Assembly: GCA_024638465.1 (NCBI GenBank)
Contig: JAHEKF010000005.1
Span: 1 to 64,000 of the forward strand
DNA length: 64,000 bases
Direction of reading: 5' to 3'
Origin: Rhodospirillaceae bacterium
GTDB taxonomy: Bacteria > Pseudomonadota > Gammaproteobacteria > Steroidobacterales > Rariloculaceae
Shown here: piece after piece, positions 1-64,000 of the stretch
Layout of the letters: every line of letters begins with the position of its first letter
Position numbering within the stretch: the stretch's first letter is position 1
Notes under the pieces: generated by a model
Databases searched by the model: none
What the model was told of the DNA's origin: nothing
Seen by the model: only the letters and a program-made list of their open reading frames with translations
Program-made: the position numbers and the translations under genes

Positions 1-609
1 TTCTATGCCGTAGCGCCACTGCCCGAAGACTGGACACCGGAGCAGGATCGGTCGTTTCTGCGCGAATACAACCTGCTCTCGATCGAGGATCTGACGATTC
101 ACGAGGCGATGCCGGGCCATTATTTGCAGCTTGCCCACGCTAACAGGTATCCGTCCGTACTGCGGGCCGTGCTCGCGTCAGGCACCTTCATCGAAGGCTG
201 GGCCGTGTATGCCGAGCGCATGATGATTGACGAAGGTTACCGGGAGGACGATCCGTTGATGCGACTCATCAATCTGAAGTGGTATCTGCGAACAGTGACG
301 AACGCAATTATCGATCAGGCGATTCACGCTGGCGACATGACACGTGAGGAAGCACTGGATCTCATGATAGAAGGCGCGTTTCAGGAAGAGCGCGAGGCCG
401 CCGGCAAGTGGACGCGCGCGCAGCTGACTTCGGCGCAACTGTCGACTTACTTCGTCGGGTACCAGGAGCACGCGGATCTGCGAAGCGAAGTGGAACGCGA
501 GCAGGGTGACGGATTCGTGCTGAAGGCCTACCACGACGACGTGCTTTCCTACGGCTCGCCTGCCGGTCGTTATGCCCGCGCACTCGTGTTGGGTCTGCCG
601 ATCCGGTAG
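1..609 (+). CDS. DUF885 family protein, C-terminal part (truncated by window start)
   Basis: The frame is open from the first base, so the gene begins upstream of the window. About 202 C-terminal residues are visible. They include HEAMPGHYLQL, the HExxPGHxxQ signature of DUF885 proteins, whose paired histidines and glutamate resemble a zinc metallopeptidase site. A second family landmark, EGWAVYAERMM, follows about 30 residues later. DUF885 proteins are usually about 550-620 residues and exported, often annotated as metallopeptidases, but the substrate is generally unknown. The end is a clear TAG. The small DUF6152 gene follows 89 bp downstream on the same strand. The family call is firm; the reaction is not established. 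Confidence 0.85.
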   Translation, partial: FYAVAPLPEDWTPEQDRSFLREYNLLSIEDLTIHEAMPGHYLQLAHANRYPSVLRAVLASGTFIEGWAVYAERMMIDEGYREDDPLMRLINLKWYLRTVTNAIIDQAIHAGDMTREEALDLMIEGAFQEEREAAGKWTRAQLTSAQLSTYFVGYQEHADLRSEVEREQGDGFVLKAYHDDVLSYGSPAGRYARALVLGLPIR

Positions 610-698
610 CCGCGAGCTCCGATAATTCTTAACGATTCCGCCGATCGGCATATGCTATATTTTTCGCCTTATTGCAGAGGATTGTCGATTAAATTGTC

Positions 699-1136
699 AT
701 GAGGCCGATAACGTTGGTCGTCGCGTTACTCGTGAGCGTTTCCGCGTTCGCGCACCATAACTATCGCTTGCGCTTCGACTACGACATCGACGTTTCGATG
801 GAAGTCGTGGTCACGAAATTCGACTGGAAGAATCCGCATATCGAGATCCTCGTGGACGTCGAGAACGACGACGGCACGATAACGCCATGGGTCATGCCGA
901 CGATGGCGCCGGGTGTAGCGAATCGATTGGGGATAACGCCGGATACGCTGCAACCCGGCGATCGCATACTCATCACCGGCGCGCCGGCTCGCAACGGTTC
1001 CAACGAATTGCGCGCCCGAACCATGACGCTGGCGGACGGCACCTACTACATATTGTCACCTCAGGGGTACCGGCAGCCCGGCGCACAAAACGGCGGCGGC
1101 ATGGGCGGTGGAATGGCCGGAGGCATGGGTAACTAG
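699..1136 (+). CDS. Small secreted DUF6152 family protein
   Basis: This is a 145-residue protein with an 18-residue Sec signal ending in AFA, so the mature chain would start His-His-Asn-Tyr. The family hallmark NPH occurs at residues 45-47 in WKNPHIEI. The C-terminus is a Gly/Met-rich tail (GGGMGGGMAGGMGN) that could bind metal or be disordered. It is much shorter than the roughly 340-residue DUF6152 relatives at 50.1, 57.2 and 58.3 kb, which add a C-terminal domain. The function of DUF6152 is unknown. The N-terminal His plus the NPH His suggest a periplasmic metal site, which is an inference. It lies 21 bp upstream of the sulfatase and is probably cotranscribed with it. Confidence 0.8.
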   Translation: MRPITLVVALLVSVSAFAHHNYRLRFDYDIDVSMEVVVTKFDWKNPHIEILVDVENDDGTITPWVMPTMAPGVANRLGITPDTLQPGDRILITGAPARNGSNELRARTMTLADGTYYILSPQGYRQPGAQNGGGMGGGMAGGMGN

Positions 1137-1157
1137 CAGCTTCCCGGGGGGGCGACG

Positions 1158-2750
1158 ATGTACAGATTGAGACTTACTGCGCTTGCGTCGCTGCTCCCGT
1201 TCGTCGTCCTGGCAGCCTGTGTTCAGGAAGACAGGTCGGCCGGGTTCGCGTCCGGGTCCGAAGCCATCCAGGCACGCCCGAACATACTTCTTATCATGGC
1301 CGATGATCTGGGCTATACCGATCTCGGTTCGTTCGGCGGAGAGATTCGCACCCCGAACCTCGATGCGCTGGCGCTCGCCGGCGTTCGGCTGACGAACTAT
1401 CACGTCGCCCACGCCTGCTCGCAAACGCGCACGATGCTGTTGAGCGGTACTTATACCGAAGTCGGCGCGATCGCCGCCAACCCACGCACGCGACATCTTG
1501 CCGAAGACGTCGTCGCGCTACCTCAGCTCATGCGCGACGCGGGTTATCACACTTATTTGTCCGGTAAATGGCATGTCGGCAGTGGCGAAGGGCGACATCC
1601 CGCGGCGCGCGGATTCGAGTCGTCGTTCGCGCTGATGGGCGGATCGGCCACGCACTTCAAAGTCCCGCCGGTTCGCGAAGGGCTATACACGGAGAACGGC
1701 GTTCCGGTCGTGCTGCCGGACGACTTCTATTCGACCGAGGCGTACACGGACAAGATGATCGAGTATCTGCAGGCGAATGAAGGCGACGGCGTACCGTTTT
1801 TCGCCTGGTACACGCCGACTGCACCGCACTGGCCGATGCAGGTTCCCGATGACTACCTGCATCGCTACGACGGCGCCTACGACGCAGGTTATGAGGATCT
1901 GTTGCGCCGCCGGATCGAGCGCGCCGAAGAGATGGGTGTCCTTCCGGCCGGTTATTCACTCGATGGTTATACCCGAACGACAGACCCGTGGGACGGTCTT
2001 TCCGCTGAGCAGCAGCGCGTGCAGGCGCGCAAGATGGAGCTTTACGCAGCGATGGTCGAGAATTTCGACTATCACGTGGGCAGACTGATCCGGTATCTGC
2101 GCGAATCGGGTCAGTTCGAGAACACGCTCATCATGTTCTCCTCCGATAACGGCGCGGATATCTCCGTGCGCCAGGTCGATGACAGTATCGACAACAGCTA
2201 CGAGAATCTCGGCCGGGCGAACTCCTATGTCTCCGTCGAAGCCTGGGGAGACATACATTCGGCGCCCTTCCGCTGGAACAAGGGAGCCGAGACCGAGGGC
2301 GGACTGCGCGCTCCGGCGTTTATCCATCACAGCTCGGTACACAACGCCGGCGGCGTCGATAATCGCTTTATTACGGTCATGGACGTCATGCCGACTTTTC
2401 TCGAACTCGCGGGCTCGGAGCACCCCGGTACCGAGTATCAGGGACGCCCGGTCAAACCAGCCCGGGGACGTTCCTTCGTCGATCTGCTAACGAGTGATCC
2501 GACGATCGAGCACGATGCGGGACCTGAGCCGGTGTGGTATCTCGACGCGCTCTACCGTGATCGCTGGAAGATCGTTCGCGTGGCGGAGCAGCGCGGCGGT
2601 CCGGAGTGGGAGCTATACGACTTGCGCTCGGACCCGAGCGAGGCGACCGACCTGTCGGAAGATTACGCGGCTTTACGCGACGAACTGATCGGTGAGTGGC
2701 AACGAATCGGCGCCGAGTCTGGCGCGCAGCTCGACTTCGCGATCCGATAA
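1158..2750 (+). CDS. Lipoprotein arylsulfatase-family hydrolase with unusual CSQTR site
   Basis: A 530-residue type I sulfatase (alkaline phosphatase superfamily) that would hydrolyse a sulfate ester at the membrane surface. Residues 1-21 form a lipoprotein signal with lipobox LAAC (Cys21). Metal-binding Asp-Asp lies at 49-50 in MADDLGYTD, followed by the PNLDALA element. The formylglycine position is Cys87 in C-S-Q-T-R (87-91); the usual signature is C-x-P/A-x-R, so the central Pro/Ala is Gln here. SGKWHVG (about 134-140) and SSDNGAD are further family landmarks. Total length fits the family. Start is ATG after a G-rich Shine-Dalgarno. Substrate cannot be read; the neighbouring arylsulfotransferase and amidohydrolase suggest small aromatic or amide compounds. 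No sulfatase-maturating enzyme is visible in the window. Confidence 0.9.
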   Translation: MYRLRLTALASLLPFVVLAACVQEDRSAGFASGSEAIQARPNILLIMADDLGYTDLGSFGGEIRTPNLDALALAGVRLTNYHVAHACSQTRTMLLSGTYTEVGAIAANPRTRHLAEDVVALPQLMRDAGYHTYLSGKWHVGSGEGRHPAARGFESSFALMGGSATHFKVPPVREGLYTENGVPVVLPDDFYSTEAYTDKMIEYLQANEGDGVPFFAWYTPTAPHWPMQVPDDYLHRYDGAYDAGYEDLLRRRIERAEEMGVLPAGYSLDGYTRTTDPWDGLSAEQQRVQARKMELYAAMVENFDYHVGRLIRYLRESGQFENTLIMFSSDNGADISVRQVDDSIDNSYENLGRANSYVSVEAWGDIHSAPFRWNKGAETEGGLRAPAFIHHSSVHNAGGVDNRFITVMDVMPTFLELAGSEHPGTEYQGRPVKPARGRSFVDLLTSDPTIEHDAGPEPVWYLDALYRDRWKIVRVAEQRGGPEWELYDLRSDPSEATDLSEDYAALRDELIGEWQRIGAESGAQLDFAIR

Positions 2751-2758
2751 CGGAAGGC

Positions 2759-2786
2759 CGACCGGCCGAATCGCCAGGGCCGGTCG
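2759..2786. repeat. Intergenic hairpin after the sulfatase gene
   Basis: A perfect 9-bp inverted repeat, CGACCGGCC and GGCCGGTCG, with a 10-nt loop starts 8 bp after the sulfatase stop. There is no T-run, so it is not a standard intrinsic terminator. The position between convergent genes would suit transcription attenuation or mRNA 3'-end protection. More GGCCGGT-like words occur further along the same gap. Confidence 0.35.
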
Positions 2787-2913
2787 AACTGACCAACAGA
2801 TCGTCAGGGTCAGGGCCCGACCATCGACTGATACGTCGACCGGCCTCCAGGGACTCCGCTAACCGTCGCCTGGCAATATCTGAACAATCCGGGCCGGTGG
2901 AGCCTATCGGATT

Positions 2914-4572
2914 TCAGGGTGTGGCGAGGACGCCCGCGTCGTGAACGATCTCGCCGCCGACGATCGTCAGCACTGAAGTCATGTGGCGAATGTCAGCGTC
3001 GCTCACCTCGTCGGGGTCGAACACATCGGCGCTCAGGACGGCGATATCGGCGAATCGGCCCACGCCGATCCCGCCCAACAAATCGTCTTCCCTGGTGAAC
3101 CAGCCCTGTTCGACCGATGAGTACATATAGACCGCGTCATGGCGACTTACGGTCTCGTCGGCATTCGTAAGTTCACCGTTCACGTTTATTCCCGTCACCA
3201 TGTAGTAAATGATCGCCCAGGGGTTCAGCACGTTGATACGGGCGCCATCGGAACCCGCGCCGACGGCGACGGCGCCACTGTTCAGGATCGTCCTCCATGG
3301 CGGTCCGCCTGTGGGCGTGCCGCTGTGGTAAGGCTGCCCATGTGCGCCCAGTCCCAGGCCCATCTCGACCGCACGTTGGACGAGTTCGGGCGTGATTCCG
3401 CTCAGATGCCCGGGTGTCCAGCGCATGCCCGCGATGTCGAACTCTTCCGCGAGCTCTTCCCATACGTCGAGATGGGCGTCGATCTCGGCGGGCGAATGGA
3501 TATGCTGGTGATAGGTCCAGCCGCGTTCTGCGATACGCCTTTGCGCCAGCCGCGCGGCATCGCCGAGAGGCTGTTCGTTGAACAGGCTACGGCCAACGGA
3601 CCATTCACCGATTCCGACGATCTTTGCCATATCCGGGCCGTAGTCAGGCCATTTGTTGTTCAGGTAGCCCATCAGCTGCGTCAGTTCGGCATCTTCGTCG
3701 AGTCCCGGAAAATAGATCCGGGTTCTGACCTTGTGCGAATTCTTGCGAACCATATCGAGCAAGAAGTCATAACCGTTGGTCTGGTCGATGAAGCCGACGC
3801 CGGGAACCGTGCCGGACATATCCATGACGGTGGTCATCCCGGTCGACAACGCGTAGGCGGCGACGTCTGCCATCTGGCGCTCGCGGTCGGCATCGCTTAG
3901 CGATGCGGCTAGAACGTCGTAGGCCTTTGCCGTTTCGGGACCGTTTGAGATCGTTCCGTCATCGGCGACCGTCACTCCAAGCGCGCGCAGCTGATCGCGC
4001 GCGGCCGTGTTCGTCTGGCCCGGTCCGGCGCCGCGTTCGGACAGATACACGGCATGCCGGGGAGCTGCGGCGTCGAGCTCCGCGATCGTCGGAAAGCGTT
4101 TCTCGGCCCACTGCGCTCTGCGGATTCCGCCGATGGTCGTGATGAGCTCGCCTGCCGGCACCTGCTCTGCACGTTGTCGAAGCGCATCGAGCGCTGCATC
4201 GATCGTATAGGTCGTCTCGAGAGTGCGCGTGTCATAGCCGGGTCGATTCGCAATACGAATGTAGTGGACGTGATTGTCGATAAGGCCGGGTATGACGACA
4301 TGGCCTTCGAGGTCGATGGTGTCCGTGCAGGCATCGTTTTCGAGCTCGGCGTCGATCGCCGCGACTTTGTCGCCTTTAATCAATACGGACGCCGCCGTTG
4401 CGCCGCTGCCATCCATGAGATGGATCTCACCGTTAACGAGAAACAGATCTCTGATCGGTCCGCAGCTCGATAAATTCGTCTGCGCGGTTGCGGGAAGCGC
4501 ACAGAATCCGGACAACGCGGTTGCGGTTACCGCGGTCAGCCACGCAGGAACGGAAATCGCTCGATTGGTCAT
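2914..4572 (-). CDS. Secreted amidohydrolase (YtcJ/amidohydrolase 3-like)
   Basis: A 552-residue metal-dependent hydrolase with an N-terminal Sec signal ending near PATAQT. The first metal motif is HxH in IDNHVHYIR, after the typical GLID strand. Later landmarks are YHQHIHSPAE, GHLSG and GSDGARIN (the terminal metal-binding Asp). It ends with a composite beta-domain (ADIAVLSADVF). Such enzymes cleave C-N bonds in cyclic or acyl amides, often in the periplasm when signal-bearing. It resembles the tandem amidohydrolases at 53.9 and 55.6 kb, including the RPGYD..E element after HxH. Start is ATG, preceded on its strand by AAGGA at good spacing. It is convergent with the sulfatase and divergent from the arylsulfotransferase-like gene. 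Confidence 0.88.
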   Translation of the reverse strand: MTNRAISVPAWLTAVTATALSGFCALPATAQTNLSSCGPIRDLFLVNGEIHLMDGSGATAASVLIKGDKVAAIDAELENDACTDTIDLEGHVVIPGLIDNHVHYIRIANRPGYDTRTLETTYTIDAALDALRQRAEQVPAGELITTIGGIRRAQWAEKRFPTIAELDAAAPRHAVYLSERGAGPGQTNTAARDQLRALGVTVADDGTISNGPETAKAYDVLAASLSDADRERQMADVAAYALSTGMTTVMDMSGTVPGVGFIDQTNGYDFLLDMVRKNSHKVRTRIYFPGLDEDAELTQLMGYLNNKWPDYGPDMAKIVGIGEWSVGRSLFNEQPLGDAARLAQRRIAERGWTYHQHIHSPAEIDAHLDVWEELAEEFDIAGMRWTPGHLSGITPELVQRAVEMGLGLGAHGQPYHSGTPTGGPPWRTILNSGAVAVGAGSDGARINVLNPWAIIYYMVTGINVNGELTNADETVSRHDAVYMYSSVEQGWFTREDDLLGGIGVGRFADIAVLSADVFDPDEVSDADIRHMTSVLTIVGGEIVHDAGVLATP

Positions 4573-4758
4573 GAATTAGTCCTTGCTTTACGCGGCCTTA
4601 ATGGTCGCGTCGCCTGTCGCAACGCTCGCCGCGGGCATGGTAGGCTCGTAGCCGGCTTTCTTAAGCATTATCGAAAAAGAGCGTGGATCGGCCGGATTGT
4701 CGTCGCCGGCAGTCTATCACGCGGAGTCGGCGTCACAGCCGCGCTGAAGGGGACAACA

Positions 4759-6342
4759 ATGTCAGTCAATCGATGTATTTACGGGCTCACGGCTACGCTG
4801 ATCCTCGTGGTTACGTTTGGCGCCCGTGCCTACGAAGTGTTGCAGGGGCCAACCGAATTAATTCAATACGATCCCGCGAAGGCGGCATCCGGCTACACGC
4901 TGTTCAGCCCGTTCCGTGGCGAGAACACCTACCTCATCGACATGCACGGCGAAGTCGTGCACTACTGGCCGTATCCTGACTGGAGCATTCCCAACTCGGA
5001 AGCTATCGAGAAGCATGCGCGGCTACTCGAGGACGGGACCCTGTTGCGTGGTGTCGTCGATAAGCGCAATCGAGGCGCTATGAGCGGTGCCCGCTATCAA
5101 CTCGTCGATTGGGATGGTGAAGTGATCTGGGAACACGGCGACGAGCGTCCCGACGTAATTCCGCATCACGACTTTCGAATGATCTGGAATCCCGAGCTGC
5201 AGGAGCGAACGCTCCTCTATGTTGCTACGACCGCGATTTCGCATGAAGAAGCGATCGCCGCCGGCGTCAATCCCGCTGGGCGTGACGACATTTCCTCTAT
5301 CCCCGATGGTCTGGTCGAAGTCGACATGGACGGCAACATCATCTGGGAATGGAATATCAAGGATCACACCGTTCAGGATCACGATCCCGCGTTGAAAAAC
5401 TATGGCGTGATAGCGGACAGCCCCGGCAGGATGGACCCGAATTTTGGTGGCGGCGTGAGCGGCGACTGGATACACATCAACAGCATCGACTACAACGCCG
5501 TTCTCGATCAGATTGCCGTCAACAATTCCGCTTTCAGCGAGTCCTACATTATCGATCATGGTGGTACTTTCGTCCCCGGTGACCCCGACGAGAGTATCCG
5601 TCTCGCGGCAAGTGACGCCGGCGATTTCCTTTACCGTTGGGGCAATCCCTGCGTCTATGATGCGGGCGACTGCCCGTCTTCGATTGACGAAGGCCAGTCG
5701 AGCACGAACGGCCACCAACAGGTTTACTTCACGCACGACATCCAATGGATTCGCGACCGCGAAGTCGGTCCGGAGATCGGCGATCTTCCCGGCGCGGGAA
5801 ACTTTCTGATTTTCGACAATGGCAGCCGCCGGCTCGGCCAGACGTTCTCGTCGGTGCTCGAGTTCAATCCCTACGACGGTCCCATGGAGAACGGCGTCTA
5901 TATCCCGGAGATGGACGCCGGCCACAATCCGCCGGTTGGCGGTATGGGTGGCGGTCTCGTGGGTAACGACACGATTTCCAGACAAATTGTCTGGAGCTAT
6001 CGACCGCCTTTGCCGGGTGCATTCTTTTCGAGCTATATCTCCGGTATGCAGCGCCTTTCGAACGGCAATACGCTGGTCTGTTCCGGTGGGCATGGCCATT
6101 TCTTCGAAGTGACGCCCGATGGAGAAGTCGTCTGGGAATACGTCAATCCCGTCGGAAATCAAACCGCCGGCGAATACGGAATCTATACGGTCATGACGGC
6201 GGACGCCGGAGATCGTTTCAACTCGGCGTTCAGATGTGCACGCTACGAGCCCGATTATCCGGGGCTGCAGGGGCGTGACCTTACACCGATGGGCCAGATC
6301 ACGGAGATCCATCGGGCCGAGGTCGATCGGCCTCCGCGCTGA
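4759..6342 (+). CDS. Secreted arylsulfotransferase (ASST)-like beta-propeller protein
   Basis: A 527-residue protein with a Sec signal (cleavage near ARA-YEV) and ASST-family features: an N-terminal TLFSP...TYLIDMHGEVVHYW strand pair, repeated blade sequences such as LVEVDMDGNIIWEWN and VTPDGEVVWEYVNP, and histidine-bearing stretches (HINSIDYN, HDIQWI). Family members move sulfate between phenolic donors and acceptors, or are uncharacterised relatives. Which His is catalytic cannot be fixed from sequence alone. Start is ATG after AAGGGG. Together with the sulfatase at 1.2 kb it suggests sulfated aromatic substrates, which is inference. Confidence 0.78.
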   Translation: MSVNRCIYGLTATLILVVTFGARAYEVLQGPTELIQYDPAKAASGYTLFSPFRGENTYLIDMHGEVVHYWPYPDWSIPNSEAIEKHARLLEDGTLLRGVVDKRNRGAMSGARYQLVDWDGEVIWEHGDERPDVIPHHDFRMIWNPELQERTLLYVATTAISHEEAIAAGVNPAGRDDISSIPDGLVEVDMDGNIIWEWNIKDHTVQDHDPALKNYGVIADSPGRMDPNFGGGVSGDWIHINSIDYNAVLDQIAVNNSAFSESYIIDHGGTFVPGDPDESIRLAASDAGDFLYRWGNPCVYDAGDCPSSIDEGQSSTNGHQQVYFTHDIQWIRDREVGPEIGDLPGAGNFLIFDNGSRRLGQTFSSVLEFNPYDGPMENGVYIPEMDAGHNPPVGGMGGGLVGNDTISRQIVWSYRPPLPGAFFSSYISGMQRLSNGNTLVCSGGHGHFFEVTPDGEVVWEYVNPVGNQTAGEYGIYTVMTADAGDRFNSAFRCARYEPDYPGLQGRDLTPMGQITEIHRAEVDRPPR

Positions 6343-6450
6343 CGCGCTGAGTCAGCTGACGCTCTGAATCCAGGATTTCGCTTCGTTGCGCGGCGCGGGA
6401 GGAGAGACGAATAAAGCAACGCTAATCGATGCGTAATCGGTAAACCGAGT

Positions 6451-7347
6451 ATGAACCGTTTCAAGAAACTCATTCCGGCGATAAGCGTGCTGGCGCTATT
6501 TGTCGTCGTTGCGCTGACGCTGACCAACACGCGCTTCGGCGTGTGGCTGTTGCTCGACGCGTTCGGCGGAGACGCTGGCGACGGCGACATAGCGGATCCT
6601 CGCCTGGGTCCGGTCGAGATTGTCGAATTTGTCACGGCTGACCCGGCGTTCCAGTTGCCCGGTGCGATCGAGCAGCCCTCGGGCATCTCGTTCGTTGAGG
6701 ACGCGAACCGGTTTTTCGTCGCGACCGATCAGGCCGAGTTATTCGTGCTCGATAACGAGCTAGCTACCATACAGTCACGCAAAGTGCTGTCGCGTCAGTT
6801 GCTCGTCAGTCGCCAGGGCAGCGTGGAGGCGATCACTGCGATCAACGCGGACAGGGTCGTCGTAGCGGGCGAGTCCCCGGCTCTCGAACTCTGGCGCTGG
6901 GCCGCGGACGATAACTGGTATCGCGATGCCGTGCTCGAGCTTTCGGGATACGACGGCGAAATGGAGTTCTCGGGTATCGCGTACAACTACGATGCCGAGG
7001 AGTACTTCCTCGCGACCGACGAGGTCTTCGAGGTCTTTGTGCTCGACTCGCGTGGATCCGTCATCCGGACGATGGGTCTTGGTGACAGCCTCGATCTCAA
7101 AGCCGGGCGTGAGCTGGACGAACTTTCGATCTCGGGACTCGACTATGCGGACGGCCGGCTCTACATCCTGACAGAGACCTACAACACGATCTTCGTCGTC
7201 GACCCGGCGGCCGGGGTCGAACGCGCTATTGGCGTCGAAGGCGGCGGCCAGTTGGCTGCGATAGCGATCGCGAACGGCCGAGCCTATATGCCCGTCGACC
7301 ACAACTGGGACGAAGAACGGCCGCCTTTGTTTGTCGTCGACCTCTAG
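6451..7347 (+). CDS. SdiA-regulated-type beta-propeller protein, membrane-anchored
   Basis: A 298-residue protein with one N-terminal membrane segment (about residues 10-28, ISVLALFVVVALTL) and no clear cleavage site. The rest is a six-bladed-propeller type sequence with QPSGISFVEDANRFFVATDQ, FSGIAYNYDAEEYFLATDE and LSISGLDYADGRLYIL blades, as in the SdiA-regulated family. The molecular function of this family is unknown; a phytase- or SMP30-like calcium-bound fold is the usual comparison. It is convergent with the MBL hydrolase gene, and the two stop codons share the four bases CTAG. Confidence 0.7.
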   Translation: MNRFKKLIPAISVLALFVVVALTLTNTRFGVWLLLDAFGGDAGDGDIADPRLGPVEIVEFVTADPAFQLPGAIEQPSGISFVEDANRFFVATDQAELFVLDNELATIQSRKVLSRQLLVSRQGSVEAITAINADRVVVAGESPALELWRWAADDNWYRDAVLELSGYDGEMEFSGIAYNYDAEEYFLATDEVFEVFVLDSRGSVIRTMGLGDSLDLKAGRELDELSISGLDYADGRLYILTETYNTIFVVDPAAGVERAIGVEGGGQLAAIAIANGRAYMPVDHNWDEERPPLFVVDL

Positions 7348-8312
7348 GGGTTATGAGGAATTACATCGATCGTATCGCCGACTACGAATCGCATGAGGTC
7401 TTCGCCGGCCTGTAACGGACCCGAATAAGTCGTTCGGGTACGCTCGATGACTTCCCGAATTGAAACTTCTGGCACATTCGGACCGCTCAGCAATACATAG
7501 TGCGTATAAACCGCTAGTCGTGGCCCGGCGCGTTCGAAAACGACTCCCGCCTGCTCCGGTGTCGTATGGTGGTCGATTATCAGCTGGATTCGCGGGTCGA
7601 AATCCAGAAGCTCGTCGCGCGCTGCAACGACCTCGTGAATCAACAGGTCCACGCCTTCCGACATTGCGATGATGTTCTCGTCGAATCGCGTATCGCCCGA
7701 GATAACGACCGAGCGGCCATTGTAGTCGACGCGGTAACCGTAGGCGGGTTTGATGGCCTCGCCGTGATCGACGGCGAAGGCCGTCACGACGATTCCATCT
7801 TCGTCGAAAATCACGCCGTCCTCAGAAAATTCTGTGACGTCGAACTCTGCGCCCGCCGCTGGGAGTTGCTCGTCGATAATTCGGATTTTGATATTGGGGT
7901 CCATTGCCTGCCTGAGGCCGGCAAGGATATCCGCTGTGCCCACAGGGCCGAACACGCGCCACGGTTCGGACCGCTGGCCGTAAGCCGGCGGCAACCACGC
8001 CGTCATCCAGAGATCCGTCATGCCGTTCAGATGATCGTGATGAAAATGCGTCAAAAAAACTTCGTCGATGCTGCCGATCGGGACACCGGCCTGGGTGAGG
8101 CGCAATGACGCCCCGCGCCCGACGTCGAATAGCAGCCGGTGCTCTCCTGCTTCGACGAGAGTCGCAGGACCGAAACGTTCGATGGTTGGTGTCGGATCGC
8201 CGGTGCCGAGCAGGGTGACGTTGATCGTCTGCGCCGATAGTTGCGTCGCACCGAACAACAGACCGGTGACTGCGATGGCCGCGTATCGCGGCAGATTGGT
8301 TCTCGAGCGCAT
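7344..8312 (-). CDS. Secreted MBL-fold metallohydrolase (AtsA/RNase Z-like)
   Basis: A 322-residue metallo-beta-lactamase-fold hydrolase with a Sec signal (cleavage near LSA-QTI). The metal motif is H89-x-H91-x-D93-H94 in LTHFHHDHLNG. A later SGDTRFDENI supplies the bridging Asp, and IDHHTTPEQAG a further His. The layout matches exported relatives of RNase Z and the AtsA-type arylsulfatase group of MBL enzymes rather than true tRNA 3' nucleases, because it is exported. Phosphodiester or sulfate ester substrates are both possible. Start is ATG preceded by AAGGA. Its stop overlaps the convergent propeller gene by four bases. Confidence 0.85.
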   Translation of the reverse strand: MRSRTNLPRYAAIAVTGLLFGATQLSAQTINVTLLGTGDPTPTIERFGPATLVEAGEHRLLFDVGRGASLRLTQAGVPIGSIDEVFLTHFHHDHLNGMTDLWMTAWLPPAYGQRSEPWRVFGPVGTADILAGLRQAMDPNIKIRIIDEQLPAAGAEFDVTEFSEDGVIFDEDGIVVTAFAVDHGEAIKPAYGYRVDYNGRSVVISGDTRFDENIIAMSEGVDLLIHEVVAARDELLDFDPRIQLIIDHHTTPEQAGVVFERAGPRLAVYTHYVLLSGPNVPEVSIREVIERTRTTYSGPLQAGEDLMRFVVGDTIDVIPHNP

Positions 8313-8579
8313 GATTTTCCTTGTACAGATGCGTATCGCTCAACGGTAAATCTGGCGACTTCCTGCTGAGTCAGACCTTTTGGTAAGTATGCCATGCTGG
8401 CGACTCCCCACAGTTGTGCACGAGTCTTAAGGATTCACAAGAATTATCGAAATTGCCCGGATCGTGGCATACGTGTTGCTCGGCCGGGCTGGACTTTCGG
8501 CAGTTGGCAGGTTGCGGTGATTGGACAGACTCATCAGAGCACATAGACCGAGACAGCCCGGAATGACGGAGAGGGAAGT

Positions 8580-8780
8580 ATGCGAAAGCAGCTGATTATC
8601 GCGACCGGCGCGGCGTCGCTCTGCGGTGCGGTTCAGGCGCACCACGGAATTACGGGGCAATTCGATACGTCGACGACGTTCGAGGTGTCGGGTGTCGTCA
8701 CAAGGACTAAAGGACGGACTGCGCTCGGGGATCCGGATCCCGGGACCCGGCCCATCCTGGTTTTGTCGCGTCAAAATTAG
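8580..8780 (+). pseudogene. Truncated DUF6152 gene fragment
   Basis: The first 43 or so residues look like a normal DUF6152 protein: a 20-residue Sec signal ending VQA, then His-His, then TFEVSGVVTR. At the point where the family continues to NPH, the sequence departs into a Pro/Gly/Arg-rich stretch and stops at residue 66. The NPH histidine is missing in all three forward frames, so this is a deletion or replacement, not a simple frameshift. The break lies beside the palindrome at 8728-8741. A Shine-Dalgarno (GAGAGGGAAGT) is present, so a short peptide may still be made. Confidence 0.6.
8728..8741. repeat. Palindrome GGGATCCGGATCCC, related to the element at 38.0 kb
   Basis: A perfect 14-bp palindrome followed by GGGACCCGG. 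The ATCCGGAT core followed by GGACCCGG recurs at 38003-38033 between two convergent genes. It sits exactly where the DUF6152 fragment loses family similarity, so it may mark a recombination scar or a dispersed extragenic element. Only two clear copies were seen. Confidence 0.45.
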
Positions 8781-8861
8781 GGTTCGGGCGCATTTTTTTG
8801 CGATCATATCGGGGATCACCGCTAATTCGCGTATAGATAGAACAATCCGAGGGGGCACGCG

Positions 8862-10433
8862 ATGTACCGAGTAACCACGATTGACGCACTGAAGGCCGGT
8901 TCGCTGTTCGCAGCCGCGATGCTTGTCGGCGGCTGCGATTCCGCTACCGAGGCGCCGGCGCCCGTTGCGGCATCAGCGCCAGCTGCGATGTCGGTACCGC
9001 CGCCGGCACCGATGCCGGCCGAGCCGGAACAGCCGGATCTCTCGGCGCACAACATGGCCCTGGTCGGTTATCACGACTTACAGGCCCGGTCGGCGTATCA
9101 GCCGATCGTCCACACTTATGCTGACGGCCGGAGAATACTCTTCGTCGGACTGCATGCCGGTAGCTCGATGAATGACATGACTGGAGAGGTCGAGGTCAAC
9201 GGTCTCGCAATTCTGGATGTAACCGATCCGACGGCACCGCAGCTGCTGCGGCATCTGCCGCCGCATAATCCGGATGCCGATGGAACGCAGCACGTTCAGA
9301 TCTGTAATGGTACGGATCTGCCGAACGGCGATCCCGACCGTGTCTACGCCGTTCGCACTGACGGGTTACTCGGTTACGAACTCATGGACGTCACGGACCC
9401 CGCCGAGCCCTATCATCTGTTGATTATCGACGAGACGGCAGATTCGTCCCGCCCCGAGTCGAGCCGCGGTAACCGTGAAACGCACAAGGGGCAATGGGAC
9501 TGCGAGACGGGCATCGGCTATTTCAACGGGACCCCCGCCGGCTGGAGAGTCACGCGACTCCTGCAGACCTATGATCTCAGCGATCCCGAGAACCCGAGGC
9601 ATATTCGGGATTTCGGCCTCGACGGGTGGCAGCCGGACGCTGAAGGTCCGTTTCCGCAGTACAGCATATCCGGGTTGCACCAGCCCTACGTTACCGGCAA
9701 CCGGATGTACCTCGGTTACGGCAGTGGCAACAACGGCACACTGCAGATACTCGATCTTGACCGTTTCCTCGCGGGTGACCCCGACGCCGGGGATCCGATG
9801 GCGCCAACGCCCGAGAATCTACGTTACCCGGAAATTTCGCGACTCGACATGCCGAGCTACTGGGGCGTGCACACAGCCAAGCCTGTCTACGATGTGCCGA
9901 TTCCGGGCTACGAGGATGACGCCTCGAACCGAACGCGCGACATTCTGCTCGTTCCGTCAGAGGCAGGCGGCGGCGCCCGGCGCTGCCAGGGCACGCGCGA
10001 TGTCATGTTTATTCTCGACATTACCGAGGAAGACAAACCGTATCCGATTTCGACTTACCAGGCGGCCGAGGAGCCGGGCGATTTCTGTCATCGCGGCGGT
10101 CGATTCGGCCCGCATTCGATCAACGATGCGGACCATCCGGGCTTCGACGGGCGCCTCGTCGTCGTCAGCTATTTCAATGGCGGTGTTCGCGCCGTTGATA
10201 TCCGCGATCCCTTTGATCCGGTCGAGGTCGGTTACTTCGTGCCAGAGCCGACCGAGAATACTATCGAACTCTGCATCGAAATCGACGGGACCGAGTTCTG
10301 CGACGCTGCGATTCAGACGAACAATGTCAACATAGACGATCGCGGCTATGTCTACGCGGTCGACCGCTCTAATACGGGCTTGCATATCGTAGAGCTGACG
10401 GGCGAAGCAAGAGAAATTGTCGGGCTCGATTAG
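8862..10433 (+). CDS. LVIVD-type beta-propeller lipoprotein
   Basis: A 523-residue protein with a lipoprotein signal (VGGC, Cys25), then an Ala/Pro-rich linker (about 28-55) that would hold the domain off the membrane. Repeated blades of the form LAILDVTDPTAPQLL, YELMDVTDPAEPYHL and YDLSDPENPRHI identify the LVIVD-repeat type. Several Cys and His occur (CNGTD, CETGIG, DFCHRGGRFGPHS). A paralogue without the lipobox lies at 45.5-46.9 kb in the sugar-acid operon; both carry an SGPHxxN or FGPHSIN element. The role is unknown; a periplasmic scaffold or binding protein is plausible. Start is ATG after GAGGGGG. Confidence 0.7.
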   Translation: MYRVTTIDALKAGSLFAAAMLVGGCDSATEAPAPVAASAPAAMSVPPPAPMPAEPEQPDLSAHNMALVGYHDLQARSAYQPIVHTYADGRRILFVGLHAGSSMNDMTGEVEVNGLAILDVTDPTAPQLLRHLPPHNPDADGTQHVQICNGTDLPNGDPDRVYAVRTDGLLGYELMDVTDPAEPYHLLIIDETADSSRPESSRGNRETHKGQWDCETGIGYFNGTPAGWRVTRLLQTYDLSDPENPRHIRDFGLDGWQPDAEGPFPQYSISGLHQPYVTGNRMYLGYGSGNNGTLQILDLDRFLAGDPDAGDPMAPTPENLRYPEISRLDMPSYWGVHTAKPVYDVPIPGYEDDASNRTRDILLVPSEAGGGARRCQGTRDVMFILDITEEDKPYPISTYQAAEEPGDFCHRGGRFGPHSINDADHPGFDGRLVVVSYFNGGVRAVDIRDPFDPVEVGYFVPEPTENTIELCIEIDGTEFCDAAIQTNNVNIDDRGYVYAVDRSNTGLHIVELTGEAREIVGLD

Positions 10434-10476
10434 GGACAAGCCCGGCCAGGGAAAATCTGACGAAAAGGAGTACGGG

Positions 10477-11064
10477 ATGCCCCGACTGGATTACCTCGAA
10501 GACACAGACCTGTCTGCAGAGGCCCGGGAGTACGTCGCGAATGCGGAGAAGGCGGGATCGCCGGATCCGCGAGTTCTGCGGATTATCTTCAGGACCAATG
10601 CCGGCATCGCTTGGTATCGGTACTGGCTCGCGCTGTCGAACGACGGAATTCTCGAGCGCGATCTTAAGGAGCTTTGCCGCGTCAAGATCGCGTTCGATCA
10701 CACCTGCGGATACTGCAGCACGGTGAGATCGAGTGCCGCGCGCGATGTCGGGCTGACCGAAGACAGGATCCAGGAAGTCTGGGACTTCGAGAACAGTACC
10801 GTGCTATCCGGCCGGGAGAAGGCTGCGCTGCGTTTTGCCGATCACCTGAAGCATGACATCGCGAAAGCCGACGATGACGCTTTCTACGACCAGCTCCGCG
10901 AGCATTTTTCTGAAGCCGAAATTGTCGAGCTCGGTCTCTGGTGTGCCGAAAACGTTGGCGCCGGCAGCTTTGTCCGGACACTGAACATTATTACCTGGGA
11001 GCAGGCTTGCGAGCTCAACCCGCAGACCGCCGCAAACGCCGAGAGCAAACCCGCCGCGGCGTGA
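10477..11064 (+). CDS. Carboxymuconolactone decarboxylase / AhpD-like protein
   Basis: A 195-residue all-helical CMD-family protein. I chose ATG 10477 because AAAAGGAG lies 6 nt upstream; an upstream in-frame start would add 20 residues without family similarity. The CxxC pair is Cys77/Cys80 in FDHTCGYCS, as in AhpD-like peroxidase/reductase proteins. The His usually found four residues after the second Cys is Arg84, so the relay differs from AhpD. Such genes often accompany aromatic or lactone catabolism. It heads a nine-gene forward run with the TRAP and TTT transporters, 14 bp before the substrate-binding protein gene. Confidence 0.82.
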   Translation: MPRLDYLEDTDLSAEAREYVANAEKAGSPDPRVLRIIFRTNAGIAWYRYWLALSNDGILERDLKELCRVKIAFDHTCGYCSTVRSSAARDVGLTEDRIQEVWDFENSTVLSGREKAALRFADHLKHDIAKADDDAFYDQLREHFSEAEIVELGLWCAENVGAGSFVRTLNIITWEQACELNPQTAANAESKPAAA

Positions 11065-11078
11065 GCGGAGACAGCTGC

Positions 11079-12167
11079 ATGCGCAACCGAATCAGACTGA
11101 CGTCCATAATCGCCGCCACAGTGCTGGTCGCGATTTCTCTTGCAGTGCCCCGGATCGCAACCGCAGAACTTTACACATTGCGCATCGGTTCCGGTCATCC
11201 GGCCGGGCCGACCGTGTACGTCACGGTCATGCGCGACTTTGTCGTGCCGGAGCTCAAGCGCCGGGTTGCTGAAGAGACCGAGCACGAGCTGCGTATCATT
11301 GAAGGCTACGCAGGATCGATCGCGTCGGTCTCCGAGACGCTGGAGGCCGTGCAGATCGGCATGCTCGATATCGGTGGCTACTGCGTCTGTTTCGAGCCAG
11401 CCAAGCTTTTCCTGCACAATTTTCAGTACTTCGTTCCCTTCGGCCAGGAAGATGCCCAGGACGGTATTCGTATCGCGCGGCAGCTTTATGACGAAAATCC
11501 CTGGCTCGCGCAGCAGCTCGAAGAGAACTACGGTCAACGGCTCCTGGGGATCAACGGCTTCGACAATTATCACCTCGGCACGACGATTCCGTGGTCCTCG
11601 ATCGACGATCTGCGCGGAGTGAAAATTGCGGGAGCCGGACCAAATCTGCCATGGCTCGAGTTCGCGGGCGTGGTGCCGGTGCAGTCGCAGCTTCCCGACG
11701 GTTATATGGCGATGTCGACTGGCGTCGTTTCGGGGTGGCTGCTGTTTCCGTCGGCCTACTTCGGCTACAAGTATCACGAGCCCGCGCCTTATTTTACGCT
11801 GATTGGCTTCGGTGCAATGGGCGGTGCGACGATCATGACAATGAATACGCGCACGCTCGAACGGCTGCCACTCGAGGTCCGCGAGATCGTCCTCGAGGTG
11901 GGTCGCGAGTATGAGATCGTAGCGGCGCAGGCGCTCGAAGAACGGCAGATCTCAGGTCTGCAGAGCCTGCGTGACGCGGGCGCGACCGTGAGCGGAATTT
12001 CGGACGAAGTCCGTCGCGGCTGGGCGCAATCGCTTGCCGAATTCCCGAACCGAATGGCGAAGGAAGCCGACTCGCGTGGCATGCCCGGATCCCAGGTTCT
12101 GAGTTCCTATATCGACCTCGTAACCGAGAGCGGTTACGAGTGGCCTGTCACTTACATTATCGACTAA
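11079..12167 (+). CDS. TRAP transporter substrate-binding protein (DctP family)
   Basis: A 362-residue periplasmic binding protein with a Sec signal ending ATA-EL (about residue 29). The DctP fold is shown by VQIGMLDIGG, LRGVKIAG and the typical length. Start at ATG 11079 gives a proper signal; upstream in-frame codons would only add residues from inside the preceding gene. In most DctP proteins the strand after LxGLK has an Arg that clamps the substrate carboxylate (K-x-R-V). Here the matching residue is Ala184 in VKIAGAG, so the ligand may not be a simple carboxylate. The Q and M permease genes follow after one oxidoreductase gene. Confidence 0.88.
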   Translation: MRNRIRLTSIIAATVLVAISLAVPRIATAELYTLRIGSGHPAGPTVYVTVMRDFVVPELKRRVAEETEHELRIIEGYAGSIASVSETLEAVQIGMLDIGGYCVCFEPAKLFLHNFQYFVPFGQEDAQDGIRIARQLYDENPWLAQQLEENYGQRLLGINGFDNYHLGTTIPWSSIDDLRGVKIAGAGPNLPWLEFAGVVPVQSQLPDGYMAMSTGVVSGWLLFPSAYFGYKYHEPAPYFTLIGFGAMGGATIMTMNTRTLERLPLEVREIVLEVGREYEIVAAQALEERQISGLQSLRDAGATVSGISDEVRRGWAQSLAEFPNRMAKEADSRGMPGSQVLSSYIDLVTESGYEWPVTYIID

Positions 12168-12226
12168 CCGGCCGACACGGAAGTACATCGTCCGGCCACT
12201 CAGAAAAACACATACACGGAGAAACA

Positions 12227-13222
12227 ATGATCAGAGCTGCAATGGTTGGGCTCGGCTGGTGGGGCCGGCATATGGTGAATTCGATCAAGGGAAGCGACAA
12301 GATCGAGATTACCCGTCTGACGGCACGAACGCCGTCGAAGCATCAGGATTTCGCCGACGAGACGGGTATTCCGCTCGTCGACAGTTACGAGAAAGCGCTG
12401 GAAGATCCGGATGTAGACGCGGTCATTCTCGTGACGCCACATTCGCAGCATGAAGATCAGGTCATGGCGGCACTGGCTGCCGGCAAACAGATCTTCTGCG
12501 AAAAGCCGCTGTCGCTGACAAAGGATAGCGTGCAGCGAATGGTCGCGGCCGTTAACAAGGCCGGTATCGTCATGGGTGTCGGTCATGAGCGGCGCTACGA
12601 GTCCACGATGGAGGAGATTAAGCGCATTGTCGACTCCGGCGAGCTCGGTACGCTGATGCACGTCGAGGCGAATTTTTCGCATGACATCTTTACGAGCGTG
12701 GAGTCGGACAACTGGCGCGGCTCCACCGAGGAAGCGCCTGCCGCGGGAATGACCGGCATGGGAGTCCATCTCACGGACCTCTTCATCTCGATGCTGGGTC
12801 CGGTGGCCGCGGTATCCGCGCAAACTGCAAGGCGCGTACTCGACCTTCCGACTGGCGACATCGTGACGGTACAGATGAAGTTCGAGAGCGGGGCGACGGG
12901 ATTCGTCGGTGCGATCTCGTCGACTCCGTACTACGGGCGTTTCACGGTCTTCGGCGATAAAAAATGGGTAGAGGCGCGAGACGACTCACATCCGCAGCAC
13001 GGTGGCAAGACGCATTTAATCAGTTGCGGTAAGGATGGCGCCCAGCATTCCGAAACCTTTCCCGAGAAAGATCCGGTCAGAGCGAATCTCGAGGCCTGGG
13101 CGGATGCGGTGCTGACCGGCGCCGACTACCGTTTCACCGATGAACAGCGCGTTGGAAACGTTGCTTTGCTCGAGGCGATCTCGAGGTCGGTCAAGAGCGA
13201 CGGGTCCTGGCAACAGGTCTGA
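12227..13222 (+). CDS. Gfo/Idh/MocA family oxidoreductase (TRAP-linked)
   Basis: A 331-residue NAD(P)-dependent sugar or cyclitol dehydrogenase-type protein. The Rossmann motif VGLGWWGRHMV is at the N-terminus and the EKP motif in FCEKPLSLT near residue 93. ATG 12227 has GGAGA just upstream. It is a close relative of the oxidoreductase at 36.96 kb, sharing the GLGWWG start and the VTPxSxHxDQV stretch, and more distant from the one at 15.2 kb. It sits between the binding-protein and permease genes of the TRAP system, suggesting that it oxidises the imported compound. Confidence 0.87.
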   Translation: MIRAAMVGLGWWGRHMVNSIKGSDKIEITRLTARTPSKHQDFADETGIPLVDSYEKALEDPDVDAVILVTPHSQHEDQVMAALAAGKQIFCEKPLSLTKDSVQRMVAAVNKAGIVMGVGHERRYESTMEEIKRIVDSGELGTLMHVEANFSHDIFTSVESDNWRGSTEEAPAAGMTGMGVHLTDLFISMLGPVAAVSAQTARRVLDLPTGDIVTVQMKFESGATGFVGAISSTPYYGRFTVFGDKKWVEARDDSHPQHGGKTHLISCGKDGAQHSETFPEKDPVRANLEAWADAVLTGADYRFTDEQRVGNVALLEAISRSVKSDGSWQQV

Positions 13223-13242
13223 CGAGCGGGAGCGGGGGGGGT

Positions 13243-13755
13243 ATGATGACGGAGCCGCGCATGATCGAGAAGGTCGCGAGGGCGACCCATATCTTCTCGG
13301 CGTTCTGGGTCATAGTGCTCGCGCTCATCATCTGCATCGATGTGCTGGGGCGCTACCTGTTCAGCTTGCCGCTGCTGGGCGCCAACGAGATCATCCGCAA
13401 CTCCGTCGTTTCGATTACGTTTCTGCAGATTCCGCTCGCAATCTACCGCGGAGGGATGATCAGAACCACGCTCGTTTATGGCGCTGTCGGGCCGAACTGG
13501 CAGCGAGCGCTACGAACGTTCGCGAGCCTCTGCGGCCTGTTGTTCTTCGTGGGTACGGCCTTCAGTGCCTGGGGGCCGGCGATCGAGGCGCTCGCCGTGA
13601 GCGAGTACGAAGGGGAGGGCGCGCTCCGCGTTCCCACCTATCCGGTTCGATTTCTCGTCGTCATGACGTCGTTGTTCGCCGCCTACGTTTACCTGTACCT
13701 GCTCTACCTCGACTGGACCGATCAATTGCCGGAAGAGGAGACAGTCGGTGCCTGA
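13243..13755 (+). CDS. TRAP transporter small permease (DctQ family)
   Basis: A 170-residue integral membrane protein with four predicted helices: about residues 15-35 (IFSAFWVIVLALIICIDVL), 45-70, 85-110 and 135-155. The CIDVLGRYLF and GANEIIRNSV elements are typical of DctQ. It forms the membrane module with the large permease 18 bp downstream. Start is ATG after a long G-run Shine-Dalgarno. Confidence 0.87.
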   Translation: MMTEPRMIEKVARATHIFSAFWVIVLALIICIDVLGRYLFSLPLLGANEIIRNSVVSITFLQIPLAIYRGGMIRTTLVYGAVGPNWQRALRTFASLCGLLFFVGTAFSAWGPAIEALAVSEYEGEGALRVPTYPVRFLVVMTSLFAAYVYLYLLYLDWTDQLPEEETVGA

Positions 13756-13773
13756 GAAGACTTAGCGAACGCC

Positions 13774-15087
13774 ATGGGACCGGAAGTTATTTTCTATTCA
13801 TTGGCGATCTTGTTCGTCCTTGTATTGGCGGGCGTGCATATCGGTATAGCTCTGGGACTCGCGAGCGTAATCGGCGTGTATCTGAGCTATGGCGATATCA
13901 ATATTGCGCTCTATATTCTCGGCTCGACGGCATATGACGCCATCCGTAGTCACGCACTCGCCGTAATTCCGCTGTTCATGCTCATGGGCGAGGTCATCAG
14001 TCGCTCAGGCGCAGCGAAAGATCTGTATCTCGTCTGCGATCGTGCTTTGAAACGAATGCCTGGAAGACTGGCGGTCGCTACGGTCGTCGGCAACGCTGCG
14101 TTTGCTGCGGTCTCTGGCGTTTCGATTGCGGCGGCTGCGACATTCAGTCGCATCGCCTATCCCGAGATGCGTCGTGCCAATTACGACAAGTCATTCGCGC
14201 TGGGCGTGATCACGGGATGCGGCTGCCTCGGAATGTTGATTCCGCCTAGCGTGTTGCTGATCGTCTGGGCGATCCTTACCGAAGCGTCCGTTGGCGCTCT
14301 GTTTATTGCCGGCGTTCTGCCGGGGCTGCTGCTCGGTCTGACTTTCGTCATTTATTGTGTCATCCGGTCCGTGCGCAATCCGGCACTTGCACCGGCCGTC
14401 GTACGAGGTGCCGAGATCGGTGCGGATGAAATTCGGTCGGAGCTCATCAGTGGCATCGGTATCGTCGCGCTGGTCTTTCTCGTGCTGGGCGGAATCTGGC
14501 TCGGCGTATTTACGCCGACCGAAGCCGCTGGGTTCGGCGCGCTCGGTAGCCTGGCGCTCGGCTGGATCAAGGGCATGCGCCGAACCGAGTTCACGGAAGC
14601 GATCGTCAACGCGGGCCGATCGACCGCGCCGATCATGTTTCTACTGATCGCCGGCTCGATGTATTCACGTCTGCTGGCCGTTAGTGGCGGCATCAACATG
14701 ATCCAGGATCTCTTTCTCGGGACCGGCCTCACGGTTATCGGAATGATCCTGATCATGACGGTAATCTGGCTGCTGCTTGGCGCGCTCATCGACTCGATCT
14801 CGATCATTCTGCTGACCGTGCCGATCTTCGTTCCTATCGCGACGGCAGCTGGCTTCAACGAAGTGGCTTTTGCGATCTACGGAATACTCATCATCGAGGC
14901 GGGATTGCTGACGCCGCCGATGGGATTGCTCGTTTTCACGGTCAAGGCGGCAGTCCCGGACTCGACGGTGACGCTGGGAGATATCTTCCGCGGCTCGATA
15001 CCGTACTGGATCATGATGCTGGGAGTTGCCGCGACGCTGCTCATGGTGCCAGCGGTTGCAACCTGGCTGCCCGCGCTGATTCTGTAA
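13774..15087 (+). CDS. TRAP transporter large permease (DctM family)
   Basis: A 437-residue, about 12-helix permease of the DctM type, coupling sodium entry to solute import. Landmarks are HALAVIPLFMLMGEV, GCGCLGMLIPPSVLLIVW and AGLLTPPMGLLVF, the last two being the repeated hairpin segments of the elevator core. Length is typical. It completes the P-Q-M set started at 11.1 kb, interrupted only by the oxidoreductase gene. Confidence 0.93.
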   Translation: MGPEVIFYSLAILFVLVLAGVHIGIALGLASVIGVYLSYGDINIALYILGSTAYDAIRSHALAVIPLFMLMGEVISRSGAAKDLYLVCDRALKRMPGRLAVATVVGNAAFAAVSGVSIAAAATFSRIAYPEMRRANYDKSFALGVITGCGCLGMLIPPSVLLIVWAILTEASVGALFIAGVLPGLLLGLTFVIYCVIRSVRNPALAPAVVRGAEIGADEIRSELISGIGIVALVFLVLGGIWLGVFTPTEAAGFGALGSLALGWIKGMRRTEFTEAIVNAGRSTAPIMFLLIAGSMYSRLLAVSGGINMIQDLFLGTGLTVIGMILIMTVIWLLLGALIDSISIILLTVPIFVPIATAAGFNEVAFAIYGILIIEAGLLTPPMGLLVFTVKAAVPDSTVTLGDIFRGSIPYWIMMLGVAATLLMVPAVATWLPALIL

Positions 15088-15195
15088 CGTACTGATTAAT
15101 AATAGTTAATGCGCTAACTCGCGGCATCTGCGCGAAGCCCGTAAACTACGAAACGATTGTTCAACGCCGCGAATACGTTTGGGAGAAGACGAATA

Positions 15196-16257
15196 ATGGA
15201 GAAAATCAACGTTGGCTTGATCGGACCGGGTTGGTGCGGCGGCATCCGTGCAACTACCTGCGCGGGAAGCCCCATTGTCGATGAGCTGCATCTTGCAGAG
15301 GTCGATGAAGCCCGCCTGGCCGAAGTCGCGGAACAGACAGATGCGACTTCTGCTACAACCGACTATCGTGAAGTTCTTGCGCGCGACAATATCGATACGA
15401 TCATTATCTCGGCGACGCCGGAGACGACGCACTACCCATTGGCCAAGGAGTCGCTCGAAGCCGGCAAGCATGTGCTTCTCGAGAAGCCACTTGCGATGAC
15501 GCTCGACGAAGCTGACGAGCTTGTCGCGCTTGCCAAGGACAACAACCTCAAGTTCGCTATCGCCTACTCGCAGCGTTTCAACCCGAAGTTCGCTTACGTC
15601 AGAAAATCGCTCCAGGAGAAGAAGATCGGAGATCCGGTATCGGTGCTGGTAAGCCGCCATCTCACCCGCGGTCTCGGCACGAAGATCAGCGGTCGCATCA
15701 AGCTGTCGCCGGCGGCAATGGAAGCGACCCACGATATCGACTTCGTACTCTGGTGTCTCGAGCCCGCGCGACCGATACGCGTTTACTCGCAGACCATGTA
15801 TGGGGGCCTGAAAGATATTTCCGGAGCGCCGGACGGGCAGTTTATTGTCGTCACGATGGACAATGGTGTCTCTTTCGTCATTGGTGCCGGTTGGGCGATG
15901 CCGCATGGCTACCCGAATTATTCGAGCACGTGGATCGAAGTGGTCGGTACCGAGGGGATGCTGGTCGTCGACGACACGCATCGCGACGTCATCGTCAATA
16001 CGCTCGACAACGGTATTCAGTTGCCGATGTCGTCGATGCCGGGCGAGCCGGTCGACCATGTCTTCGCCGGACCGATGCATAACGAGACTGCGCACTGGCT
16101 CGAGGCCGTGGCATTCGATCGCCCTGTGATGTGTTCGGCAGAAGCCGCGCGTCGGGTTATGGAAATCTACATCGCCGCCGATCTCTCGGACGAGACCAAC
16201 GCAGCCGTGGAGTTGCCGCTCAGCGAATCGACGCTGAAAGCCGTCGCGGCAGCCTAG
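15196..16257 (+). CDS. Gfo/Idh/MocA family oxidoreductase
   Basis: A 353-residue NAD(P)-dependent oxidoreductase. ATG 15196 is used because GGGAGA lies about 9 nt upstream and the Rossmann motif GLIGPGWCGG follows at once. LEKPLAMT carries the EKP motif. It has the family's C-terminal beta-sheet domain (HDIDFVLWCLE is the substrate-side motif). It differs from the 12.2 and 36.96 kb proteins, which are closer to each other. It lies between the TRAP and TTT transporter genes and could serve either. Confidence 0.87.
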   Translation: MEKINVGLIGPGWCGGIRATTCAGSPIVDELHLAEVDEARLAEVAEQTDATSATTDYREVLARDNIDTIIISATPETTHYPLAKESLEAGKHVLLEKPLAMTLDEADELVALAKDNNLKFAIAYSQRFNPKFAYVRKSLQEKKIGDPVSVLVSRHLTRGLGTKISGRIKLSPAAMEATHDIDFVLWCLEPARPIRVYSQTMYGGLKDISGAPDGQFIVVTMDNGVSFVIGAGWAMPHGYPNYSSTWIEVVGTEGMLVVDDTHRDVIVNTLDNGIQLPMSSMPGEPVDHVFAGPMHNETAHWLEAVAFDRPVMCSAEAARRVMEIYIAADLSDETNAAVELPLSESTLKAVAAA

Positions 16258-16283
16258 GGAACACCGGCCAATCAGGGGCCGCC

Positions 16284-16817
16284 GTGTCTCAACCCCAGGC
16301 TGACGCCACGTTTACCGCGGTCGTATTCGTGCTCGCGGTGCTCGCGCTGCTGTTCGGCGGCTGGCTGATCGCGGATCCGCCGATTCCGCTGGGACCCGAT
16401 ATTCTCGCGATGAGCCCGCGAGTCTTCCCGACGTTGATCCTGCTGGCTACGGCAGTCGTTTCTTTCATCTTTCTCGTTTTTTCGCACCGAAACGGCACGA
16501 TGTTTCGCGACCAAGCGAGCGTCGCCGCCGCGGATCGTCGCGGTGCGTTGATTCGGCAAGGACTTTTCATCGTCATCACCGTTGGTTGCGCGCTCGTGCT
16601 GACGACAACCGGTTTTCTTACAACGATGTTCGTGCTCATGGCGAGCACGGCGGTCCTCGTCGGCAATCGCAGCATCTGGCAGATTCTGGCCATAAGCATC
16701 GTGCTTCCATTGAGCTTCTATATCATCGTGACTCATGTCCTGCGGACGGAGCTACCCGAAGCCGACGTTATCGAACGGGCGCTGCAGCCGCTTCTTCAGA
16801 TGCTGCCGACCGTGTGA
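16284..16817 (+). CDS. Tripartite tricarboxylate transporter small permease (TctB family)
   Basis: A 177-residue membrane protein with about four helices (residues 10-30, 45-65, 90-110 and a split helix 115-150). The sequence MSPRVFPTLILLA is characteristic of TctB. A GTG start at 16284 is chosen, with AGGGG upstream; longer in-frame options run into the previous gene. It is followed by TctA and TctC. Confidence 0.85.
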   Translation: MSQPQADATFTAVVFVLAVLALLFGGWLIADPPIPLGPDILAMSPRVFPTLILLATAVVSFIFLVFSHRNGTMFRDQASVAAADRRGALIRQGLFIVITVGCALVLTTTGFLTTMFVLMASTAVLVGNRSIWQILAISIVLPLSFYIIVTHVLRTELPEADVIERALQPLLQMLPTV

Positions 16818-16850
16818 CCGTGACCACACGCATGGCGAAAATCTCGACAG

Positions 16851-18368
16851 ATGCTTGAATCGCTGCTAGCGGGCGTCGAAGTTGCGCTTCGCGTAGACAC
16901 GTTTGTGTGGATCAGTGGCGGCCTGTTGCTCGGCATGCTCATGGGCGCGCTGCCCGGCTTTACTACGTCGATGGGTATGTCGGTTCTTGTACCGATTTCG
17001 TTTCTCGTCGGCGACCCTCTGATCGGGATTCCGTTTCTGATCGGCGTTTACAAAGGCGGCATCTACGGCGGAAGTGTTCCGGCGATATTGATATCCATGC
17101 CGGGAACCGGCGCATCGATCGCCACGGTCTTCGATGGCCATGAGCTGACGAAGCAAGGGAAGTCCCGCAAGGCGTTGGAAATGAGTTTGTTCGCGTCGGC
17201 TATATCAGACTTCTTCAGCGACATTTTTACGCTTGTCATGATCATCCCCGTCGCGGCGGTCGTCCTGGGCTTCGGTCCGCCCGAAATCGCGGCCGTCATG
17301 TTCCTGAGCCTGGTCGTTATCGCCGTGACGGCGACGGGGCCCGTCATTAAAGGCCTGATCATGCTCGGCCTCGGCGTCTGGGTCGGTTTCGTCGGCGCGG
17401 ATCCGTTCTCGGCGATGGCTCGCTACACATTCGGCACTGCGGAGCTGTACGACGGTTTTCACCTCATCCCGATGCTGATCGGTCTGTTCGCGCTGCCGGA
17501 GATCTTCAACGCCGTGAAGGAAGGCGATACTCCAGGTGCCCGGGTTGCGAGTTTCGTCGGTGAGCGCCTGCGTATGGCCGAGTTCCGCAAGAGTATTCGG
17601 ACGATCGTCCGCTCTACCGTGCTCGGATCGAGTATCGGTATCGTGCCCGGACTCGGACAGCCGATCGCGGCGATGATGGGCTATATCGCGGCCAAGAACT
17701 CGTCGTCGCATCCCGAGACTTACGGCAAGGGTGAGCTAGACGGCGTTGCGGGTGCCGAGGCCGCGAACAACGCGGTGAACGGACCGACCATGGTGCCACT
17801 GCTCACGCTCGGGATACCGGGAGATGCGGTTACCGCACTGCTTCTTGGCGCGTTCATGATGCAGGGATTGCGACCCGGCCCGACATTGTTGAGTTCGAGC
17901 GGCGATATCGTCTTCGGTATCCTCATCGCAATGGTGCTGGCGAATGCGCTGTTCGTCGTAATCGGCTACTTGACGATTCCATTCTTCGCGCGCGTGGTGA
18001 CAATCAAGAAATCGTTGCTTATTCCGGTCACGATCATGCTTGCGTTTGCGGGAACCTATCTTGCGCGTGCAAATCCATTCGATATCGTGACTCTGATTGG
18101 TTTTGGTTTGATCGGTATTGCCGCGCGCGAAGCAAAATTCGACGTGGCACCAATGGTCATGGGATTTATCCTGGGCCGGGAACTGGAATACACTTTCGGT
18201 CAGACGCTGGCGCTTGCCGGCGACAACTGGGTTCGGTTCGCGTTGACCGAACGTCTTGGAATGACGGCCGTATTGGTCGCCACGCCGATCATCGGCATCC
18301 TGCTCGGACGGCGCATGCATCGGTTCAGGGTTCGCGCGCTCGAGCGGGAACGAATAGAGGCAGCATGA
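16851..18368 (+). CDS. Tripartite tricarboxylate transporter large permease (TctA family)
   Basis: A 505-residue, about 12-helix permease with the TctA signatures GALPGFTTSMGMSVLVP, YKGGIYGGSVPAILISMPGT and the second-half repeat GIPGDAVTALLLGAFMMQG. It imports small organic acids or related solutes using a high-affinity periplasmic binding protein. Its TGA overlaps the ATG of the binding protein gene (ATGA), so the two are translationally coupled. Confidence 0.95.
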   Translation: MLESLLAGVEVALRVDTFVWISGGLLLGMLMGALPGFTTSMGMSVLVPISFLVGDPLIGIPFLIGVYKGGIYGGSVPAILISMPGTGASIATVFDGHELTKQGKSRKALEMSLFASAISDFFSDIFTLVMIIPVAAVVLGFGPPEIAAVMFLSLVVIAVTATGPVIKGLIMLGLGVWVGFVGADPFSAMARYTFGTAELYDGFHLIPMLIGLFALPEIFNAVKEGDTPGARVASFVGERLRMAEFRKSIRTIVRSTVLGSSIGIVPGLGQPIAAMMGYIAAKNSSSHPETYGKGELDGVAGAEAANNAVNGPTMVPLLTLGIPGDAVTALLLGAFMMQGLRPGPTLLSSSGDIVFGILIAMVLANALFVVIGYLTIPFFARVVTIKKSLLIPVTIMLAFAGTYLARANPFDIVTLIGFGLIGIAAREAKFDVAPMVMGFILGRELEYTFGQTLALAGDNWVRFALTERLGMTAVLVATPIIGILLGRRMHRFRVRALERERIEAA

Positions 18369-19339
18369 TGATTTCGATATGGCGCGGCGTGATCCTGTCC
18401 ACTGCACTTCTGCTGCCGGCGATAGCCCTGTCCGTGGTCGAGGCGCAGGAGCGGTTTCCCAATAAACCCATCACGCTGATCACGCCTTACGCTGCAGGTG
18501 GGTCGAGCGATCTGACCGCACGCGTATTCACGACTTATTTGCGCAAGTATCTCGGCCAGCCGATGCTGATCAGGCTGGTGCCGGGGCAGGCGGGCCAGAA
18601 GGGTACGCTCGAGGCCACTCAGGCAGCACCCGACGGGTATACGCTCGTTTACACGGACAACTACCGTGATCAACTTCACCGGTTCACATTCCGTATCGAT
18701 AAATACGATACCAACCAGGATCTCGTATCCGTGGCGCGGATCAACTATGGCGAGATCGGTGTCATCGTCAGAGCCGACGGGCCCTACCAGACCTGGGCGG
18801 ACATCGAAAACGCGGCGAGAGCTAACCCGAGTCAGATCAAGCTATCTCACAGTGGGCTGTGGGCCGCCCTGTTCGTGCCTGCGCAACACATGATGCAGAT
18901 AATGGGATTGCAGTTTCGCATGGTGCCGTATCGTGGCGGCGGCCCGGCGAAAGCGGCGCTGATGGCGGGCGACGTCGACTTCTCGATGGCGTTCCCGGCG
19001 ACGATTGCCGCGGACATCGAGGCAGGTCTTGTGCGGGTGCTTGCGACTGCCGGGCCCGAGCGCATCATGGAAGGCGTACCATCTTTTGTCGAGATCGGCT
19101 TGCCGCCGACGACGGGTTACATGCACCGCGTTGTGATGGGCCCCCGCGGCATTCCCGAAGAGCGTCTGGCCATTCTCCGGCGCGCCATTGCCGAGCTTCA
19201 ATCGGACGAAGCCTATCTCGCCACGATGCGGAGCCTCGGTGAGAACACCGAGTACCTCGATGGGCTGGATTACGAGAAGGTCAGGCTGGAGCAGCAGCGA
19301 GAGTATCGAGAACTCATCGAGTCTATTGCCGGCCAGTAA
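18365..19339 (+). CDS. Tripartite tricarboxylate transporter binding protein (TctC/Bug family)
   Basis: A 324-residue periplasmic protein with a Sec signal (cleavage near VEA-QE). The FPNKPITLITPYAAGGSSDLTAR start and the VPYRGGGPAKAALMAGDVDF element are standard for Bug proteins. The ligand is unknown; Bug proteins bind diverse carboxylates through backbone contacts. It is the last gene of the forward run that starts at 10.5 kb and faces a convergent DUF5916 gene. Confidence 0.93.
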   Translation: MMISIWRGVILSTALLLPAIALSVVEAQERFPNKPITLITPYAAGGSSDLTARVFTTYLRKYLGQPMLIRLVPGQAGQKGTLEATQAAPDGYTLVYTDNYRDQLHRFTFRIDKYDTNQDLVSVARINYGEIGVIVRADGPYQTWADIENAARANPSQIKLSHSGLWAALFVPAQHMMQIMGLQFRMVPYRGGGPAKAALMAGDVDFSMAFPATIAADIEAGLVRVLATAGPERIMEGVPSFVEIGLPPTTGYMHRVVMGPRGIPEERLAILRRAIAELQSDEAYLATMRSLGENTEYLDGLDYEKVRLEQQREYRELIESIAGQ

Positions 19340-19374
19340 CGACTGCCGTGAACGGTTTCTGAGCCGGCTACGCT

Positions 19375-21618
19375 TCAGAAACGGAACGTATAGTTGAACT
19401 TGATCGCGAGATCCGCGAGCGTTGATTTGAAGCGATTGTCGAGATCCAGGTCCTGTAGATTGTGGTTGAGTACGATGAACGCTTCGCGGCCCGCTTCCGG
19501 GATCCAGTGAAACCGCGTATTCAGTCCCACCGTCTCTGTTACGTTGTCGTACTGAATCAACGTGCTCCATGAAAACGTCGCAGAAAAAACGACTTCTGCT
19601 CTGAGGCGCGCGAGGCGCGAAATGAAATCGCCGCTCGGCAGCTGCACGTCATTCGCGTCGTAACTCATCGTGAACACGAAGTGATTGCTGGGGCGCCAGC
19701 CGATTCCCGCGCCGATGTTCTCCCGCTCACCGTTATAGAAGTCGCCAGCCCGGTAGCTAATCTCAGCCCAGAAATTTCTGCGGTTGCCTGACGCGATAGA
19801 AAACTCTGCCTCATCGAACGAGTACGCGCCGGGCGGCACGACGACCTGATCGCCGTTCTTGTCCCAGATAACGAAAGGCTCCGACAAGTTCTCTTTGCTT
19901 GAATGGACGCGCAGGTGTGCGGTGTCACCAACGATGGATTCTACGGACAATGCTCGAAGCGTAATAACCTCGGACTGCAGACCGCCGCCGATCAGGTCGA
20001 TTCGCTCCGCGTCCAGGCCCGTGAACATCGTCTGCAGGAAATCGCCGCCCAGCCGTCGCGCATAGCCCACTTCGAAGACGTGATCGCGAATACCGGCACG
20101 ATTCACGAAACCCAGGGCGGGGAAAAAGTTCTCTTCAATCTGTTTGACGCCGAAACCGCCTCGCCAGCCGACGACGTTCGGAGATCGCAGCCGGAAGCCG
20201 TAAGCGGCCTGATCCGAATCGATGCCTTCGGTATCGGATTCCTGATACCAGGCTTCTCCCTGAAGTACACGATTGCCGGGTAGCCGAGTGTTGGTGTATT
20301 GGAAGTCGGCGCCGATCAGCGAGTTATCCTGGTTGGACCGCGGGTCGCCATCCGTGAAAATCATTCCGACTGACGAACCTTCCAGGACGTTCGCGGAGAC
20401 GCGACCGACGAATATGTCCGAGGCTTCAATGTCTTCAAACTCGCCTTGCCGAATAGCGAGCGCACCGACGTTCCAGCGTCCGACCCGGCCCGCGATCTTG
20501 CCGCCGGCCTCGAGATCGACCGGAAGTCCCGTGGCGCCAAGTCCGATTCTGCGGGAGAAGAAGGGTCGGCCGTTCTCGAGGTCCGGTTGCGACAACAGAC
20601 TTTCTCCGGAAATTCCGAAACCCAGGCGCCCGCCAATTCGTGCGAAGCGAAACAGATCTGCGTCTCGCAGGAAGAAGGTGCGCTTCTCCGGGAAGAACAG
20701 GCCGAAGCGCGTGAGATTGACCTGGCGATCGTCGACTTCGGTCGCGGAGAAGTCCGTGTTGAGCGTCAGCGACGCGTTCAGCGAAGGCGTTAGCCGGTAG
20801 AAGACGTCCAGCTGCGGTTCGACGTCCGACTGATCACGACCCGAATCGAACGATCGTCGTTGAATGAGCGCGACGGAGGGCACGACGTCGAGCCCGGCAC
20901 CGAGTTCGAGGTTCTCGAAGCCGATAGCCTCGCCCGAGATGCTCGGATCGAGCGACGCGTTGCGCGATACCCACCCGATACTCTCATTGAGACGGCTCAG
21001 GTCGCGTTGGAAGTTGATGCCCCAGGTTTCGTTATTGGGATTGAACGATACAGTGTTGAATGGAATCGCGATCTCCGCGGTCCACCCTTCGTCGTCGACG
21101 CTGGCCGCACCCTGCCAGATCCCGTTCCAGTCCCAGTCCTGACCCGAAACGTCGTAGAACAGCATTTCCATTCGAATGCCGTTCGGGTTGAGCTGGAATC
21201 GATAGCCGTTCCGCTTGTCGTTGAACGGCGCTATGACGACGGAAAAGTAGTCGTCACCCCAGAACTGTGCACCCTGCCTCAGTACGTTGGCTCGGAGCCG
21301 GTCGACGCGCGTGTCGAGCATGCGCGCGCCGATGTACAAAGCATTTTCGTCGTAATAGATTCGGACCGACATGTCTTCCGTCGGCTCCGAATATTCGAGC
21401 GGCTCGACCTGGTGAAAATCCTCAACGACCGTCGCCGATGCCCAATCGGCTTCGTCGAGAATGCCGTCGAGCGTTGGCGCGTTGCCTCTTCCGATCTCGA
21501 CCGACTTGGTGTCCGTCTGCATCGTAAGGGAGTCCTGCGCCAGCGCCGGGGCGCAAAGACCCAGCAGCAGCGCGCCTGAATACAGCTCAAATGTTGACAG
21601 AGATGCTTTAGTGCTCAC
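19375..21618 (-). CDS. DUF5916 outer-membrane protein with CBM9-like N-terminal domain
   Basis: A 747-residue protein that starts with GTG and a Sec signal (cleavage near ALA-QDS). Residues about 40-230 form a CBM9-like sandwich (PTLDGILDEADWASA). The rest is a DUF5916 beta-barrel with FFPEKRTFFL and the C-terminal YTFRF ending in Phe, as expected for an outer-membrane protein. The family often sits in degradation loci, but its cargo is unknown. It is divergent from a clear paralogue at 21.8 kb across a 213-bp gap. Confidence 0.85.
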   Translation of the reverse strand: MSTKASLSTFELYSGALLLGLCAPALAQDSLTMQTDTKSVEIGRGNAPTLDGILDEADWASATVVEDFHQVEPLEYSEPTEDMSVRIYYDENALYIGARMLDTRVDRLRANVLRQGAQFWGDDYFSVVIAPFNDKRNGYRFQLNPNGIRMEMLFYDVSGQDWDWNGIWQGAASVDDEGWTAEIAIPFNTVSFNPNNETWGINFQRDLSRLNESIGWVSRNASLDPSISGEAIGFENLELGAGLDVVPSVALIQRRSFDSGRDQSDVEPQLDVFYRLTPSLNASLTLNTDFSATEVDDRQVNLTRFGLFFPEKRTFFLRDADLFRFARIGGRLGFGISGESLLSQPDLENGRPFFSRRIGLGATGLPVDLEAGGKIAGRVGRWNVGALAIRQGEFEDIEASDIFVGRVSANVLEGSSVGMIFTDGDPRSNQDNSLIGADFQYTNTRLPGNRVLQGEAWYQESDTEGIDSDQAAYGFRLRSPNVVGWRGGFGVKQIEENFFPALGFVNRAGIRDHVFEVGYARRLGGDFLQTMFTGLDAERIDLIGGGLQSEVITLRALSVESIVGDTAHLRVHSSKENLSEPFVIWDKNGDQVVVPPGAYSFDEAEFSIASGNRRNFWAEISYRAGDFYNGERENIGAGIGWRPSNHFVFTMSYDANDVQLPSGDFISRLARLRAEVVFSATFSWSTLIQYDNVTETVGLNTRFHWIPEAGREAFIVLNHNLQDLDLDNRFKSTLADLAIKFNYTFRF

Positions 21619-21831
21619 CTGTCAGAGTCCATCATGATCCGAAGCGAACCCGATTGTGCAGGAAGTTTCGATCCGCGTCAGCGGCCATCGAAGTAGTCGC
21701 AATGGTTTATCGTTGCGGCGCCTGGCCTCGTGGCGCTAATTATTGCGGCGGTTTAATCCCGGCTGTTCCTGACACAACCGAACTAGTGCTATTTTGGCGT
21801 TTCGAAGCAACAAACCGGCCTCTGTCAATAC

Positions 21832-24054
21832 ATGCACTTCTCGCGAATCACTACGCTTCTGATCGCGGTGACCGTTCCCGTTGGGTCGGTCGCGCTGGCC
21901 CAGCCCGTTGGCTCGACGCAGAAGCGCTTCGACATTCCGAGGCTCGAATCGGCTCCGGTGGTCGATGGTGTGCTCGATGAGGACGCGTGGCGACAGGCTG
22001 CGACCATCTCCGACCTCCATCAACTCGACCCGATCGAGTATGCGGAGCCGAGCGAGGACACCGATATCTACGTCTACTTCGACGAAGAAGCACTGCATAT
22101 TGGAGCGCGTCTCTGGAGTTCGGGCGCCGAGACCGTCACTGCGAACATCCTCAGGCAGGGCCGATTTATCTGGACCGACGATCAGTTCATCGTCGTCATC
22201 GATCCGTTCAACAACGGCCGCGACGGTTATTCGTTTCGTCTGAATCCCAACGGCGTGCGCCACGATGGCCTGTATGTCGGGCCGAGTCGGGCGCAATGGG
22301 ATTGGGATGGTATCTGGCAAGGTGCGGCGACTATCGACGAGAACGGTTGGACGGCCGAGATGTCGATACCGTTCAAGACGTTGTCGCTAAACGCAGAGAA
22401 CGATACCTGGAGAATCAATTTCGGGCGTGAGATGCAGTCCAAGAACGAGGCAATGGGCTGGGTGTCGCGCAACCGCTCACAGAATCCGGCGATCTCCGGA
22501 CTCGCGACCGGTTTTGCGAATCTAAGTCAGGGAAGAGGTCTCGATATCGTGCCTTCGCTGATCGTTCGCGACAGCAAGAATTTCCGCGTACCGGGCTCGG
22601 AGTCAGAGTTCGATCCGTCACTCGACGTTTTTTACCGCCTCACTCCCTCATTAAACGCATCGCTTACGATCAACACGGACTTTTCGGCAGCAGAAGTCGA
22701 CGATCGTCAGGTGAACCTCACACGCTTCGGGCTGTTCTTCCCGGAGAAGCGCGATTTTTTCCTGCAGGACGCGGATGCATTCGAGTTCGGTGAGCTCGGA
22801 ACGCTCTTCGACACGCAGTTATCCCGCGTGCTCGATCAGAACGCGCGGCCGTTTTTCTCGCGGCGAATCGGGTTGAGTCGTAGCGGCCAGCCCGTGGATC
22901 TGAAGTACGGCGGCAAGCTCAGCGGACGAGCGGGGCCGTGGAATATCGGCGCGCTCGCAATCCGGCAGGATGAGTTCGGCGACGTTGAAGCGACGGATCT
23001 CTTCGTCGGTCGCGTTACGCGAAACGTGCTCACTGAATCGAGACTCGGTGTCATCATGACGCAGGGAGACCCGCTATCGAATCTGGACAATAATCTCGTC
23101 GGCTTCGATTTCCGTTATCTCAATACTCGTTTGCCGAGCGGCAAGACTTTGCAGGCGGAAGCCTGGTACCAGCAAAGCGATACCGATGGGTTGACGGGTA
23201 ACGATGCTGCGTGGGGCTTGCGGTTCCAGTTGCCCAGCCAGTCGGGGTTGCTGGCGAGGGTAGGGATCAAGGAAGTTGAAGAGAACTTCAATCCCGCGCT
23301 CGGCTTTATTAACCGCGCAGGCGTGCGCGACACATCGGTCGAACTCGGCTGGATCAAACGCAACTCGGATCAGGCGAGGATTCGCTCGTTTCTGACGCGC
23401 TTCGGTCTGCAGCGCGTCGAGTGGCTCGATGGCGGGCTGCAGCAGCAGATCATCGACGGCCGGATATTCAGCATCTTTAATCAGGCCGGCGACAACCTGC
23501 GCCTCATCTACCGGCGTACGAAGGAAGTGCTGCGCGAGCCGTTCACGATCTGGAATCCCGATCCCAGTTCCGGTGAAGCGCCGATTACGATTCCCGTCGG
23601 CGAGTACAATTTCGTCACTCCGACGCTCGCTATTCAGGCCACCGGCGTCAGGAAACTCTCCGGGAGCGTCGTGTTGCGAACCGGCGATTTCTACACCGGT
23701 AAGCGCAATAACGCCGACGCGCAGGTGACGTGGGTGCCGACGCAGCGCTTCCGGGCTTTCCTGTCATACAGCTATAACGATATCGAGCTACCTCAGGGCG
23801 ACTTCCGACTGCGTCTTGCGCGAGTCGGGCTCGACTTCATCTTTTCGAACACGTTGTCGTGGGTGAATCTGATTCAGTATGACAACGATTCCGAAGTGCT
23901 GGGATTCAATAGCCGTCTGCACTGGATTCCCGAAGCCGGGCGCGAGGCGTTTATCGTGCTGAATCATAACCTCGACGATCGTGACCGCAACAACAGCTTT
24001 CGTTCGCAGATCGCAGACATCAGCTTGAAGTTCAGTTACACGTTTCGGTTCTAG
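21832..24054 (+). CDS. DUF5916 outer-membrane protein, paralogue of the 19.4 kb gene
   Basis: A 740-residue protein with a Sec signal (cleavage near ALA-QPV), a CBM9-like N-terminal domain (PVVDGVLDEDAWRQA) and a DUF5916 barrel ending in YTFRF. Long blocks match the divergent neighbour (YRLTPSLNASLT, VDDRQVNLTRFGLFFPEKR, LHWIPEAGREAFIVLNHN), so the pair arose by inverted duplication. Differences concentrate in the mid-barrel strands and loops, which might tune substrate choice. Confidence 0.85.
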   Translation: MHFSRITTLLIAVTVPVGSVALAQPVGSTQKRFDIPRLESAPVVDGVLDEDAWRQAATISDLHQLDPIEYAEPSEDTDIYVYFDEEALHIGARLWSSGAETVTANILRQGRFIWTDDQFIVVIDPFNNGRDGYSFRLNPNGVRHDGLYVGPSRAQWDWDGIWQGAATIDENGWTAEMSIPFKTLSLNAENDTWRINFGREMQSKNEAMGWVSRNRSQNPAISGLATGFANLSQGRGLDIVPSLIVRDSKNFRVPGSESEFDPSLDVFYRLTPSLNASLTINTDFSAAEVDDRQVNLTRFGLFFPEKRDFFLQDADAFEFGELGTLFDTQLSRVLDQNARPFFSRRIGLSRSGQPVDLKYGGKLSGRAGPWNIGALAIRQDEFGDVEATDLFVGRVTRNVLTESRLGVIMTQGDPLSNLDNNLVGFDFRYLNTRLPSGKTLQAEAWYQQSDTDGLTGNDAAWGLRFQLPSQSGLLARVGIKEVEENFNPALGFINRAGVRDTSVELGWIKRNSDQARIRSFLTRFGLQRVEWLDGGLQQQIIDGRIFSIFNQAGDNLRLIYRRTKEVLREPFTIWNPDPSSGEAPITIPVGEYNFVTPTLAIQATGVRKLSGSVVLRTGDFYTGKRNNADAQVTWVPTQRFRAFLSYSYNDIELPQGDFRLRLARVGLDFIFSNTLSWVNLIQYDNDSEVLGFNSRLHWIPEAGREAFIVLNHNLDDRDRNNSFRSQIADISLKFSYTFRF

Positions 24055-24134
24055 CTTCGCCGTCAGGCTCTGCGTGGAACTGGCTCCAATAGTTCTGGAA
24101 TCATCTCGCGATGACTTCGGGTAATTCGGAAGCG

Positions 24135-27100
24135 CTAGTTTTCGAGCTGCCCGTAATCCATGATCAGATCCGCGATTCCATCGCGGACAGCGATAGCGCG
24201 CTGTTCAGTCTCAGCGATCGCTGCGAGCTGGTTTTCGAATGCGCGAAGCCGGGTCAGTATCGAGCTCAGTTCGGATTCCGACAATTCGTAGTTTCCCTGC
24301 CGGGTCCTCTGCAACTTCTCCTGCAAATAAGCCTCGACGTAGCGGCCGGACTCTACAAAGGCTTCATCGTCCGCGAGCGTTGCCGCGGATGCGGCTCTCA
24401 GTACATACAGATCCAGTTCGGGGCGCACGACGAGAACTCGATCGACAAGACGCAAAGCGTCATTGGCGTACTCTGGTCGATTGGCGACTTTGTTGCGCCA
24501 GTCAGCGCGAAGTTTCACGGCGGCCGGGTACCAAAGGTCCGTTACGCGGCTGCGACCGAGCACCTGGTCGAGATCGGCCAGGGCCTGCCAGTCTTGCTCG
24601 GCGCCGAGGGGCCATGCTTCGACGACTGCTGCGGGAGCGCCTTCCAGTTCTCCGGCGAGCGCCAGGGCTTCGGCGGACGGACTTCGTCTTGCGAAAGATG
24701 GCAATTCGGCGCTCACTAGTTTGTAGCGCGCCTGAACATTGCCCGGGTCATAGCTCAGCGCGACACGGAGTGCCTCGTTCATGCTGGCGAGGTTGCCGTT
24801 GTATTCAAATCCGATCGCGGCGACCAGCGCCTGAGTTGACGGATTCGAAATCACCTCGGAAAGCCGGCTCGCACGAGTCACTTGTCCTTCCGCGAGCAAC
24901 CGTTGTGCCAGATACGCGAAGTTCAGGTCATCGCCAAAATCCCGGTGGATCCAGCCGGCGGGATCGAGCAACGGATCCAGCGGCTCGAAAAGCTCTGTCA
25001 GTTGCTCGCTTCGGAGTCCGTCGCCGCGGCTGCGGCTGCGCGTCGCCATGAGATTGCGATCGTCGGTTGTCAGTGGTGCGCCATCCGCAAACCGTCTTAC
25101 GCCTTCTTCGTCCAGCATAAGGGCTACCAGAAAATCCTCGACGCCGTTAAGCCCCATATAGCTATAGTGAAGTACGTCATCGGCCAGTGGCTGGCCGGAA
25201 AGCGAGATTTGCCTTTCTATTTCGAGCGGCAATTCCGAAGCCAGGAAATAAAGGACAGTTCCGTCCAGACCGTAGACGCGTACATTCGCGAAAGCCGAGA
25301 GTAACGTCGCCGCAAGACTCCGCAGCAACTCGGTGTCGACGAACTCGGCGTTCATCCACTGCAGAAAAACGCCACCATCGTTCAGTCGGCTCTTTGCGAG
25401 CTCGACGAATTCTTGCGTGAACAAATGCGATGCGCCCGCCGTCCATGGGTGCGAAGGCTGTGACACGATCGCGTCGTAGGTTTTACTGGTGAGCCGCAAC
25501 GCGTTTCGAGCGTCGTTGAAGATCACGGTGACACGCGGGTCCTGAAGCGGGTCGACTGCACGAAGCTCGGCGAGCTGCCGGTTGGCATTGAACACTTCGG
25601 GTTCGAGCTCCAAGACGTCGATCCGGTCCACCGAGCCTGGTACGCCTTCGAGCGCAACGCCGCCACCCAGGCCGATGACCAGCATGTCGCTGGTTCCCGG
25701 CCGTGCCGAGACGGGTAATCCGGCGAGCCAATGCTGAGTGTGACGAACCGGCGGCGCGCCTCGAACCAGAACCGACGCTTCCGGTAGTCCGTTGGTGCGC
25801 AGCTCGTAGGCCCCACCTGCTTCCGTCAACAGGACGGTCGATGAGCGTCCGACCGCAAAAAACAGCGGCTCGGTTTCGCCTCGGTCCAGTACCGGAAAAG
25901 CCGCGTTCGCGATCACGCTGTCAGGTCGTGTGGGCTGGTAGAACACCAAGACTGCCAACGCGGTCATGGCGGTTATTGAAGCCTGCGAGCGGTTCGGCAC
26001 AGGCACTACGAATACGGAAGCCAGTGCGAGCGCGAGGTTAATCATTACCGCCAGCTTCAGCGCGCCTTCGAATCCGAGCGCAGGAATGAGGTAGAAGCCT
26101 GCGCCCACGGCGCCGACGATCGCACCAACGGTATTCCATGCATAGACACGCGCAGTGGACGTACCGGCTGCTTCCGAAGTGTCGGTCATTATTCTGACCG
26201 CCAGCGGAAACGTCGCACCGATAAACAGCGTTGCCGGAAGCATGACCGCAACGGCGAACGCGGAGAGTGCCGCTGTCGAACGCGCGTCGGGTATAGCGAA
26301 GCCCATCCATTGGTAGACGGCTATGGAAAGAACCGCGATCGTGGCCTGAACGAGCGAGAAGCTTATTGCAGCGCGTTCCCTGTTTTTCGCCAGCGGGCCC
26401 GACAACGCGCCCCCGATCGCGATTCCGGTGAGAAAAGCGGCGAGCATCGTTGCGAAAGCGTAGATGCTCCCGCCCAGAACGTGCGCGAGCATCCGCGTCC
26501 AGAGGACCTCATAGATAAACGACGAAGCACCCGATGCCAGCATGATTGGCAAGATCCACGAGGGTTTGCGTCGAAACTCCGATCTTCGTTGCGGCGCAGT
26601 GCGCGCTTGATCGTGACGTCCTTCCGGTAGCGATCCCAGTCGCGTCGAAATCAGGGCGGCGATCGCGAACACGAGGCCGTTGATCGCGACGCCAACATAC
26701 AAGGTTGCCGTGAGCCCGAGCGACGGTAGCAGCAGGAATGCCGCGACCAGCGTTCCGGCGACCGCGCCTGCCGTATTCGTCGCGTACAACAGCGCGATCC
26801 GCGGTCCCACTTCGCCATCGGTGTGCACGACCTGACGCGTAAGCAGTGGCAGCGTGGCTCCCATAAATCCGGTTGGAAGCGCCAGAACCAGAAATCCGAC
26901 GACAAGATAGAACAGCGGCTGACCGAACGTGGCCGCGGAGGGCGGGGCCGCCCGGCCGCCGAGGATTCCCATGTAGACGGCGTCGGCTATCGCCAGCAGC
27001 AATGGAACCGCGAGCGCGGTTACGGCGATTCCTGCCTCCAGCAGACCGTAAACGCGAATGGGCCGGGTCACGCGGTCGATATAGCGCCCGGCGATGGCGG

Positions 27101-27308
27101 CGCCACCGGCGAGTCCTGCCATGTAGGCAGCGAGGACGGTCGCGACCGCCAGCTCGGAGGTGCCGAAGACGAGCGAGAATTGCCGAAGCCACGCCGTTTG
27201 GTAGAGCAATGCGGCGAAACCGGAAAGAACGAAGCAGGTAACGACGCCCGCCAGAATCCAGTTCGACCGCTCTGGCGAAACGCTGCTCGCGGAACTCGGG
27301 TCACTCAT
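24135..27308 (-). CDS. Fused MFS-type membrane / spermidine synthase-like protein with C-terminal helical domain
   Basis: A 1057-residue protein. Residues about 15-460 hold two sets of membrane helices of the fused MFS/spermidine synthase type (SGFAALLYQTAWLRQ and SSFIYEVLWTRMLAH repeats). Residues about 480-740 are a SAM-dependent aminopropyltransferase-like fold with GLGGG at 547-551, the acidic Glu568 and Asp599. The catalytic Asp stretch of spermidine synthase is replaced by SQPSHP (616-621), so true spermidine synthesis is unlikely. Residues 800-1057 look helical and TPR-like (SYDPGNVQARYKLV). The function is unknown. Transcription is divergent from the TonB receptor. Confidence 0.82.
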   Translation of the reverse strand: MSDPSSASSVSPERSNWILAGVVTCFVLSGFAALLYQTAWLRQFSLVFGTSELAVATVLAAYMAGLAGGAAIAGRYIDRVTRPIRVYGLLEAGIAVTALAVPLLLAIADAVYMGILGGRAAPPSAATFGQPLFYLVVGFLVLALPTGFMGATLPLLTRQVVHTDGEVGPRIALLYATNTAGAVAGTLVAAFLLLPSLGLTATLYVGVAINGLVFAIAALISTRLGSLPEGRHDQARTAPQRRSEFRRKPSWILPIMLASGASSFIYEVLWTRMLAHVLGGSIYAFATMLAAFLTGIAIGGALSGPLAKNRERAAISFSLVQATIAVLSIAVYQWMGFAIPDARSTAALSAFAVAVMLPATLFIGATFPLAVRIMTDTSEAAGTSTARVYAWNTVGAIVGAVGAGFYLIPALGFEGALKLAVMINLALALASVFVVPVPNRSQASITAMTALAVLVFYQPTRPDSVIANAAFPVLDRGETEPLFFAVGRSSTVLLTEAGGAYELRTNGLPEASVLVRGAPPVRHTQHWLAGLPVSARPGTSDMLVIGLGGGVALEGVPGSVDRIDVLELEPEVFNANRQLAELRAVDPLQDPRVTVIFNDARNALRLTSKTYDAIVSQPSHPWTAGASHLFTQEFVELAKSRLNDGGVFLQWMNAEFVDTELLRSLAATLLSAFANVRVYGLDGTVLYFLASELPLEIERQISLSGQPLADDVLHYSYMGLNGVEDFLVALMLDEEGVRRFADGAPLTTDDRNLMATRSRSRGDGLRSEQLTELFEPLDPLLDPAGWIHRDFGDDLNFAYLAQRLLAEGQVTRASRLSEVISNPSTQALVAAIGFEYNGNLASMNEALRVALSYDPGNVQARYKLVSAELPSFARRSPSAEALALAGELEGAPAAVVEAWPLGAEQDWQALADLDQVLGRSRVTDLWYPAAVKLRADWRNKVANRPEYANDALRLVDRVLVVRPELDLYVLRAASAATLADDEAFVESGRYVEAYLQEKLQRTRQGNYELSESELSSILTRLRAFENQLAAIAETEQRAIAVRDGIADLIMDYGQLEN

Positions 27309-27341
27309 GCTCGTATGGTAATCATCGAGTTCGCTTGTGTA

Positions 27342-27370
27342 TTGCGAATCTTGAAGGGAATGAGTACCAT
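27342..27370 (+). promoter_or_regulatory. Putative sigma70 promoter of the TonB receptor gene
   Basis: TTGCGA and TACCAT are separated by exactly 17 nt, 115-143 nt before the chosen GTG start. The -35 matches 4 of 6 consensus positions and the -10 also 4 of 6. Two palindromes lie immediately downstream, over the likely transcription start, which supports a regulated promoter. This is prediction only. Confidence 0.4.
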
Positions 27371-27374
27371 ATTT

Positions 27375-27402
27375 CGGTTATAACCGTATCGATATACGAT
27401 AC
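27375..27402. promoter_or_regulatory. Nested palindromes, candidate repressor operator
   Basis: CGGTTATAACCG (27375-27386) is a perfect 12-bp palindrome. GTATCG-atata-CGATAC (27386-27402) is a perfect 6-bp inverted repeat with a 5-bp spacer and shares its first G with it. They sit just downstream of the predicted -10. The word CGTATCGnnnTAC here (27385-27397) recurs in front of the SSS/molybdoenzyme operon at 30865-30877, so the nearby IclR regulator is a candidate binder. Confidence 0.45.
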
Positions 27403-27484
27403 AACAACAGTGCACGTATCCGGTGTAGCGCACCTGGGGGTGAAGCTACGTCACTTCGGCTTACCAACTGCGAGGGAAATCATC

Positions 27485-29923
27485 GTGGCTATATCCGCAA
27501 TCCGATCGCTATTTTGCGGCGCGCTGAGCGTTGCCGCCGTACTACTTATCGTCCCCGTCGAACCTGCGCTGGCTCAGCAGGCGGCGGCTCCCGGACTGGG
27601 TCTCGAAGAGGTCGTCGTCACGGCGCGACGTCGGGAGGAGTCACTTCAGGACACGCCGGTCGCGGTCTCCGCGTTTACTGAGTCCGATATGGACCTTCGC
27701 GGCCTGCAAAACGTCACCGATATCGGTGCTGCGGCACCCAATGTCAATATTGATTCTGCCGCTGCAACGGGTGGGCTTTCTGCCGCTCCGACAGTATTCA
27801 TTCGCGGCATCGGGCAGGCGGACTTCGTGATCAATACGGACCCGGCTGTCGGAATTTACGTGGATGGCGTCTATGTCGCCCGGTCGATCGGCAGCATGAT
27901 GGACCTGATGGATCTGGAACGCGCCGAAGTGTTGCGCGGACCCCAGGGCACCTTGTTCGGGCGCAACAGTCTTGCAGGCGCGGTAAACCTCGTCAGCCGC
28001 CGGCCGTCCACGGAGGCGTTCGAAGGCAAGTTAACGCTGGCGGCAGGCGAGATCGGCTACTCCGAACTCGGCGGCTCGTTCAACTTCCCGATTGCCGATA
28101 CCGTCGCGGCGCGGGTCTCCTTACTGAAGCGCCAGCGCGACGGTTACGTTGACGCGCTACAGTACGACGATTTCCAATTGGGTGAAAACGACACGACCGG
28201 AGTGCGTGGGCAGCTGGAGTTTCTGCCGTCGGACGATGTTCGCGTCAACCTGAGCGTCGATTACTCTGAGATTTCAGGATCACCTTCGCCGTTCTCGCCC
28301 ACTACCCTGGGTAACGGGGTCGGCGACATGAGCAATGAAACGTTGCCGTCCGCAATGAACTCGTTCTGGTGGAACGTTGCGAGGCCGATGGGCGCGCCGT
28401 CGTTCTCTGGCGATCCCGCATGCGCCACGGCTGATGGACGGCGCACCAACCCGAATTGTCACGGACAATTCTGGGCTTCGCCGGACGGCTTCAGCACCAA
28501 CGCGATCTGGGCCGATGAGAACGGTAATACCATTCGTCCCGAGAACGTCGTCGAGGTCGGCGGTGCCGCCGCAACCATCGAGTGGGATCTTGGTCCCGGC
28601 ACGTTGAAATCCATCACTGCTCGCCGTAGCTTCGAGTCGGATTTCACCAACGACAACGATTTCAGCCCGCATCCGATTTCGACTAACGTCAACTCCGATT
28701 TCCACCAGGACGCGACGTCCCAGGAACTGCAGTTCGTCGGTTCTGCAGGGGACGGGCGCTGGGACTATACCGCGGGACTCTACCTGTTCGAGGAAACCGG
28801 AACCGAAGTCGTGACGCTCGTTGGCGTGCAGGGTCTTCAGGTGACGATGGGTTCGTCCGGCGAGGTTTTCCAAAACGTCGTGCGTGACATCGACAATACG
28901 TCTGAAGCGATTTACGGCCAGCTGACATACCACTTCGAAGCTCCGTTGCATCTGACGCTCGGCCTGCGAAGCTCCAAGGACGAGAAGACCTTCGACGTCA
29001 CGATTCACCGTGATTTCTCGCCCGCGCCTGGCAATACCGCCAACGGTGACGGCGTCATTGCGCGGGACAAGGTGACCGATGTTCATCAGGCGGCGACCGG
29101 ACGAGCGAGCTGGAGCGAGACGGATCCGATGATTACGCTTGCCTGGGATGTCAACGACACGACCATGCTCTACGGCACCTATGCATCCGGATTCAGAGAC
29201 GGCGGGTTCGCGAGTCGATTCCCGCAGGGGCTTCCGGATCCGATGCCCGCATTTGAGCCGGAGTTTGTCGATTCCTACGAAATAGGGGTCAAGTCCACAT
29301 TGCTCGACGGTGCTTTGCGGCTCAACGCGGCGCTGTTTCTGACCGACTACCAGGATCTTCAGGTTACCGCGGTGCCCGCAGATATCTCATTCGGAGGAAC
29401 GGGTGTGAATAACGTCGGCTCGGCCAGCATGGACGGCCTGGAACTCGAAATGAACTGGTCGATCACGGACAATTTCAGGGCCGATTTCGCGCTGGGCCTG
29501 CTCGATGCGAGCATAGATGAGCTCGTCGGCGGAAGCCTGGCGTCCGGCGTCTACACAATCACGCCGGACAATCATCTGCCGTATACGCCCGAGACCAGCT
29601 ACTCGCTGGGCCTCACGCATCTCGCCAACCTCGGTAACGGTGGCAACATCACGACGCGGGTAGACTGGATTCATACGGACGACATGTGGTTCCGCATCGA
29701 GCCGAACCCCGACATGTTCCAGGAGGCCTACGACCGCGTGAATCTGAGCGCGACCTACAACGAACCCGGTAATAACTGGGCGTTGACCTTCGGCATGCGC
29801 AACGCGACTGACGAAGCCTGGCGGACCGCTGGCTCGTTCAGTGACGGCAATGGCAATAGCTCCAACAACATCTCTCGTCCGAGGGAAACCTACCTGAGAT
29901 TCCAGTACTGGCTGGGGCAATAA
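27485..29923 (+). CDS. TonB-dependent receptor
   Basis: An 812-residue outer-membrane receptor. GTG 27485 is chosen since GAGGGA lies 7 nt upstream and a Sec signal (AISAIRSLFCGALSVAA, cleavage ALA-QQ) follows; an upstream ATG would bury the signal. The TonB box/plug begins EEVVVTARRREES, and the barrel has RGPQGTLFGRN and a long loop with two Cys (DPACATADGR, NPNCHG) that may be disulfide-bonded. It ends YWLGQ rather than in the usual terminal Phe. Substrate import across the outer membrane needs TonB-ExbBD, not encoded here. A strong terminator follows. Confidence 0.92.
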   Translation: MAISAIRSLFCGALSVAAVLLIVPVEPALAQQAAAPGLGLEEVVVTARRREESLQDTPVAVSAFTESDMDLRGLQNVTDIGAAAPNVNIDSAAATGGLSAAPTVFIRGIGQADFVINTDPAVGIYVDGVYVARSIGSMMDLMDLERAEVLRGPQGTLFGRNSLAGAVNLVSRRPSTEAFEGKLTLAAGEIGYSELGGSFNFPIADTVAARVSLLKRQRDGYVDALQYDDFQLGENDTTGVRGQLEFLPSDDVRVNLSVDYSEISGSPSPFSPTTLGNGVGDMSNETLPSAMNSFWWNVARPMGAPSFSGDPACATADGRRTNPNCHGQFWASPDGFSTNAIWADENGNTIRPENVVEVGGAAATIEWDLGPGTLKSITARRSFESDFTNDNDFSPHPISTNVNSDFHQDATSQELQFVGSAGDGRWDYTAGLYLFEETGTEVVTLVGVQGLQVTMGSSGEVFQNVVRDIDNTSEAIYGQLTYHFEAPLHLTLGLRSSKDEKTFDVTIHRDFSPAPGNTANGDGVIARDKVTDVHQAATGRASWSETDPMITLAWDVNDTTMLYGTYASGFRDGGFASRFPQGLPDPMPAFEPEFVDSYEIGVKSTLLDGALRLNAALFLTDYQDLQVTAVPADISFGGTGVNNVGSASMDGLELEMNWSITDNFRADFALGLLDASIDELVGGSLASGVYTITPDNHLPYTPETSYSLGLTHLANLGNGGNITTRVDWIHTDDMWFRIEPNPDMFQEAYDRVNLSATYNEPGNNWALTFGMRNATDEAWRTAGSFSDGNGNSSNNISRPRETYLRFQYWLGQ

Positions 29924-29960
29924 CAAGCTGATTCGACAGATTACGAACCTTGCTAATTCC

Positions 29961-29990
29961 GGCCGCAGCGCAAGCTGCGGCCTTTTTTTT
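29961..29990 (+). terminator. Intrinsic terminator after the TonB receptor gene
   Basis: A perfect 9-bp stem, GGCCGCAGC and GCTGCGGCC, with a GCAA tetraloop is followed directly by eight T. It lies 38 bp after the receptor stop and ends that transcript. It is the best terminator in the window. Confidence 0.93.
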
Positions 29991-30041
29991 GCGCTAACGC
30001 CAGCGGGGCGTCACGGTTCTCGCGTCAGACTGCGCGGCTCG

Positions 30042-30830
30042 CTAGCGTAGCTCGATTGAGCTGAGTTGCTTCTCGATACGGTCGCGACAGGCGATCAACG
30101 CTTCGACGAGTCCGGATTCGTTACCGTAGAAACGCGTCGACGGTACCGCGACGGATATTCCGAGGTGGCTATCGTAAGGATCGGTAACCAGCGCGCCCAC
30201 AGCGCAGATGCCGAGCGATTGTTCTTCGAGATCGTACGCGACGCCGTGTTCCCGAACTCGATCGAGTTCTGCTCGCAATTGTTCTTCGGAAGTAATTGTG
30301 TTCTTCGTCAAAGGCTCCATATCGAGATTCGATAAGACACGTTCCAGCGCGGTGGGTTCGAGTCCTGCGAGGAGAGCCTTGCCGTTCGCGCAGCAGTGCA
30401 GAGGGAACGATACACCCATGCCGGAGATGGCTCGAAGTCGTCGTTCTTCCGATGTTGCCTGATCGATAAATACAGCGACGCTGCCATCTCTGATCGACAG
30501 GTCGACCGTTTCTTTCAGGTGGTCGGATAGCCATCGCAGATGAGGGCGAATGACGTCGTGGAAATGACTCCGCGCGGCCGATCCAAGCGATACGAGGCCG
30601 GGGCCAAGCCGCACGCCGCGCCCGGATTCGCCCGAGGCCAGGAGTCGCTCCGCAGCCAGCGCGCCGACGATACGCTGTACCGTCGACCGCGGCAGTCCGA
30701 CCGCTGCCGAAATTTCACCGAGGCTCAAGGGCTTGCCGCGCCTCTCGAGCAACCGCAGGATCGTTGCGGCGCGTTCGATAACCTGAATTCCGCCGCCGGA
30801 CGGCGTAGCGTTTGTGTTCCTGCGCGCCAT
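30042..30830 (-). CDS. IclR family transcriptional regulator
   Basis: A 262-residue regulator with an N-terminal winged helix-turn-helix (about 16-75; LSLGEISAAVGLPRSTVQRIVGAL region) and a C-terminal IclR effector domain (about 85-250), including LHCCANGKALLAG and SLGICAVGALV. IclR proteins often sense aromatic acids, glyoxylate or sugar acids. It is divergent from the SSS/transhydroxylase-like operon, with 92 bp between the start codons, the classic layout for control of that operon. The half-site at 30865-30877 in this gap is shared with the TonB receptor promoter. Confidence 0.92.
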   Translation of the reverse strand: MARRNTNATPSGGGIQVIERAATILRLLERRGKPLSLGEISAAVGLPRSTVQRIVGALAAERLLASGESGRGVRLGPGLVSLGSAARSHFHDVIRPHLRWLSDHLKETVDLSIRDGSVAVFIDQATSEERRLRAISGMGVSFPLHCCANGKALLAGLEPTALERVLSNLDMEPLTKNTITSEEQLRAELDRVREHGVAYDLEEQSLGICAVGALVTDPYDSHLGISVAVPSTRFYGNESGLVEALIACRDRIEKQLSSIELR

Positions 30831-30864
30831 GTCTTAAAGTCCCAAGAGAGCGTACATTGTAGCC

Positions 30865-30877
30865 CGTATCGCAGTAC
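30865..30877. promoter_or_regulatory. Candidate IclR half-site CGTATCGCAGTAC
   Basis: This 13-mer matches CGTATCGATATAC at 27385-27397 in 10 positions, differing only in the central three. It lies midway between the IclR and SSS symporter start codons. Such sharing would link the TonB receptor and the operon in one regulon. The evidence is weak because only two sites were found. Confidence 0.3.
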
Positions 30878-30922
30878 ACTAACAACGAAGCCGCGCGATA
30901 CCGGTTAACTCGAGGGAGGCGC

Positions 30923-32404
30923 GTGAACGCTGGAATTCTGATTGCCGTTCTCGTCTACGAGATCGCCATCATACTCGGTGTCGGATTGTGGCTCGCCAGG
31001 CGCGAGGCTGCGCGGCCGCACGGAGAAGGAGACTTTGCGCTTGCCGGGCGCGATCTTCCGGTGCCCGTCGTCGCGATCACACTGGCGCTGACGGTTCTGG
31101 GTACGGCACACATCCTCGGGATCTTCGAGCTGGCATGGTTCCTCGGTGCCGCAGCCGTCTGGTTCAGCCTGGCGCATGTCATCCTGCTCGTTCTTGTCTG
31201 CCTCTCGACCGGACTCTGGGTGCGTCGGCTCGGATTGACGACGGTCCCGGAGATACTCGACCGGCTATACGGCGAGAAAACGCGGTTGCTCGTGTCCTGC
31301 ACGATGGCCGGTGTCGTGTTCGGCATCCTGACGATCGAAACGCAAGGCATAGGTATCGTCATTTCGTCGATGACGGGATGGGAGATCCGCAACGGCGCGA
31401 TCGTCGGCGGGATACTCGGAATCTTCTATGTGGTGCTGGCCGGCATGAAGGAAATCGGCTGGCTGAATCTCGTCAACGCCATCGTGATGTATCTGGGTTT
31501 GATACTCGCCACGATCTTCCTTGCGCTCCGGTTGCCGGGCGGGAACTACGACAGCGTGGCGGAGTTCTATACGTCCAGCGGCGACGATTTCATGCTGAGT
31601 ATCTACGGTACGCCCGAGATCTTCCTGACTTTCGCCCTGGGCGTAACCATTGCGGTCGTTTTCAGTCAGGGCATCAATCAGATGCTGATGCAGCCTGCGA
31701 TGTCGGCGGCAAGCGAACAGACGGTCCGCAGAAGCCTTTGGATTGCGGCACCGCTTAACGGCATGTTCGGCGTGTTCGCCGTCGTAATCGGCTTAACTGC
31801 GAAGACTATTCCCGAGTTCGCTGAGCTCGGCCCGAAGGTTGCGGCAACGACGATGCTCGTGAACTACCTGCCGCCATGGCTGGCCGCGCTGCTGCTGGCG
31901 TCGTTCCTGGCCGCAATACTGTCGACGTTCGCGATGACGAGTCTCGCGCCTGCGACGATTCTTGGTATGGACATCTACAAGAATCTCTATCGGCCCGACG
32001 CGACGGAAGACGAGATGGCGAGCTTCCTTCGTAAAACCATCATCGTGCTTGCTGTCGTCGCGATGAGTATCGCGGCGTTTTTGCCGCCCATCCTCGCGGC
32101 CATGGAATGGTTGTTTTCGTGGCTCGTTCCGGTCTTCTGGGTCATCGTGTTCGGGCTCTTCTGGAAACGCAACAGTACCGTTGCCGTACTCACCCTGGTC
32201 GCGGCGTGGGTCGCGAATTCACTCTGGTCGTTCAGTGCGCTTCCGGAGTTGCTCGGCATGGGCAGTGTCACGAATCCCTATGTCACGCTGACGGTTACCC
32301 TGAGCATCGGGATTGTCGGGAATCTGCTGTCGGAAGGCAGGGACGGTTACTTCAGGTCGAGCGAGTACAGGTCGCTGATGGCGACTCAAGGCGAGGCGGG
32401 CTGA
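30923..32404 (+). CDS. Sodium:solute symporter (SSS family)
   Basis: A 493-residue transporter with about 13 helices. GTG 30923 is chosen because GAGGGAGG lies 3-10 nt upstream. Family landmarks include the first core helix (TVLGTAHILGIFELAWFLG), GVVFGILTIETQGIGIVIS and LAALLLASFLAAILSTFAMTSLAP, where Ser/Thr of the eighth helix help form the sodium site. It would import an organic solute with sodium. It is the first gene of the operon encoding the molybdoenzyme, so it probably brings in that enzyme's substrate. The stop is 4 bp before the next small gene. Confidence 0.92.
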   Translation: MNAGILIAVLVYEIAIILGVGLWLARREAARPHGEGDFALAGRDLPVPVVAITLALTVLGTAHILGIFELAWFLGAAAVWFSLAHVILLVLVCLSTGLWVRRLGLTTVPEILDRLYGEKTRLLVSCTMAGVVFGILTIETQGIGIVISSMTGWEIRNGAIVGGILGIFYVVLAGMKEIGWLNLVNAIVMYLGLILATIFLALRLPGGNYDSVAEFYTSSGDDFMLSIYGTPEIFLTFALGVTIAVVFSQGINQMLMQPAMSAASEQTVRRSLWIAAPLNGMFGVFAVVIGLTAKTIPEFAELGPKVAATTMLVNYLPPWLAALLLASFLAAILSTFAMTSLAPATILGMDIYKNLYRPDATEDEMASFLRKTIIVLAVVAMSIAAFLPPILAAMEWLFSWLVPVFWVIVFGLFWKRNSTVAVLTLVAAWVANSLWSFSALPELLGMGSVTNPYVTLTVTLSIGIVGNLLSEGRDGYFRSSEYRSLMATQGEAG

Positions 32405-32408
32405 CACC

Positions 32409-32537
32409 ATGTTCTGGAAGATCTTTTTCGACAGCCTGCTGCTCATTGCCGTGGTCCTTGCGGCAGGCTGGGTCGTAGCGAGTCTGGTGGCGCGAGCCCG
32501 GCGATCCGCGGATGGCGACGAGAATAAGCGGGGGTAG
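32409..32537 (+). CDS. 42-residue single-helix membrane protein
   Basis: A small ATG frame 4 bp after the SSS stop encodes one hydrophobic helix (about residues 5-28, FFDSLLLIAVVLAAGWVVAS) followed by a basic, charged tail (RARRSADGDENKRG). This fits an inner-membrane protein with a cytoplasmic C-terminus. Tight spacing to both neighbours argues for a real gene. I do not recognise a family. Possible roles are a small SSS subunit or an assembly anchor for the molybdoenzyme. Confidence 0.6.
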   Translation: MFWKIFFDSLLLIAVVLAAGWVVASLVARARRSADGDENKRG

Positions 32538-32539
32538 TT

Positions 32540-32665
32540 GTGGAAGAGATCGTAGTTACGCGGTTGTGGATGGCTGGTGTCGTCACAGCGATGGTCATCT
32601 TCGGCGTCGCGGCTTTCGTCGGCTACCGCCGGCGCGAGAAGCTGAATAGTCAGAGTAAGGACTAG
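32540..32665 (+). CDS. 41-residue single-helix membrane protein
   Basis: A GTG frame 2 bp after the previous stop, with the CGGGGG of the preceding codons as a possible Shine-Dalgarno. It encodes one membrane helix (about residues 9-29, LWMAGVVTAMVIFGVAAFVG) and a basic tail YRRREKLNSQSKD. It is the same size class as its neighbour but different in sequence. Both lie between the SSS symporter and molybdoenzyme genes with almost no spacing. Function unknown. Confidence 0.55.
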   Translation: MEEIVVTRLWMAGVVTAMVIFGVAAFVGYRRREKLNSQSKD

Positions 32666-32668
32666 CCA

Positions 32669-32686
32669 ATGAGTTCGCTTTTATGA
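32669..32686 (+). promoter_or_regulatory. Five-codon leader frame overlapping the molybdoenzyme start
   Basis: ATG-AGT-TCG-CTT-TTA-TGA starts 9 nt after AAGGA, better placed than any site before ATG 32683. Its TGA (32684-32686) overlaps the ATG of the large gene as ATGA. Ribosomes finishing the leader could restart on the molybdoenzyme, giving translational coupling. A sequencing indel is an alternative. Confidence 0.35.
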
Positions 32687-35649
32687 GAGTCGCTATTCTG
32701 TTTTACGGCATCGCGCTGGCCCTGCGACTGACCGCCAGGTTCTACCCTGAATTCCGGGCGCGGCTCAAGGAACGCGACCTGACGGTGCAGATGAAACTTC
32801 AGGACGAGTCCATCAAGCGCTACTTCGTACTGCGAGGCGGGCGTATCCGGACGCGAGCGGCTGTCCACCCGAATCCCGATGTCACGCTGTTCTTCAAGAA
32901 CACGCGCGTTGCGCTGAATGTGCTGATGCCGCCACAGGACTACGGGGAAATGGTTCATGCCGGCAAGACGTTTCAGATGGGCGTGCAGGGCAAGGACGAT
33001 CTGCTGGTCTGGTGGATGCAGACGCTGAACAGGATGCTCGGCGCCCGCTGGAAGTTCGGCATCGAGCTTGACGATGGCGAGGTGCGCTACGTCAATAACA
33101 CCAATGGCGGTCCCGTCCACGTGTACGTAAAGGATGGCAGGATCGTTCGCATTACGCCGATCGACTTCGAGGACAAAGACGCAGCGTCCTGGGAGATCGA
33201 GGCGCGCGGCCGCAAGTTCTCGCCGCCGCGACGCGCAACCGTGACGTCGTATTCGCTCGCCTGGAAGTCGATGATCGAATCTAAGGATCGCAACCTCTAT
33301 CCGATGAAGCGTGTCGACTTCGATCCCGATGGTGAACGCAATCCACAGAATCGCGGTATTTCGGGCTACGAACGTATCAGCTGGGACGAAGCGCTGGATA
33401 TCGTAGCGAGCGAGTTCAAGCGCGTTAAGCGCGATTTCGGCCCGGGTGCTATCGCAGTAAGCCACGGCTCACACCACAACTGGGGCAACGTCGGTTATTA
33501 CCTGAGTTCGATGATTCGATTCTTCAACGGAATCGGCTTCACGCGCGTCATCCACAACCCGGACAGCTGGGAAGGCTGGTACTGGGGCGGTGTCCATCAC
33601 TACGGCTACAGCATGCGTCTCGGTAATCCCGAGCCGTTCGGTCAGGTCGAGGACTGCCTCAACAATGCCGAGATGATCGTGTTCTGGTCGAGCGACCCCG
33701 AGGCGACGAACGGGCTCTACGCAGGGTACGAAGGCACTATTCGTCGGCTCTGGGCGAAAGAACTCGGTATCAAGATGGTGCATATCGATCCGCACTGGAA
33801 TCACTCGGCCGCTTTCTACGGCGGCAAGTGGATAGCACCTCGTCCCGGCACGGACCCTGCGCTCGCCCAGGCGCTCTGCTATGTCTGGATCGACGAAGAT
33901 CTCTACGACAAGGAATTTGTCGAGAAACGGACAACGGGATTCGACGAGTGGGCGGCGCATGTCATGGGCCGCGAAGACGGCACGCCAAAGACGCCGGAGT
34001 GGGCCGAGCAGGAAACAGGTGTGCCGGCGCGAGAGATTCGCGCGCTCGCGCGCGAGTGGGGCAGGAAGCGCACCTACCTCGGTGCCGGCGGACTCGGCGG
34101 CGGTTTCGGCGGTGCCTGCCGTACTGCGACGGGTGCTCAATGGGCGCGAATGATGATCATCCTCATGGCAATGCAGGGGATCGGCAGGCCGGGCGTCAAC
34201 TTCGGCAATCTGCAGCAGGGCGCGCCGCTGGATTACACCTTCTGGTTCCCGGGTTATGCGGAAGGCGGTATTTCAGGCGATCTGACATTCACGGGCTCGG
34301 CGCTGATTACCTATCCGCGCATGCCGCATGTCATGAGCATGAATCCCGTCAAGCAGGCGATTCCGAGAATCCAGTTACCCGAGGCCATTCTCGACGGCGA
34401 GGCCGAAGGTTATTTCACCGATCCAACGTCCATGACGGGCCAGTTCCTGTCGTTCAAATATCCGGCGCCGGGACACTCGAAGATTCAGATTCTCTATAAG
34501 TATGGCGGCGCGTCGTTAGGGACCATGAACAATACGAACCGCTGGGTTCGGATGTACCAATCGGACAAGTTGCCGTTCGTTGTCAGTCAGTCGATCTGGT
34601 TCGAGGGTGAGACGAAATTCGCGGACGTCATTCTTCCGGCGTGTACCAACTTCGAACGCTGGGACATCGGTGAGTGGACCTCGGCCGGCGGGTACGGCCA
34701 CCAGTTCTATAACCAGGTCAATCACCGCGTCGTTACGTTACAGGCCAAATGTATCGAGCCGCTCGGTGAGTCGAAGTCCGATTACCAGATCTTCTCCGAG
34801 CTCGCGCAACGTATGGGGCTTGGCCTTTACTTTACGGAAGGCTGTAGCGAGATCGACTGGGTCAAGCGTGTCTTCGACGCTTCGGATGTGTCGCAACTGA
34901 TTTCCTGGAAGGAATTCCAGCGAAAAGGCTACTACGTCATTCCGGCTGATGCCCCCAAAGCACGTGCGCCGACGGCGTTCAAGTGGTTCAACGAGGGCCG
35001 CAAGAAGGATGTGCCGGAGCCGCATCCACTTCCCGGTGATTACGGTGATGAGTACCTCGAGGGATTGCAGACGCAGTCCGGCAAGATAGAGTTTATTCCG
35101 GAGACGCTAAAGAACTTCGAGGATCCGGAGCGGCCGCCGTTGAATCGCTATATGCCGAGCTGGGAAGGTACGCAATCCGCGAACCTGATCGACAAATATC
35201 CGATTCAGCTGGTGTCTTCGCATGCCCGCTACAGCTTCCACACCCTCGGCGATGGCAAGAACAGCGTCATAAACGACATCCACGATCACCGAACACTGAT
35301 AGACGGCCACTACTACTGGATAGCACGAGTCAATCCGCGCGATGCTGACGCGCGGAAAATTCGAGACAACGATTTGATTCGGCTCTATAACGATCGCGGA
35401 TCCGTCATCTGCGCTGCCCGGCTGACGGAGCGGATACGACCCGGCGTCGTCCATGCTTGCGAATCCTCGGCCGTTTACGACCCCGTCGGTCAGCCGGGCA
35501 AATCAGCCGACCGCGGCGGCTGTGTCAATCAACTGACGAATCATCGTTCGCAGTCGAAGAAATCCTCGTCAATGGCACCGAACGCCTGCCTGATCGAGGT
35601 CGAGCGATGGCAGAACGCAGAATCCGAGCCTGCCGAGGACGTCGCGTGA
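32683..35649 (+). CDS. Pyrogallol hydroxytransferase (transhydroxylase)-like molybdoenzyme large subunit with N-terminal SCP2-like domain
   Basis: A 988-residue molybdopterin oxidoreductase of the DMSO reductase superfamily. From residue about 132 onward it aligns, with few gaps at first, to AthL, the large subunit of pyrogallol-phloroglucinol transhydroxylase. The AthL catalytic residues His144, Asp174 and Tyr404 and the Mo ligand Ser175 (positions from memory) correspond to His264 (SHHNWGN), Asp294-Ser295 (NPDSWEGW) and Tyr525 (FPGYAEGG). No N-terminal FeS motif and no Tat signal is present, also as in AthL. Residues about 25-118 are extra and SCP2-like (LTVQMKLQDE, PDVTLFF, FQMGVQGKDDLL). 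The substrate may be a polyhydroxylated ring; the exact one is not known. Its stop overlaps the FeS subunit start. Confidence 0.9.
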   Translation: MRVAILFYGIALALRLTARFYPEFRARLKERDLTVQMKLQDESIKRYFVLRGGRIRTRAAVHPNPDVTLFFKNTRVALNVLMPPQDYGEMVHAGKTFQMGVQGKDDLLVWWMQTLNRMLGARWKFGIELDDGEVRYVNNTNGGPVHVYVKDGRIVRITPIDFEDKDAASWEIEARGRKFSPPRRATVTSYSLAWKSMIESKDRNLYPMKRVDFDPDGERNPQNRGISGYERISWDEALDIVASEFKRVKRDFGPGAIAVSHGSHHNWGNVGYYLSSMIRFFNGIGFTRVIHNPDSWEGWYWGGVHHYGYSMRLGNPEPFGQVEDCLNNAEMIVFWSSDPEATNGLYAGYEGTIRRLWAKELGIKMVHIDPHWNHSAAFYGGKWIAPRPGTDPALAQALCYVWIDEDLYDKEFVEKRTTGFDEWAAHVMGREDGTPKTPEWAEQETGVPAREIRALAREWGRKRTYLGAGGLGGGFGGACRTATGAQWARMMIILMAMQGIGRPGVNFGNLQQGAPLDYTFWFPGYAEGGISGDLTFTGSALITYPRMPHVMSMNPVKQAIPRIQLPEAILDGEAEGYFTDPTSMTGQFLSFKYPAPGHSKIQILYKYGGASLGTMNNTNRWVRMYQSDKLPFVVSQSIWFEGETKFADVILPACTNFERWDIGEWTSAGGYGHQFYNQVNHRVVTLQAKCIEPLGESKSDYQIFSELAQRMGLGLYFTEGCSEIDWVKRVFDASDVSQLISWKEFQRKGYYVIPADAPKARAPTAFKWFNEGRKKDVPEPHPLPGDYGDEYLEGLQTQSGKIEFIPETLKNFEDPERPPLNRYMPSWEGTQSANLIDKYPIQLVSSHARYSFHTLGDGKNSVINDIHDHRTLIDGHYYWIARVNPRDADARKIRDNDLIRLYNDRGSVICAARLTERIRPGVVHACESSAVYDPVGQPGKSADRGGCVNQLTNHRSQSKKSSSMAPNACLIEVERWQNAESEPAEDVA

Positions 35650-36482
35650 AAAAGTGGAACATGATTGTCGACGTCGCTCGCTGTAACAACTGTTACAACT
35701 GCTTTGTAGCGACGAAAGACGAATACGTGGGCAACGAGTATCCGGGATACACGGCACCACAACCGCTGCACGGTCATGCGTGGGTCGATATCGAGCGTAC
35801 CGAATCGGGTCAGTGGCCGATGGTGGAAGCGGCGTTTCGACCCGTGATGTGTAATCACTGCGACGATGCGCCCTGCATCAAAGCGGCGAAAAACGACGCC
35901 GTCAAACAACGTTACGACGGAATCGTGATCATCGATCCCGAGCTCGCAAAAGGCCAGAAGCAGATCGTCGATGCCTGCCCCTATGGTGCGGTCTACTGGA
36001 ACGAGGAATTACAGCTCCCTCAGGCCTGGCCGTTCGACGCCCATTTGCTCGATCGCGGCTGGGATAAAACCAAGCTCGAGAAAGTTTGCCCGACCGATGT
36101 CTTCAGGTCCGTGAAAGTCAGCGACGAAGAAATGCAGCAGATCGCCGCTGACGAAGAGCTTTCGACGCTCGAGCCGCTGGACGGCGCCAGGCCGAAGGTC
36201 TATTACAAGAACTCACATCGCTTCGATACCGGCTTTATCGGCGGTACGATCGTCAGCGAAAAGGACGGAGTCGAAGATTGCGTCGAGGGAGTCAAGGTCG
36301 TGGCTCGAAGTAAGGACGGAGAGATCGGCCGCGCCGAATCAGATGCTTTTGGCGACTTCAAGATCGGCAAAATTCAAAAGAACCTGGGCGCGGTAACGCT
36401 GAACATCGAACACGAGTCGGGATCCCGATCTATCGATATCGACTTCGGCGAAAGCATCTACCTGGGTCCCGTGACGATCTAG
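35646..36482 (+). CDS. Transhydroxylase-like FeS small subunit lacking one [4Fe-4S] ligand set
   Basis: A 278-residue partner of the large subunit, beginning at GTG 35646 that overlaps the preceding TGA (GTGA). Length (AthS is about 274), order and the C-terminal beta-domain (PKVYYKN to the end) match AthS. Cys13, 16, 19 (CNNCYNC), Cys69, 72, 77 (CNHCDDAPC), Cys111 (CPYG) and Cys148 (VCPTD) remain. Four ligands expected from AthS are Thr23, Trp128, Asp131 and Leu144. By the DmsB/NrfC ligand pattern these four belong to one cluster, so two clusters should remain. It would shuttle electrons or prime the Mo site. Confidence 0.88.
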   Translation: MKKWNMIVDVARCNNCYNCFVATKDEYVGNEYPGYTAPQPLHGHAWVDIERTESGQWPMVEAAFRPVMCNHCDDAPCIKAAKNDAVKQRYDGIVIIDPELAKGQKQIVDACPYGAVYWNEELQLPQAWPFDAHLLDRGWDKTKLEKVCPTDVFRSVKVSDEEMQQIAADEELSTLEPLDGARPKVYYKNSHRFDTGFIGGTIVSEKDGVEDCVEGVKVVARSKDGEIGRAESDAFGDFKIGKIQKNLGAVTLNIEHESGSRSIDIDFGESIYLGPVTI

Positions 36483-36518
36483 CGCCAGGCGCCGATCTCC
36501 AGCGAGGTTAACCGGATC

Positions 36519-36902
36519 GTGTCAGCAGCGACATTCAACTTTGATCTGACCGATGCCGCGGTGATCCTGAGGTTGATCTGTGCGCTGTTTTTTTTGCCGC
36601 ATATCACCTTTAAAATAGTCGGTAGCCCACCCCCGGCGCTCGAGGTCTTTACGGTCGCCGGATTCAAACCACCGGCGTTGTTCATGAGGCTCGCGGTTGT
36701 TGTCGAGATCGTGGCGGGTTTGGGTCTGCTGCTGGGGATCTACACGCAATGGGCGGCTTTGGTTGCGGCGACCAGTCTCGCCGTCGCTGCAGGAGCGGTT
36801 TACAAGATCGAGCGCAAGTGGATGTGGAACCGCGGCGGAATGGAGTATTGCGTATTCTGGGCGATTACCTGCGTTGCCGTCGCGATGCTTCACTGGAACT
36901 GA
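36519..36902 (+). CDS. DoxX-family membrane protein
   Basis: A 127-residue protein with four predicted helices and the DoxX features LRLICALFFLPHITFKI and LVVVEIVAGLGLLLGIYTQW-type second and third helices. The GTG start at 36519 has GCGAGG about 11 nt upstream. DoxX proteins are linked to sulfur oxidation, quinone or redox homeostasis in different bacteria. Here the gene follows the FeS subunit by 36 bp, so it might connect the molybdoenzyme to the membrane quinone pool; that is inference. Confidence 0.75.
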   Translation: MSAATFNFDLTDAAVILRLICALFFLPHITFKIVGSPPPALEVFTVAGFKPPALFMRLAVVVEIVAGLGLLLGIYTQWAALVAATSLAVAAGAVYKIERKWMWNRGGMEYCVFWAITCVAVAMLHWN

Positions 36903-36956
36903 GGCGCACCTCGACCGTAACGAAATACAGGGCCTCGAGCCTTTCGGGAAAAATAA

Positions 36957-37982
36957 ATGATTAATGCAGCAATTGTAGGATTGGGCTGGTGGGGACAGAC
37001 CCTCGTCGAGGGCGTGTCGGACCAGAGCGACGCAATCCGTTTTACGGCCGGAGTTACGAGCCGGTCTTCGGACGAGGCGCGCGCATTCGCGAGCGCCCAC
37101 AACTTTTCCTTGCGTCCCAAATATGAAGACGTACTCAATGACCCGGATATCGACGCCGTCGTACTGGTTACTCCCAACTCACTGCATGCGGATCAGGTCG
37201 TCGCCGCGGCTCAGGCCGGAAAGCACGTTTTCTGCGAAAAGCCGTTGGCGCTGACGACCGCGGACGCTGAACGAGCCACCGTCGCGGCCGAGTCCGCGGG
37301 GACGGTTTTAAGTGTCGGCTATAATCGGCGCCTGCATCCCGAAATGGTCAGGCTGCGGAATCAGATCGATGCGGATGACCTCGGCGTGATTCTGCACGTC
37401 GAATCCACAATGACTTTTCCGAACGCACTGTATCTCAAAGCGGATCAGTGGCGGGCGAGTCGAGAGGAAGCCCCGGCGGGCGGCCTGATGCCGATGGGTG
37501 TCCATGCGGTGGATGGCATGATCGATCTCGTCGGATTCGTCGACGAGGTTTATTGCCAGAGTTTTCGTCGCGTGGTCGAGGTCGACGCGGATGACACGAC
37601 TTCGATACTGTTTCGCATGCGCGAGGGGATGTCGGCTTATCTCGGTACCATGACCGCAACCGGCGGCGCGTTCAGCTTTCAGGTTTTCGGCTCAAAGGGG
37701 TTCGTGAGGCTGGAGGGAAAAACGCACGAGGCGGGCGCATCTTCCGAGGAGCGCCGGACGGAACTCTTCGACAAGTGCATCTTCAAGCCGATCAAAGGCC
37801 CGGCTGAGGTCTGGACCGCCGAACCGTTCGACCTCACGCGCGCGGCGCTTGAGGCGTTCGCCGCCGCAGCGACAGGGGAGGCGCCGGCACCGATTCCAGC
37901 CGAGGAGCTCGTGCACGGCGTCGCGGTAACGGAAGCGATTATTAAATCCGCTGCCTCGCACCGTCCCGAGAAAGTCGAGTAA
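36957..37982 (+). CDS. Gfo/Idh/MocA family oxidoreductase (molybdoenzyme operon)
   Basis: A 341-residue NAD(P)-dependent oxidoreductase with VGLGWWGQTLV at the N-terminus and FCEKPLALT. It is closely related to the protein at 12.2 kb, with similar substrate-domain residues (RASREEAPAGGLMPMGVHAVD against the equivalent WRGSTEEAPAAGMTGMGVH stretch). It is the last gene of the 30.9-38.0 kb run and probably handles a cyclic polyol or keto compound connected with the molybdoenzyme reaction. A hairpin follows the stop. Confidence 0.87.
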   Translation: MINAAIVGLGWWGQTLVEGVSDQSDAIRFTAGVTSRSSDEARAFASAHNFSLRPKYEDVLNDPDIDAVVLVTPNSLHADQVVAAAQAGKHVFCEKPLALTTADAERATVAAESAGTVLSVGYNRRLHPEMVRLRNQIDADDLGVILHVESTMTFPNALYLKADQWRASREEAPAGGLMPMGVHAVDGMIDLVGFVDEVYCQSFRRVVEVDADDTTSILFRMREGMSAYLGTMTATGGAFSFQVFGSKGFVRLEGKTHEAGASSEERRTELFDKCIFKPIKGPAEVWTAEPFDLTRAALEAFAAAATGEAPAPIPAEELVHGVAVTEAIIKSAASHRPEKVE

Positions 37983-38002
37983 CCAGGCACTAGCGGCGGA
38001 TC

Positions 38003-38031
38003 GGGTCCCGGAATCCGGATTACGGACCCGG
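38003..38031. repeat. Near-perfect inverted repeat between convergent genes
   Basis: CGGGTCC-cgg-AATCC and GGATT-ac-GGACCCG pair over 12 bp with a small internal mismatch and almost no loop. It lies between the stops of the oxidoreductase and the MFS gene, where a bidirectional terminator would be expected, but T-runs are absent. The core is shared with 8728-8750. Confidence 0.45.
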
Positions 38032-38047
38032 GTCGATCTGGTTCGAC

Positions 38048-39331
38048 TTATTCCTGAGCCGCAGCGATGGGTTGGTCCGGCACCAGAATAAAAAGCGCGA
38101 GCGCCGACAAGCCCGCGAATACTGCGGCGAGTATCAGGGCGAAAGCAAAGCTGCCGGTGTATTGAACGATAAACCCGGTCGTGATCGGGGCCAGCGCGCC
38201 GCCGATGTAGCCGCCGAAATTGGTGATGCCGCCGAGTGATGCGGTGCGATTTGGCGGAGCGACCTCCGCAATTAGCGACCAGTTCATGCTCGTACAGCAG
38301 CCGTTGCAGAAAAGCGCGCCAGCGATACAGGCGACCGCGACGAACGTGCTGGCCGCGTAGGCGGCGCCCAACGTGAACAGCGCCATTCCGATGAGTGCCG
38401 AGATGTAAGTTCCTTTACGCACCGTGATTGGCGCATGGCCTGCGGCGAGCAGCCGGTCGGCGAGCCAGCCGCTCCCGATGCTGCCGAACACGCCGAAACC
38501 GAAAGGAATCGCAGCAACCCAGCCGGTCATGCGGACATCCAGACCACGCTGGATCTCCAGATAGCCGGGCAGCCAGGTCCCGAACAGCCACAACATATAG
38601 ATGGTTCCGAAGTAGCCGAGCACGAGCCCCCAGGTTGCACGATAGGCGAACAGGCGCCGCCATTCGGCGAAGCTCGGCTTCTCGACTTTGGCAGTTTCCT
38701 CACGCCCGAGTTCGGCCAGTTCCTGCGCCGTGAGATCTACTTCGCCGGGATCACGATAAAGCGCGTACCAGAGCGCTGCGAGCACGAGACCGACGCCGCC
38801 AAGAAACACGAACATCGCGCGCCAGCCGAACGCCAGCATCAGCGCCGTCAGTATCGGCGGCGCCAGCGTCGGTCCCAGTGTGGAAACGCAGTTCCAGGTG
38901 CCGGTTACCAGCGCCCGGTTGCGGATCGGATACCACTTGCGCGTCACCGACGCGGCGCAAGGGAACATCGGCGCTTCGCCAAGTCCGAGCCCTGCCCGCG
39001 CGATGGCGAATTGCCAGAGGTTGGTGACGAAACCGGCAGCGCCCTGTGCGATCGACCAGAATGCCAGCGCGCCACCCAGCAATCTCCGCGCACCGAGGCG
39101 GTCGACCAATGCACCGCCCGGCAGTTGCGCGAACGCATACGCCCAGAGAAATGCTGACAATAACAAGCCCATCTGCGCGATCGAGAGGCCGAGTTCTTCC
39201 CGAATCAACGGATTGGCGATCGCAAGTGCGCTGCGGTCGAAATAGTTCAGGGTGCCCGCGGCCACTAGAAGAACAAGCGTGGATCTCTGGGTTCGCTTGA
39301 GTCGCGGCGTGCTCGATGTCGAATCAACCAT
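38048..39331 (-). CDS. MFS transporter, sugar-acid/anion:cation symporter type
   Basis: A 427-residue, 12-helix major facilitator protein. ATG 39331 is used; a TTG two codons upstream is also possible. Landmarks are FDRSALAIANPLI in helix 1, the loop 2-3 motif GALVDRLGARR, and RAGLGLGEAPMFPCAASVTRKWYP in helix 4, as in the ACS family that includes glucarate and hexuronate transporters. It is the last gene of the sugar-acid operon read from 47.7 kb, and its likely role is import of that acid. Confidence 0.88.
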   Translation of the reverse strand: MVDSTSSTPRLKRTQRSTLVLLVAAGTLNYFDRSALAIANPLIREELGLSIAQMGLLLSAFLWAYAFAQLPGGALVDRLGARRLLGGALAFWSIAQGAAGFVTNLWQFAIARAGLGLGEAPMFPCAASVTRKWYPIRNRALVTGTWNCVSTLGPTLAPPILTALMLAFGWRAMFVFLGGVGLVLAALWYALYRDPGEVDLTAQELAELGREETAKVEKPSFAEWRRLFAYRATWGLVLGYFGTIYMLWLFGTWLPGYLEIQRGLDVRMTGWVAAIPFGFGVFGSIGSGWLADRLLAAGHAPITVRKGTYISALIGMALFTLGAAYAASTFVAVACIAGALFCNGCCTSMNWSLIAEVAPPNRTASLGGITNFGGYIGGALAPITTGFIVQYTGSFAFALILAAVFAGLSALALFILVPDQPIAAAQE

Positions 39332-39372
39332 GCTCAATGCGCCGCCCCCGAGTTAACGCCGGGAAATTTATT

Positions 39373-40428
39373 TCACCCATCGGCGCAAGCCGCTTCGACG
39401 ATCGCCGTATCGATTCCGCATACAGCCGCGGTCTCCGTAACCTGGCGCCACGTGGTTTCGTCCACTCGCAGCTCCGATCGGTCGCTGGCTCTGCGCTGCG
39501 AACGCTCTCCCGGAATGCGTACGTTTTCGCCAGGCTCCGAGGGGCGCGAAGACTTCACGAACTCGATATAGCGACGAATCTCGTCCGCGATTCGATCGTC
39601 CGAGTCGAGACGATCCGGATCGATATAGATTCCGAGCATGCCCTGTTCCAATCGGGTTTTACCCTCGGAGCTGCAGCCGCCGCCGGCGATCGCTCCGGCG
39701 AGCAGCTCGACAACCAGCCCGAGGCCGAAACCCTTGTGCCCGCCGAGCGGCAGTATCGCCCCGCGTGGCGGGCCGTAGAATTCATTCGGATCGTTGGTCG
39801 GATTGCCATCCGCATCGAGAATCAGGCCGTCCGCAACCGTTTCGCCCGCGTTGCGAGCGACCTGAAGTCTGCCTTCCGCTACCGCGGCTGTGGAGACATC
39901 AACGATCAACGGCGTTCCCCCGGGTACCGGGATACCAACGGAGATCGGGTTGACGGAGAGACGCGGGTCGCGCCCGCCGGCCGGCACCACGAACATGCCG
40001 AAGCCAGTGGAGTTGACGAAATGCAGTCCTATGAGGTTCGCTGCGGCAGCCATCTCCGACCAGTGACCGACCCGCCCGAGATGGCCGCAGTTGCGAAGGC
40101 CGACGACGGCCATCCCCTGTTTCCGGCATTTCTCGATGCCGACATCGACCGCTCGCTTGCCGAGCCATTGGCCGAAACCGAGCTGGCCGTCGGCCACGGT
40201 CATGGTTTCGGTATCGATGAGAATCTTAAGATCGCGATTTGGCAGAACCTTGCCCTGCCTGAACCATTCGATGTATGTCGGAATCCGAATCAGTCCGTGT
40301 GAGTCGTAACCGGCCAGGTTCGCGATAATCAGGTGGTCGGCAATGCATTCGGCTTCCTCGTCACCGCAACCAATGCTCGCGAAGATTGCGGCAACCAGCT
40401 GTTCAAGAGGCTCCGGTTTCAGTTTCAT
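39373..40428 (-). CDS. Malate/L-lactate/ureidoglycolate dehydrogenase family protein (Ldh2)
   Basis: A 351-residue NAD(P)-dependent dehydrogenase of the LDH2/MDH2 family, distinct from Rossmann LDHs. The ATG at 40428 gives the family start MKLKPEPLEQLVAAIF; longer in-frame options are unsupported Arg-rich sequence. Hallmarks are YDSHGLIRIP, RNCGHLGRVGHW and LGGHKGFGLGLVVELL. It would oxidise a 2-hydroxy acid or reduce a 2-oxo acid, and in this operon may act on a sugar acid. A Cys-containing loop (AGGGCSSEG) is near the end. Confidence 0.87.
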   Translation of the reverse strand: MKLKPEPLEQLVAAIFASIGCGDEEAECIADHLIIANLAGYDSHGLIRIPTYIEWFRQGKVLPNRDLKILIDTETMTVADGQLGFGQWLGKRAVDVGIEKCRKQGMAVVGLRNCGHLGRVGHWSEMAAAANLIGLHFVNSTGFGMFVVPAGGRDPRLSVNPISVGIPVPGGTPLIVDVSTAAVAEGRLQVARNAGETVADGLILDADGNPTNDPNEFYGPPRGAILPLGGHKGFGLGLVVELLAGAIAGGGCSSEGKTRLEQGMLGIYIDPDRLDSDDRIADEIRRYIEFVKSSRPSEPGENVRIPGERSQRRASDRSELRVDETTWRQVTETAAVCGIDTAIVEAACADG

Positions 40429-40457
40429 GAATTCGTTTCCGCGCGAGCACAGGTGCG

Positions 40458-41369
40458 CTAGCGCCCCCACTCCAGCGCTATTGGCGCGAGGTCTGAAGCC
40501 AGCGCCAACAATTCCGCGCGCGTTGCGGGATGCAGTGGCGACAGCGGATGCCTGACGGCATCGCTTGCAATGACGCCGCCCTCTTTCATCACGGTCTTGG
40601 TCGCGCGCAAACCGCACTGACGATTCTCGAAATTGATCAGCGGCAGTATCCGGGCGTATTGAGCATTTGCGTCTTCCATCTCGTGGTTTCGGTGGCTTTC
40701 GAGAACCGGCCTGATCAGATCCGGTAGCAACGCGCTCGGCATCGTGCCGGTAGCGCCTGCGTTCAGGTCGGCGAGTAGCGTTATCGCTTCTTCGCCGTCG
40801 AATGGACCCTCGATGGCATCGCCGCCTGTCTCGATGAGACTGCGCAATTTCGCCGCCGCCATCGGCGTTTCGATTTTGAAGTAGGAGGCCAGCGGTATTT
40901 CTTTTGCGAGGCGAGCCAGCAAGGGCACCGACAGCTCGACGCCGCTGAGTGGCGCATCCTGCACTATGACGGGAACGCCGCCCGACTCGGCAACGGCGGA
41001 GAAATGCTCGATCAGTTGAGCCTCGCCAGCGCGCAGGGTCGCGCCATGATAAGGCGGCATGAGCATCAGCATCGCCGCGCCGGCTGCAGCGGCGCGCCGT
41101 GCGCGTTCGGCTGCGACCTGGGTGGAGAAATGACTGCAGGTAACGATCATCGGAACGCGCCCCGCGACATGGCGCATGCACAGCTCCAACAGGATATCGC
41201 GTTCTTCGTCAGTCAGAAGAAACTGCTCCGAGTAGTTCGCCAGAATGCAGATGCCATCCACGCCCTGATCGATCATGCAGTCGAGCACGCGCTTCTGACC
41301 CTCGAGATCGAGTGCGCCGCTGTCGTCGAATGGCGTGGGGGCGATCGGAAATACGCCGGCGTAAGTCAT
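40458..41369 (-). CDS. DapA-family lyase, likely keto-deoxy sugar acid dehydratase
   Basis: A 303-residue TIM-barrel aldolase/dehydratase. The ATG at 41369 gives the family N-terminus MTYAGVFPIAPTPFDD. The Schiff-base Lys is Lys165 in SYFKIETP, and Tyr107 (PPYHG) is the usual proton-relay Tyr. Next to a UxaA/GarD-type dehydratase and an aldehyde dehydrogenase it is best read as a 5-keto-4-deoxyglucarate or 2-keto-3-deoxy-acid dehydratase giving 2-oxoglutarate semialdehyde. Authentic lysine-biosynthesis DapA is less likely from context. Confidence 0.85.
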   Translation of the reverse strand: MTYAGVFPIAPTPFDDSGALDLEGQKRVLDCMIDQGVDGICILANYSEQFLLTDEERDILLELCMRHVAGRVPMIVTCSHFSTQVAAERARRAAAAGAAMLMLMPPYHGATLRAGEAQLIEHFSAVAESGGVPVIVQDAPLSGVELSVPLLARLAKEIPLASYFKIETPMAAAKLRSLIETGGDAIEGPFDGEEAITLLADLNAGATGTMPSALLPDLIRPVLESHRNHEMEDANAQYARILPLINFENRQCGLRATKTVMKEGGVIASDAVRHPLSPLHPATRAELLALASDLAPIALEWGR

Positions 41370-41388
41370 GGTCTTGCAGCGCTCCCCG

Positions 41389-42819
41389 CTATGGTGCGAT
41401 GTAGGCAGTCTTGACGACGGTATAGAACTCGGCCGCATAGCTGCCTTGTTCGCGTGGACCGTAACTCGAATGTTTTCGGCCGCCGAAGGGAACGTGATAA
41501 TCGACGCCTGCGGTGGGCAGATTCACCATGACCATTCCGGCCTGGGACTTGCGGCGGAATATCGAAGCGGCTTTAAGGCTGTTCGTGCAGATTCCGGCAC
41601 TCAAACCGAAGTCGGTGTCATTGGCGACACGCAATGCCTCATCGAAGTCCCTGACCTTGATGATGGACGCGAACGGGCCGAATATTTCTTCGCGACTGAC
41701 GCGCATGTCGTTGCTTGCGCCGAGGAACACCGCGGGCGCCTGATAGTGTCCCGGATGCTCGCGCTCCAGCAATTCGCCGCCGACAACTTCGCAGCCTTCT
41801 TCTCTTGCCAGCTCGAGATAAGACACGTTCTGATTCAGCTGGTTCTTATCGACCACCGGGCCGATCTGAGTTTCGGGATCGAGCGCATCGCCGACTCGCA
41901 GGGAATTCGTTGCTGCCAGCAGTTTCTCGACGAACGCGTCGTGGATCTTCTCCGTTACGATCAGTCGTGACGACGCGGTACAGCGTTGACCGGTCGAGAA
42001 GAACGCGCCATTGACGCTCACCGACACGGCCGTGTCCAGGTCGGCGTCGTCGAGAATGACCATCGGATTCTTGCCGCCCATCTCGAGCTGGACCTTCTTC
42101 TGTGTCTCCGCGCACTTGACCGCGAGCGCCTGTCCGGTGGTGACCGAGCCCGTGAAAGAGACCGCGTGGATGCCGGGGTGCTCTACGATTCTTGCGCCGA
42201 CGCTCGATCCCGGACCGATCACCAGATTCAGCAGGCCTTTCGGAAGCCCGGCTTCGTCAAGGATCCTCGCGAGCTCCCAGGCGCAGCCCGGCACGAGCTC
42301 TGCCGGTTTGAAGATGACGGCGTTGCCGTAGCACAGTGCGGGCGCGATCTTCCAGGCCGGGATCGCGATCGGAAAGTTCCACGGCGTGATAATGCCGATG
42401 ACACCGAGCGCCTCGCGAGTGATCTCGACTTCGACACCGGGGCGAACCGAGTCGATTTTCTCTCCGCGCTGGCGCAGACACTCACCCGCGAAAAAACGGA
42501 AAACCTGCGCTGCACGAACCGTCTCGCCAATGCCCTCGGCCAGGGTTTTGCCTTCCTCGCGACTCAGTAACCGCCCGAGTTCCTCTTTACGAGCCATGAT
42601 CGCCGTTCCTGCGGCATCCAACACATCGTGGCGCACCTGCGGGCTTGCCTCTGCCCAGGCCGGTTGAGCGGCTTGCGCCGCCGCGACTGCGGTATCGACG
42701 GCGTTCGCATCGGCGCGAGCGTATTCGCCGACCACGTCGTCGGTATTGGAGGGATTGACGTTCAGCATCACGTCCGGGCTCTCGACCCATTCGCCGCCGA
42801 TCAGATTTGCATGCATCAT
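41389..42819 (-). CDS. Aldehyde dehydrogenase, likely 2-oxoglutarate semialdehyde dehydrogenase
   Basis: A 476-residue NAD(P)-dependent aldehyde dehydrogenase. Catalytic residues are Asn148 (PWNFP), Glu246 (LEMGGKNP) and Cys280 (GQRCTASSR). The start is MMHANLIGGEW at 42819; extending further would overlap the upstream dehydratase. In the operon it lies between the UxaA/GarD-type and DapA-type genes, the arrangement expected for the last oxidation to 2-oxoglutarate. Succinate-semialdehyde dehydrogenase is an alternative reading. Confidence 0.9.
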   Translation of the reverse strand: MMHANLIGGEWVESPDVMLNVNPSNTDDVVGEYARADANAVDTAVAAAQAAQPAWAEASPQVRHDVLDAAGTAIMARKEELGRLLSREEGKTLAEGIGETVRAAQVFRFFAGECLRQRGEKIDSVRPGVEVEITREALGVIGIITPWNFPIAIPAWKIAPALCYGNAVIFKPAELVPGCAWELARILDEAGLPKGLLNLVIGPGSSVGARIVEHPGIHAVSFTGSVTTGQALAVKCAETQKKVQLEMGGKNPMVILDDADLDTAVSVSVNGAFFSTGQRCTASSRLIVTEKIHDAFVEKLLAATNSLRVGDALDPETQIGPVVDKNQLNQNVSYLELAREEGCEVVGGELLEREHPGHYQAPAVFLGASNDMRVSREEIFGPFASIIKVRDFDEALRVANDTDFGLSAGICTNSLKAASIFRRKSQAGMVMVNLPTAGVDYHVPFGGRKHSSYGPREQGSYAAEFYTVVKTAYIAP

Positions 42820-42835
42820 AAATACAGATTCCGTC

Positions 42836-44518
42836 TTAAAGTGATACACCGCGCTTCCACGGCAGAAAGTCTTCCTGACCGAGGCGCTGCGCTCGAGTTT
42901 GATAGCGCCCGCTCGCGGTCTCAACCAGAAGTTCGAGCAGATCTTCAGCGAGCTCCGGCGGGGTCGCCTCGCCCCGAATGATCGGGCCGCAGTCGAAGTC
43001 GATCATGTCGGGTAATCGCTGTGCAACCGACGTGTTCGTCGAGATCTTGATGACCGGGCTCACGGCATTTCCGGTCGGCGTCCCGAGTCCGGTCGAGAAG
43101 ATCATCGCCGTCGCATGCGCCCCGGCCATGGCCGTCGTCGACTCGACGTCGTTCCCCGGGGTGCACAACAGGTTCAGGCCCGGATTCGACACAATCTGTG
43201 GATAATCCAGTACATCGCGGACCAGCGATGAGCCACCCTTGCGCGCCGCGCCGGCGGACTTCATCGCACCCGTGATCAGGCCGTCGACGATATTTCCGTG
43301 TGAAGGGTTCTGGCCGAAATCCGCGCCGCTGCGGGCGGCAGCCTGCTGGTAAACCTCCATGAGTCCGAGAAATCGCTGTGCCAATTCGGGTTTTTCGCAG
43401 CGATCGACGAGATGCTGTTCGACGCCGCTGAGCTCGGGGAACTCTGCGAGGATGACGCCCGCTCCGAGCGCCGCCAGGCGATCGGACACCTCGCCGATCA
43501 CGGGATTGGCCGAGATTCCCGAGAAGCCGTCGGACCCGCCGCACTCCATGCCGACGATCAGTTTGTCGAGTGAGGCAGGCTCGCGGCGCAGCTCGTTGGC
43601 TTCGACCACGCCCTCGAAGGTAGCGCGCAGCGCATTGGACATCATTTCCTGTTCCGAACGGCTTTTCTGCTGCTCGAAGAAGACAATCGGTTTGGCGAAA
43701 TTCGGATCGCGCTTGTCGATCTCCTCGCGAAGCATGTCCATCTGGGCTTTCTGGCAGCCCAGGCTCAGCACGGTCGCGCCCGCCACGTTCGGATGTGTGA
43801 TATACCCGGCCAGGAGTCCGCACAATGCTTCCGTGTCGCTATCGGTTCCGCCGCAGCCCTGGGCATGAGCGAGAAACCGAATACCGTCGACGTTGGGGAA
43901 CAGGCGGTCTGAATTCGAGCTGGTTGCGTTGTTGCGGGCACTTTCGACTTTCCCGGTATCGTTGCCATCCCGGTGGGCACGAACCAGATCGCTGACGTAC
44001 TGCTCGTAGGGCGTGCCATGCGCAAGCCCCAGCGGCCGCAGCAGGGCGTCCTTCATCAGCGCCAGGTTGCGATTTTCGCAAAAGACCATCGGCACGACGA
44101 GCCAGACATTCGCGGTACCGACCGCGCCGTTGGGACGGTGATAGCCGTCAAATCTGGCGTCGAGCCAGCGTGACACGTCGGGCGGTTGCGGGCTCGCTGA
44201 CGCGCCCGGGCGCACTACCGCGGGCTCGACTGCGTTGCGCAGATTCCCGGTCGTAATTCGCTCACCGCGGCGAATCGGTCCCGCCGCTTTGCCGACGGTA
44301 ACGCCATACATCGTGACCACGTCGCCGTCGGCGAGGTCGCAGCTCGCAAATTTGTGTTTCGCGGGTATCGCATCCCGCAGCACAATCGTCGAAGCGTCGT
44401 CCAGCGCGATCTCCTGGCCGCTCGGAAGATCCTGCAGCGCGACGATCGCGTTGTCCGAGACGTGAATTCTCAGGAATTTCGCATTACGCGACGTCATGAG
44501 CGAAATGGGATCAGCCAA
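42836..44518 (-). CDS. UxaA/GarD-family altronate or galactarate dehydratase
   Basis: A 560-residue dehydratase with an N-terminal SAF-like domain (about 10-90) and the large UxaA core: AHAQGCGGTDSD, GCQKAQMDM, VGMECGGSDGFSGISANP and the C-terminal FSTGLGTPTGNAVSPVIKISTN. I use the TTG at 44518, which has GAGG about 8 nt upstream; ATG 44497 seven codons in lacks a site. It would remove water from an aldonate or aldarate with Fe2+. Overlap-free spacing (16 bp) to the ALDH gene supports coexpression. Confidence 0.9.
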   Translation of the reverse strand: MADPISLMTSRNAKFLRIHVSDNAIVALQDLPSGQEIALDDASTIVLRDAIPAKHKFASCDLADGDVVTMYGVTVGKAAGPIRRGERITTGNLRNAVEPAVVRPGASASPQPPDVSRWLDARFDGYHRPNGAVGTANVWLVVPMVFCENRNLALMKDALLRPLGLAHGTPYEQYVSDLVRAHRDGNDTGKVESARNNATSSNSDRLFPNVDGIRFLAHAQGCGGTDSDTEALCGLLAGYITHPNVAGATVLSLGCQKAQMDMLREEIDKRDPNFAKPIVFFEQQKSRSEQEMMSNALRATFEGVVEANELRREPASLDKLIVGMECGGSDGFSGISANPVIGEVSDRLAALGAGVILAEFPELSGVEQHLVDRCEKPELAQRFLGLMEVYQQAAARSGADFGQNPSHGNIVDGLITGAMKSAGAARKGGSSLVRDVLDYPQIVSNPGLNLLCTPGNDVESTTAMAGAHATAMIFSTGLGTPTGNAVSPVIKISTNTSVAQRLPDMIDFDCGPIIRGEATPPELAEDLLELLVETASGRYQTRAQRLGQEDFLPWKRGVSL

Positions 44519-44527
44519 CGAGGTGCC

Positions 44528-45523
44528 TCAGCGTATCGCGATCGGGCGTACCGGCGATCCGGTGGCGCCTTTAAGCTGCAGCGGTGTCAGGATGAACAGG
44601 AATTCGTTGACGCTATCCTCGACGAGTCCGTCGAACCGGAGATTCTCGAGGTTCAGCACGCCGGTCTTCGTCATCAGCTCCTGGTGTACCGGAAACGCCA
44701 GCGACGCATCGGGATTCGGCACAACCTCGGTGCACCAGGAATCGCTGCCGACCATCGTGACCTGCCGCTCGGCAGCCCACTGCGCAACCGCGACACCGAT
44801 GCCCGGTGGATTGTCGTTATAAGCCGCGGGGTCGCTCCACAGCGAAGACCAGCCGTAGCGGAAGAACACGGCATCGCCGGGCCTGACGTCGGCCTGGGAC
44901 ATTCCCTGATCTTCGAGTGCGCCGATAACGTCCTCGACCGTCACTTCATAGCTGTTGGGTAACCGGGATACGCCCTTATAGCCCGCCACGTCGATGAGAA
45001 TGCCGCGTGTGACGATCGGCTTGATGTGCTCGACGCCGAGTCGTTGCAGCCCGCCCGGTGTATCCATCTCACTCGCCGTTACGCCGTTGTAAAAAACGAT
45101 CTCGACGCTGCCGTCCTCCATGACGACTTCCTGGCCGATGTGTCCGAGGCCGTCGAATTGCGTCCCGACCTGGCCGAGCTGGGTGGAGATGAACTCCTCG
45201 TTGGCGACCAGCCGATTGTCGCCCGCAGCCGGCCCCTTGGTCGGTAGAATCATCGAGTAGCTGCGCGATCCGAACAGAGGCATGCCTTGTTCGTAAAGCT
45301 GGCCCAACTCATAAACCCGCCCGGTCGTCGCCGTCTGCAGTGCCTCGAGGACCTTGCTGTCGGTGATTCGATTCGACGCGCCCGCCTGATCGCCGGGACC
45401 CCATTCGGGATTCGGCCACCACGGCCCCTGATCCCGCGTCTGCGAATCTGCGGCAAATGAAAAGAGCATGGCGACCACACCAGCCAGTAGCGCCGCCGGT
45501 GCCCGTTGTGATCTCGTCATCAT
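44528..45523 (-). CDS. Secreted cyclase-family protein with Gln at usual zinc-ligand positions
   Basis: A 331-residue member of the cyclase/kynurenine formamidase superfamily with a Sec signal (cleavage near AAD-SQ). The motif is usually H-x-G-T-H-x-D-x-x-x-H. Here it is Gln118-Val-Gly-Thr-Gln122-Phe-Asp124-...-His128, so both first His are Gln. The GTQ..D variant also occurs in other cyclase-family proteins, so this may be a distinct subfamily rather than decay. It likely opens a lactone, amide or cyclic bond in the periplasm. Gene spacing is 2 bp to the LVIVD gene upstream. Confidence 0.8.
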   Translation of the reverse strand: MMTRSQRAPAALLAGVVAMLFSFAADSQTRDQGPWWPNPEWGPGDQAGASNRITDSKVLEALQTATTGRVYELGQLYEQGMPLFGSRSYSMILPTKGPAAGDNRLVANEEFISTQLGQVGTQFDGLGHIGQEVVMEDGSVEIVFYNGVTASEMDTPGGLQRLGVEHIKPIVTRGILIDVAGYKGVSRLPNSYEVTVEDVIGALEDQGMSQADVRPGDAVFFRYGWSSLWSDPAAYNDNPPGIGVAVAQWAAERQVTMVGSDSWCTEVVPNPDASLAFPVHQELMTKTGVLNLENLRFDGLVEDSVNEFLFILTPLQLKGATGSPVRPIAIR

Positions 45524-45525
45524 GT

Positions 45526-46908
45526 TTACATCCCGTCCCAGCGATTCTCCAGGTCACCGCTGTTGCGCAGCACGTACATGCCTGTCGCGCCGGAGGTGAA
45601 AATGTTGCCGCGGGTATCGATCAGGACTTCCTGCGTAATCGAGATCGGCATATAACCCGACTGCGACCGCTTGGGCGTATCCGGATCGCCAGGCAGAAAC
45701 CAGCCTACTTCCCTGGGAAGACGCGGCTCGCTGATGTCGTAAACGCGAAGGCCTGCGTTGAAGTAAGCAAGATGAATCAAATCGTTGGGCTGCATGACGT
45801 CCTGGTTGTGAATTTCGTTGTTGACGTTATGTGGTCCGGACCTGCCGGGTCGATCGCAGAAATTGTCCCATGCGTAATCCTCGGGCACCTCCGGAATGGG
45901 GAAGTAGGACATCATGTACGGCTTCGTGGGATCGGCGTTCTGCACCATGATATTGGCGGAGATCGACTCGCCGCACTGCGCGATCTTCGGTTCACCATTA
46001 ACGTAGATGAGCCCGCGGTCCCAATAGGGAATCACCGAGTGAACCGATTGCGTGACGTTATTCACGAATGGCGGGACGATCTGCAGCCGGCCAACCACCT
46101 GTGGATTCGCTTTATCGCTGATATCGAGGGTAACGAGGTCCGGTGTGAAGCCCAGAACGGCCGTATTTCCGTCCGGGCTGATGATCGCCGGCCCGTGAAA
46201 ACTCGGAATGACGCCGTCCTGACGAATTTCTCCTTTTCTCTGCCCGAACTGAGCCCACTGTCCGACTTCAACCGGGTTGCGAGGATCGCGAACATCGAGG
46301 ATCTTGAATATCTGCGCTCGATAACCCGGGGCACTGGCGGACAAGTAAGCGTAGCCGTCATGCAGGATATTTCTGTGGACGCCGTAGGCTCCGGTTTCCC
46401 AATGGGAAAGTTCGACCGGGTTAACGGGATCGCTGATATCGAAGAGCATCACGCCTTCGTATGTCAGTTTGTCTTCCGGTATCTCCTCGGACTGAAACTC
46501 TGACATGAAGTTAATGGCGTTCTGCGTGTCGAATTGTGTCAGCTCTCGCGCCATGCCAACCATCAGCAGGTCGCCCTGAGAGGTGATCTGCGACATGTTG
46601 CCGTCCATCTCGTACTCGATGTCCCTGACGACGGTCGGGTCGGTCGGATCGGTAACGTCGATGATTCGTAGAATGGGCGGGCGAATCGGACCGTGACCCT
46701 CCTGGGTCTTCGAGACTGCCGTGTAGATGTACCAGCGACCTTCGTGCTGTTTGATCGTGAACTTACCGGCATAGCGGTCCTGATAGTCAAGGAAGCCGAT
46801 CGGTTCCATGTTGCTCGAATACCATCCGGACGGAATAGGGTCCGCCGGTAAGGTGCTCCCGGCCACGCAGAGCGAGATCAGCGCTAGCGTCATTGATGCC
46901 TGTTTCAT
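45526..46908 (-). CDS. LVIVD-type secreted beta-propeller protein
   Basis: A 460-residue protein with a Sec signal (about residues 1-20) and repeated LRIIDVTDPTDPTVV, LFDISDPVNPVELS, KILDVRDPRNPVEV and YDISEPRLPREVG blades, typical LVIVD repeats. It is paralogous to the lipoprotein at 8.9 kb, with a shared GPHxxN element and a Cys-containing FCDRPGRSGPH. The start overlaps the GntR stop (ATGA), so it is translationally coupled to the regulator. A periplasmic binding or scaffold role is possible. Confidence 0.72.
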   Translation of the reverse strand: MKQASMTLALISLCVAGSTLPADPIPSGWYSSNMEPIGFLDYQDRYAGKFTIKQHEGRWYIYTAVSKTQEGHGPIRPPILRIIDVTDPTDPTVVRDIEYEMDGNMSQITSQGDLLMVGMARELTQFDTQNAINFMSEFQSEEIPEDKLTYEGVMLFDISDPVNPVELSHWETGAYGVHRNILHDGYAYLSASAPGYRAQIFKILDVRDPRNPVEVGQWAQFGQRKGEIRQDGVIPSFHGPAIISPDGNTAVLGFTPDLVTLDISDKANPQVVGRLQIVPPFVNNVTQSVHSVIPYWDRGLIYVNGEPKIAQCGESISANIMVQNADPTKPYMMSYFPIPEVPEDYAWDNFCDRPGRSGPHNVNNEIHNQDVMQPNDLIHLAYFNAGLRVYDISEPRLPREVGWFLPGDPDTPKRSQSGYMPISITQEVLIDTRGNIFTSGATGMYVLRNSGDLENRWDGM

Positions 46909-47729
46909 TTCAAGTTCCTCGATGTCTTCTTTTCGTTTGGATCGTTCCGGGTCAGGTCTCTTGCGAAGCGCCCGCCTTCGCCGTGCCAGAAGTCCGAGTC
47001 GGCCGTGCGCACGCGTTCGGCCGCGTGCTCCATGTGTTCGGCGGCTGCTGTCCCGGCTGCCTCTGCGTCGCCGGCCGCGATCGCCGCGAGAATGTTCTCA
47101 TGCTCGTCCATGACCTGCCGCGTCAGGTCTTCGCGACGATCGTTGGCCCGCGTCACCTTGACGGCCGAGTGAATCTGCCGGGCGAACATCTCGTTGAAGC
47201 GCACCCAATAGGGATTACCGGTGGCGGCAGCGATGGAGCGATGAAACTGCGCATCCTCGTCTACACCGTCAGATCCGGCTGCCGTGGCAGCCGCGATACG
47301 ACGCAGTGAATGTTCGATCTGGGCCAGTTGCCCCGGACTGCGGCGGACAGCGGCAAGAGCGGCCGTCTCGGCGTCGATCGTTCTACGCACCTCGATCAAA
47401 TTCAGTAGCGCCTGAACGGACTGATCGGTAAGACGGTCACCGTAAAGGCCTTGTGCCATTTCCGGATCGACGACGAACGTGCCGCTGCCTCGGCGCGTTT
47501 CGAGTACCCCATCGGCCTTGAGCAGCGCGATCGCTTCACGTATCACCGTGCGGCTGACACCGAAATGCGCTGCCATCGCTTTCTCGGATGGCAAGCGGGT
47601 ACCCGACGCCAGGTCCTCTTCGCGGATCTTGCTGAGCAGGCGTTCGACAACCCGCGACGCAAGGCTTCCGGTAACGAAGCCGTCGCGTGCGGCAGACCGC
47701 GCTAATGCGGAGAAAGAATCGGATTCCAT
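46905..47729 (-). CDS. GntR/FadR-type regulator with FCD domain
   Basis: A 274-residue regulator. The winged HTH is at about 25-88 (RLPSEKAMAAHFGVSRTVIREAIALL stretch, given partly). The FCD ligand domain (about 110-235) includes RRTIDAETAALAA and DAQFHRSIAAATGN, whose Asp/His residues bind a metal and then a carboxylate. FCD regulators commonly respond to sugar acids. It heads the eight-gene reverse operon. The inverted repeat at 47773 may be an autoregulatory site. Confidence 0.92.
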   Translation of the reverse strand: MESDSFSALARSAARDGFVTGSLASRVVERLLSKIREEDLASGTRLPSEKAMAAHFGVSRTVIREAIALLKADGVLETRRGSGTFVVDPEMAQGLYGDRLTDQSVQALLNLIEVRRTIDAETAALAAVRRSPGQLAQIEHSLRRIAAATAAGSDGVDEDAQFHRSIAAATGNPYWVRFNEMFARQIHSAVKVTRANDRREDLTRQVMDEHENILAAIAAGDAEAAGTAAAEHMEHAAERVRTADSDFWHGEGGRFARDLTRNDPNEKKTSRNLK

Positions 47730-47772
47730 ACTGCGTAAACGCCTGGTTGAGAAACGAAGCTGTTCTTTTTCT

Positions 47773-47785
47773 GTCTAATCGAGAC
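47773..47785. promoter_or_regulatory. Short inverted repeat upstream of the GntR regulator
   Basis: GTCT-AATCG-AGAC lies 44 bp before the regulator's start codon on its 5' side. FCD-type GntR proteins often bind short palindromes with central A/T, so this is a candidate operator. The 4-bp arms are short and chance cannot be excluded. Confidence 0.25.
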
Positions 47786-47822
47786 TAGGCAAAAATATCG
47801 AGCAAATCCAGCTTTCCGATCA

Positions 47823-47836
47823 GGAGGCGCGCCTCC
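47823..47836. repeat. Palindrome GGAGGCGCGCCTCC
   Basis: A perfect 14-bp palindrome in the gap between the GntR gene and the cupin gene, on the 5' side of the GntR gene. No T-run follows. It could be a regulator site or a fortuitous GC-rich word. Confidence 0.3.
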
Positions 47837-47932
47837 GCAACCCATCAAGCATCACTCGGTCCACTAAAACGGCGGCCTTCGCGAATCCGCCAGGCCCGGG
47901 GGCGCCGGAAAATGTAAAGCTGCGGTTTCGGT

Positions 47933-47974
47933 TTCCGCTTCGAGCCGCCCTCGAATCGGGGTCCGCAAGCGGAA
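47933..47974. terminator. Hairpin downstream of the cupin gene
   Basis: TTCCGCTT and AAGCGGAA (8 bp) enclose a nested CGAG/CTCG stem, just past the cupin stop on the minus strand. No run of T follows on the minus strand, so it is a weak candidate for ending or stabilising the cupin transcript. Confidence 0.3.
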
Positions 47975-47998
47975 TTCTTATCAGGCTAGCGCGTGGCC

Positions 47999-48424
47999 TT
48001 ATTCGCCTGTTCCGAAGCTACGATTGTGGACTCCGGGCCCGAACACTTCGATCGATACGGAAGATTCGATCGCTTCGTAATGATGCTGAACGTAAGCGGG
48101 AATGATGATCATCTCGCCGGGGTTGACGATGAATTCCTCGTCACCGCTGACGGCCTTAACCTGTCCTTCGAGCAGGATGATCATTTCCTCATCCGGATGG
48201 TTATGGTCGGGTGTCGAGTGCCCGGTTTCGAGCTCGATCCGTGCGACTCTGAAAGTAGCGAGGTCGGTGCCGCGAGCCGTGATGCCTTCCATCGGGTTAC
48301 GCGGTTCCATACCGAAGAAATCGATGACCGTCATCTTCGGTTCGGTGAGGTGTTGTTGCGAAATGCTCTGCTGAGCGAACGCGGCAATCAGAACGGCGAA
48401 AAAAGCAGCGATTATTTTCTTCAT
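47999..48424 (-). CDS. Secreted cupin-domain protein
   Basis: A 141-residue protein with a Sec signal (about 1-18, KKIIAAFFAVLIAAFA) and a single cupin barrel. The metal motif is HNHPDEEMIILLEGQ followed by the second motif PGEMIIIPAYVQHHYEA. Single-domain exported cupins can be isomerases or dioxygenases, or bind small ligands. It is flanked by the Nramp-like gene and by the GntR operon, both on the same strand but separated by over 100 bp, so its partnership is uncertain. Confidence 0.85.
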   Translation of the reverse strand: MKKIIAAFFAVLIAAFAQQSISQQHLTEPKMTVIDFFGMEPRNPMEGITARGTDLATFRVARIELETGHSTPDHNHPDEEMIILLEGQVKAVSGDEEFIVNPGEMIIIPAYVQHHYEAIESSVSIEVFGPGVHNRSFGTGE

Positions 48425-48541
48425 AGCAGTAATCTGCTCCCCGTGGAGTGTTGAACTTGTTGTAGCCGATGACGTCTCCTGGACATCAAATCATCTTACG
48501 TCAACGCTGTACAAACTTCGAGCAACGTGAATCGAACGATT

Positions 48542-49873
48542 TCAAGCAGACACTATTCCGGTAACGCTCAGAAACTGATACACGCCCGTCGCTGCCATCA
48601 ACGCGGCCGACAGCCAGAGGAAGAATACCCACACCGCCGACGGGTGCAGCTCGGAATCCGAATCCGCATGCAGGTAATAAAGTGCCCCGAAGCAAAGCAG
48701 TGGCAACATCAAAGCCTGTGCGATCGCACCCACAAGCACGAGAGAGACCGGGCTGCCGATAGCGGCATAAAAAAAGAAATACACCGCAGGTATGGCGACT
48801 GAAGCGACCTTGATCCAGCTCCGCCGGCGGGTTTCATCGTCGATGTGTATGAGCCCGAACAGGCGCAGCGCATCTACCGTCAGGCGCGTGGCGCCAGCAG
48901 TATGAATAAAGACCGTGGAAAAAAGAACGATGAACGCGCCAACGAGAAAGATCCAGAGGCCAGGCACGCCGAACGACTCGCTATACATGGCCGACAGAGT
49001 AGGGATGAGGTCCGTGTTTTCGACACTCAGATCTTGCGCGTTGAGGACGGCAGCACCGAGCAGATAGAACGCGACGGTGGCGCCCGTATAGATCACCATC
49101 GACACCCATGCATCCCAGCGCATGACGCGCAGCCAGCCCTGCGCGCGGGCCGTCCATTCGGCGGTTTGTTCTCTGGGTCCTATGTGCTTCGCGTAGCCTT
49201 TTTCCAGGCACCAGTACGGGTAGAAGATCAGCTCCGATGCGCCGACGCCGATGACGCCGAACGCGGCGAAAGCCACGATGAAGTTCTCGGGCAAGCTGAA
49301 GCGAAGACCATCAGCAAGCTGCGCGCCTGTTATTCCGTATTCGGTCCAGTAAAGCGAGAACACGGCGAGTATCGTGAAAAGCGTAAAGCACGCGACCATC
49401 ACGGTAGCGAATCTCTCGATCAGTACGTACCGACCGACGAAAAGCAGGACGGCGCAAGCGCCCGTGACGATGAGCGCGAGGATCGAATCGGGTAGCTCGG
49501 ACCCGACGGTAACGAATACGCCGACGATGCCGCCAACCATTCCGGAAGCCTGCACGAGGCTGGCGACGAACATGCCGATCCAGCACCACACGAGCCAGGA
49601 AACCTTGAGGCGCGGTCCGGGAACCCCGTTCAGGGTGTCCAGCGTCGTCCGGTTGTTCAGGATTGTATGGCGGCCGAGTTCGATCTGCAGGAAGACCTTG
49701 ATCATGCAGCCGACGACGATGAACCACAGAAGCGTGAAGCCAACGTCTGCGCCGAGCTTGGTCGTCACGATCAGTTCGCCGGAGCCGACGATGTTGGCGG
49801 AAATGATCAGGCCGGGACCCAGTTCCTTCGCAGTTCCGAGAAAAGTGTCGGGCGGGGTTCTGTATTCGGCCAT
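48542..49873 (-). CDS. Nramp-like transporter without the DPGN metal motif
   Basis: A 443-residue membrane protein with 11 or so helices and the Nramp outline (GPGLIISANIVG in helix 1). Known Nramp metal transporters use DPGN in helix 1 and MPH in helix 6. Here the matching parts are VGSGE (29-33) and GVGASELIFYPYW, so the manganese/iron-binding residues are missing. It may carry a different ion or solute. Many related proteins are annotated only by family. The gene is monocistronic with 117 bp to the cupin start. Confidence 0.8.
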   Translation of the reverse strand: MAEYRTPPDTFLGTAKELGPGLIISANIVGSGELIVTTKLGADVGFTLLWFIVVGCMIKVFLQIELGRHTILNNRTTLDTLNGVPGPRLKVSWLVWCWIGMFVASLVQASGMVGGIVGVFVTVGSELPDSILALIVTGACAVLLFVGRYVLIERFATVMVACFTLFTILAVFSLYWTEYGITGAQLADGLRFSLPENFIVAFAAFGVIGVGASELIFYPYWCLEKGYAKHIGPREQTAEWTARAQGWLRVMRWDAWVSMVIYTGATVAFYLLGAAVLNAQDLSVENTDLIPTLSAMYSESFGVPGLWIFLVGAFIVLFSTVFIHTAGATRLTVDALRLFGLIHIDDETRRRSWIKVASVAIPAVYFFFYAAIGSPVSLVLVGAIAQALMLPLLCFGALYYLHADSDSELHPSAVWVFFLWLSAALMAATGVYQFLSVTGIVSA

Positions 49874-50064
49874 CTGGCGCAGTCTAGCACCGGAAAATCT
49901 GTCGGGATCGATGAGCTCGGGCGTGTGCTATGCAGCTTGCCGCGCCTCGCGGCAGCGGTTAAATTAACGAATTGTCATTTATTGGTACTCGAAATGGACC
50001 GATTCTTGACCTATATTCCGTTCGCGGCTTGTCTGGGTTTTACGAGAATCTACGGGATTTCTGA

Positions 50065-51141
50065 ATGCGCGAAGTACAACTATTTAGGTCGATCGCTCCG
50101 GTATTGCTGGCACTGGCACCCATTCTCTCTTTCGCACATCACTCACTTCTGAACTATGACGACAGTCAGCTAGTGGACATAGAAGGCGAAGTAACGTCTG
50201 TGTACTGGGGAAATCCGCACATCAGGATCTCTGTTTCAACGACAAACGAAAGCGGCCAGACGGTGTCGTGGGATGTCGAAGGCGGTCCGGTCAATCAGAT
50301 GGAGCGAAGGGGAGTCAGTGGCGATTCCGTAGCCATCGGTGACACGCTATTTGTCTCCGGAATTGCGTCGAATCGCCGCAATGACCTGGCGATGATGCCG
50401 GTTCTGTTGACGCTCGCGAGCGGGCAGAACCTGATCCTGGATGATCGCCAGGCTGAAAAATTCGGCTTGCTCGAGCGGTACGAAGTACTGGAGAGCGGCG
50501 TTGTCGACAATGAAGCCGTCGAAAATGCGATTCGTGACGCGAACGGGATCTTCCGCGTCTGGACCAATCGAGGCTGGATAGCGCGATACCGGGAGTGGGG
50601 AGAGTCGATACTTCCGCTCACGCCCACGGCGAGAGCCGCCCAGGAAGGGTGGGTTCAGCTGGAGGACGATCTGGCACTGCGCTGCATCAAGGCCGGCATG
50701 CCGGAGGCGCAGCTGAACCCGTTTCCGATCGAATTTATCGAGCAGGGCGACAACATCGTCATGCGTATCGAGGAGTGGGAAAACGTGCGGACGATTCACA
50801 TGGATGGCAGCACGTCCGAAGGCCAGCCAGCCAGCCCTCTCGGCTATTCTGTCGGGCGCTGGGAAGGGAACACGCTGGTTGTCGAAACGGACAAGATCAA
50901 TGCGCCGTTCTTCGATGATCGCGGTACGCCGCAGAGTGAAGCCGTGAGAATCGTAGAACGGTTCACGCTGAGCGAGGACGAAACCCGTCTGGACTGGCTG
51001 GCGACGGTCTATGACGACGCCACATTCACTGAGCCCATGCAAATGCCGGATCTGCATTGGGAGTGGGTCCCCGGCGAAGAGCTCAAGACCTACAACTGTA
51101 CGCCGGAGACCGCCGCAGAACCGTGGGGATCGCGCCGCTGA
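50065..51141 (+). CDS. Secreted DUF6152 protein, long form
   Basis: A 358-residue protein with a 24-residue Sec signal ending SFA, so the mature chain starts His25-His26. NPH is at 50-52. After about residue 150 comes a second domain with RDANGIFRVWTNRG, SVGRWEGNTLVVET and YNCTPE. This layout recurs in the paralogue at 58.3 kb; the DNA for the RDANGIFRVWTNRG part is almost identical. Function unknown; a periplasmic metal site formed by the two histidines is inferred. It precedes a TonB receptor by 378 bp. Confidence 0.8.
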   Translation: MREVQLFRSIAPVLLALAPILSFAHHSLLNYDDSQLVDIEGEVTSVYWGNPHIRISVSTTNESGQTVSWDVEGGPVNQMERRGVSGDSVAIGDTLFVSGIASNRRNDLAMMPVLLTLASGQNLILDDRQAEKFGLLERYEVLESGVVDNEAVENAIRDANGIFRVWTNRGWIARYREWGESILPLTPTARAAQEGWVQLEDDLALRCIKAGMPEAQLNPFPIEFIEQGDNIVMRIEEWENVRTIHMDGSTSEGQPASPLGYSVGRWEGNTLVVETDKINAPFFDDRGTPQSEAVRIVERFTLSEDETRLDWLATVYDDATFTEPMQMPDLHWEWVPGEELKTYNCTPETAAEPWGSRR

Positions 51142-51194
51142 TGGTTCAGCAGGTCGCGAACTGTGCGCAGGCCGGTTGCACAGCTTCGGTAACA

Positions 51195-51231
51195 GCGGCT
51201 CTTTACGTCAGCGAGCCGCCTTCGGTTTTTT
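51195..51231 (+). terminator. Probable terminator after the DUF6152 gene
   Basis: GCGGCTC and GAGCCGC form a 7-bp stem with an 11-nt loop, followed after CTTCGG by six T. It is 53 bp past the stop. The short gap between stem and T-run lowers confidence. Confidence 0.55.
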
Positions 51232-51352
51232 AGAGAACGATACTGTTGTTTTATTGCATCATTCTAGACTCAATCCATGTCTTTTCGGCTTGTCGCGCAT
51301 TGCGCGCGTAACTGAACGCGATCGGTGTGCGCCTCTACGATCGCAAAAAACG

Positions 51353-51391
51353 CATGCCTGAAGCGGCGGGACAATAGGGTCCTCAGGCATG
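51353..51391. promoter_or_regulatory. Structured hairpin in the TonB receptor leader
   Basis: CATGCCTGA and TCAGGCATG pair perfectly over 9 bp, with an inner GGAC/GTCC stem inside. On the minus strand the stem is followed by CGTTTTTT, which looks like a terminator for an antisense transcript. On the plus strand it lies about 129-167 bp before the receptor start and could be leader RNA structure. Confidence 0.4.
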
Positions 51392-51519
51392 ATTCGAGAT
51401 TGACCCCGGGGGAATCACGGCGCAAACTTGCGGGAACTAAACGTTGACGTTTTTACAACAACCATGGCGAAGCGGCCGTTCGATAGCGGCGATTGCCAGG
51501 ACAGAAAGGGGACTACTCC

Positions 51520-53775
51520 ATGTCGAACACTAAACGGAGCAATTGTTTCAAACGCCTGTTTGCGGCAATCGGAATTTCCGCCGCGATCGCGGTGCCAGTT
51601 CATACTCAGGCTCAGCAGTCCGGCGCCAGCAGCCTGCTCGAAGAAGTCGTCGTCACGGCAAGACGGCGCGAAGAATCGCTGCAGGAAACGCCGATCGCGA
51701 TCACCGCCCTCACCGGCGACGGCATGGTGTCGATGGGGATCGAGAACTCCACGGATATGGCTAGATTCATCCCGAATATGAATGCCATGCAACTGGGTCT
51801 CGGCGGCGGCCTCGGCGACAACTACACCATCCGCGGCATCGGCACCGACCGCCTCTTCCCCGACAGCGAATCGGGCGTTGGAATCTACATCGATGATGTC
51901 TTCTTTCCGCGCGTCGCGGCTAACGTGGTCGACATCGTCGAACTCGAGCGCGTCGAGGTGCTTCGCGGTCCCCAGGGCACGCTGTTCGGTCGCAACTCGA
52001 TGGCCGGCACGATCCGTTACGTGACGAGGAAGCCGACCGGCGAACTCGGCGGCAATGTCCGGGCTACGACGGGCTCTTACAATCGCCTCGGCGTGATCGG
52101 CTCGGTCGATTTTCCGCTCTCCGATAACTGGGCCGGACTGGTTTCGTTCGGCTCGGATCGGCGCGACGGCTACATCGAGCATGAGCGCGGTCCCGGGACG
52201 AACGGCTCCAAAGACAACGCCACGCTTCGCGGCAAGCTGCGCTACGAGAGCGACAGACTGACCGTCGATCTCGGATACACGGACACGTCGGTGAGAAGCA
52301 ACGGCACGCCAATCGTCATCCTGAGCGTCTCGCAACCGACTGACTCTCGCGGTTACTTTCCGTTCGTAGGCGGCTACAACAACGCATTTCCGGGCAACCC
52401 CTGGGACGACACCTGGGCTTCGCAAGGACAGTATTCGATACCGGGTAACCAGAGCGAACCCGACTTCAACGTCATGGATCAGCAAGTCCTCGAGATGACG
52501 ATCAACTACGACATCTCCGACAGCCTCACGTTCCGGTCGATCACGGCCGCGACGGATCTCGAATACGAGTGGTCCATGGACATGGACGAGAGCGAGCTCC
52601 CGGTGTTCACGAACCGTTTCGCCGAGCGCAATGAAGTCTTCCAGCAGGAGTTCCAGCTTCTCGGCGAAGCCGACCGCTTCAACTGGCAGGCCGGCGTGTT
52701 CCTCTACAACGAACAACCGGACTACGACCAGTGGACGACTGCGACCGTTCAGGAAGGCGGCGCCCCGAGGTTAAGGCAACAGAATTACGAGACCGACGCC
52801 TACGCCGTCTTTGCGCAGGGCACCTATGCGATCAGCGACGCGCTGTCGCTGACTGCGGGCGTGAGGTACACCGACGAAGAGAAATCCATTTTCTCGATCG
52901 TCTCGATATCCGAGAGTCTCCCTGGTATGGGTCTACAACAAGGACTTAACGCGTCGAATACGGCCTCCTGGTCTGCGACCACACCGATGCTGAGCCTCGC
53001 GTATCAGGCGAACGATAACCTGATGCTCTACGGTTCGCTGTCAGAAGGCTTTAAGGGCGGCGGCCTTAACTTCAACATCAGGCCCGGCGGCGAGAATCTG
53101 GGAATCGTTCCGTTCGATCCTGAAGAAGCCACGAGTTTCGAAGTCGGCGCGAAGTGGAACTCCGATGACGGCAATATCATCGTCAACACCGCGCTGTTTT
53201 CGACGGAACTCACGGGCCAACAGCTCAATGGCACCATCTTGGGTCCGGGCGGTGGTTTCATCGGCATTCAGCTCAATGCCGGCGAGTCAAGCATGACAGG
53301 AGCCGAAGTCGAGTTCACGGGCAACGTGACCGACAACTTCCAGCTCCGCGCATCCGCCGCCATTTTCGATGGCGGGTTTGACAGTCTGGGCACCGCCGCG
53401 AGCGTGATCGGGCTGAACAGCAAGATGCCGAATGCGCCGGAAAGCTCCTACTCGCTCGGAGGATCTTACGAGACGGTGCTTGCCAACGGCGGCGGTTTGG
53501 GTTTCAACTTCGATTACGCCTGGCGCGACGATGTCCAGGCCAACAGAAACCCGAACAACGAGCTCACGCTGCCTGACCTCGGTATTCTGAACGCCAGCGT
53601 GGTCTACAACTTTCCTGGCGATCAGCTGAGCGTGACGCTGGGCGGGACCAATCTCACGGATGAGTACTACTTCACGGCGTTCCGGCGAAGAGATATCCAG
53701 GCGCCGTTCGGCTCGACCAACGGCAACGTCGGTCGTCCGCGGGAAGTCAGTCTCGCGGCCAGCTTCCGATTCTAG
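51520..53775 (+). CDS. TonB-dependent receptor
   Basis: A 751-residue outer-membrane receptor. ATG 51520 is chosen since AAAGGGG lies about 8 nt upstream; a further ATG nine codons back has no better site. The signal ends near TQA-QQ and the plug starts LEEVVVTARRREESLQ. RGPQGTLFGRNS and the YGSLSEGFKGGGLNFN barrel motif follow, and the last residue is Phe (SFRF). It is unlike the 27.5 kb receptor outside these shared parts. It likely feeds the amidohydrolases encoded just downstream. Confidence 0.93.
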   Translation: MSNTKRSNCFKRLFAAIGISAAIAVPVHTQAQQSGASSLLEEVVVTARRREESLQETPIAITALTGDGMVSMGIENSTDMARFIPNMNAMQLGLGGGLGDNYTIRGIGTDRLFPDSESGVGIYIDDVFFPRVAANVVDIVELERVEVLRGPQGTLFGRNSMAGTIRYVTRKPTGELGGNVRATTGSYNRLGVIGSVDFPLSDNWAGLVSFGSDRRDGYIEHERGPGTNGSKDNATLRGKLRYESDRLTVDLGYTDTSVRSNGTPIVILSVSQPTDSRGYFPFVGGYNNAFPGNPWDDTWASQGQYSIPGNQSEPDFNVMDQQVLEMTINYDISDSLTFRSITAATDLEYEWSMDMDESELPVFTNRFAERNEVFQQEFQLLGEADRFNWQAGVFLYNEQPDYDQWTTATVQEGGAPRLRQQNYETDAYAVFAQGTYAISDALSLTAGVRYTDEEKSIFSIVSISESLPGMGLQQGLNASNTASWSATTPMLSLAYQANDNLMLYGSLSEGFKGGGLNFNIRPGGENLGIVPFDPEEATSFEVGAKWNSDDGNIIVNTALFSTELTGQQLNGTILGPGGGFIGIQLNAGESSMTGAEVEFTGNVTDNFQLRASAAIFDGGFDSLGTAASVIGLNSKMPNAPESSYSLGGSYETVLANGGGLGFNFDYAWRDDVQANRNPNNELTLPDLGILNASVVYNFPGDQLSVTLGGTNLTDEYYFTAFRRRDIQAPFGSTNGNVGRPREVSLAASFRF

Positions 53776-53789
53776 GAATCCGGCAGGCA

Positions 53790-53831
53790 GCACCCGGGCA
53801 CGACAAGTCGTGTCCGGGTGCTTGTCCTTTT
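53790..53831 (+). terminator. Terminator after the second TonB receptor gene
   Basis: A 15-bp stem (GCACCCGGGCACGAC against GTCGTGTCCGGGTGC, one G-T pair) closes on AA and is followed by TTGTCCTTTTA. The stem is strong and the T-tract is interrupted by GTCC, so termination may be partial and let through transcription into the amidohydrolases. Confidence 0.7.
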
Positions 53832-53920
53832 AGTGGGCTTCGCCGAAGATGTTCGCTTAGTCAATCGCTCTACGGCAGGCGCATCCGCCTCCGCCTCAGA
53901 CCAACTATTCGGAGAAGATA

Positions 53921-55513
53921 GTGGCATTCAGAAAACTCTCACTCATTTCACTTGCCGCCCTGTCCCTCGCTGCCGCGGGCCAGAGTCTCGCTCAGGAACC
54001 GGGATTGTTGCTGACGAACGGCAACATCCTGACGCTCGACGATAACAACACGGTCGCTGACAGCGTGTTCGTGCGTTTGGGCAGAATCGAGGCAGTCGGC
54101 AACGATCTCGAAGCGCCCGAGGGTGCCGAAGTCATCGACCTCGAAGGGAAGACGATGATCCCCGGCCTCATGGACTCGCACGCGCATTTTCTGCGTCACG
54201 GCCAACGGCCGGGTTACGACGTCCGCGCCGTCGAGCAGGCACGCTCGATCGCGGATTTCCAGGCCGCGTTGTCCGCGAAAGCGGAAGAGGTTCCGGAAGG
54301 GGCGTTGGTAACGGTCGTCACGGGATGGAATCCGATTCAGCTAGAAGAGAACCGCATGCCGACGATGGCCGAACTGGATGAGGCGCTGCCGAACAATCCG
54401 GCCTACGTTCACTACGCGGCCTACGGCCCTGCCGTCACCAACACGAAGGGCAAGGAAATGTTCGAGGCGGCGCTTATACCTGTCGCCGAGGACGGCGTTT
54501 TCGAGGAGCGAGACGAAGCCGTTCAATCCTACTACCACCTCAGAGGTCAGCAGACGATCCCGCAGAAGGCGCGCGCCACAACAGATCTTATGGGCTATCT
54601 CAACAGTCTCGGTATGACGTCGGTGATCGACGGCGCCGGCACGCCGTTCGACGGTGCCCAGATCTACGAGTCGGAATACGACTACGATCCGATTCTCGCG
54701 GTCTGGCGCGCCGGCGACATGACGATGCGCGTTCGAATCATGTTCATGACCTGGGACGAAACGATCGGTGACGGCACCGGGCAGTCATTGTTCGAGCAGC
54801 GCGTACGAAACTCCTTCATGGGTTTCGGCGACGACATGTTGAGAATCTCAGGCTTTGGCGAGCATTCGACGCTTACAGCCACCAGCGACGCCATGTACAA
54901 CTCCGCCGCTATCGCCGCCCGTAGAGGCTGGACCATGCAGGAGCACTCCAACACGCGGGAGGACCATTATCATCAGGTCGAGGTCTACGAAGCTGCGAAC
55001 GAGATCGCGCCGATCGCCGATCTTCGCTGGCAGTTGACGCACGTTCACGAGATCGATCAGGAAGTTCTCGATCGCCTGATAGCGCTTGGCGCCGGCGTCA
55101 CTGTGCAGAATCAGAAATTCTTCGCGACAGAGAACGGCACGCCGCCATACCGCATGATTGTTGACAGCGGTATCCCCGTTGGCGGCGGAACCGACAGCAC
55201 CGTGCGCCACCCGATCAATCCCTGGTTCTCGATCTACTTCATGGTTACGGGCAAAAACGTGCTTGGTGATGCGATCAATGCCGATCAGGCCATCACGCGT
55301 CTCGAGGCACTGAAGCTCTATACGATAGGCAGCGCCTGGTTTTCCCATGACGATGACGATATCGGCACCATCGAAACCGGAAAATTCGCGGATTTCGCGG
55401 TGCTCAGCGATAACCCGCTGACGGTCACTGAAGACGAACTGTTGAACATGACGTCGGATCTTACGATCGTCGGCGGAAACGTCGTTCATGCGAATCCCGA
55501 TTTCTATCGATAA
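53921..55513 (+). CDS. Secreted amidohydrolase, first of a tandem pair
   Basis: A 530-residue metal-dependent hydrolase of the YtcJ/amidohydrolase-3 type. GTG 53921 has GGAGA 5 nt upstream and opens a Sec signal ending SLA-QEP. HxH is in MDSHAHFLRHG, later landmarks are MQEHSNTRED, THVHEID and GGGTDSTVRH. It is clearly a tandem duplicate of the next gene, sharing LLLTNGNI, APEGAEVIDL, ALPNNPAYVHY and IGSAWFSHD. It likely cleaves amide or cyclic ureide bonds in the periplasm. Confidence 0.9.
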   Translation: MAFRKLSLISLAALSLAAAGQSLAQEPGLLLTNGNILTLDDNNTVADSVFVRLGRIEAVGNDLEAPEGAEVIDLEGKTMIPGLMDSHAHFLRHGQRPGYDVRAVEQARSIADFQAALSAKAEEVPEGALVTVVTGWNPIQLEENRMPTMAELDEALPNNPAYVHYAAYGPAVTNTKGKEMFEAALIPVAEDGVFEERDEAVQSYYHLRGQQTIPQKARATTDLMGYLNSLGMTSVIDGAGTPFDGAQIYESEYDYDPILAVWRAGDMTMRVRIMFMTWDETIGDGTGQSLFEQRVRNSFMGFGDDMLRISGFGEHSTLTATSDAMYNSAAIAARRGWTMQEHSNTREDHYHQVEVYEAANEIAPIADLRWQLTHVHEIDQEVLDRLIALGAGVTVQNQKFFATENGTPPYRMIVDSGIPVGGGTDSTVRHPINPWFSIYFMVTGKNVLGDAINADQAITRLEALKLYTIGSAWFSHDDDDIGTIETGKFADFAVLSDNPLTVTEDELLNMTSDLTIVGGNVVHANPDFYR

Positions 55514-55628
55514 TAGCTGTCTTCGATACAGGACCTGGCGCTCGCCGAGTGGAGCCGCGCAGTGTGTAGCAGCTTCTGCGAGTGCCGGTCAGGCATCGCC
55601 GTCAACGTCCTAACGAGGGGAGCGAACA

Positions 55629-57227
55629 GTGATTTCGATCAGGTACACCACGTTATTGTTTGTCGCGATGCTCGGGCTGAGCGTCGCGGGACTTAGCGTC
55701 GCGCAGGACGCAGGGCTGCTCCTGACCAACGGCAATATCATCACGCTAGACGAAGACAACCCGGTCGTCGACAGCGTTTTCGTGCGGCTGGGTCGAATCG
55801 CTGACGTCGGCGACGGCCTGGAGGCGCCCGAGGGCGCGGAGGTAATCGACCTGCAGGGCCGGACGATGATTCCGGGTCTGATTGATTCTCATCTGCATTT
55901 CATACGGGCGGCGCAGCGGCCGGGGTACGACATGCGGGAAGTAGAAGCCGCGCGCTCCATCGCCGAGTTTCAGTCGGCACTGCGAACGAAGGCCACCGAG
56001 ATTCCGCCCGGCGAGCTCATCACGGTCATTACGGGCTGGGGCCCGATTCAGTTTGCCGAGAACCGGCTGCCGACGGCGGCCGAGTTGAACGAAGCACTGC
56101 CGAACAATCCCGCCTACGTTCATTACCGCGCTTACGGCCCCGCCGTGACGAACGATCTCGGTGCCGCGATGTTCGAATCGGGCGGCCTCGAGGTAGGCAG
56201 CGACAACGTGTTCGCCGAGGGCGAGGAGGCCGTCGACGCCTACTACTTTCTTCGCGAGCGGCAAACGCTCCCGCAGAAGGCCCGCAGCACCGAGCTGCTG
56301 ATGGCTTATCTGAACAGCCTTGGTTTGACTTCCATCATCGACACCGCCGGCCGCCAGTACCGCGGCGCACAGATCCTCCTGCCGGCGTACGACTACGATC
56401 CGATAATGGACGTCTGGAGGCGCGACGCCATGACGCTCAGGGTCCGGCTGCAGTTCATGAGCTGGGATACGGATGTCGGCGACGGCAGCGGCAGTTCCGA
56501 ACTGGAGGAGCGGTTGCGCAACTCGTTTATGGGCTTCGGCGACGACATGTTGCGCATCGCCGGCGTCGGCGAGCATACCGTGCTCGAGTCGACGACCGAG
56601 CAGTTTTATATCGCGACGGCCCTGGCGGCCCGGCGAGGCTGGCTGCTGCAGGAGCATTCCAATACCCAGGCCCAGAACGACTACCATATCGACGCGTTCG
56701 AGGCGGCCAACGAAATCGCGCCCATCGCCGATCTGCACTGGTCGCTGACGCACGTGAACGACATCCAGACCGATGCGCTCGAGCGGCTCAAGGCGCTCGG
56801 GGTGGGCGTCACGGTTCAGAACTCGGGCTTTTTCGAGACCGAGTCGCACGGCCCTCCTTTCCGGCGTATCGTCGAGAGCGGCATTAACGTCGGCGGCGGA
56901 TCGGACGCCACGGTCAGCCATGGCATGAATCCTTGGTACTCGCTTTATTTTATGACCACAGGAAAGAACGTGCGCGGCGATCCGATCGATGCGGATCAAG
57001 CTATCTCGCGACTCGATGCGCTGAGGCTCTACACCATTGGCAGCGCATGGTTCTCACACGACGAGAATGATCTCGGTACGATAGAAGTCGGGAAGCGTGC
57101 CGACTTTGCCGTGCTGAGCGCCGACTATCTGACGGTTCCCGAGGATGAAATTCTCGACATCCATTCCATCCTGACTGTTCTGGGTGGCAAGGTTGTTCAC
57201 TCGGTGCCGGAGTTCTATTCGCATTGA
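55629..57227 (+). CDS. Secreted amidohydrolase, second of a tandem pair
   Basis: A 532-residue paralogue of the preceding protein. GTG 55629 has GAGGGG about 8 nt upstream and starts a Sec signal ending SVA-QDA. The metal motif is IDSHLHFIRAAQRPGYD, with later LQEHSNTQ, THVNDIQ and GGGSDATVSH. Compared with its twin, the acidic DTDVGDGSGS loop and several active-site flank residues differ, so substrate preference may have diverged. A third relative is at 2.9-4.6 kb. The DUF6152 gene follows after 15 bp. Confidence 0.9.
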   Translation: MISIRYTTLLFVAMLGLSVAGLSVAQDAGLLLTNGNIITLDEDNPVVDSVFVRLGRIADVGDGLEAPEGAEVIDLQGRTMIPGLIDSHLHFIRAAQRPGYDMREVEAARSIAEFQSALRTKATEIPPGELITVITGWGPIQFAENRLPTAAELNEALPNNPAYVHYRAYGPAVTNDLGAAMFESGGLEVGSDNVFAEGEEAVDAYYFLRERQTLPQKARSTELLMAYLNSLGLTSIIDTAGRQYRGAQILLPAYDYDPIMDVWRRDAMTLRVRLQFMSWDTDVGDGSGSSELEERLRNSFMGFGDDMLRIAGVGEHTVLESTTEQFYIATALAARRGWLLQEHSNTQAQNDYHIDAFEAANEIAPIADLHWSLTHVNDIQTDALERLKALGVGVTVQNSGFFETESHGPPFRRIVESGINVGGGSDATVSHGMNPWYSLYFMTTGKNVRGDPIDADQAISRLDALRLYTIGSAWFSHDENDLGTIEVGKRADFAVLSADYLTVPEDEILDIHSILTVLGGKVVHSVPEFYSH

Positions 57228-57242
57228 CTTAGGGTGACATCC

Positions 57243-58259
57243 ATGCAATCACGACTAACAGTGGTTTTGGTCCTGACCCTGACAGGCGCGCCCACCGCCG
57301 CACATCACAGCTTTGTCGCGTTCGACGAGGGACGGGAAGCCTTCGTTCGCGGCGTAGTGACCGGTTACGAGTTTCGTAATCCGCACACCTATATCTTCAT
57401 GGATGTCGCGACGCCCGGAGGGCAGCCAGAGACTTGGAGAATAGAGGGCGAAACCAGAAACGACCTCTATCGGAACGGCTGGCGTGAAGATTCATTGCAG
57501 ATCGGTGAGGCCATCACGGTCACGATCAATCCTCCAGTCGACTCGGCGCGGCGTTACGGCCGTTTGTTGAGTCTCGAGAAAGCGGATGGAACGGCCCTGG
57601 CCATTCCCAATGATGATGATGAAAGAGGGCGAGACAACATCGTTCCGGCTTCCTCAATGGACGGCGTTTGGCTGGCGATCCAGACATTCCGGGATTTCAA
57701 TGGTCTCGTTGAAGCAGTCGTCAACGATAAAGCCAGGCAAGAAGCTCAAGCGCTGCGAGCGGCAGGCGCCATGCCGCCGAACACGCGATGCATCGATATG
57801 TCGATACCGCAGCGTTTGGGGCGAGCCCATGTCTACGAGATCGAGACCGTATCAGATGATTTGATCCTGATTCACGGTGAGGACGACGCAGAACCGCGAA
57901 GGATTTATCTGGACGGTCGCAGTCATCCTGATGACATACCGAACGATCAGAGATCCTACACAGGCCACTCGATTGGCCATTGGGAAGACGACACGCTGGT
58001 CATCGACACGATGCATTTCCCGGAGCAGGAAAACGGTCATGCCGTGTATCCGTCCGGACAGGAAAAGCATCTGGTAGAGCGCTTTACGCTGAACGAAGAC
58101 AAGACGCATATCGTGATCGACTTTACCGTCGAGGATCCGGAGTACCTGAACGCTCCGATCAGCCACACTTTTCAGTGGCAGCATTCGCCGCATGTAGTGC
58201 GACTGCCCCACAGTTGCGATGTCGAATCCGCACTGGGCTATGTCACGGAAGATGAGTAA
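57243..58259 (+). CDS. Secreted DUF6152 protein, divergent long form
   Basis: A 338-residue protein. ATG 57243 is preceded by AGGG at 8 nt; an in-frame GTG three codons earlier is possible. A 20-residue Sec signal ends TAA, giving mature His21-His22, and NPH is at 46-48. The second domain has GHSIGHWEDDTLVIDT and RLPHSCDVE, similar in plan to the flanking DUF6152 proteins but low in identity. It lies between the tandem amidohydrolases and a second DUF6152 gene, 15 and 19 bp away, in one operon. Confidence 0.78.
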   Translation: MQSRLTVVLVLTLTGAPTAAHHSFVAFDEGREAFVRGVVTGYEFRNPHTYIFMDVATPGGQPETWRIEGETRNDLYRNGWREDSLQIGEAITVTINPPVDSARRYGRLLSLEKADGTALAIPNDDDERGRDNIVPASSMDGVWLAIQTFRDFNGLVEAVVNDKARQEAQALRAAGAMPPNTRCIDMSIPQRLGRAHVYEIETVSDDLILIHGEDDAEPRRIYLDGRSHPDDIPNDQRSYTGHSIGHWEDDTLVIDTMHFPEQENGHAVYPSGQEKHLVERFTLNEDKTHIVIDFTVEDPEYLNAPISHTFQWQHSPHVVRLPHSCDVESALGYVTEDE

Positions 58260-58278
58260 TTCGGAGAGGACAAACAGG

Positions 58279-59334
58279 ATGCCGATCCGAAGAATTTCCG
58301 GTCAGCTGGTTTCCTTGATCCTGGCGACTTTGCCCGTCGTGGCGATCGCGCACCATTCGCTTCTTGGATATGACACGAATGAGCTCATAGAAGTCGAGGG
58401 TGATGTCACCGATATCTTCTGGATGAATCCGCACATTCGAATCACGTTGAGCACAGCCTCAGAGACGGGTCAGGAAGAGATCTGGACCGTCGAAGGCCTC
58501 TCGGTCAACACGATGGAACGTCTGGGCGTCAGTCCCGAAACCGTGCATGTCGGTGATTTCATCGCGATCGTGGGTCATCCATCGACGCGTCTTGAGAACA
58601 CCGTAGACCCTGTCCGGGTCACATTGGCATCAGGCGATGCGCTGATTCTCGATCCGGAATCCGCTAGTGCGTTCGGATTGACCGGCTCGGATCCGGCTTC
58701 GAGTGCGACGGCAAACAATGAAGCGGTCGAAGCGGCCATTCGCGATGCGAACGGAATCTTCCGCGTCTGGACCAATCGCGGCAGTCACTGGTCACAGGAT
58801 TCCCGGGAGTGGGGCATCAAGGTCCATCCGCTGCGAGAGGAAGCGCGGCTCGCGCAGGAATCATGGGTCCAGGCGAGAGACGATGTCGCACTGAGTTGCA
58901 CGCCTGCCGGAATGCCTGAAGCGATCATGATGCCGTTTCCTATCGAGTTCATGGAACAGGATGGCGATATGCTTCTACGAATCGAGGAATGGGACAACGT
59001 TCGAACGATTCATATGGGAGGCGCCGCCGATCCCGAGAGCCAGCCGCCGAGTCATCTGGGATATTCGGTTGGCAGGTGGGACGGGAATACCCTGATCGTC
59101 GAAACCAGCCGGATCAACTATCCGTTTTTTGACGATCGCGGTACGCCCATGAGCGAGGCTGTGGAGATTGTCGAGCGTTTTACGCTAAGCGAAGACGAGA
59201 CGAATCTCGACTGGACCGCGATTGTGACCGATCCCCTGACTTTCACCGAGCCCGTCGCGATGCCGGAAATGCACTGGGAGTGGATTCCCGGCCAAGAGCT
59301 GAAAGACTATAACTGCACCGTTGCGGACGACTAG
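58279..59334 (+). CDS. Secreted DUF6152 protein, paralogue of the 50.1 kb gene
   Basis: A 351-residue protein starting at ATG 58279 after GGAGAGGA. A 24-residue Sec signal ends AIA, so the mature chain starts His25-His26; NPH is at 50-52. RDANGIFRVWTNRG and GYSVGRWDGNTLIVET match the 50.1 kb protein closely, so the two arose by duplication around the receptor/amidohydrolase block. Its stop TAG shares CTAG with the convergent APH-AAA gene. Confidence 0.8.
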   Translation: MPIRRISGQLVSLILATLPVVAIAHHSLLGYDTNELIEVEGDVTDIFWMNPHIRITLSTASETGQEEIWTVEGLSVNTMERLGVSPETVHVGDFIAIVGHPSTRLENTVDPVRVTLASGDALILDPESASAFGLTGSDPASSATANNEAVEAAIRDANGIFRVWTNRGSHWSQDSREWGIKVHPLREEARLAQESWVQARDDVALSCTPAGMPEAIMMPFPIEFMEQDGDMLLRIEEWDNVRTIHMGGAADPESQPPSHLGYSVGRWDGNTLIVETSRINYPFFDDRGTPMSEAVEIVERFTLSEDETNLDWTAIVTDPLTFTEPVAMPEMHWEWIPGQELKDYNCTVADD

Positions 59335-60878
59335 CCGTCCGCAATTCGTCCGCGAACGTCTGCCGCGAGTGCATCGAAATCGATGTCCCGCTCCGTATCG
59401 ATTCTTACGGTCTCAGTGAGTTCGTCCTGGCCGAGCGGTTCCTGAGTCCCGAGCTGGAAATCGAGTACATCCACATTAGCCTCCGAGGCGTCGGCGTTCT
59501 GAGCCAGGCGCGCCTTGATCCGGCGACGCAGATGCGTCTCCGGTGCCTCGCAGTCCAACAGGACGAATGCGGCGTCCGTTTCTCGAGCCAGCTGCCGAAA
59601 GGCATCGCGGTCGGCTCGTCGCAGGAAAGTCGCATCGACGATCACGTCTAGGTCCGTCTCCAGGGTGCTCGCGGCGCAGCTTCGGAGTCTCGCATAAGTC
59701 GCCTGGCTCGAATCCGCGACATAGAGTCCGCCACCGACGGCCGAGCCGGTTTTTGCATCCGCGGCGAGTCCATGCAGGCGTTTGCGCTCGAGATCCGAGC
59801 GGCAGCGGATCGCCGGAAGCCGCGAGATCAGTTCGTTCGTTATGCTCGTTTTGCCGCTTCCGGACAGGCCGTGCGTGATTGCGAGCAGCGGCTGTCTATT
59901 ACGACTCGACTCACGCGCATAGCGGAAGTACCGGTCGGCGATCTCGGATATGCCGTCCTTTTCGTCGGGATGCTGCGTTAGCTTGATCTCGGCGACCTTG
60001 GCTCTGACGAGCGCGCGATGTACGAGGTAAAGCCTGAATACCGGAAGACCCGTATAGTCTCCGCCGACCTCCAGATATCGGTTCAGGAACTCGTAGGCAA
60101 GGCCCGTCTCGCCGCGAGCGTCTAAATCCATGAAGAGAAAAGCGACTTCGTCCAGGATGTCGATACACCGGAATGCGGGCTCGAACTCGAGCGCGTCGAA
60201 CGCAACGATCCGGTCCTTCCAATAGGCCAGATTCTCCAGATGCAGATCTCCGTGGCATTCTCGTACTGCACCGCTAGCGTGTCGCTCGGCCAGCGCTTGT
60301 TTCAGCTCCTCGCATCTTTGCGTCAACCAGGCGCGCAACGCGGCGATATCTTCGCCGTGCGCAGGACTGTCGAGTACCTGCCGGGTCTCGTCGATGTTGG
60401 TCATGACGACGTCGACAATCGCTTCGGCGCTGCCGTACTCGTATATCGCCGCCAGCGAGCCGTGGAAATTGGCGATTGATTCCGCGAGCCGAATAATGTC
60501 CGCAGCGGGAATACGGGTAGCCGCGAGCCGCTCATCGAGTCTCGCGCCGTCCGCGAACTGCCTGAGCTTCACGGCGTAGTCGAACGCAGGCTCAACGCCG
60601 AGAACGGGCTTGTCCGCCGAGCCACCGATGGGTACGACGTCGACGTACAGCTCGGGTGCGAGCCGCCGGTTGAGCCGCAGTTCCTTCTCGCAAAACGCAC
60701 GGCGTCTCTCCAGCGTGGAGAAATCGACGAACGGTAGCTTGACCGGTTTTTTGAGCTTGTAGACGTACTCCCCCGTCAGAAAAACCCACGAAATGTGTGT
60801 TTCGATGAGCCGAACCGACTCGACAGGGTGGTCATAGAACGCCGCGTCGCGGAACGCCCGGATCAGCGCATTTTCCAT
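59331..60878 (-). CDS. APH-like kinase / AAA ATPase fusion protein
   Basis: A 515-residue protein. The N-terminal half is a kinase-like fold of the aminoglycoside phosphotransferase type, with the Brenner motif HGDLHLENL (209-217) and later FDALEFEP as metal-binding Asp. The C-terminal half (from about 330) is a P-loop ATPase of the AAA_33/zeta-like type with GLSGSGKTS (337-345) and DATFLRRADRD. The same fusion is widespread and annotated as bifunctional, but its substrate is unknown; drug resistance should not be assumed. Its stop overlaps the DUF6152 gene stop. Confidence 0.85.
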   Translation of the reverse strand: MENALIRAFRDAAFYDHPVESVRLIETHISWVFLTGEYVYKLKKPVKLPFVDFSTLERRRAFCEKELRLNRRLAPELYVDVVPIGGSADKPVLGVEPAFDYAVKLRQFADGARLDERLAATRIPAADIIRLAESIANFHGSLAAIYEYGSAEAIVDVVMTNIDETRQVLDSPAHGEDIAALRAWLTQRCEELKQALAERHASGAVRECHGDLHLENLAYWKDRIVAFDALEFEPAFRCIDILDEVAFLFMDLDARGETGLAYEFLNRYLEVGGDYTGLPVFRLYLVHRALVRAKVAEIKLTQHPDEKDGISEIADRYFRYARESSRNRQPLLAITHGLSGSGKTSITNELISRLPAIRCRSDLERKRLHGLAADAKTGSAVGGGLYVADSSQATYARLRSCAASTLETDLDVIVDATFLRRADRDAFRQLARETDAAFVLLDCEAPETHLRRRIKARLAQNADASEANVDVLDFQLGTQEPLGQDELTETVRIDTERDIDFDALAADVRGRIADG

Positions 60879-61029
60879 GCGCCAAGACTACACGACGCAA
60901 GGAATCCGATATTCAGGGAAAACCGTTACAAGAATCCCGGGAAACGGAAATTTAGCGGCCCAGTCGAGGCTCAGGTCTTCGAATTCGGGTCAGGGGAATG
61001 GGCGCGCGCACCGGATCGACAGCCGCCGA

Positions 61030-62019
61030 CTAGATTCCGGCGCGGTTGTTGTCCTTGACGGCCTTATTGACGACGTTGACCGGCCATTCTCCCTGCAATA
61101 CCCGCAGTACTTCTCCGGGGGCACCGGCCTGTAATGCCGCCATCGCCGTCTCGCTGTACCACGCGGCATGTGGATTGATGATCACGTTATCGCGATCTCG
61201 CAGCGCGTGGACTTCCGGAAGCGGTTCCGGGTCGGTCGTATCCAGAGCGCAACCGGCAATCTGATTGCTGTCGAGTGCCGCGACGAGGGCGTCGGTGTCG
61301 ATGATAGGTCCACGGGAGCAGTTCACGATCACCGCGGTGTCTTTCATCTGCGCCAGTTGATCTGCGCCGATCATGCCGCGCGTCGCGGGTAACAAAGGCG
61401 CATGGATGCAGATGAAGTCCGATTCCGCAAATAGCTGATCCAACTCCACTTTTTCGCCCGGGGCATCGAACTGGCCCGGCTCGACGAAAGGATCCGAATA
61501 GAGCACGCGCATGTCGAGACCGGCAGCCGCTTTCGCGACGCGTCTCGCGATGTTGCCGAAGCCGACGAGGCCGCAGGTGCTGCCTGCGATCCGGAACATC
61601 GGCTTGCCGGGCGGGACTTCCCAGCGGCCGTCACGAACGAGCCGATCGTAGAACGCGATCTTGCGCCCCATGGTCATGAGCATGGCGACCGTATGTTCTG
61701 CGACTTCTTCAACGCAGTAACTCGGATTGTTGGTGACGATAATTCCAGCTTCTGTCGCGGCATCGAGATCGATCGTGTCCACGCCGATGCCGTAGCGGGC
61801 AATGATTTTGCATTTCGGCATTTTCCCCATGACGTCGGCCGTGATCGGGCCGCCATAGGTATTGAGCATCGCGTCGCAGTCCTCGGCTTGCGGAAAGAAC
61901 GCTTCAGGGTCCGTGACCTGTAGCGGAACGACCTCGGCAAGATCGCCGAGGATCTTGTTCTCGACGTCGAGGGAATCCCAGACATAGTCGGTCAAAACGA
62001 CTTTGGCTTTCTCGGTCAC
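61030..62019 (-). CDS. CtBP-type D-2-hydroxyacid dehydrogenase
   Basis: A 329-residue NAD-dependent dehydrogenase, starting at GTG 62019 with GGAG upstream. The Rossmann motif is GLVGFGNIARR, the Arg and Glu catalytic elements are NCSRGPIIDTDAL and DTTDPEPLP, and the catalytic His lies in NPHAAWYSE, as in the C-terminal binding protein group. It reduces 2-keto acids or oxidises D-2-hydroxyacids. The gene is 18 bp after the PEP-synthase-like gene on the same strand. Confidence 0.9.
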   Translation of the reverse strand: MTEKAKVVLTDYVWDSLDVENKILGDLAEVVPLQVTDPEAFFPQAEDCDAMLNTYGGPITADVMGKMPKCKIIARYGIGVDTIDLDAATEAGIIVTNNPSYCVEEVAEHTVAMLMTMGRKIAFYDRLVRDGRWEVPPGKPMFRIAGSTCGLVGFGNIARRVAKAAAGLDMRVLYSDPFVEPGQFDAPGEKVELDQLFAESDFICIHAPLLPATRGMIGADQLAQMKDTAVIVNCSRGPIIDTDALVAALDSNQIAGCALDTTDPEPLPEVHALRDRDNVIINPHAAWYSETAMAALQAGAPGEVLRVLQGEWPVNVVNKAVKDNNRAGI

Positions 62020-62037
62020 TGTGTACTCCGTTTTGAT

Positions 62038-63312
62038 CTACGACGTCCAGCGGACGATGCCCGCGACGCCGTCGACGGCTACGGTCGAGCCGTCGGGTAT
62101 GGACGTTGTTGCATCGAGCACGCCGAGAACCATCGGGATGCCGCGCTCGCGCGCAAGGGATGCAAGATGTGAGGTACTGCCGCCGAGTTCGGCGACGACG
62201 GCCGAGACCTGTGTCAGCATCTGGCTCAGCGCGGGGCCAGCGACTTTCGTCACGAGCACATCACCCGGGCCGATGCGTGAGATTTCGCACTCGCAGTTAA
62301 CGACGCACGCTTTGCCCGTGCCCCAGCCGACCCCGGCCGGATGACCGCGCAGCCGTGGCTTCTGCGCCCAGAGTTCACCGAAGTCGGCGATGTCTTCTTC
62401 GACGTGCAACGGTCGCGCCTGAAGCATCTTGAAGCCTTCGTCGTCGAGCGACCATTCGACTTCCGCCGCGCCACCGACGACGTCTTCCGCGCGGACGATG
62501 TAGTCGGCGAGTTCGATGACCTGTTCCGGCGTCAGGCAGGGTTCTTCCGCTTCGGCGCGCTCGACCTTCTTCGTACCGTGTACGCAGCCGACGCTGTGCG
62601 TCTTGCGTCCGGCGACGGTCTCCAGAATCTCTCCGTTGCGAGTAACGCGATAGCGGTCGGGGACGACTTCACCCTGCGCTATCGCCGAGCCGAGGCCGAG
62701 CGTCGCGCTGATGGAGACCTCTCCCTCTGCCGTACGACTCAAGCCGCCACCTGAGGCATAGGCGTTGACGAGCGGCTGGATAATGAGGCCCATTGCCGTA
62801 TCGGCGGGGTCGGCCGCATCATGCGTCGCCATGTAGCGCAGCGCACGCGTTGCCCAGAGCGCGCACCAGCAGGAGCGCACGGCGAGCAGGAATTCGCCTT
62901 CGTCCTCGATCCCGAGGAAGCTCTCGAACTGCCCCGCGAAACTCGAGTCAAAGCGGTCTTCGACAAGAGACGAAGAGCGAATCACGCCGAGCGTGCCGTT
63001 GCTGACGATTTCGCGCCAGACCTCGAGCAGGGGTTCGACGAGTTCTGTCGTTATCGGTTCGTCGAGGAGGGCAAGTCTTATTGCAAGCGCGTGGCGCCGC
63101 GCGTCCATCCCCTCAGTGTGGAAAACGGCGCGAGCGTGATCCTCGAGATCGAGAGCCCGCATTTGCACGCGATAGGCTTCCGCATCGAGCGCGTAGCCCC
63201 CGGGGACAGGCAGGCCCGCCTGCCCAAGAGCCGCGAGATTCGCGGCCTTGGGTCCGAAGCGGTCCGGGTCCGTCGCCTCAGGGGCGCTCAGCGGTACGAG
63301 GAGCTGGCGCAT
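62038..63312 (-). CDS. Two-domain PEP synthase/dikinase-like protein
   Basis: A 424-residue protein with an N-terminal ATP-grasp domain (about 15-305; RSSSLVEDRFDSSFAGQFES) and a C-terminal phosphohistidine domain with the phosphorylated His at 382 in GGSTSHLASLARERGIP. Full PEP synthases have a third, PEP-binding barrel domain of about 350 residues, which is absent. It resembles a minimal phosphotransfer module as in rifampin phosphotransferase or phenylphosphate synthase, but no acceptor-binding domain is visible. Its acceptor could be a small alcohol or another protein. It is 23 bp after the M24 gene. Confidence 0.83.
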   Translation of the reverse strand: MRQLLVPLSAPEATDPDRFGPKAANLAALGQAGLPVPGGYALDAEAYRVQMRALDLEDHARAVFHTEGMDARRHALAIRLALLDEPITTELVEPLLEVWREIVSNGTLGVIRSSSLVEDRFDSSFAGQFESFLGIEDEGEFLLAVRSCWCALWATRALRYMATHDAADPADTAMGLIIQPLVNAYASGGGLSRTAEGEVSISATLGLGSAIAQGEVVPDRYRVTRNGEILETVAGRKTHSVGCVHGTKKVERAEAEEPCLTPEQVIELADYIVRAEDVVGGAAEVEWSLDDEGFKMLQARPLHVEEDIADFGELWAQKPRLRGHPAGVGWGTGKACVVNCECEISRIGPGDVLVTKVAGPALSQMLTQVSAVVAELGGSTSHLASLARERGIPMVLGVLDATTSIPDGSTVAVDGVAGIVRWTS

Positions 63313-63335
63313 CCTGATTGACGCTTAAGCTGGTA

Positions 63336-64000
63336 CTAGACCAGCTTGCGGTCTCTCGAGTCCGGCGCGGCGTAACCCGGAATCGGGTCGACAACCGTGA
63401 TCTGCTCGACCGGGAAGTTCGACACGATCTCGGTGTGATCCGAATGCACGATCAGCATCTCCTCGATGCGTACTCCCCATTCGAACGGAATACCATGCTG
63501 CGTCTCGAGCGCGAACGTCATGCCTTCCTGGATCTCGATCGGATGATCGAGCGACCAGATGCGGGATATGACCGGCGGATCGTACTGGGCGAGGCCTAAG
63601 CCGTGGCCCCAGAGGTTCGCCGCAGCCTGATCTTCCTCTTCATAGCCCCAGGTTTCCTTCGCCGACGGCCAGACCGACGCGATATCGCGCGTCGTCGCGC
63701 CGGGCTTGACCTCGTTGATGGCCTTGTAGAGCCAGTCGAGCGCCGTCGCGTAGATGTCCTTCTGCTTCTGCGAGGGTTCTGCGCCTACACAGTAGGTTCG
63801 GTAGTAGCAGGACTTGTAGCCGTTCCAGGTCAGTGCCGCGAGGTCCATGAATACGATGTCGCCCGGCTTGATGATGCGGTCGGAAAAGTTGCGCCAGTTC
63901 GGCCAGGTGTTCGGGCCGGACGAGACGATGACGTCCTCGACGTCCTCCATTCCGGGAATGTCGTACAGGAACTTCATGATGTGCGCCGTCACCTGATTCT
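63336..64000 (-). CDS. M24-family (creatinase/prolidase-fold) protein, N-terminus cut by window end
   Basis: About 220 C-terminal residues of a pita-bread-fold protein; the frame stays open to the end of the window, so the start is beyond it. Expected metal ligands are two Asp, one His and two Glu. The first Asp is in FMDLAALTWNGY, but the second position (usually S-D-x-T-R-T) is SCYYRT, a Cys. His is in GHGLG and Glu in ALETQHG and RIEEM. The altered site hints at a non-peptidase activity, as in creatinase, which lacks metal. It starts a short run with the PEP-synthase-like and hydroxyacid dehydrogenase genes. Confidence 0.8.
   Translation of the reverse strand, partial: NQVTAHIMKFLYDIPGMEDVEDVIVSSGPNTWPNWRNFSDRIIKPGDIVFMDLAALTWNGYKSCYYRTYCVGAEPSQKQKDIYATALDWLYKAINEVKPGATTRDIASVWPSAKETWGYEEEDQAAANLWGHGLGLAQYDPPVISRIWSLDHPIEIQEGMTFALETQHGIPFEWGVRIEEMLIVHSDHTEIVSNFPVEQITVVDPIPGYAAPDSRDRKLV

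Follow-up and report, generated by a model that had tools for sequence, protein, structure and literature searches.

Gene content of the locus

The window is a single stretch of 64,000 nucleotides, in which an IclR-family regulator gene is transcribed divergently from a compact run of forward-strand genes encoding an importer, two micro-proteins, a two-subunit molybdoenzyme, a DoxX-family protein and an oxidoreductase.

30042..30830, minus strand: IclR-family regulator, divergent from the operon (Pfam IclR_C, 2.6e-42, and HTH_IclR)
30923..32404, plus strand: SSS-family sodium:solute symporter (Pfam SSF, 4e-36)
32409..32537, plus strand: micro-protein 1, 42 aa, one apparent membrane segment
32540..32665, plus strand: micro-protein 2, 41 aa, one apparent membrane segment
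32683..35649, plus strand: large (molybdenum) subunit, AthL-like, 988 aa (1037 bits to 4v4c_A; catalytic residues; tree)
32683..33042, plus strand: predicted SCP2-like N-terminal domain, large-subunit residues 1-120 (AF2 model, Foldseek, weak Pfam SCP2)
33472-33474, 33562-33564, 33565-33567 and 34255-34257, plus strand: large-subunit catalytic codons H264, D294, S295 and Y525
35646..36482, plus strand: small (Fe-S) subunit, AthS-like, 278 aa (221 bits to 4v4c_B; AF2; Cys pattern)
35712-35714, 36027-36029, 36036-36038 and 36075-36077, plus strand: small-subunit codons replacing FS2 ligands, T23, W128, D131 and L144
36519..36902, plus strand: DoxX-family membrane protein (Pfam DoxX, 4.3e-13)
36957..37982, plus strand: Gfo/Idh/MocA-family NAD(P)-dependent oxidoreductase (Pfam, 1.2e-27)

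From the SSS symporter to the Gfo/Idh/MocA gene the intergenic gaps are 4, 2, 17, -4, 36 and 54 nt, short enough that one transcript is expected. All genes named in a first-pass annotation of the window are present in the order described; that annotation had the operon and the homology right but missed the large subunit's additional N-terminal domain, as well as the loss of Fe-S ligands from the small one. The micro-proteins belong to no known accessory family and have no family match above the curated cut-off. AthL, the pyrogallol-phloroglucinol transhydroxylase known from strict anaerobes, is a cytoplasmic enzyme that relocates hydroxyl groups on aromatic rings. Neither window subunit shows an evident signal peptide on sequence inspection, consistent with a cytoplasmic location like that of AthL.

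A molybdenum subunit in a sister clade to AthL

In a search of the sequences of solved structures, residues 134-978 of the large subunit match AthL of Pelobacter acidigallici (4v4c_A) at 1037 bits, followed by DMSO reductases (251 bits) and acetylene hydratase (63 bits), and Pfam AhtL-like_1st is also matched (E=1e-28). As first annotated, the catalytic residues His264, Asp294 and Tyr525 and the Mo ligand Ser295 are present: in the alignment H264, D294, S295 and Y525 correspond to AthL His144, Asp174, Ser175 and Tyr404, and across 110 aligned sequences they are kept in 107, 107, 107 and 106, respectively. AthL Tyr152 and Tyr560 are also kept. However, AthL Arg153, Trp354 and Cys557, which we take to line the substrate pocket, are replaced by Tyr273, Phe475 and Ala668, making pyrogallol itself a doubtful substrate. 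In a tree of AthL and homologues of the window protein, the window protein lies outside the AthL clade, in a sister clade (SH-aLRT 99) whose members carry an additional N-terminal domain.

Identification of the enzyme as pyrogallol-phloroglucinol transhydroxylase, proposed in the first-pass annotation, is not supported by these comparisons. A classical enzyme of this type, serving gallate, tannin or phlorotannin use, would fit the conserved catalytic set and the sulfatase, arylsulfotransferase-like and TonB-receptor genes found in the same window, yet the different clade, the extra domain and the changed pocket residues make it improbable, as do the sulfatase, which lacks a strict CxPSR motif, and the gene-pair surroundings, in which neither a tannase nor a gallate decarboxylase nor a complete phloroglucinol pathway was seen. 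Of the suggested polyphenol theme, the sulfatase and TonB-receptor genes are real, while the phlorotannin link is unsupported.

A predicted SCP2 fold at the N-terminus

Pfam and PDB sequence profile searches with the N-terminal domain gave weak or chance matches only (Pfam SCP2 was weakly matched in 20 of 82 homologues), so its fold was modelled instead. Residues 1-120 were modelled by AF2 with a mean pLDDT of 91, and the best 40 Foldseek matches to this model are all SCP2-fold or SCP2-domain-containing proteins. As modelled, the domain has an SCP2 (sterol-carrier-like) fold, which is absent from AthL and is shared with UbiJ, SCP-2L and the C-terminal domain of alkylsulfatases (Pisa1, SdsA1). 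Unlike the window large subunit, the SCP2-fold proteins that the fold search listed include no molybdoenzyme fusion. The domain was gained once on the tree, and the SCP2-bearing AthL-like clade has over 590 matches in a single genome scan. The window protein has the features that define this subfamily, namely an SCP2-fold N-terminus, an AthL-like core and an adjacent AthS-like gene.

Since the best fold matches include UbiJ-SCP2 structures, the domain could be imagined to hold a prenylated ring that the Mo site hydroxylates without O2 in quinone biosynthesis. Such a function is hardly credible, given that none of 298 other random Pseudomonadota genomes scanned has a strong match and that the neighbouring genes encode transporters and catabolic enzymes.

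Genomic background and gene neighbourhoods of relatives

With three heme-copper oxidases encoded in its genome, this marine bacterium probably has an aerobic background, and the occurrence of a transhydroxylase-type molybdoenzyme in such a genome is supported. The oxidases fit the aerobic setting that had earlier seemed surprising; it is less so now that the subfamily is also found in cultured rhizobia, Burkholderia-group bacteria and a marine roseobacter.

Only one relative, from Arenicellaceae (L021), has the SSS, micro-protein, large-subunit, small-subunit and IclR genes together. Its SSS symporter is 81% identical and directly precedes the micro-proteins and large subunit, and homologues of micro-proteins 1 and 2 occupy the same place as ORFs of 40 and 43 aa. 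In L021, L023, L024 and L048, IclR genes 46-48% identical are located close to the large-subunit gene. In none of the relatives examined does the gene pair have DoxX or Gfo/Idh as a neighbour; the search for the same gene order elsewhere recovered most of the operon in a single genome, but the full set is not conserved. No description of this full set was found in the literature searched, in agreement with its initial reading as undescribed, and the small subunit is the one universal neighbour found across the whole family.

The gene pair is present in Salipiger abyssi. Operons of the cultured Burkholderia stagnalis, Ensifer canadensis (T173) and Paraburkholderia combine it with genes for a VOC protein, an FAH hydrolase and outer-membrane proteins of the OmpW or FadL type, joined in the first two by an acyl-CoA synthetase gene. 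The B. stagnalis VOC protein aligns with extradiol dioxygenases and has His/His/Glu at the expected metal-ligand positions. A two-domain VOC protein encoded upstream in order-level relatives (L105, L107, L109 and L110) is not called a dioxygenase here, since it has no PDB match and no evident metal His where one is normally located. The window operon itself has no VOC, FAH or AMP-ligase genes, and neither a homologue of either VOC protein tested nor an intradiol dioxygenase was found in the genome. In some anaerobes, cyclase, BKACE and SDR genes, families of the phloroglucinol pathway (PMC10470551), lie near the gene pair; the single BKACE gene of the window genome is on a contig other than that of the operon.

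Loss of FS2 ligands from the small subunit

The small subunit matches AthS (4v4c_B) at 221 bits, and its AF2 model (pLDDT 97) shares the AthS fold, including the C-terminal beta domain (TM 0.93 to 4v4c_B). It keeps eight of the 12 AthS Cys ligands: with Cys residues assigned to clusters by the standard ferredoxin pairing rule rather than from coordinates, FS1 and FS3 are complete and all four FS2 ligands are gone, replaced by T23, W128, D131 and L144. Judged from this ligand pattern, one of the three [4Fe-4S] clusters (FS2) is lost in the window branch. Among 80 aligned homologues, FS3 ligands are complete in all and FS1 ligands in 75, and the four FS2 Cys are retained in 26. A Moorella homologue (L053) is of the FS2-containing kind. 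The two middle FS2 positions are Trp/Asp in 54 and Cys/Cys in 26, with zero intermediates. Loss is almost confined to Pseudomonadota, but an anaerobic Desulfovibrio (L096) is also without FS2 and a member of the Burkholderiales (L038), although placed within the FS2-less clade, retains it, so any link between FS2 and oxygen is not clean.

This loss bears on two readings that require electron transfer. Resorcinol hydroxylase (RhL) of Azoarcus anaerobius and alpha-resorcylate hydroxylase of Thauera aromatica AR-1 are related systems, compared here by description rather than by sequence. RhL works in anaerobic respiration and must have an outlet for electrons. An RhL-type phenol hydroxylase would add a water-derived hydroxyl and pass two electrons out directly via FS1, either to an external acceptor or to a partner in the membrane, for example DoxX. 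FS1 is kept and DoxX is encoded in the operon, and RhL is grouped with transhydroxylase, in an RhL/PgtL group, within the Ser-ligated DMSO reductase superfamily (PMC10100899). We nevertheless think this unlikely, although the least so of the alternatives, because FS2 loss should break the FS1-FS2-FS3 wire and DoxX does not accompany the gene pair in relatives. A reductive dehydroxylase, or another phenol or quinone reductase fed with electrons through the small subunit, would suit the DMSO reductase superfamily, and the catechol dehydroxylases of Eggerthella and Gordonibacter, likewise bis-MGD enzymes on phenolic rings, offer a parallel (PMC7028382). Those enzymes, however, form a separate clade near acetylene hydratase (PMC7028382), whereas the window protein is sister to AthL and scores far higher against it than against acetylene hydratase; with the wire also cut, a reductase is very improbable.

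Proposed function

The window enzyme shares with AthLS (PDB 4v4c-e) the large-subunit core from end to end, the Ser Mo ligand, the catalytic His/Asp/Tyr and an adjacent small-subunit gene. It differs in the SCP2-like N-terminus, the lost FS2 ligands and the pocket residues, and its setting differs in the SSS importer operon and the heme-copper oxidases. On balance, it is probably a hydroxyl-transfer enzyme of an aerobic catabolic operon, oxygen-independent and redox-neutral, that acts on hydrophobic phenols and whose electron wire is cut; substrate, direction, the role of the SCP2 domain and the redox-neutral chemistry are what we infer from these features.

The operon would serve to take up a phenolic compound and begin its processing. 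Import of the substrate into the cytoplasm would fall to the SSS symporter, perhaps together with the two small membrane proteins, and the SCP2 domain may then hold the hydrophobic part of the substrate. As in AthL, His264, Asp294 and Tyr525, at a bis-MGD molybdenum held by Ser295, would shift a hydroxyl within one polyhydroxylated ring or from one ring to another, a reaction that needs neither O2 nor any net flow of electrons. With the middle cluster FS2 missing, no continuous electron path is expected from the Mo side to FS3, and the remaining clusters may be structural or used only for setting the Mo redox state. The rearranged phenol would then enter aerobic catabolism.

To our knowledge, a solved structure and detailed study exist for just one transhydroxylase. 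The presence of three Fe-S clusters in an enzyme without a net redox reaction is puzzling, and this two-state homologue set bears on it. FS2 ligands swap between two states while the catalytic residues stay fixed, so that comparing the forms would test the need for an electron path, and the SCP2-bearing, FS2-less enzyme is a natural test of how transhydroxylase chemistry works. More broadly, and tentatively, wire-less transhydroxylases with a lipid domain might be widespread agents of O2-independent, redox-neutral hydroxyl shifts on hydrophobic phenols within aerobic ring-cleavage pathways, where they would stand in for the customary oxygenase step. The presence of the subfamily in cultured rhizobia and a marine roseobacter, beside ring-cleavage-type genes, makes an O2-independent hydroxyl shift in aerobic catabolism testable.

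Operon and genomic context

The operon that the first-pass annotation had described, consisting of genes for an SSS importer, two micro-proteins (42 and 41 aa), an AthL-like large subunit (988 aa), an AthS-like small subunit (278 aa), DoxX and a Gfo/Idh/MocA oxidoreductase, with an IclR regulator, was recovered in full and in place by gene calls and Pfam. The gaps between the seven forward genes (4, 2, 17, −4, 36 and 54 nt) make a single transcript very probable. The main features of the window are:

1158-2750: sulfatase-family protein; the strict formylglycine motif CxPSR is replaced by Cys-Ser-Gln-Thr-Arg
24135-27308, reverse strand: fused MFS/spermidine-synthase-like protein (1057 aa)
30042-30830: IclR regulator, divergent from the operon
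30923-37982, forward strand: the seven operon genes
38048-47729, reverse strand: likely sugar-acid catabolic operon, convergent with the molybdoenzyme operon
50065-51141, 57234-58259 and 58219-59334: three DUF6152 proteins

The convergent operon encodes a galactonate-type MFS transporter, Ldh_2, a DHDPS-family aldolase/dehydratase, an aldehyde dehydrogenase, galactarate/altronate dehydratase-family and cyclase-family proteins, LVIVD repeats and an FCD-GntR regulator. The DUF6152 genes flank two Amidohydro_3 amidohydrolases and a TonB receptor (51493-57227), a repeated pairing.

Phlorotannin use had been proposed from TonB receptors and a sulfatase in the region. These genes are present, together with an arylsulfotransferase-like gene, and nothing ties them to the operon; a phlorotannin theme is something we infer at most. 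An arylsulfotransferase gene also lies near the operon of L021, a homologous locus from an Arenicellaceae MAG, and sulfatase activity of the 1158-2750 protein is uncertain.

The source genome (3.26 Mb in 153 contigs, estimated completeness 88%; the window is contig C86) carries genes for three heme-copper oxidase subunits, so the aerobic background assigned to the operon is well founded, and the organism may possibly also grow anaerobically. The SSS importer, both micro-proteins, both subunits and the IclR gene recur together in L021 only, among the listed matches. DoxX and Gfo/Idh may lie outside the operon's core, since neither was found beside the large/small pair in the neighbourhoods of these matches.

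Large subunit and its N-terminal domain

Residues 134-978 give a full-length alignment with AthL, the large subunit of the pyrogallol-phloroglucinol transhydroxylase from Pelobacter acidigallici (4v4c_A; 1037 bits; next match DMSO reductase, 251 bits), bearing out the match first noted. The catalytic residues named there also hold: His264, Asp294, Tyr525 and the Mo ligand Ser295 correspond to AthL His144, Asp174, Tyr404 and Ser175, and 106-107 of the 110 sequences aligned share them; most of the remaining ones have gaps there or belong to the DMSO reductase outgroup. Among positions that we take to line the AthL substrate pocket, Tyr152 and Tyr560 are retained, while Trp354 is replaced by Phe, Cys557 by Ala and Arg153 by Tyr (Trp elsewhere in the SCP2 clade described below, Lys in a third clade lacking the N-domain). 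The enzyme likely performs the same kind of chemistry as AthL, on what is likely a different substrate.

Nothing in AthL corresponds to residues 1-133, and a Pfam search of this region of the window protein detected no family. The region is present in all 95 distinct N-terminal sequences extracted from homologous loci, with weak SCP2 family matches in 20 of 82 homologues. In the AlphaFold model (mean pLDDT 91) it resembles SCP2 folds, which made up all 40 best Foldseek matches (TM up to about 0.6-0.7), including the alkylsulfatase C-terminal domain, UbiJ and SCP-2L. The large subunit is thus modelled as a lipid-carrier-like domain fused to a transhydroxylase-type molybdoenzyme; no description of such a fusion was found in the mostly open-access literature searched, where the single paper to mention both SCP2 and molybdopterin is, judging by its title, about a bone proteome.

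An IQ-TREE analysis of the core region only, leaving out the N-domain, grouped all SCP2-bearing sequences into a single clade (48 rows; SH-aLRT 99), sister to AthL plus a Desulfofustis relative (support 100), with a further N-domain-less clade outside both. FastTree (106 rows) gave an agreeing topology, and one change on the tree explains N-domain presence. The window protein belongs to this SCP2-bearing clade, which is separate from the AthL group. Its nearest relatives among the listed matches are L021 (77-78% over the full length) and L022, from a Sphingobium-labelled MAG. At another locus (L114; genome G093, contig 18) an N-domain-less AthL-like gene and an SCP2-bearing gene form a back-to-back pair encoded on opposite strands; the contig also carries an additional two distant relatives (36%).

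Loss of FS2 ligands in the small subunit

The small subunit has the AthS fold (AF2 pLDDT 97; TM 0.93 to 4v4c_B). By the standard ferredoxin pairing rule, the twelve ligand Cys of AthS are assigned to three predicted [4Fe-4S] clusters: FS1 (13, 16, 19, 149), FS2 (23, 126, 129, 145) and FS3 (68, 71, 76, 109). The four FS2 positions are replaced in the window protein by Thr23, Trp128, Asp131 and Leu144. Among 80 homologues (the best 80 of >590 matches to the window protein, an uneven sample), ligands are complete for FS3 in 80, for FS1 in 75 (the other five have a single Ser) and for FS2 in 26. All 54 homologues without the complete FS2 set have Trp and Asp at the middle two positions, while the outer two vary freely. 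By chance, the variable positions would match one of the three predicted clusters in about 3 of the 495 ways to pick four ligands out of twelve, and the Trp/Asp pair resembles a fixed substitution that fills the space of the cluster more than it does random decay. With FS2 lost, FS1 and FS3 are predicted to be too distant for efficient electron transfer. The main rival to a transhydroxylase-type reaction, a water-dependent hydroxylase, would export electrons directly from FS1.

Within the same best 80, all four FS2 Cys are retained in homologues from Chloroflexota, Bacillota, Acidobacteriota and Actinomycetota, in Myxococcota-labelled ones and in those from Desulfobacterota other than L096; judging by their labels, most of these are anaerobes or come from sediment MAGs. 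Of the 47 rows labelled Pseudomonadota, 45 have the Trp/Asp form, and one of the remaining two lacks the SCP2 domain. This form also occurs in 7/7 rows of the window's own order. Four homologues carried on plasmids by cultured Burkholderia stagnalis, Ensifer canadensis, Salipiger abyssi and Paraburkholderia have it as well. L096, from an anaerobic Desulfovibrio MAG (10001-13791), is the deepest branch of the SCP2 clade and carries Trp/Asp in place of the FS2 ligands, apparently through independent replacement. Conversely, the Burkholderiales locus L038 (4821-8596) encodes all twelve Cys, with a large subunit inside the FS2-less clade; its small-subunit gene may have been retained, regained or exchanged. 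Given these exceptions, the link between FS2 loss and aerobic life is suggestive, and it is largely confounded with phylogeny.

Occurrence in relatives and proposed function

The large-subunit gene is present in all examined genomes of two families of the window's order (7/7 and 8/8), and an AthL-type query gave no strong match in 298 other random Pseudomonadota genomes. In B. stagnalis, E. canadensis and Paraburkholderia, genes for a VOC protein, a hydrolase of the FAH family, TetR regulators and outer-membrane proteins of the OmpW or FadL type accompany the pair; the first two also have an annotated acyl-CoA synthetase nearby. The B. stagnalis VOC protein is similar to 3b59 and weakly to 2,3-dihydroxybiphenyl dioxygenase, and its sequence reads two His and one Glu at the expected extradiol ligand positions. 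At four loci from the window's order (L105, L107, L109 and L110) a two-domain VOC protein is encoded immediately upstream of the large-subunit gene on the same strand. Some anaerobes (e.g. L033, L048 and L067) carry cyclase-family, BKACE-family and SDR genes within 10 kb of the pair; the former two resemble, at family level only, the Clostridium scatologenes dihydrophloroglucinol cyclohydrolase (cyclase family) and triacetate acetoacetate-lyase (BKACE family; PMC10470551).

On contigs other than the window's, the source genome carries a single BKACE gene and ten genes of the FAH family; no intradiol dioxygenase was found in the genome. The OmpW/FadL porins and the SCP2 domain together suggest hydrophobic substrates. 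In the best-supported scheme, a substrate would be imported through the SSS transporter, its hydrophobic part would dock in the SCP2 domain, an O2-independent hydroxyl shift without net electron flow would take place at Mo, and the product would be further catabolized by enzymes encoded elsewhere in the genome.

Follow-up and report, generated by a model that had tools for sequence, protein, structure and literature searches.

The closest described relative of the enzyme considered here is the pyrogallol-phloroglucinol transhydroxylase TH (AthLS/PgtLS) of Pelobacter acidigallici (PDB 4v4c), which has the same two subunits and whose small subunit (4v4c_B) has a cysteine at each of the 12 ligand positions. 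In the wider group of NarH-, NrfC- and DmsB-type subunits, the E. coli NarH ligand table (PMC5338063) assigns C16/19/22/263 to cluster FS1, C26/244/247/259 to FS2 and C184/187/192/227 to FS3. FS2 is the middle cluster of the chain in homologous enzymes, and distances of 6.6 Å (FS1-FS2) and 5.4 Å (FS2-FS3) are given for EbDH (PMC8840923). The resorcinol hydroxylase RhLS of Azoarcus anaerobius, whose large subunit is grouped with PgtL, hydroxylates resorcinol and delivers electrons for respiration (PMC10100899). This is a net hydroxylation, unlike the redox-neutral transfer proposed below, so redox-neutral chemistry is not a trait of the whole family.

We analysed a stretch of 64,000 nucleotides (contig JAHEKF010000005.1, positions 1 to 64,000; hereafter the window), which encodes an AthL-AthS pair. 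In the literature searched, which covered a minority of subscription journals, no description of a two-cluster AthS or of an AthL fused to an SCP2 domain was found.

32683..35649, forward strand: AthL-like catalytic subunit, 988 aa, with PF21423, Molybdopterin and Molydop_binding domains
35646..36482, forward strand: AthS-like small subunit of 278 codons, whose GTG start codon overlaps the large-subunit stop (GTGA)

Ligand positions of the small subunit

Window AthS matched 4v4c_B over residues 3-274, with the C-terminal beta domain included (E 2.9e-64). Its structure model had a pLDDT of 91.8, so the AthS fold is confidently predicted despite the missing FS2. Foldseek matched it to 4v4c_B (TM 0.92), and VIA gave Z 30.9 over 270 aligned residues with an rmsd of 1.6. 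The loss of ligands concerns residues 1-160 of 278 and the gene continues to 36482. Eight ligand cysteines (residues 13, 16, 19, 69, 72, 77, 111 and 148, translated from 35646-36125) align with the FS1 and FS3 ligands of NarH, and Thr23, Trp128, Asp131 and Leu144 align with C26, C244, C247 and C259, that is, with the complete FS2 set. The assignment of clusters to window and TH positions rests on this mapping to NarH. The positions are as follows.

35682..35702, forward strand: Cys13, Cys16 and Cys19, FS1 ligands, kept (NarH C16, C19, C22)
35712..35714, forward strand: Thr23, codon ACG, replaces FS2 ligand 1 (NarH C26)
35850..35876, forward strand: Cys69, Cys72 and Cys77, FS3 ligands, kept (NarH C184, C187, C192)
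35886..35888, forward strand: Ala81, site of an FS4-side cysteine (NarH C196), which is Lys in TH and so gone there too
35976..35978, forward strand: Cys111, fourth FS3 ligand, kept (NarH C227)
36027..36029, forward strand: Trp128, codon TGG, replaces FS2 ligand 2 (NarH C244)
36036..36038, forward strand: Asp131, codon GAC, replaces FS2 ligand 3 (NarH C247)
36075..36077, forward strand: Leu144, codon CTC, replaces FS2 ligand 4 (NarH C259)
36087..36089, forward strand: Cys148, fourth FS1 ligand, kept (NarH C263)

A ninth cysteine, Cys212, is part of the C-terminal beta domain and has no cluster ligand as its counterpart in the alignment. The initial annotation had counted 12 cysteines in AthS, assigned the four replaced here to one cluster, stated that the other eight remain and argued against random decay, and all of this agrees with the alignment; by simple counting, four ligands drawn at random from 12 make up one whole cluster in only 3 of 495 cases (0.6%). 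The three-cluster pattern expected of the TH/AthLS family calls for 12 ligand cysteines, whereas window AthS has eight, and of the four-cluster pattern of NarH, NrfC and DmsB only the FS1 and FS3 sets are complete. Window AthS has the fold, the cysteine pairing scheme and the FS1 and FS3 ligands in common with these subunits, but the aligned representatives keep the FS2 and FS4 cysteines and window AthS has neither set; FS4 is missing from TH as well. Judged from the ligand positions, window AthS should bind two [4Fe-4S] clusters, FS1 and FS3, and by analogy with the related chains the loss of FS2 could plausibly alter the electron path.

Distribution and history of the FS2 ligand loss

The initial annotation had suggested checking whether relatives have the loss too, and we found Trp and Asp at positions 128 and 131 (W/D) in 109 of the 119 family members examined. 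The FS1 and FS3 cysteines were present across these 109 rows, save for C16S in three. The other two FS2 positions varied: V, T, A, N, C, D or E was found at position 23 and A, V, C, G, P, L, I, M or E at position 144, with cysteine kept at 144 in 14 of the 109, at 23 in four and at both in one.

The W/D rows, 91 of the 105 on the tree, formed one side of a single branch, which recurred in 94% of 200 bootstrap trees. Its support of 95/76 is slightly below the starred level, and TH, L176 and L191 are long branches. Moving outward from the W/D rows came TH, then the other 12-Cys rows and then one 16-Cys row. The W/D state required one change, while inside the clade at least three changes were required at site 23 and at least four at site 144. 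Thus the W/D state has a single origin, adjoining TH on the tree, and the loss of the FS2 ligands was clean but not simultaneous, the two remaining ligands having decayed piecemeal. The first reading of this gene therefore held in part: one whole ligand set is indeed missing, but the loss was not concerted, as positions 23 and 144 changed afterwards and repeatedly, and it is not special to the window gene, as the state is common to an old clade. As far as these sequences go, the branching order reads as a passage from four to three to two clusters, and 16-, 12- and 8-ligand paralogues were found together on one contig of one genome. Large subunits gave a single split between those labelled CC and those labelled WD, but the labels had been set by a threshold on identity, and the split partly repeats them.

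In a phylum-wide sample of 398 genomes, the window's included, profile A1 found a close AthS in the window genome alone and elsewhere only more distant four-cluster-type subunits. The class-wide sample of 369 yielded a single relative apart from the window genome itself, so the clade has a patchy distribution. At order level, 63 of 296 genomes, the window's among them, gave matches.

Catalytic subunit and its N-terminal domain

Window AthL contains a PF21423 domain (E 1e-28) and matched 4v4c_A (E 0, 1037 bits). Counted on the 4v4c_A alignment, its H264, D294, S295 and Y525 correspond to H144, D174, S175 and Y404 of TH, of which we take His144, Asp174 and Tyr404 to be the active site and Ser175 to be the Mo ligand. 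Among 66 members, H264, S295 and Y525 were conserved in all 66 and D294 in 65. Cysteines for FS0, the cluster that would connect the chain with Mo, were absent from window AthL, in which no cysteine comes before residue 325.

The first 135 residues form a separate domain, whose predicted fold is of a lipid-binding type.

32683..33087, forward strand: N-terminal domain of AthL (residues 1-135), predicted SCP2 fold, AF2 pLDDT 88.3

This domain was recognised through its structure model and not by Pfam alone: the Pfam SCP2 profile gave no match to window AthL at E up to 1 and matched 16 of the 43 members weakly, with E 0.0026 at best. With the model, Foldseek found UbiJ-SCP2 (6h6o, E 6.6e-6), and VIA gave Z 12.8 for human SCP-2L (6z1w) and Z up to 9.4 for UbiJ. 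The predicted fold is common to UbiJ-SCP2, MFE-2 SCP-2L and the alkylsulfatase C-terminal domain, but the domain in window AthL differs in being fused to a molybdopterin enzyme and in its sequence identity of 9-17% (best 29 rows). The TH large subunit has no such domain, its residue 5 aligning with window residue 134. Of the 79 uncut W/D partners, 78 carried the fusion, as against none of six uncut partners of 12- and 16-Cys (CC) homologues. These counts leave out ten rows unclassified by motif pattern, fifty W/D partners that were split or truncated at the end of their locus, and one W/D row without an adjoining large ORF. L179, the sole uncut W/D partner without the fusion, has its SCP2 domain about 1.5 kb upstream.

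Proposed function and alternatives

The shared subunits, full-length small-subunit fold, FS1 and FS3 ligands and active-site equivalents indicate that the window enzyme is homologous to TH and likely works similarly, yet belongs to a distinct subfamily and is not TH itself. We consider it probable (roughly 60%) that it is an SCP2-fused member of the TH family in which the small subunit serves as a scaffold with two clusters and a broken electron wire, and that it catalyses a redox-neutral hydroxyl transfer with a phenol as substrate. FS4 would have been lost before TH split off, and FS2 on the branch leading to a large clade of mostly proteobacterial members, in which ligands 2 and 3 became the invariant Trp128 and Asp131, which probably pack a presumably empty site. 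Because FS2 is gone and the large subunit has no FS0, electrons would have no unbroken path from Mo along the small subunit, which would most likely act as scaffold and stabiliser. The large subunit, with the His/Asp/Tyr/Ser active site of TH, would most likely perform the transfer, and the substrate is probably hydrophobic and held by the fused domain. Against the scaffold reading, Trp and Asp are conserved together and might do more than fill space, and the near-invariant FS1 and FS3 cysteines could also mean redox use.

In a rival reading the small subunit still conducts, electrons passing between FS1 and FS3 directly or via Trp128, and the enzyme would be a net hydroxylase or dehydroxylase. 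The retained ligands of both clusters and the Trp at a former FS2 ligand site in 109 of 109 rows are compatible with this, and the FS1-FS3 gap, which we estimate at about 15-17 Å from the EbDH distances, would be slow but not hopeless. However, FS4, the usual exit, is absent, the large subunit is without FS0 cysteines and no likely electron-transfer partner gene was evident among the window neighbours scanned, so we regard conduction as unlikely. Much less probable still is another cofactor in the FS2 site, such as an Asp131-ligated cluster or another metal. The Asp is invariant in the 109 rows, but a single invariant ligand does not make a site, positions 23 and 144 are freely variable and Trp is an unusual metal ligand; this explanation was rejected.

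A recent concerted loss in the window gene's own lineage would fit the absence of all four ligands there, but it is contradicted by the 109 W/D rows, the single tree change for W/D and the repeated changes at sites 23 and 144, and we give it hardly any credence. A pseudogene or a sequencing error, the latter named at the outset as what might account for the changes, is the least credible of all: no support for either was found, the open reading frame is intact, start and stop overlap, identity to the four nearest relatives is 63-69%, and the same Trp and Asp occur in members from separate assemblies.

Returning to the scaffold reading, a wider version of it is possible though doubtful, namely that the whole clade represents previously undescribed, electrically isolated, SCP2-fused Mo hydroxyl transferases on lipophilic phenols, in which a wire became a two-cluster scaffold stepwise (four, three, two) and Trp128/Asp131 serve as a plug, or possibly the Trp as a relay. 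The 16-, 12- and 8-ligand forms provide a natural series of an electron-transfer subunit apparently stripped cluster by cluster with the fold preserved. This series makes it testable what the transhydroxylase clusters are for when the reaction requires no electrons, and the SCP2-fold fusion gives a starting point for finding the substrates of this widespread, uncharacterised group of enzymes.

Gene neighbourhood

The genes around the pair were compared with those of relatives.

30042..30830, reverse strand: IclR-type regulator, PF01614 E 2.6e-42; in relative L034 a similar ORF follows the AthL-AthS pair
30923..32404, forward strand: sodium:solute symporter, upstream of the pair, PF00474 E 4e-36; similar ORF at the same place in L034
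36519..36902, forward strand: DoxX membrane protein, after AthS, PF07681 E 4.3e-13; L031 and L033 also have such ORFs following AthS

The window's own neighbours are sugar-acid type enzymes and, counting against the proposed reading, give no pointer to phenols. In its favour, four annotated plasmid relatives have VOC, fumarylacetoacetate-hydrolase-type, TetR, and outer-membrane OmpW-type or transport-type genes nearby, and two of the four also have an acyl-CoA synthetase.

Gene pair and its relationship to transhydroxylase

The large catalytic subunit (AthL) and small iron-sulphur subunit (AthS) genes are coupled by a GTGA overlap into a two-gene unit:
32683-35649, + strand, large subunit gene (988 aa)
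35646-36482, + strand, small subunit gene (278 codons)

For both subunits the closest solved relative was a subunit of pyrogallol-phloroglucinol transhydroxylase (TH; PDB 4v4c), with E values of 0 (large) and 2.9e-64 (small), and the large subunit contained the TH-type Pfam domain PF21423. The TH-type family is already known; our searches of the open-licence literature listed no paper describing a two-cluster, SCP2-fused subfamily. Equivalents of the TH active-site residues His144, Asp174, Ser175 (Mo ligand) and Tyr404 were retained in 66, 65, 66 and 66 of 66 large subunits, respectively (positions counted on the large-subunit/TH alignment).

Missing cluster of the small subunit

E. coli NarH was joined to the family alignment for ligand mapping. 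Thr23, Trp128, Asp131 and Leu144, which replace TH cysteines in the window small subunit, aligned with NarH Cys26, Cys244, Cys247 and Cys259, and the kept ligand cysteines (Cys 13, 16, 19, 69, 72, 77, 111 and 148) aligned with NarH Cys16/19/22/263 and Cys184/187/192/227. The NarH ligand table in PMC5338063 assigns these three sets to clusters FS2, FS1 and FS3, respectively. Thus the four replaced positions belong to one cluster, as the initial annotation had proposed, and the eight other ligands it regarded as intact are those of FS1 and FS3, which judging from sequence should be retained. NarH Cys196, an FS4-side cysteine, corresponded to Ala81, where TH has no cysteine either. The whole FS2 cluster is almost certainly missing, on top of the FS4 loss found in TH itself. 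By our own arithmetic, random loss of 4 of 12 ligands would remove one entire cluster in 3 of 495 choices.

The small-subunit model (pLDDT 91.8) showed a full-length match to 4v4c_B (TM 0.92; Z 30.9, rmsd 1.6, 270 aligned), and its weakest confidence was at residues 21-40, which include position 23 (block means 75 and 71). Trp128 and Asp131 would probably fill the vacated FS2 site. The non-ligand Cys212 (36279-36281), in the C-terminal transthyretin/CnaB-like domain, was fully conserved in family alignment A1 and almost fully in A2.

Distribution and age of the Trp/Asp state

Scanning the species genome collection yielded 226 relatives, and the best 80 were combined with homologues from the window's order, plasmids and other genomes; removal of identical sequences left 119 family members including TH. 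Positions 128/131 were Trp/Asp (W/D) in 109 of them, so the loss is shared by relatives, and Cys/Cys in 10, TH among these. Across the W/D rows the FS1 and FS3 cysteines were invariant save C16S in 3, position 23 varied (V 50, T 39, A 8, N 5, C 4, D 2, E 1), as did position 144 (A 45, V 19, C 14, G 9, P 6, L 5, I 5, M 3, E 3), and a single row kept both C23 and C144.

In a 105-row tree built without the trait columns, the W/D rows formed one side of a single branch (support 95/76; 94% of 200 bootstrap trees), beyond which came, in this order, TH, the other 12-Cys rows, a 16-Cys row and ordinary four-cluster subunits. Sites 128 and 131 needed one change each, but within the W/D clade site 23 needed at least three and site 144 at least four, which goes against the earlier idea of a concerted four-ligand loss. 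The most parsimonious account has the cluster disappearing a single time, together with the W/D change, and the other two ligands decaying later in separate branches. The three rows with C16S, an FS1 ligand, were L073, L101 and L104, and their large subunits cluster together in a tree of the large subunits.

SCP2-fold domain of the large subunit

Large-subunit residues 1-135 have no counterpart in TH, whose residue 5 corresponds to residue 134:
32683-33087, SCP2-fold domain at the large-subunit N-terminus (residues 1-135, predicted structure)

The domain model, built from 43 sequences (pLDDT 88.3), had an SCP2 fold, with UbiJ-SCP2 6h6o as top Foldseek match (E 6.6e-6) and, by VIA-align to human SCP-2L 6z1w, Z 12.8 and rmsd 2.6 over 111 aligned residues. 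The Pfam SCP2 profile matched 16 of the 43 members weakly and did not match the window's own domain. Uncut large subunits partnered with W/D small subunits carried the domain in 78 of 79 cases, and those partnered with Cys/Cys small subunits in 0 of 6; in the sole exception (L179, Sinorhizobium terangae plasmid) the domain is not joined to the AthL core but lies about 1.5 kb upstream. FS2 loss and the SCP2 domain therefore delimit one and the same clade, which does not prove a functional link, because each may be one single event.

Electron path

The large subunit had no cysteine before residue 325, and therefore no FS0, the cluster linking the chain to Mo. According to PMC8840923, full-chain enzymes route electrons FS0-FS1-FS2-FS3-FS4, and ethylbenzene dehydrogenase has FS1-FS2 and FS2-FS3 distances of 6.6 and 5.4 Å, with FS2 forming a low-potential step at about -400 mV. 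With FS0, FS2 and FS4 all absent there is presumably no continuous relay. The main alternative is that the wire still conducts, with Trp128 as relay, over a gap that we estimate at about 15-17 Å; Trp128 is shared by all W/D rows, but this leaves the FS0 and FS4 breaks in place. TH is cited in PMC10420851 as a DMSO-reductase-family enzyme that both inserts and abstracts oxygen within a single catalytic cycle, so external electrons are not needed. On both grounds we favour, at a probability of roughly 0.6, the joint reading that the small subunit would act as a two-cluster scaffold and that the enzyme would move hydroxyl groups redox-neutrally; the absence of the FS2 ligands is itself far more certain.

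Gene neighbourhood and paralogues

The pair is flanked in the window by:
upstream, sodium:solute symporter and IclR regulator
downstream, DoxX protein, then sugar-acid type genes
36957-47729, sugar-acid catabolism-like group (Gfo/Idh, MFS, DHDPS, aldehyde dehydrogenase, galactarate/altronate dehydratase, cyclase, GntR)

Judged by the look of the sequence, symporter-like and IclR-like ORFs also flank the pair at one relative locus (L034), and a DoxX-like ORF lies 3' of AthS at two (L031, L033). Four plasmid relatives (Paraburkholderia, Ensifer, Burkholderia, Salipiger) had neighbours unlike the window's own, with VOC, fumarylacetoacetate hydrolase and TetR annotated nearby, OmpW or an outer membrane transport protein, and in 2 of the 4 an acyl-CoA synthetase, which fits aromatic or hydrophobic substrates.

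Three genomes each carried 16-, 12- and 8-ligand AthS paralogues (G835 with loci L182, L183; G878 with L186/L187; G905 with L184/L185), on one contig in G835 and in G878 and over two contigs in G905. Those of G835 lay within about 30 kb, its 12-Cys and W/D gene pairs adjoining on opposite strands. A betaproteobacterial MAG (G1043, which holds L110) had six AthS-family matches (E up to 1e-45), some retaining Cys23.
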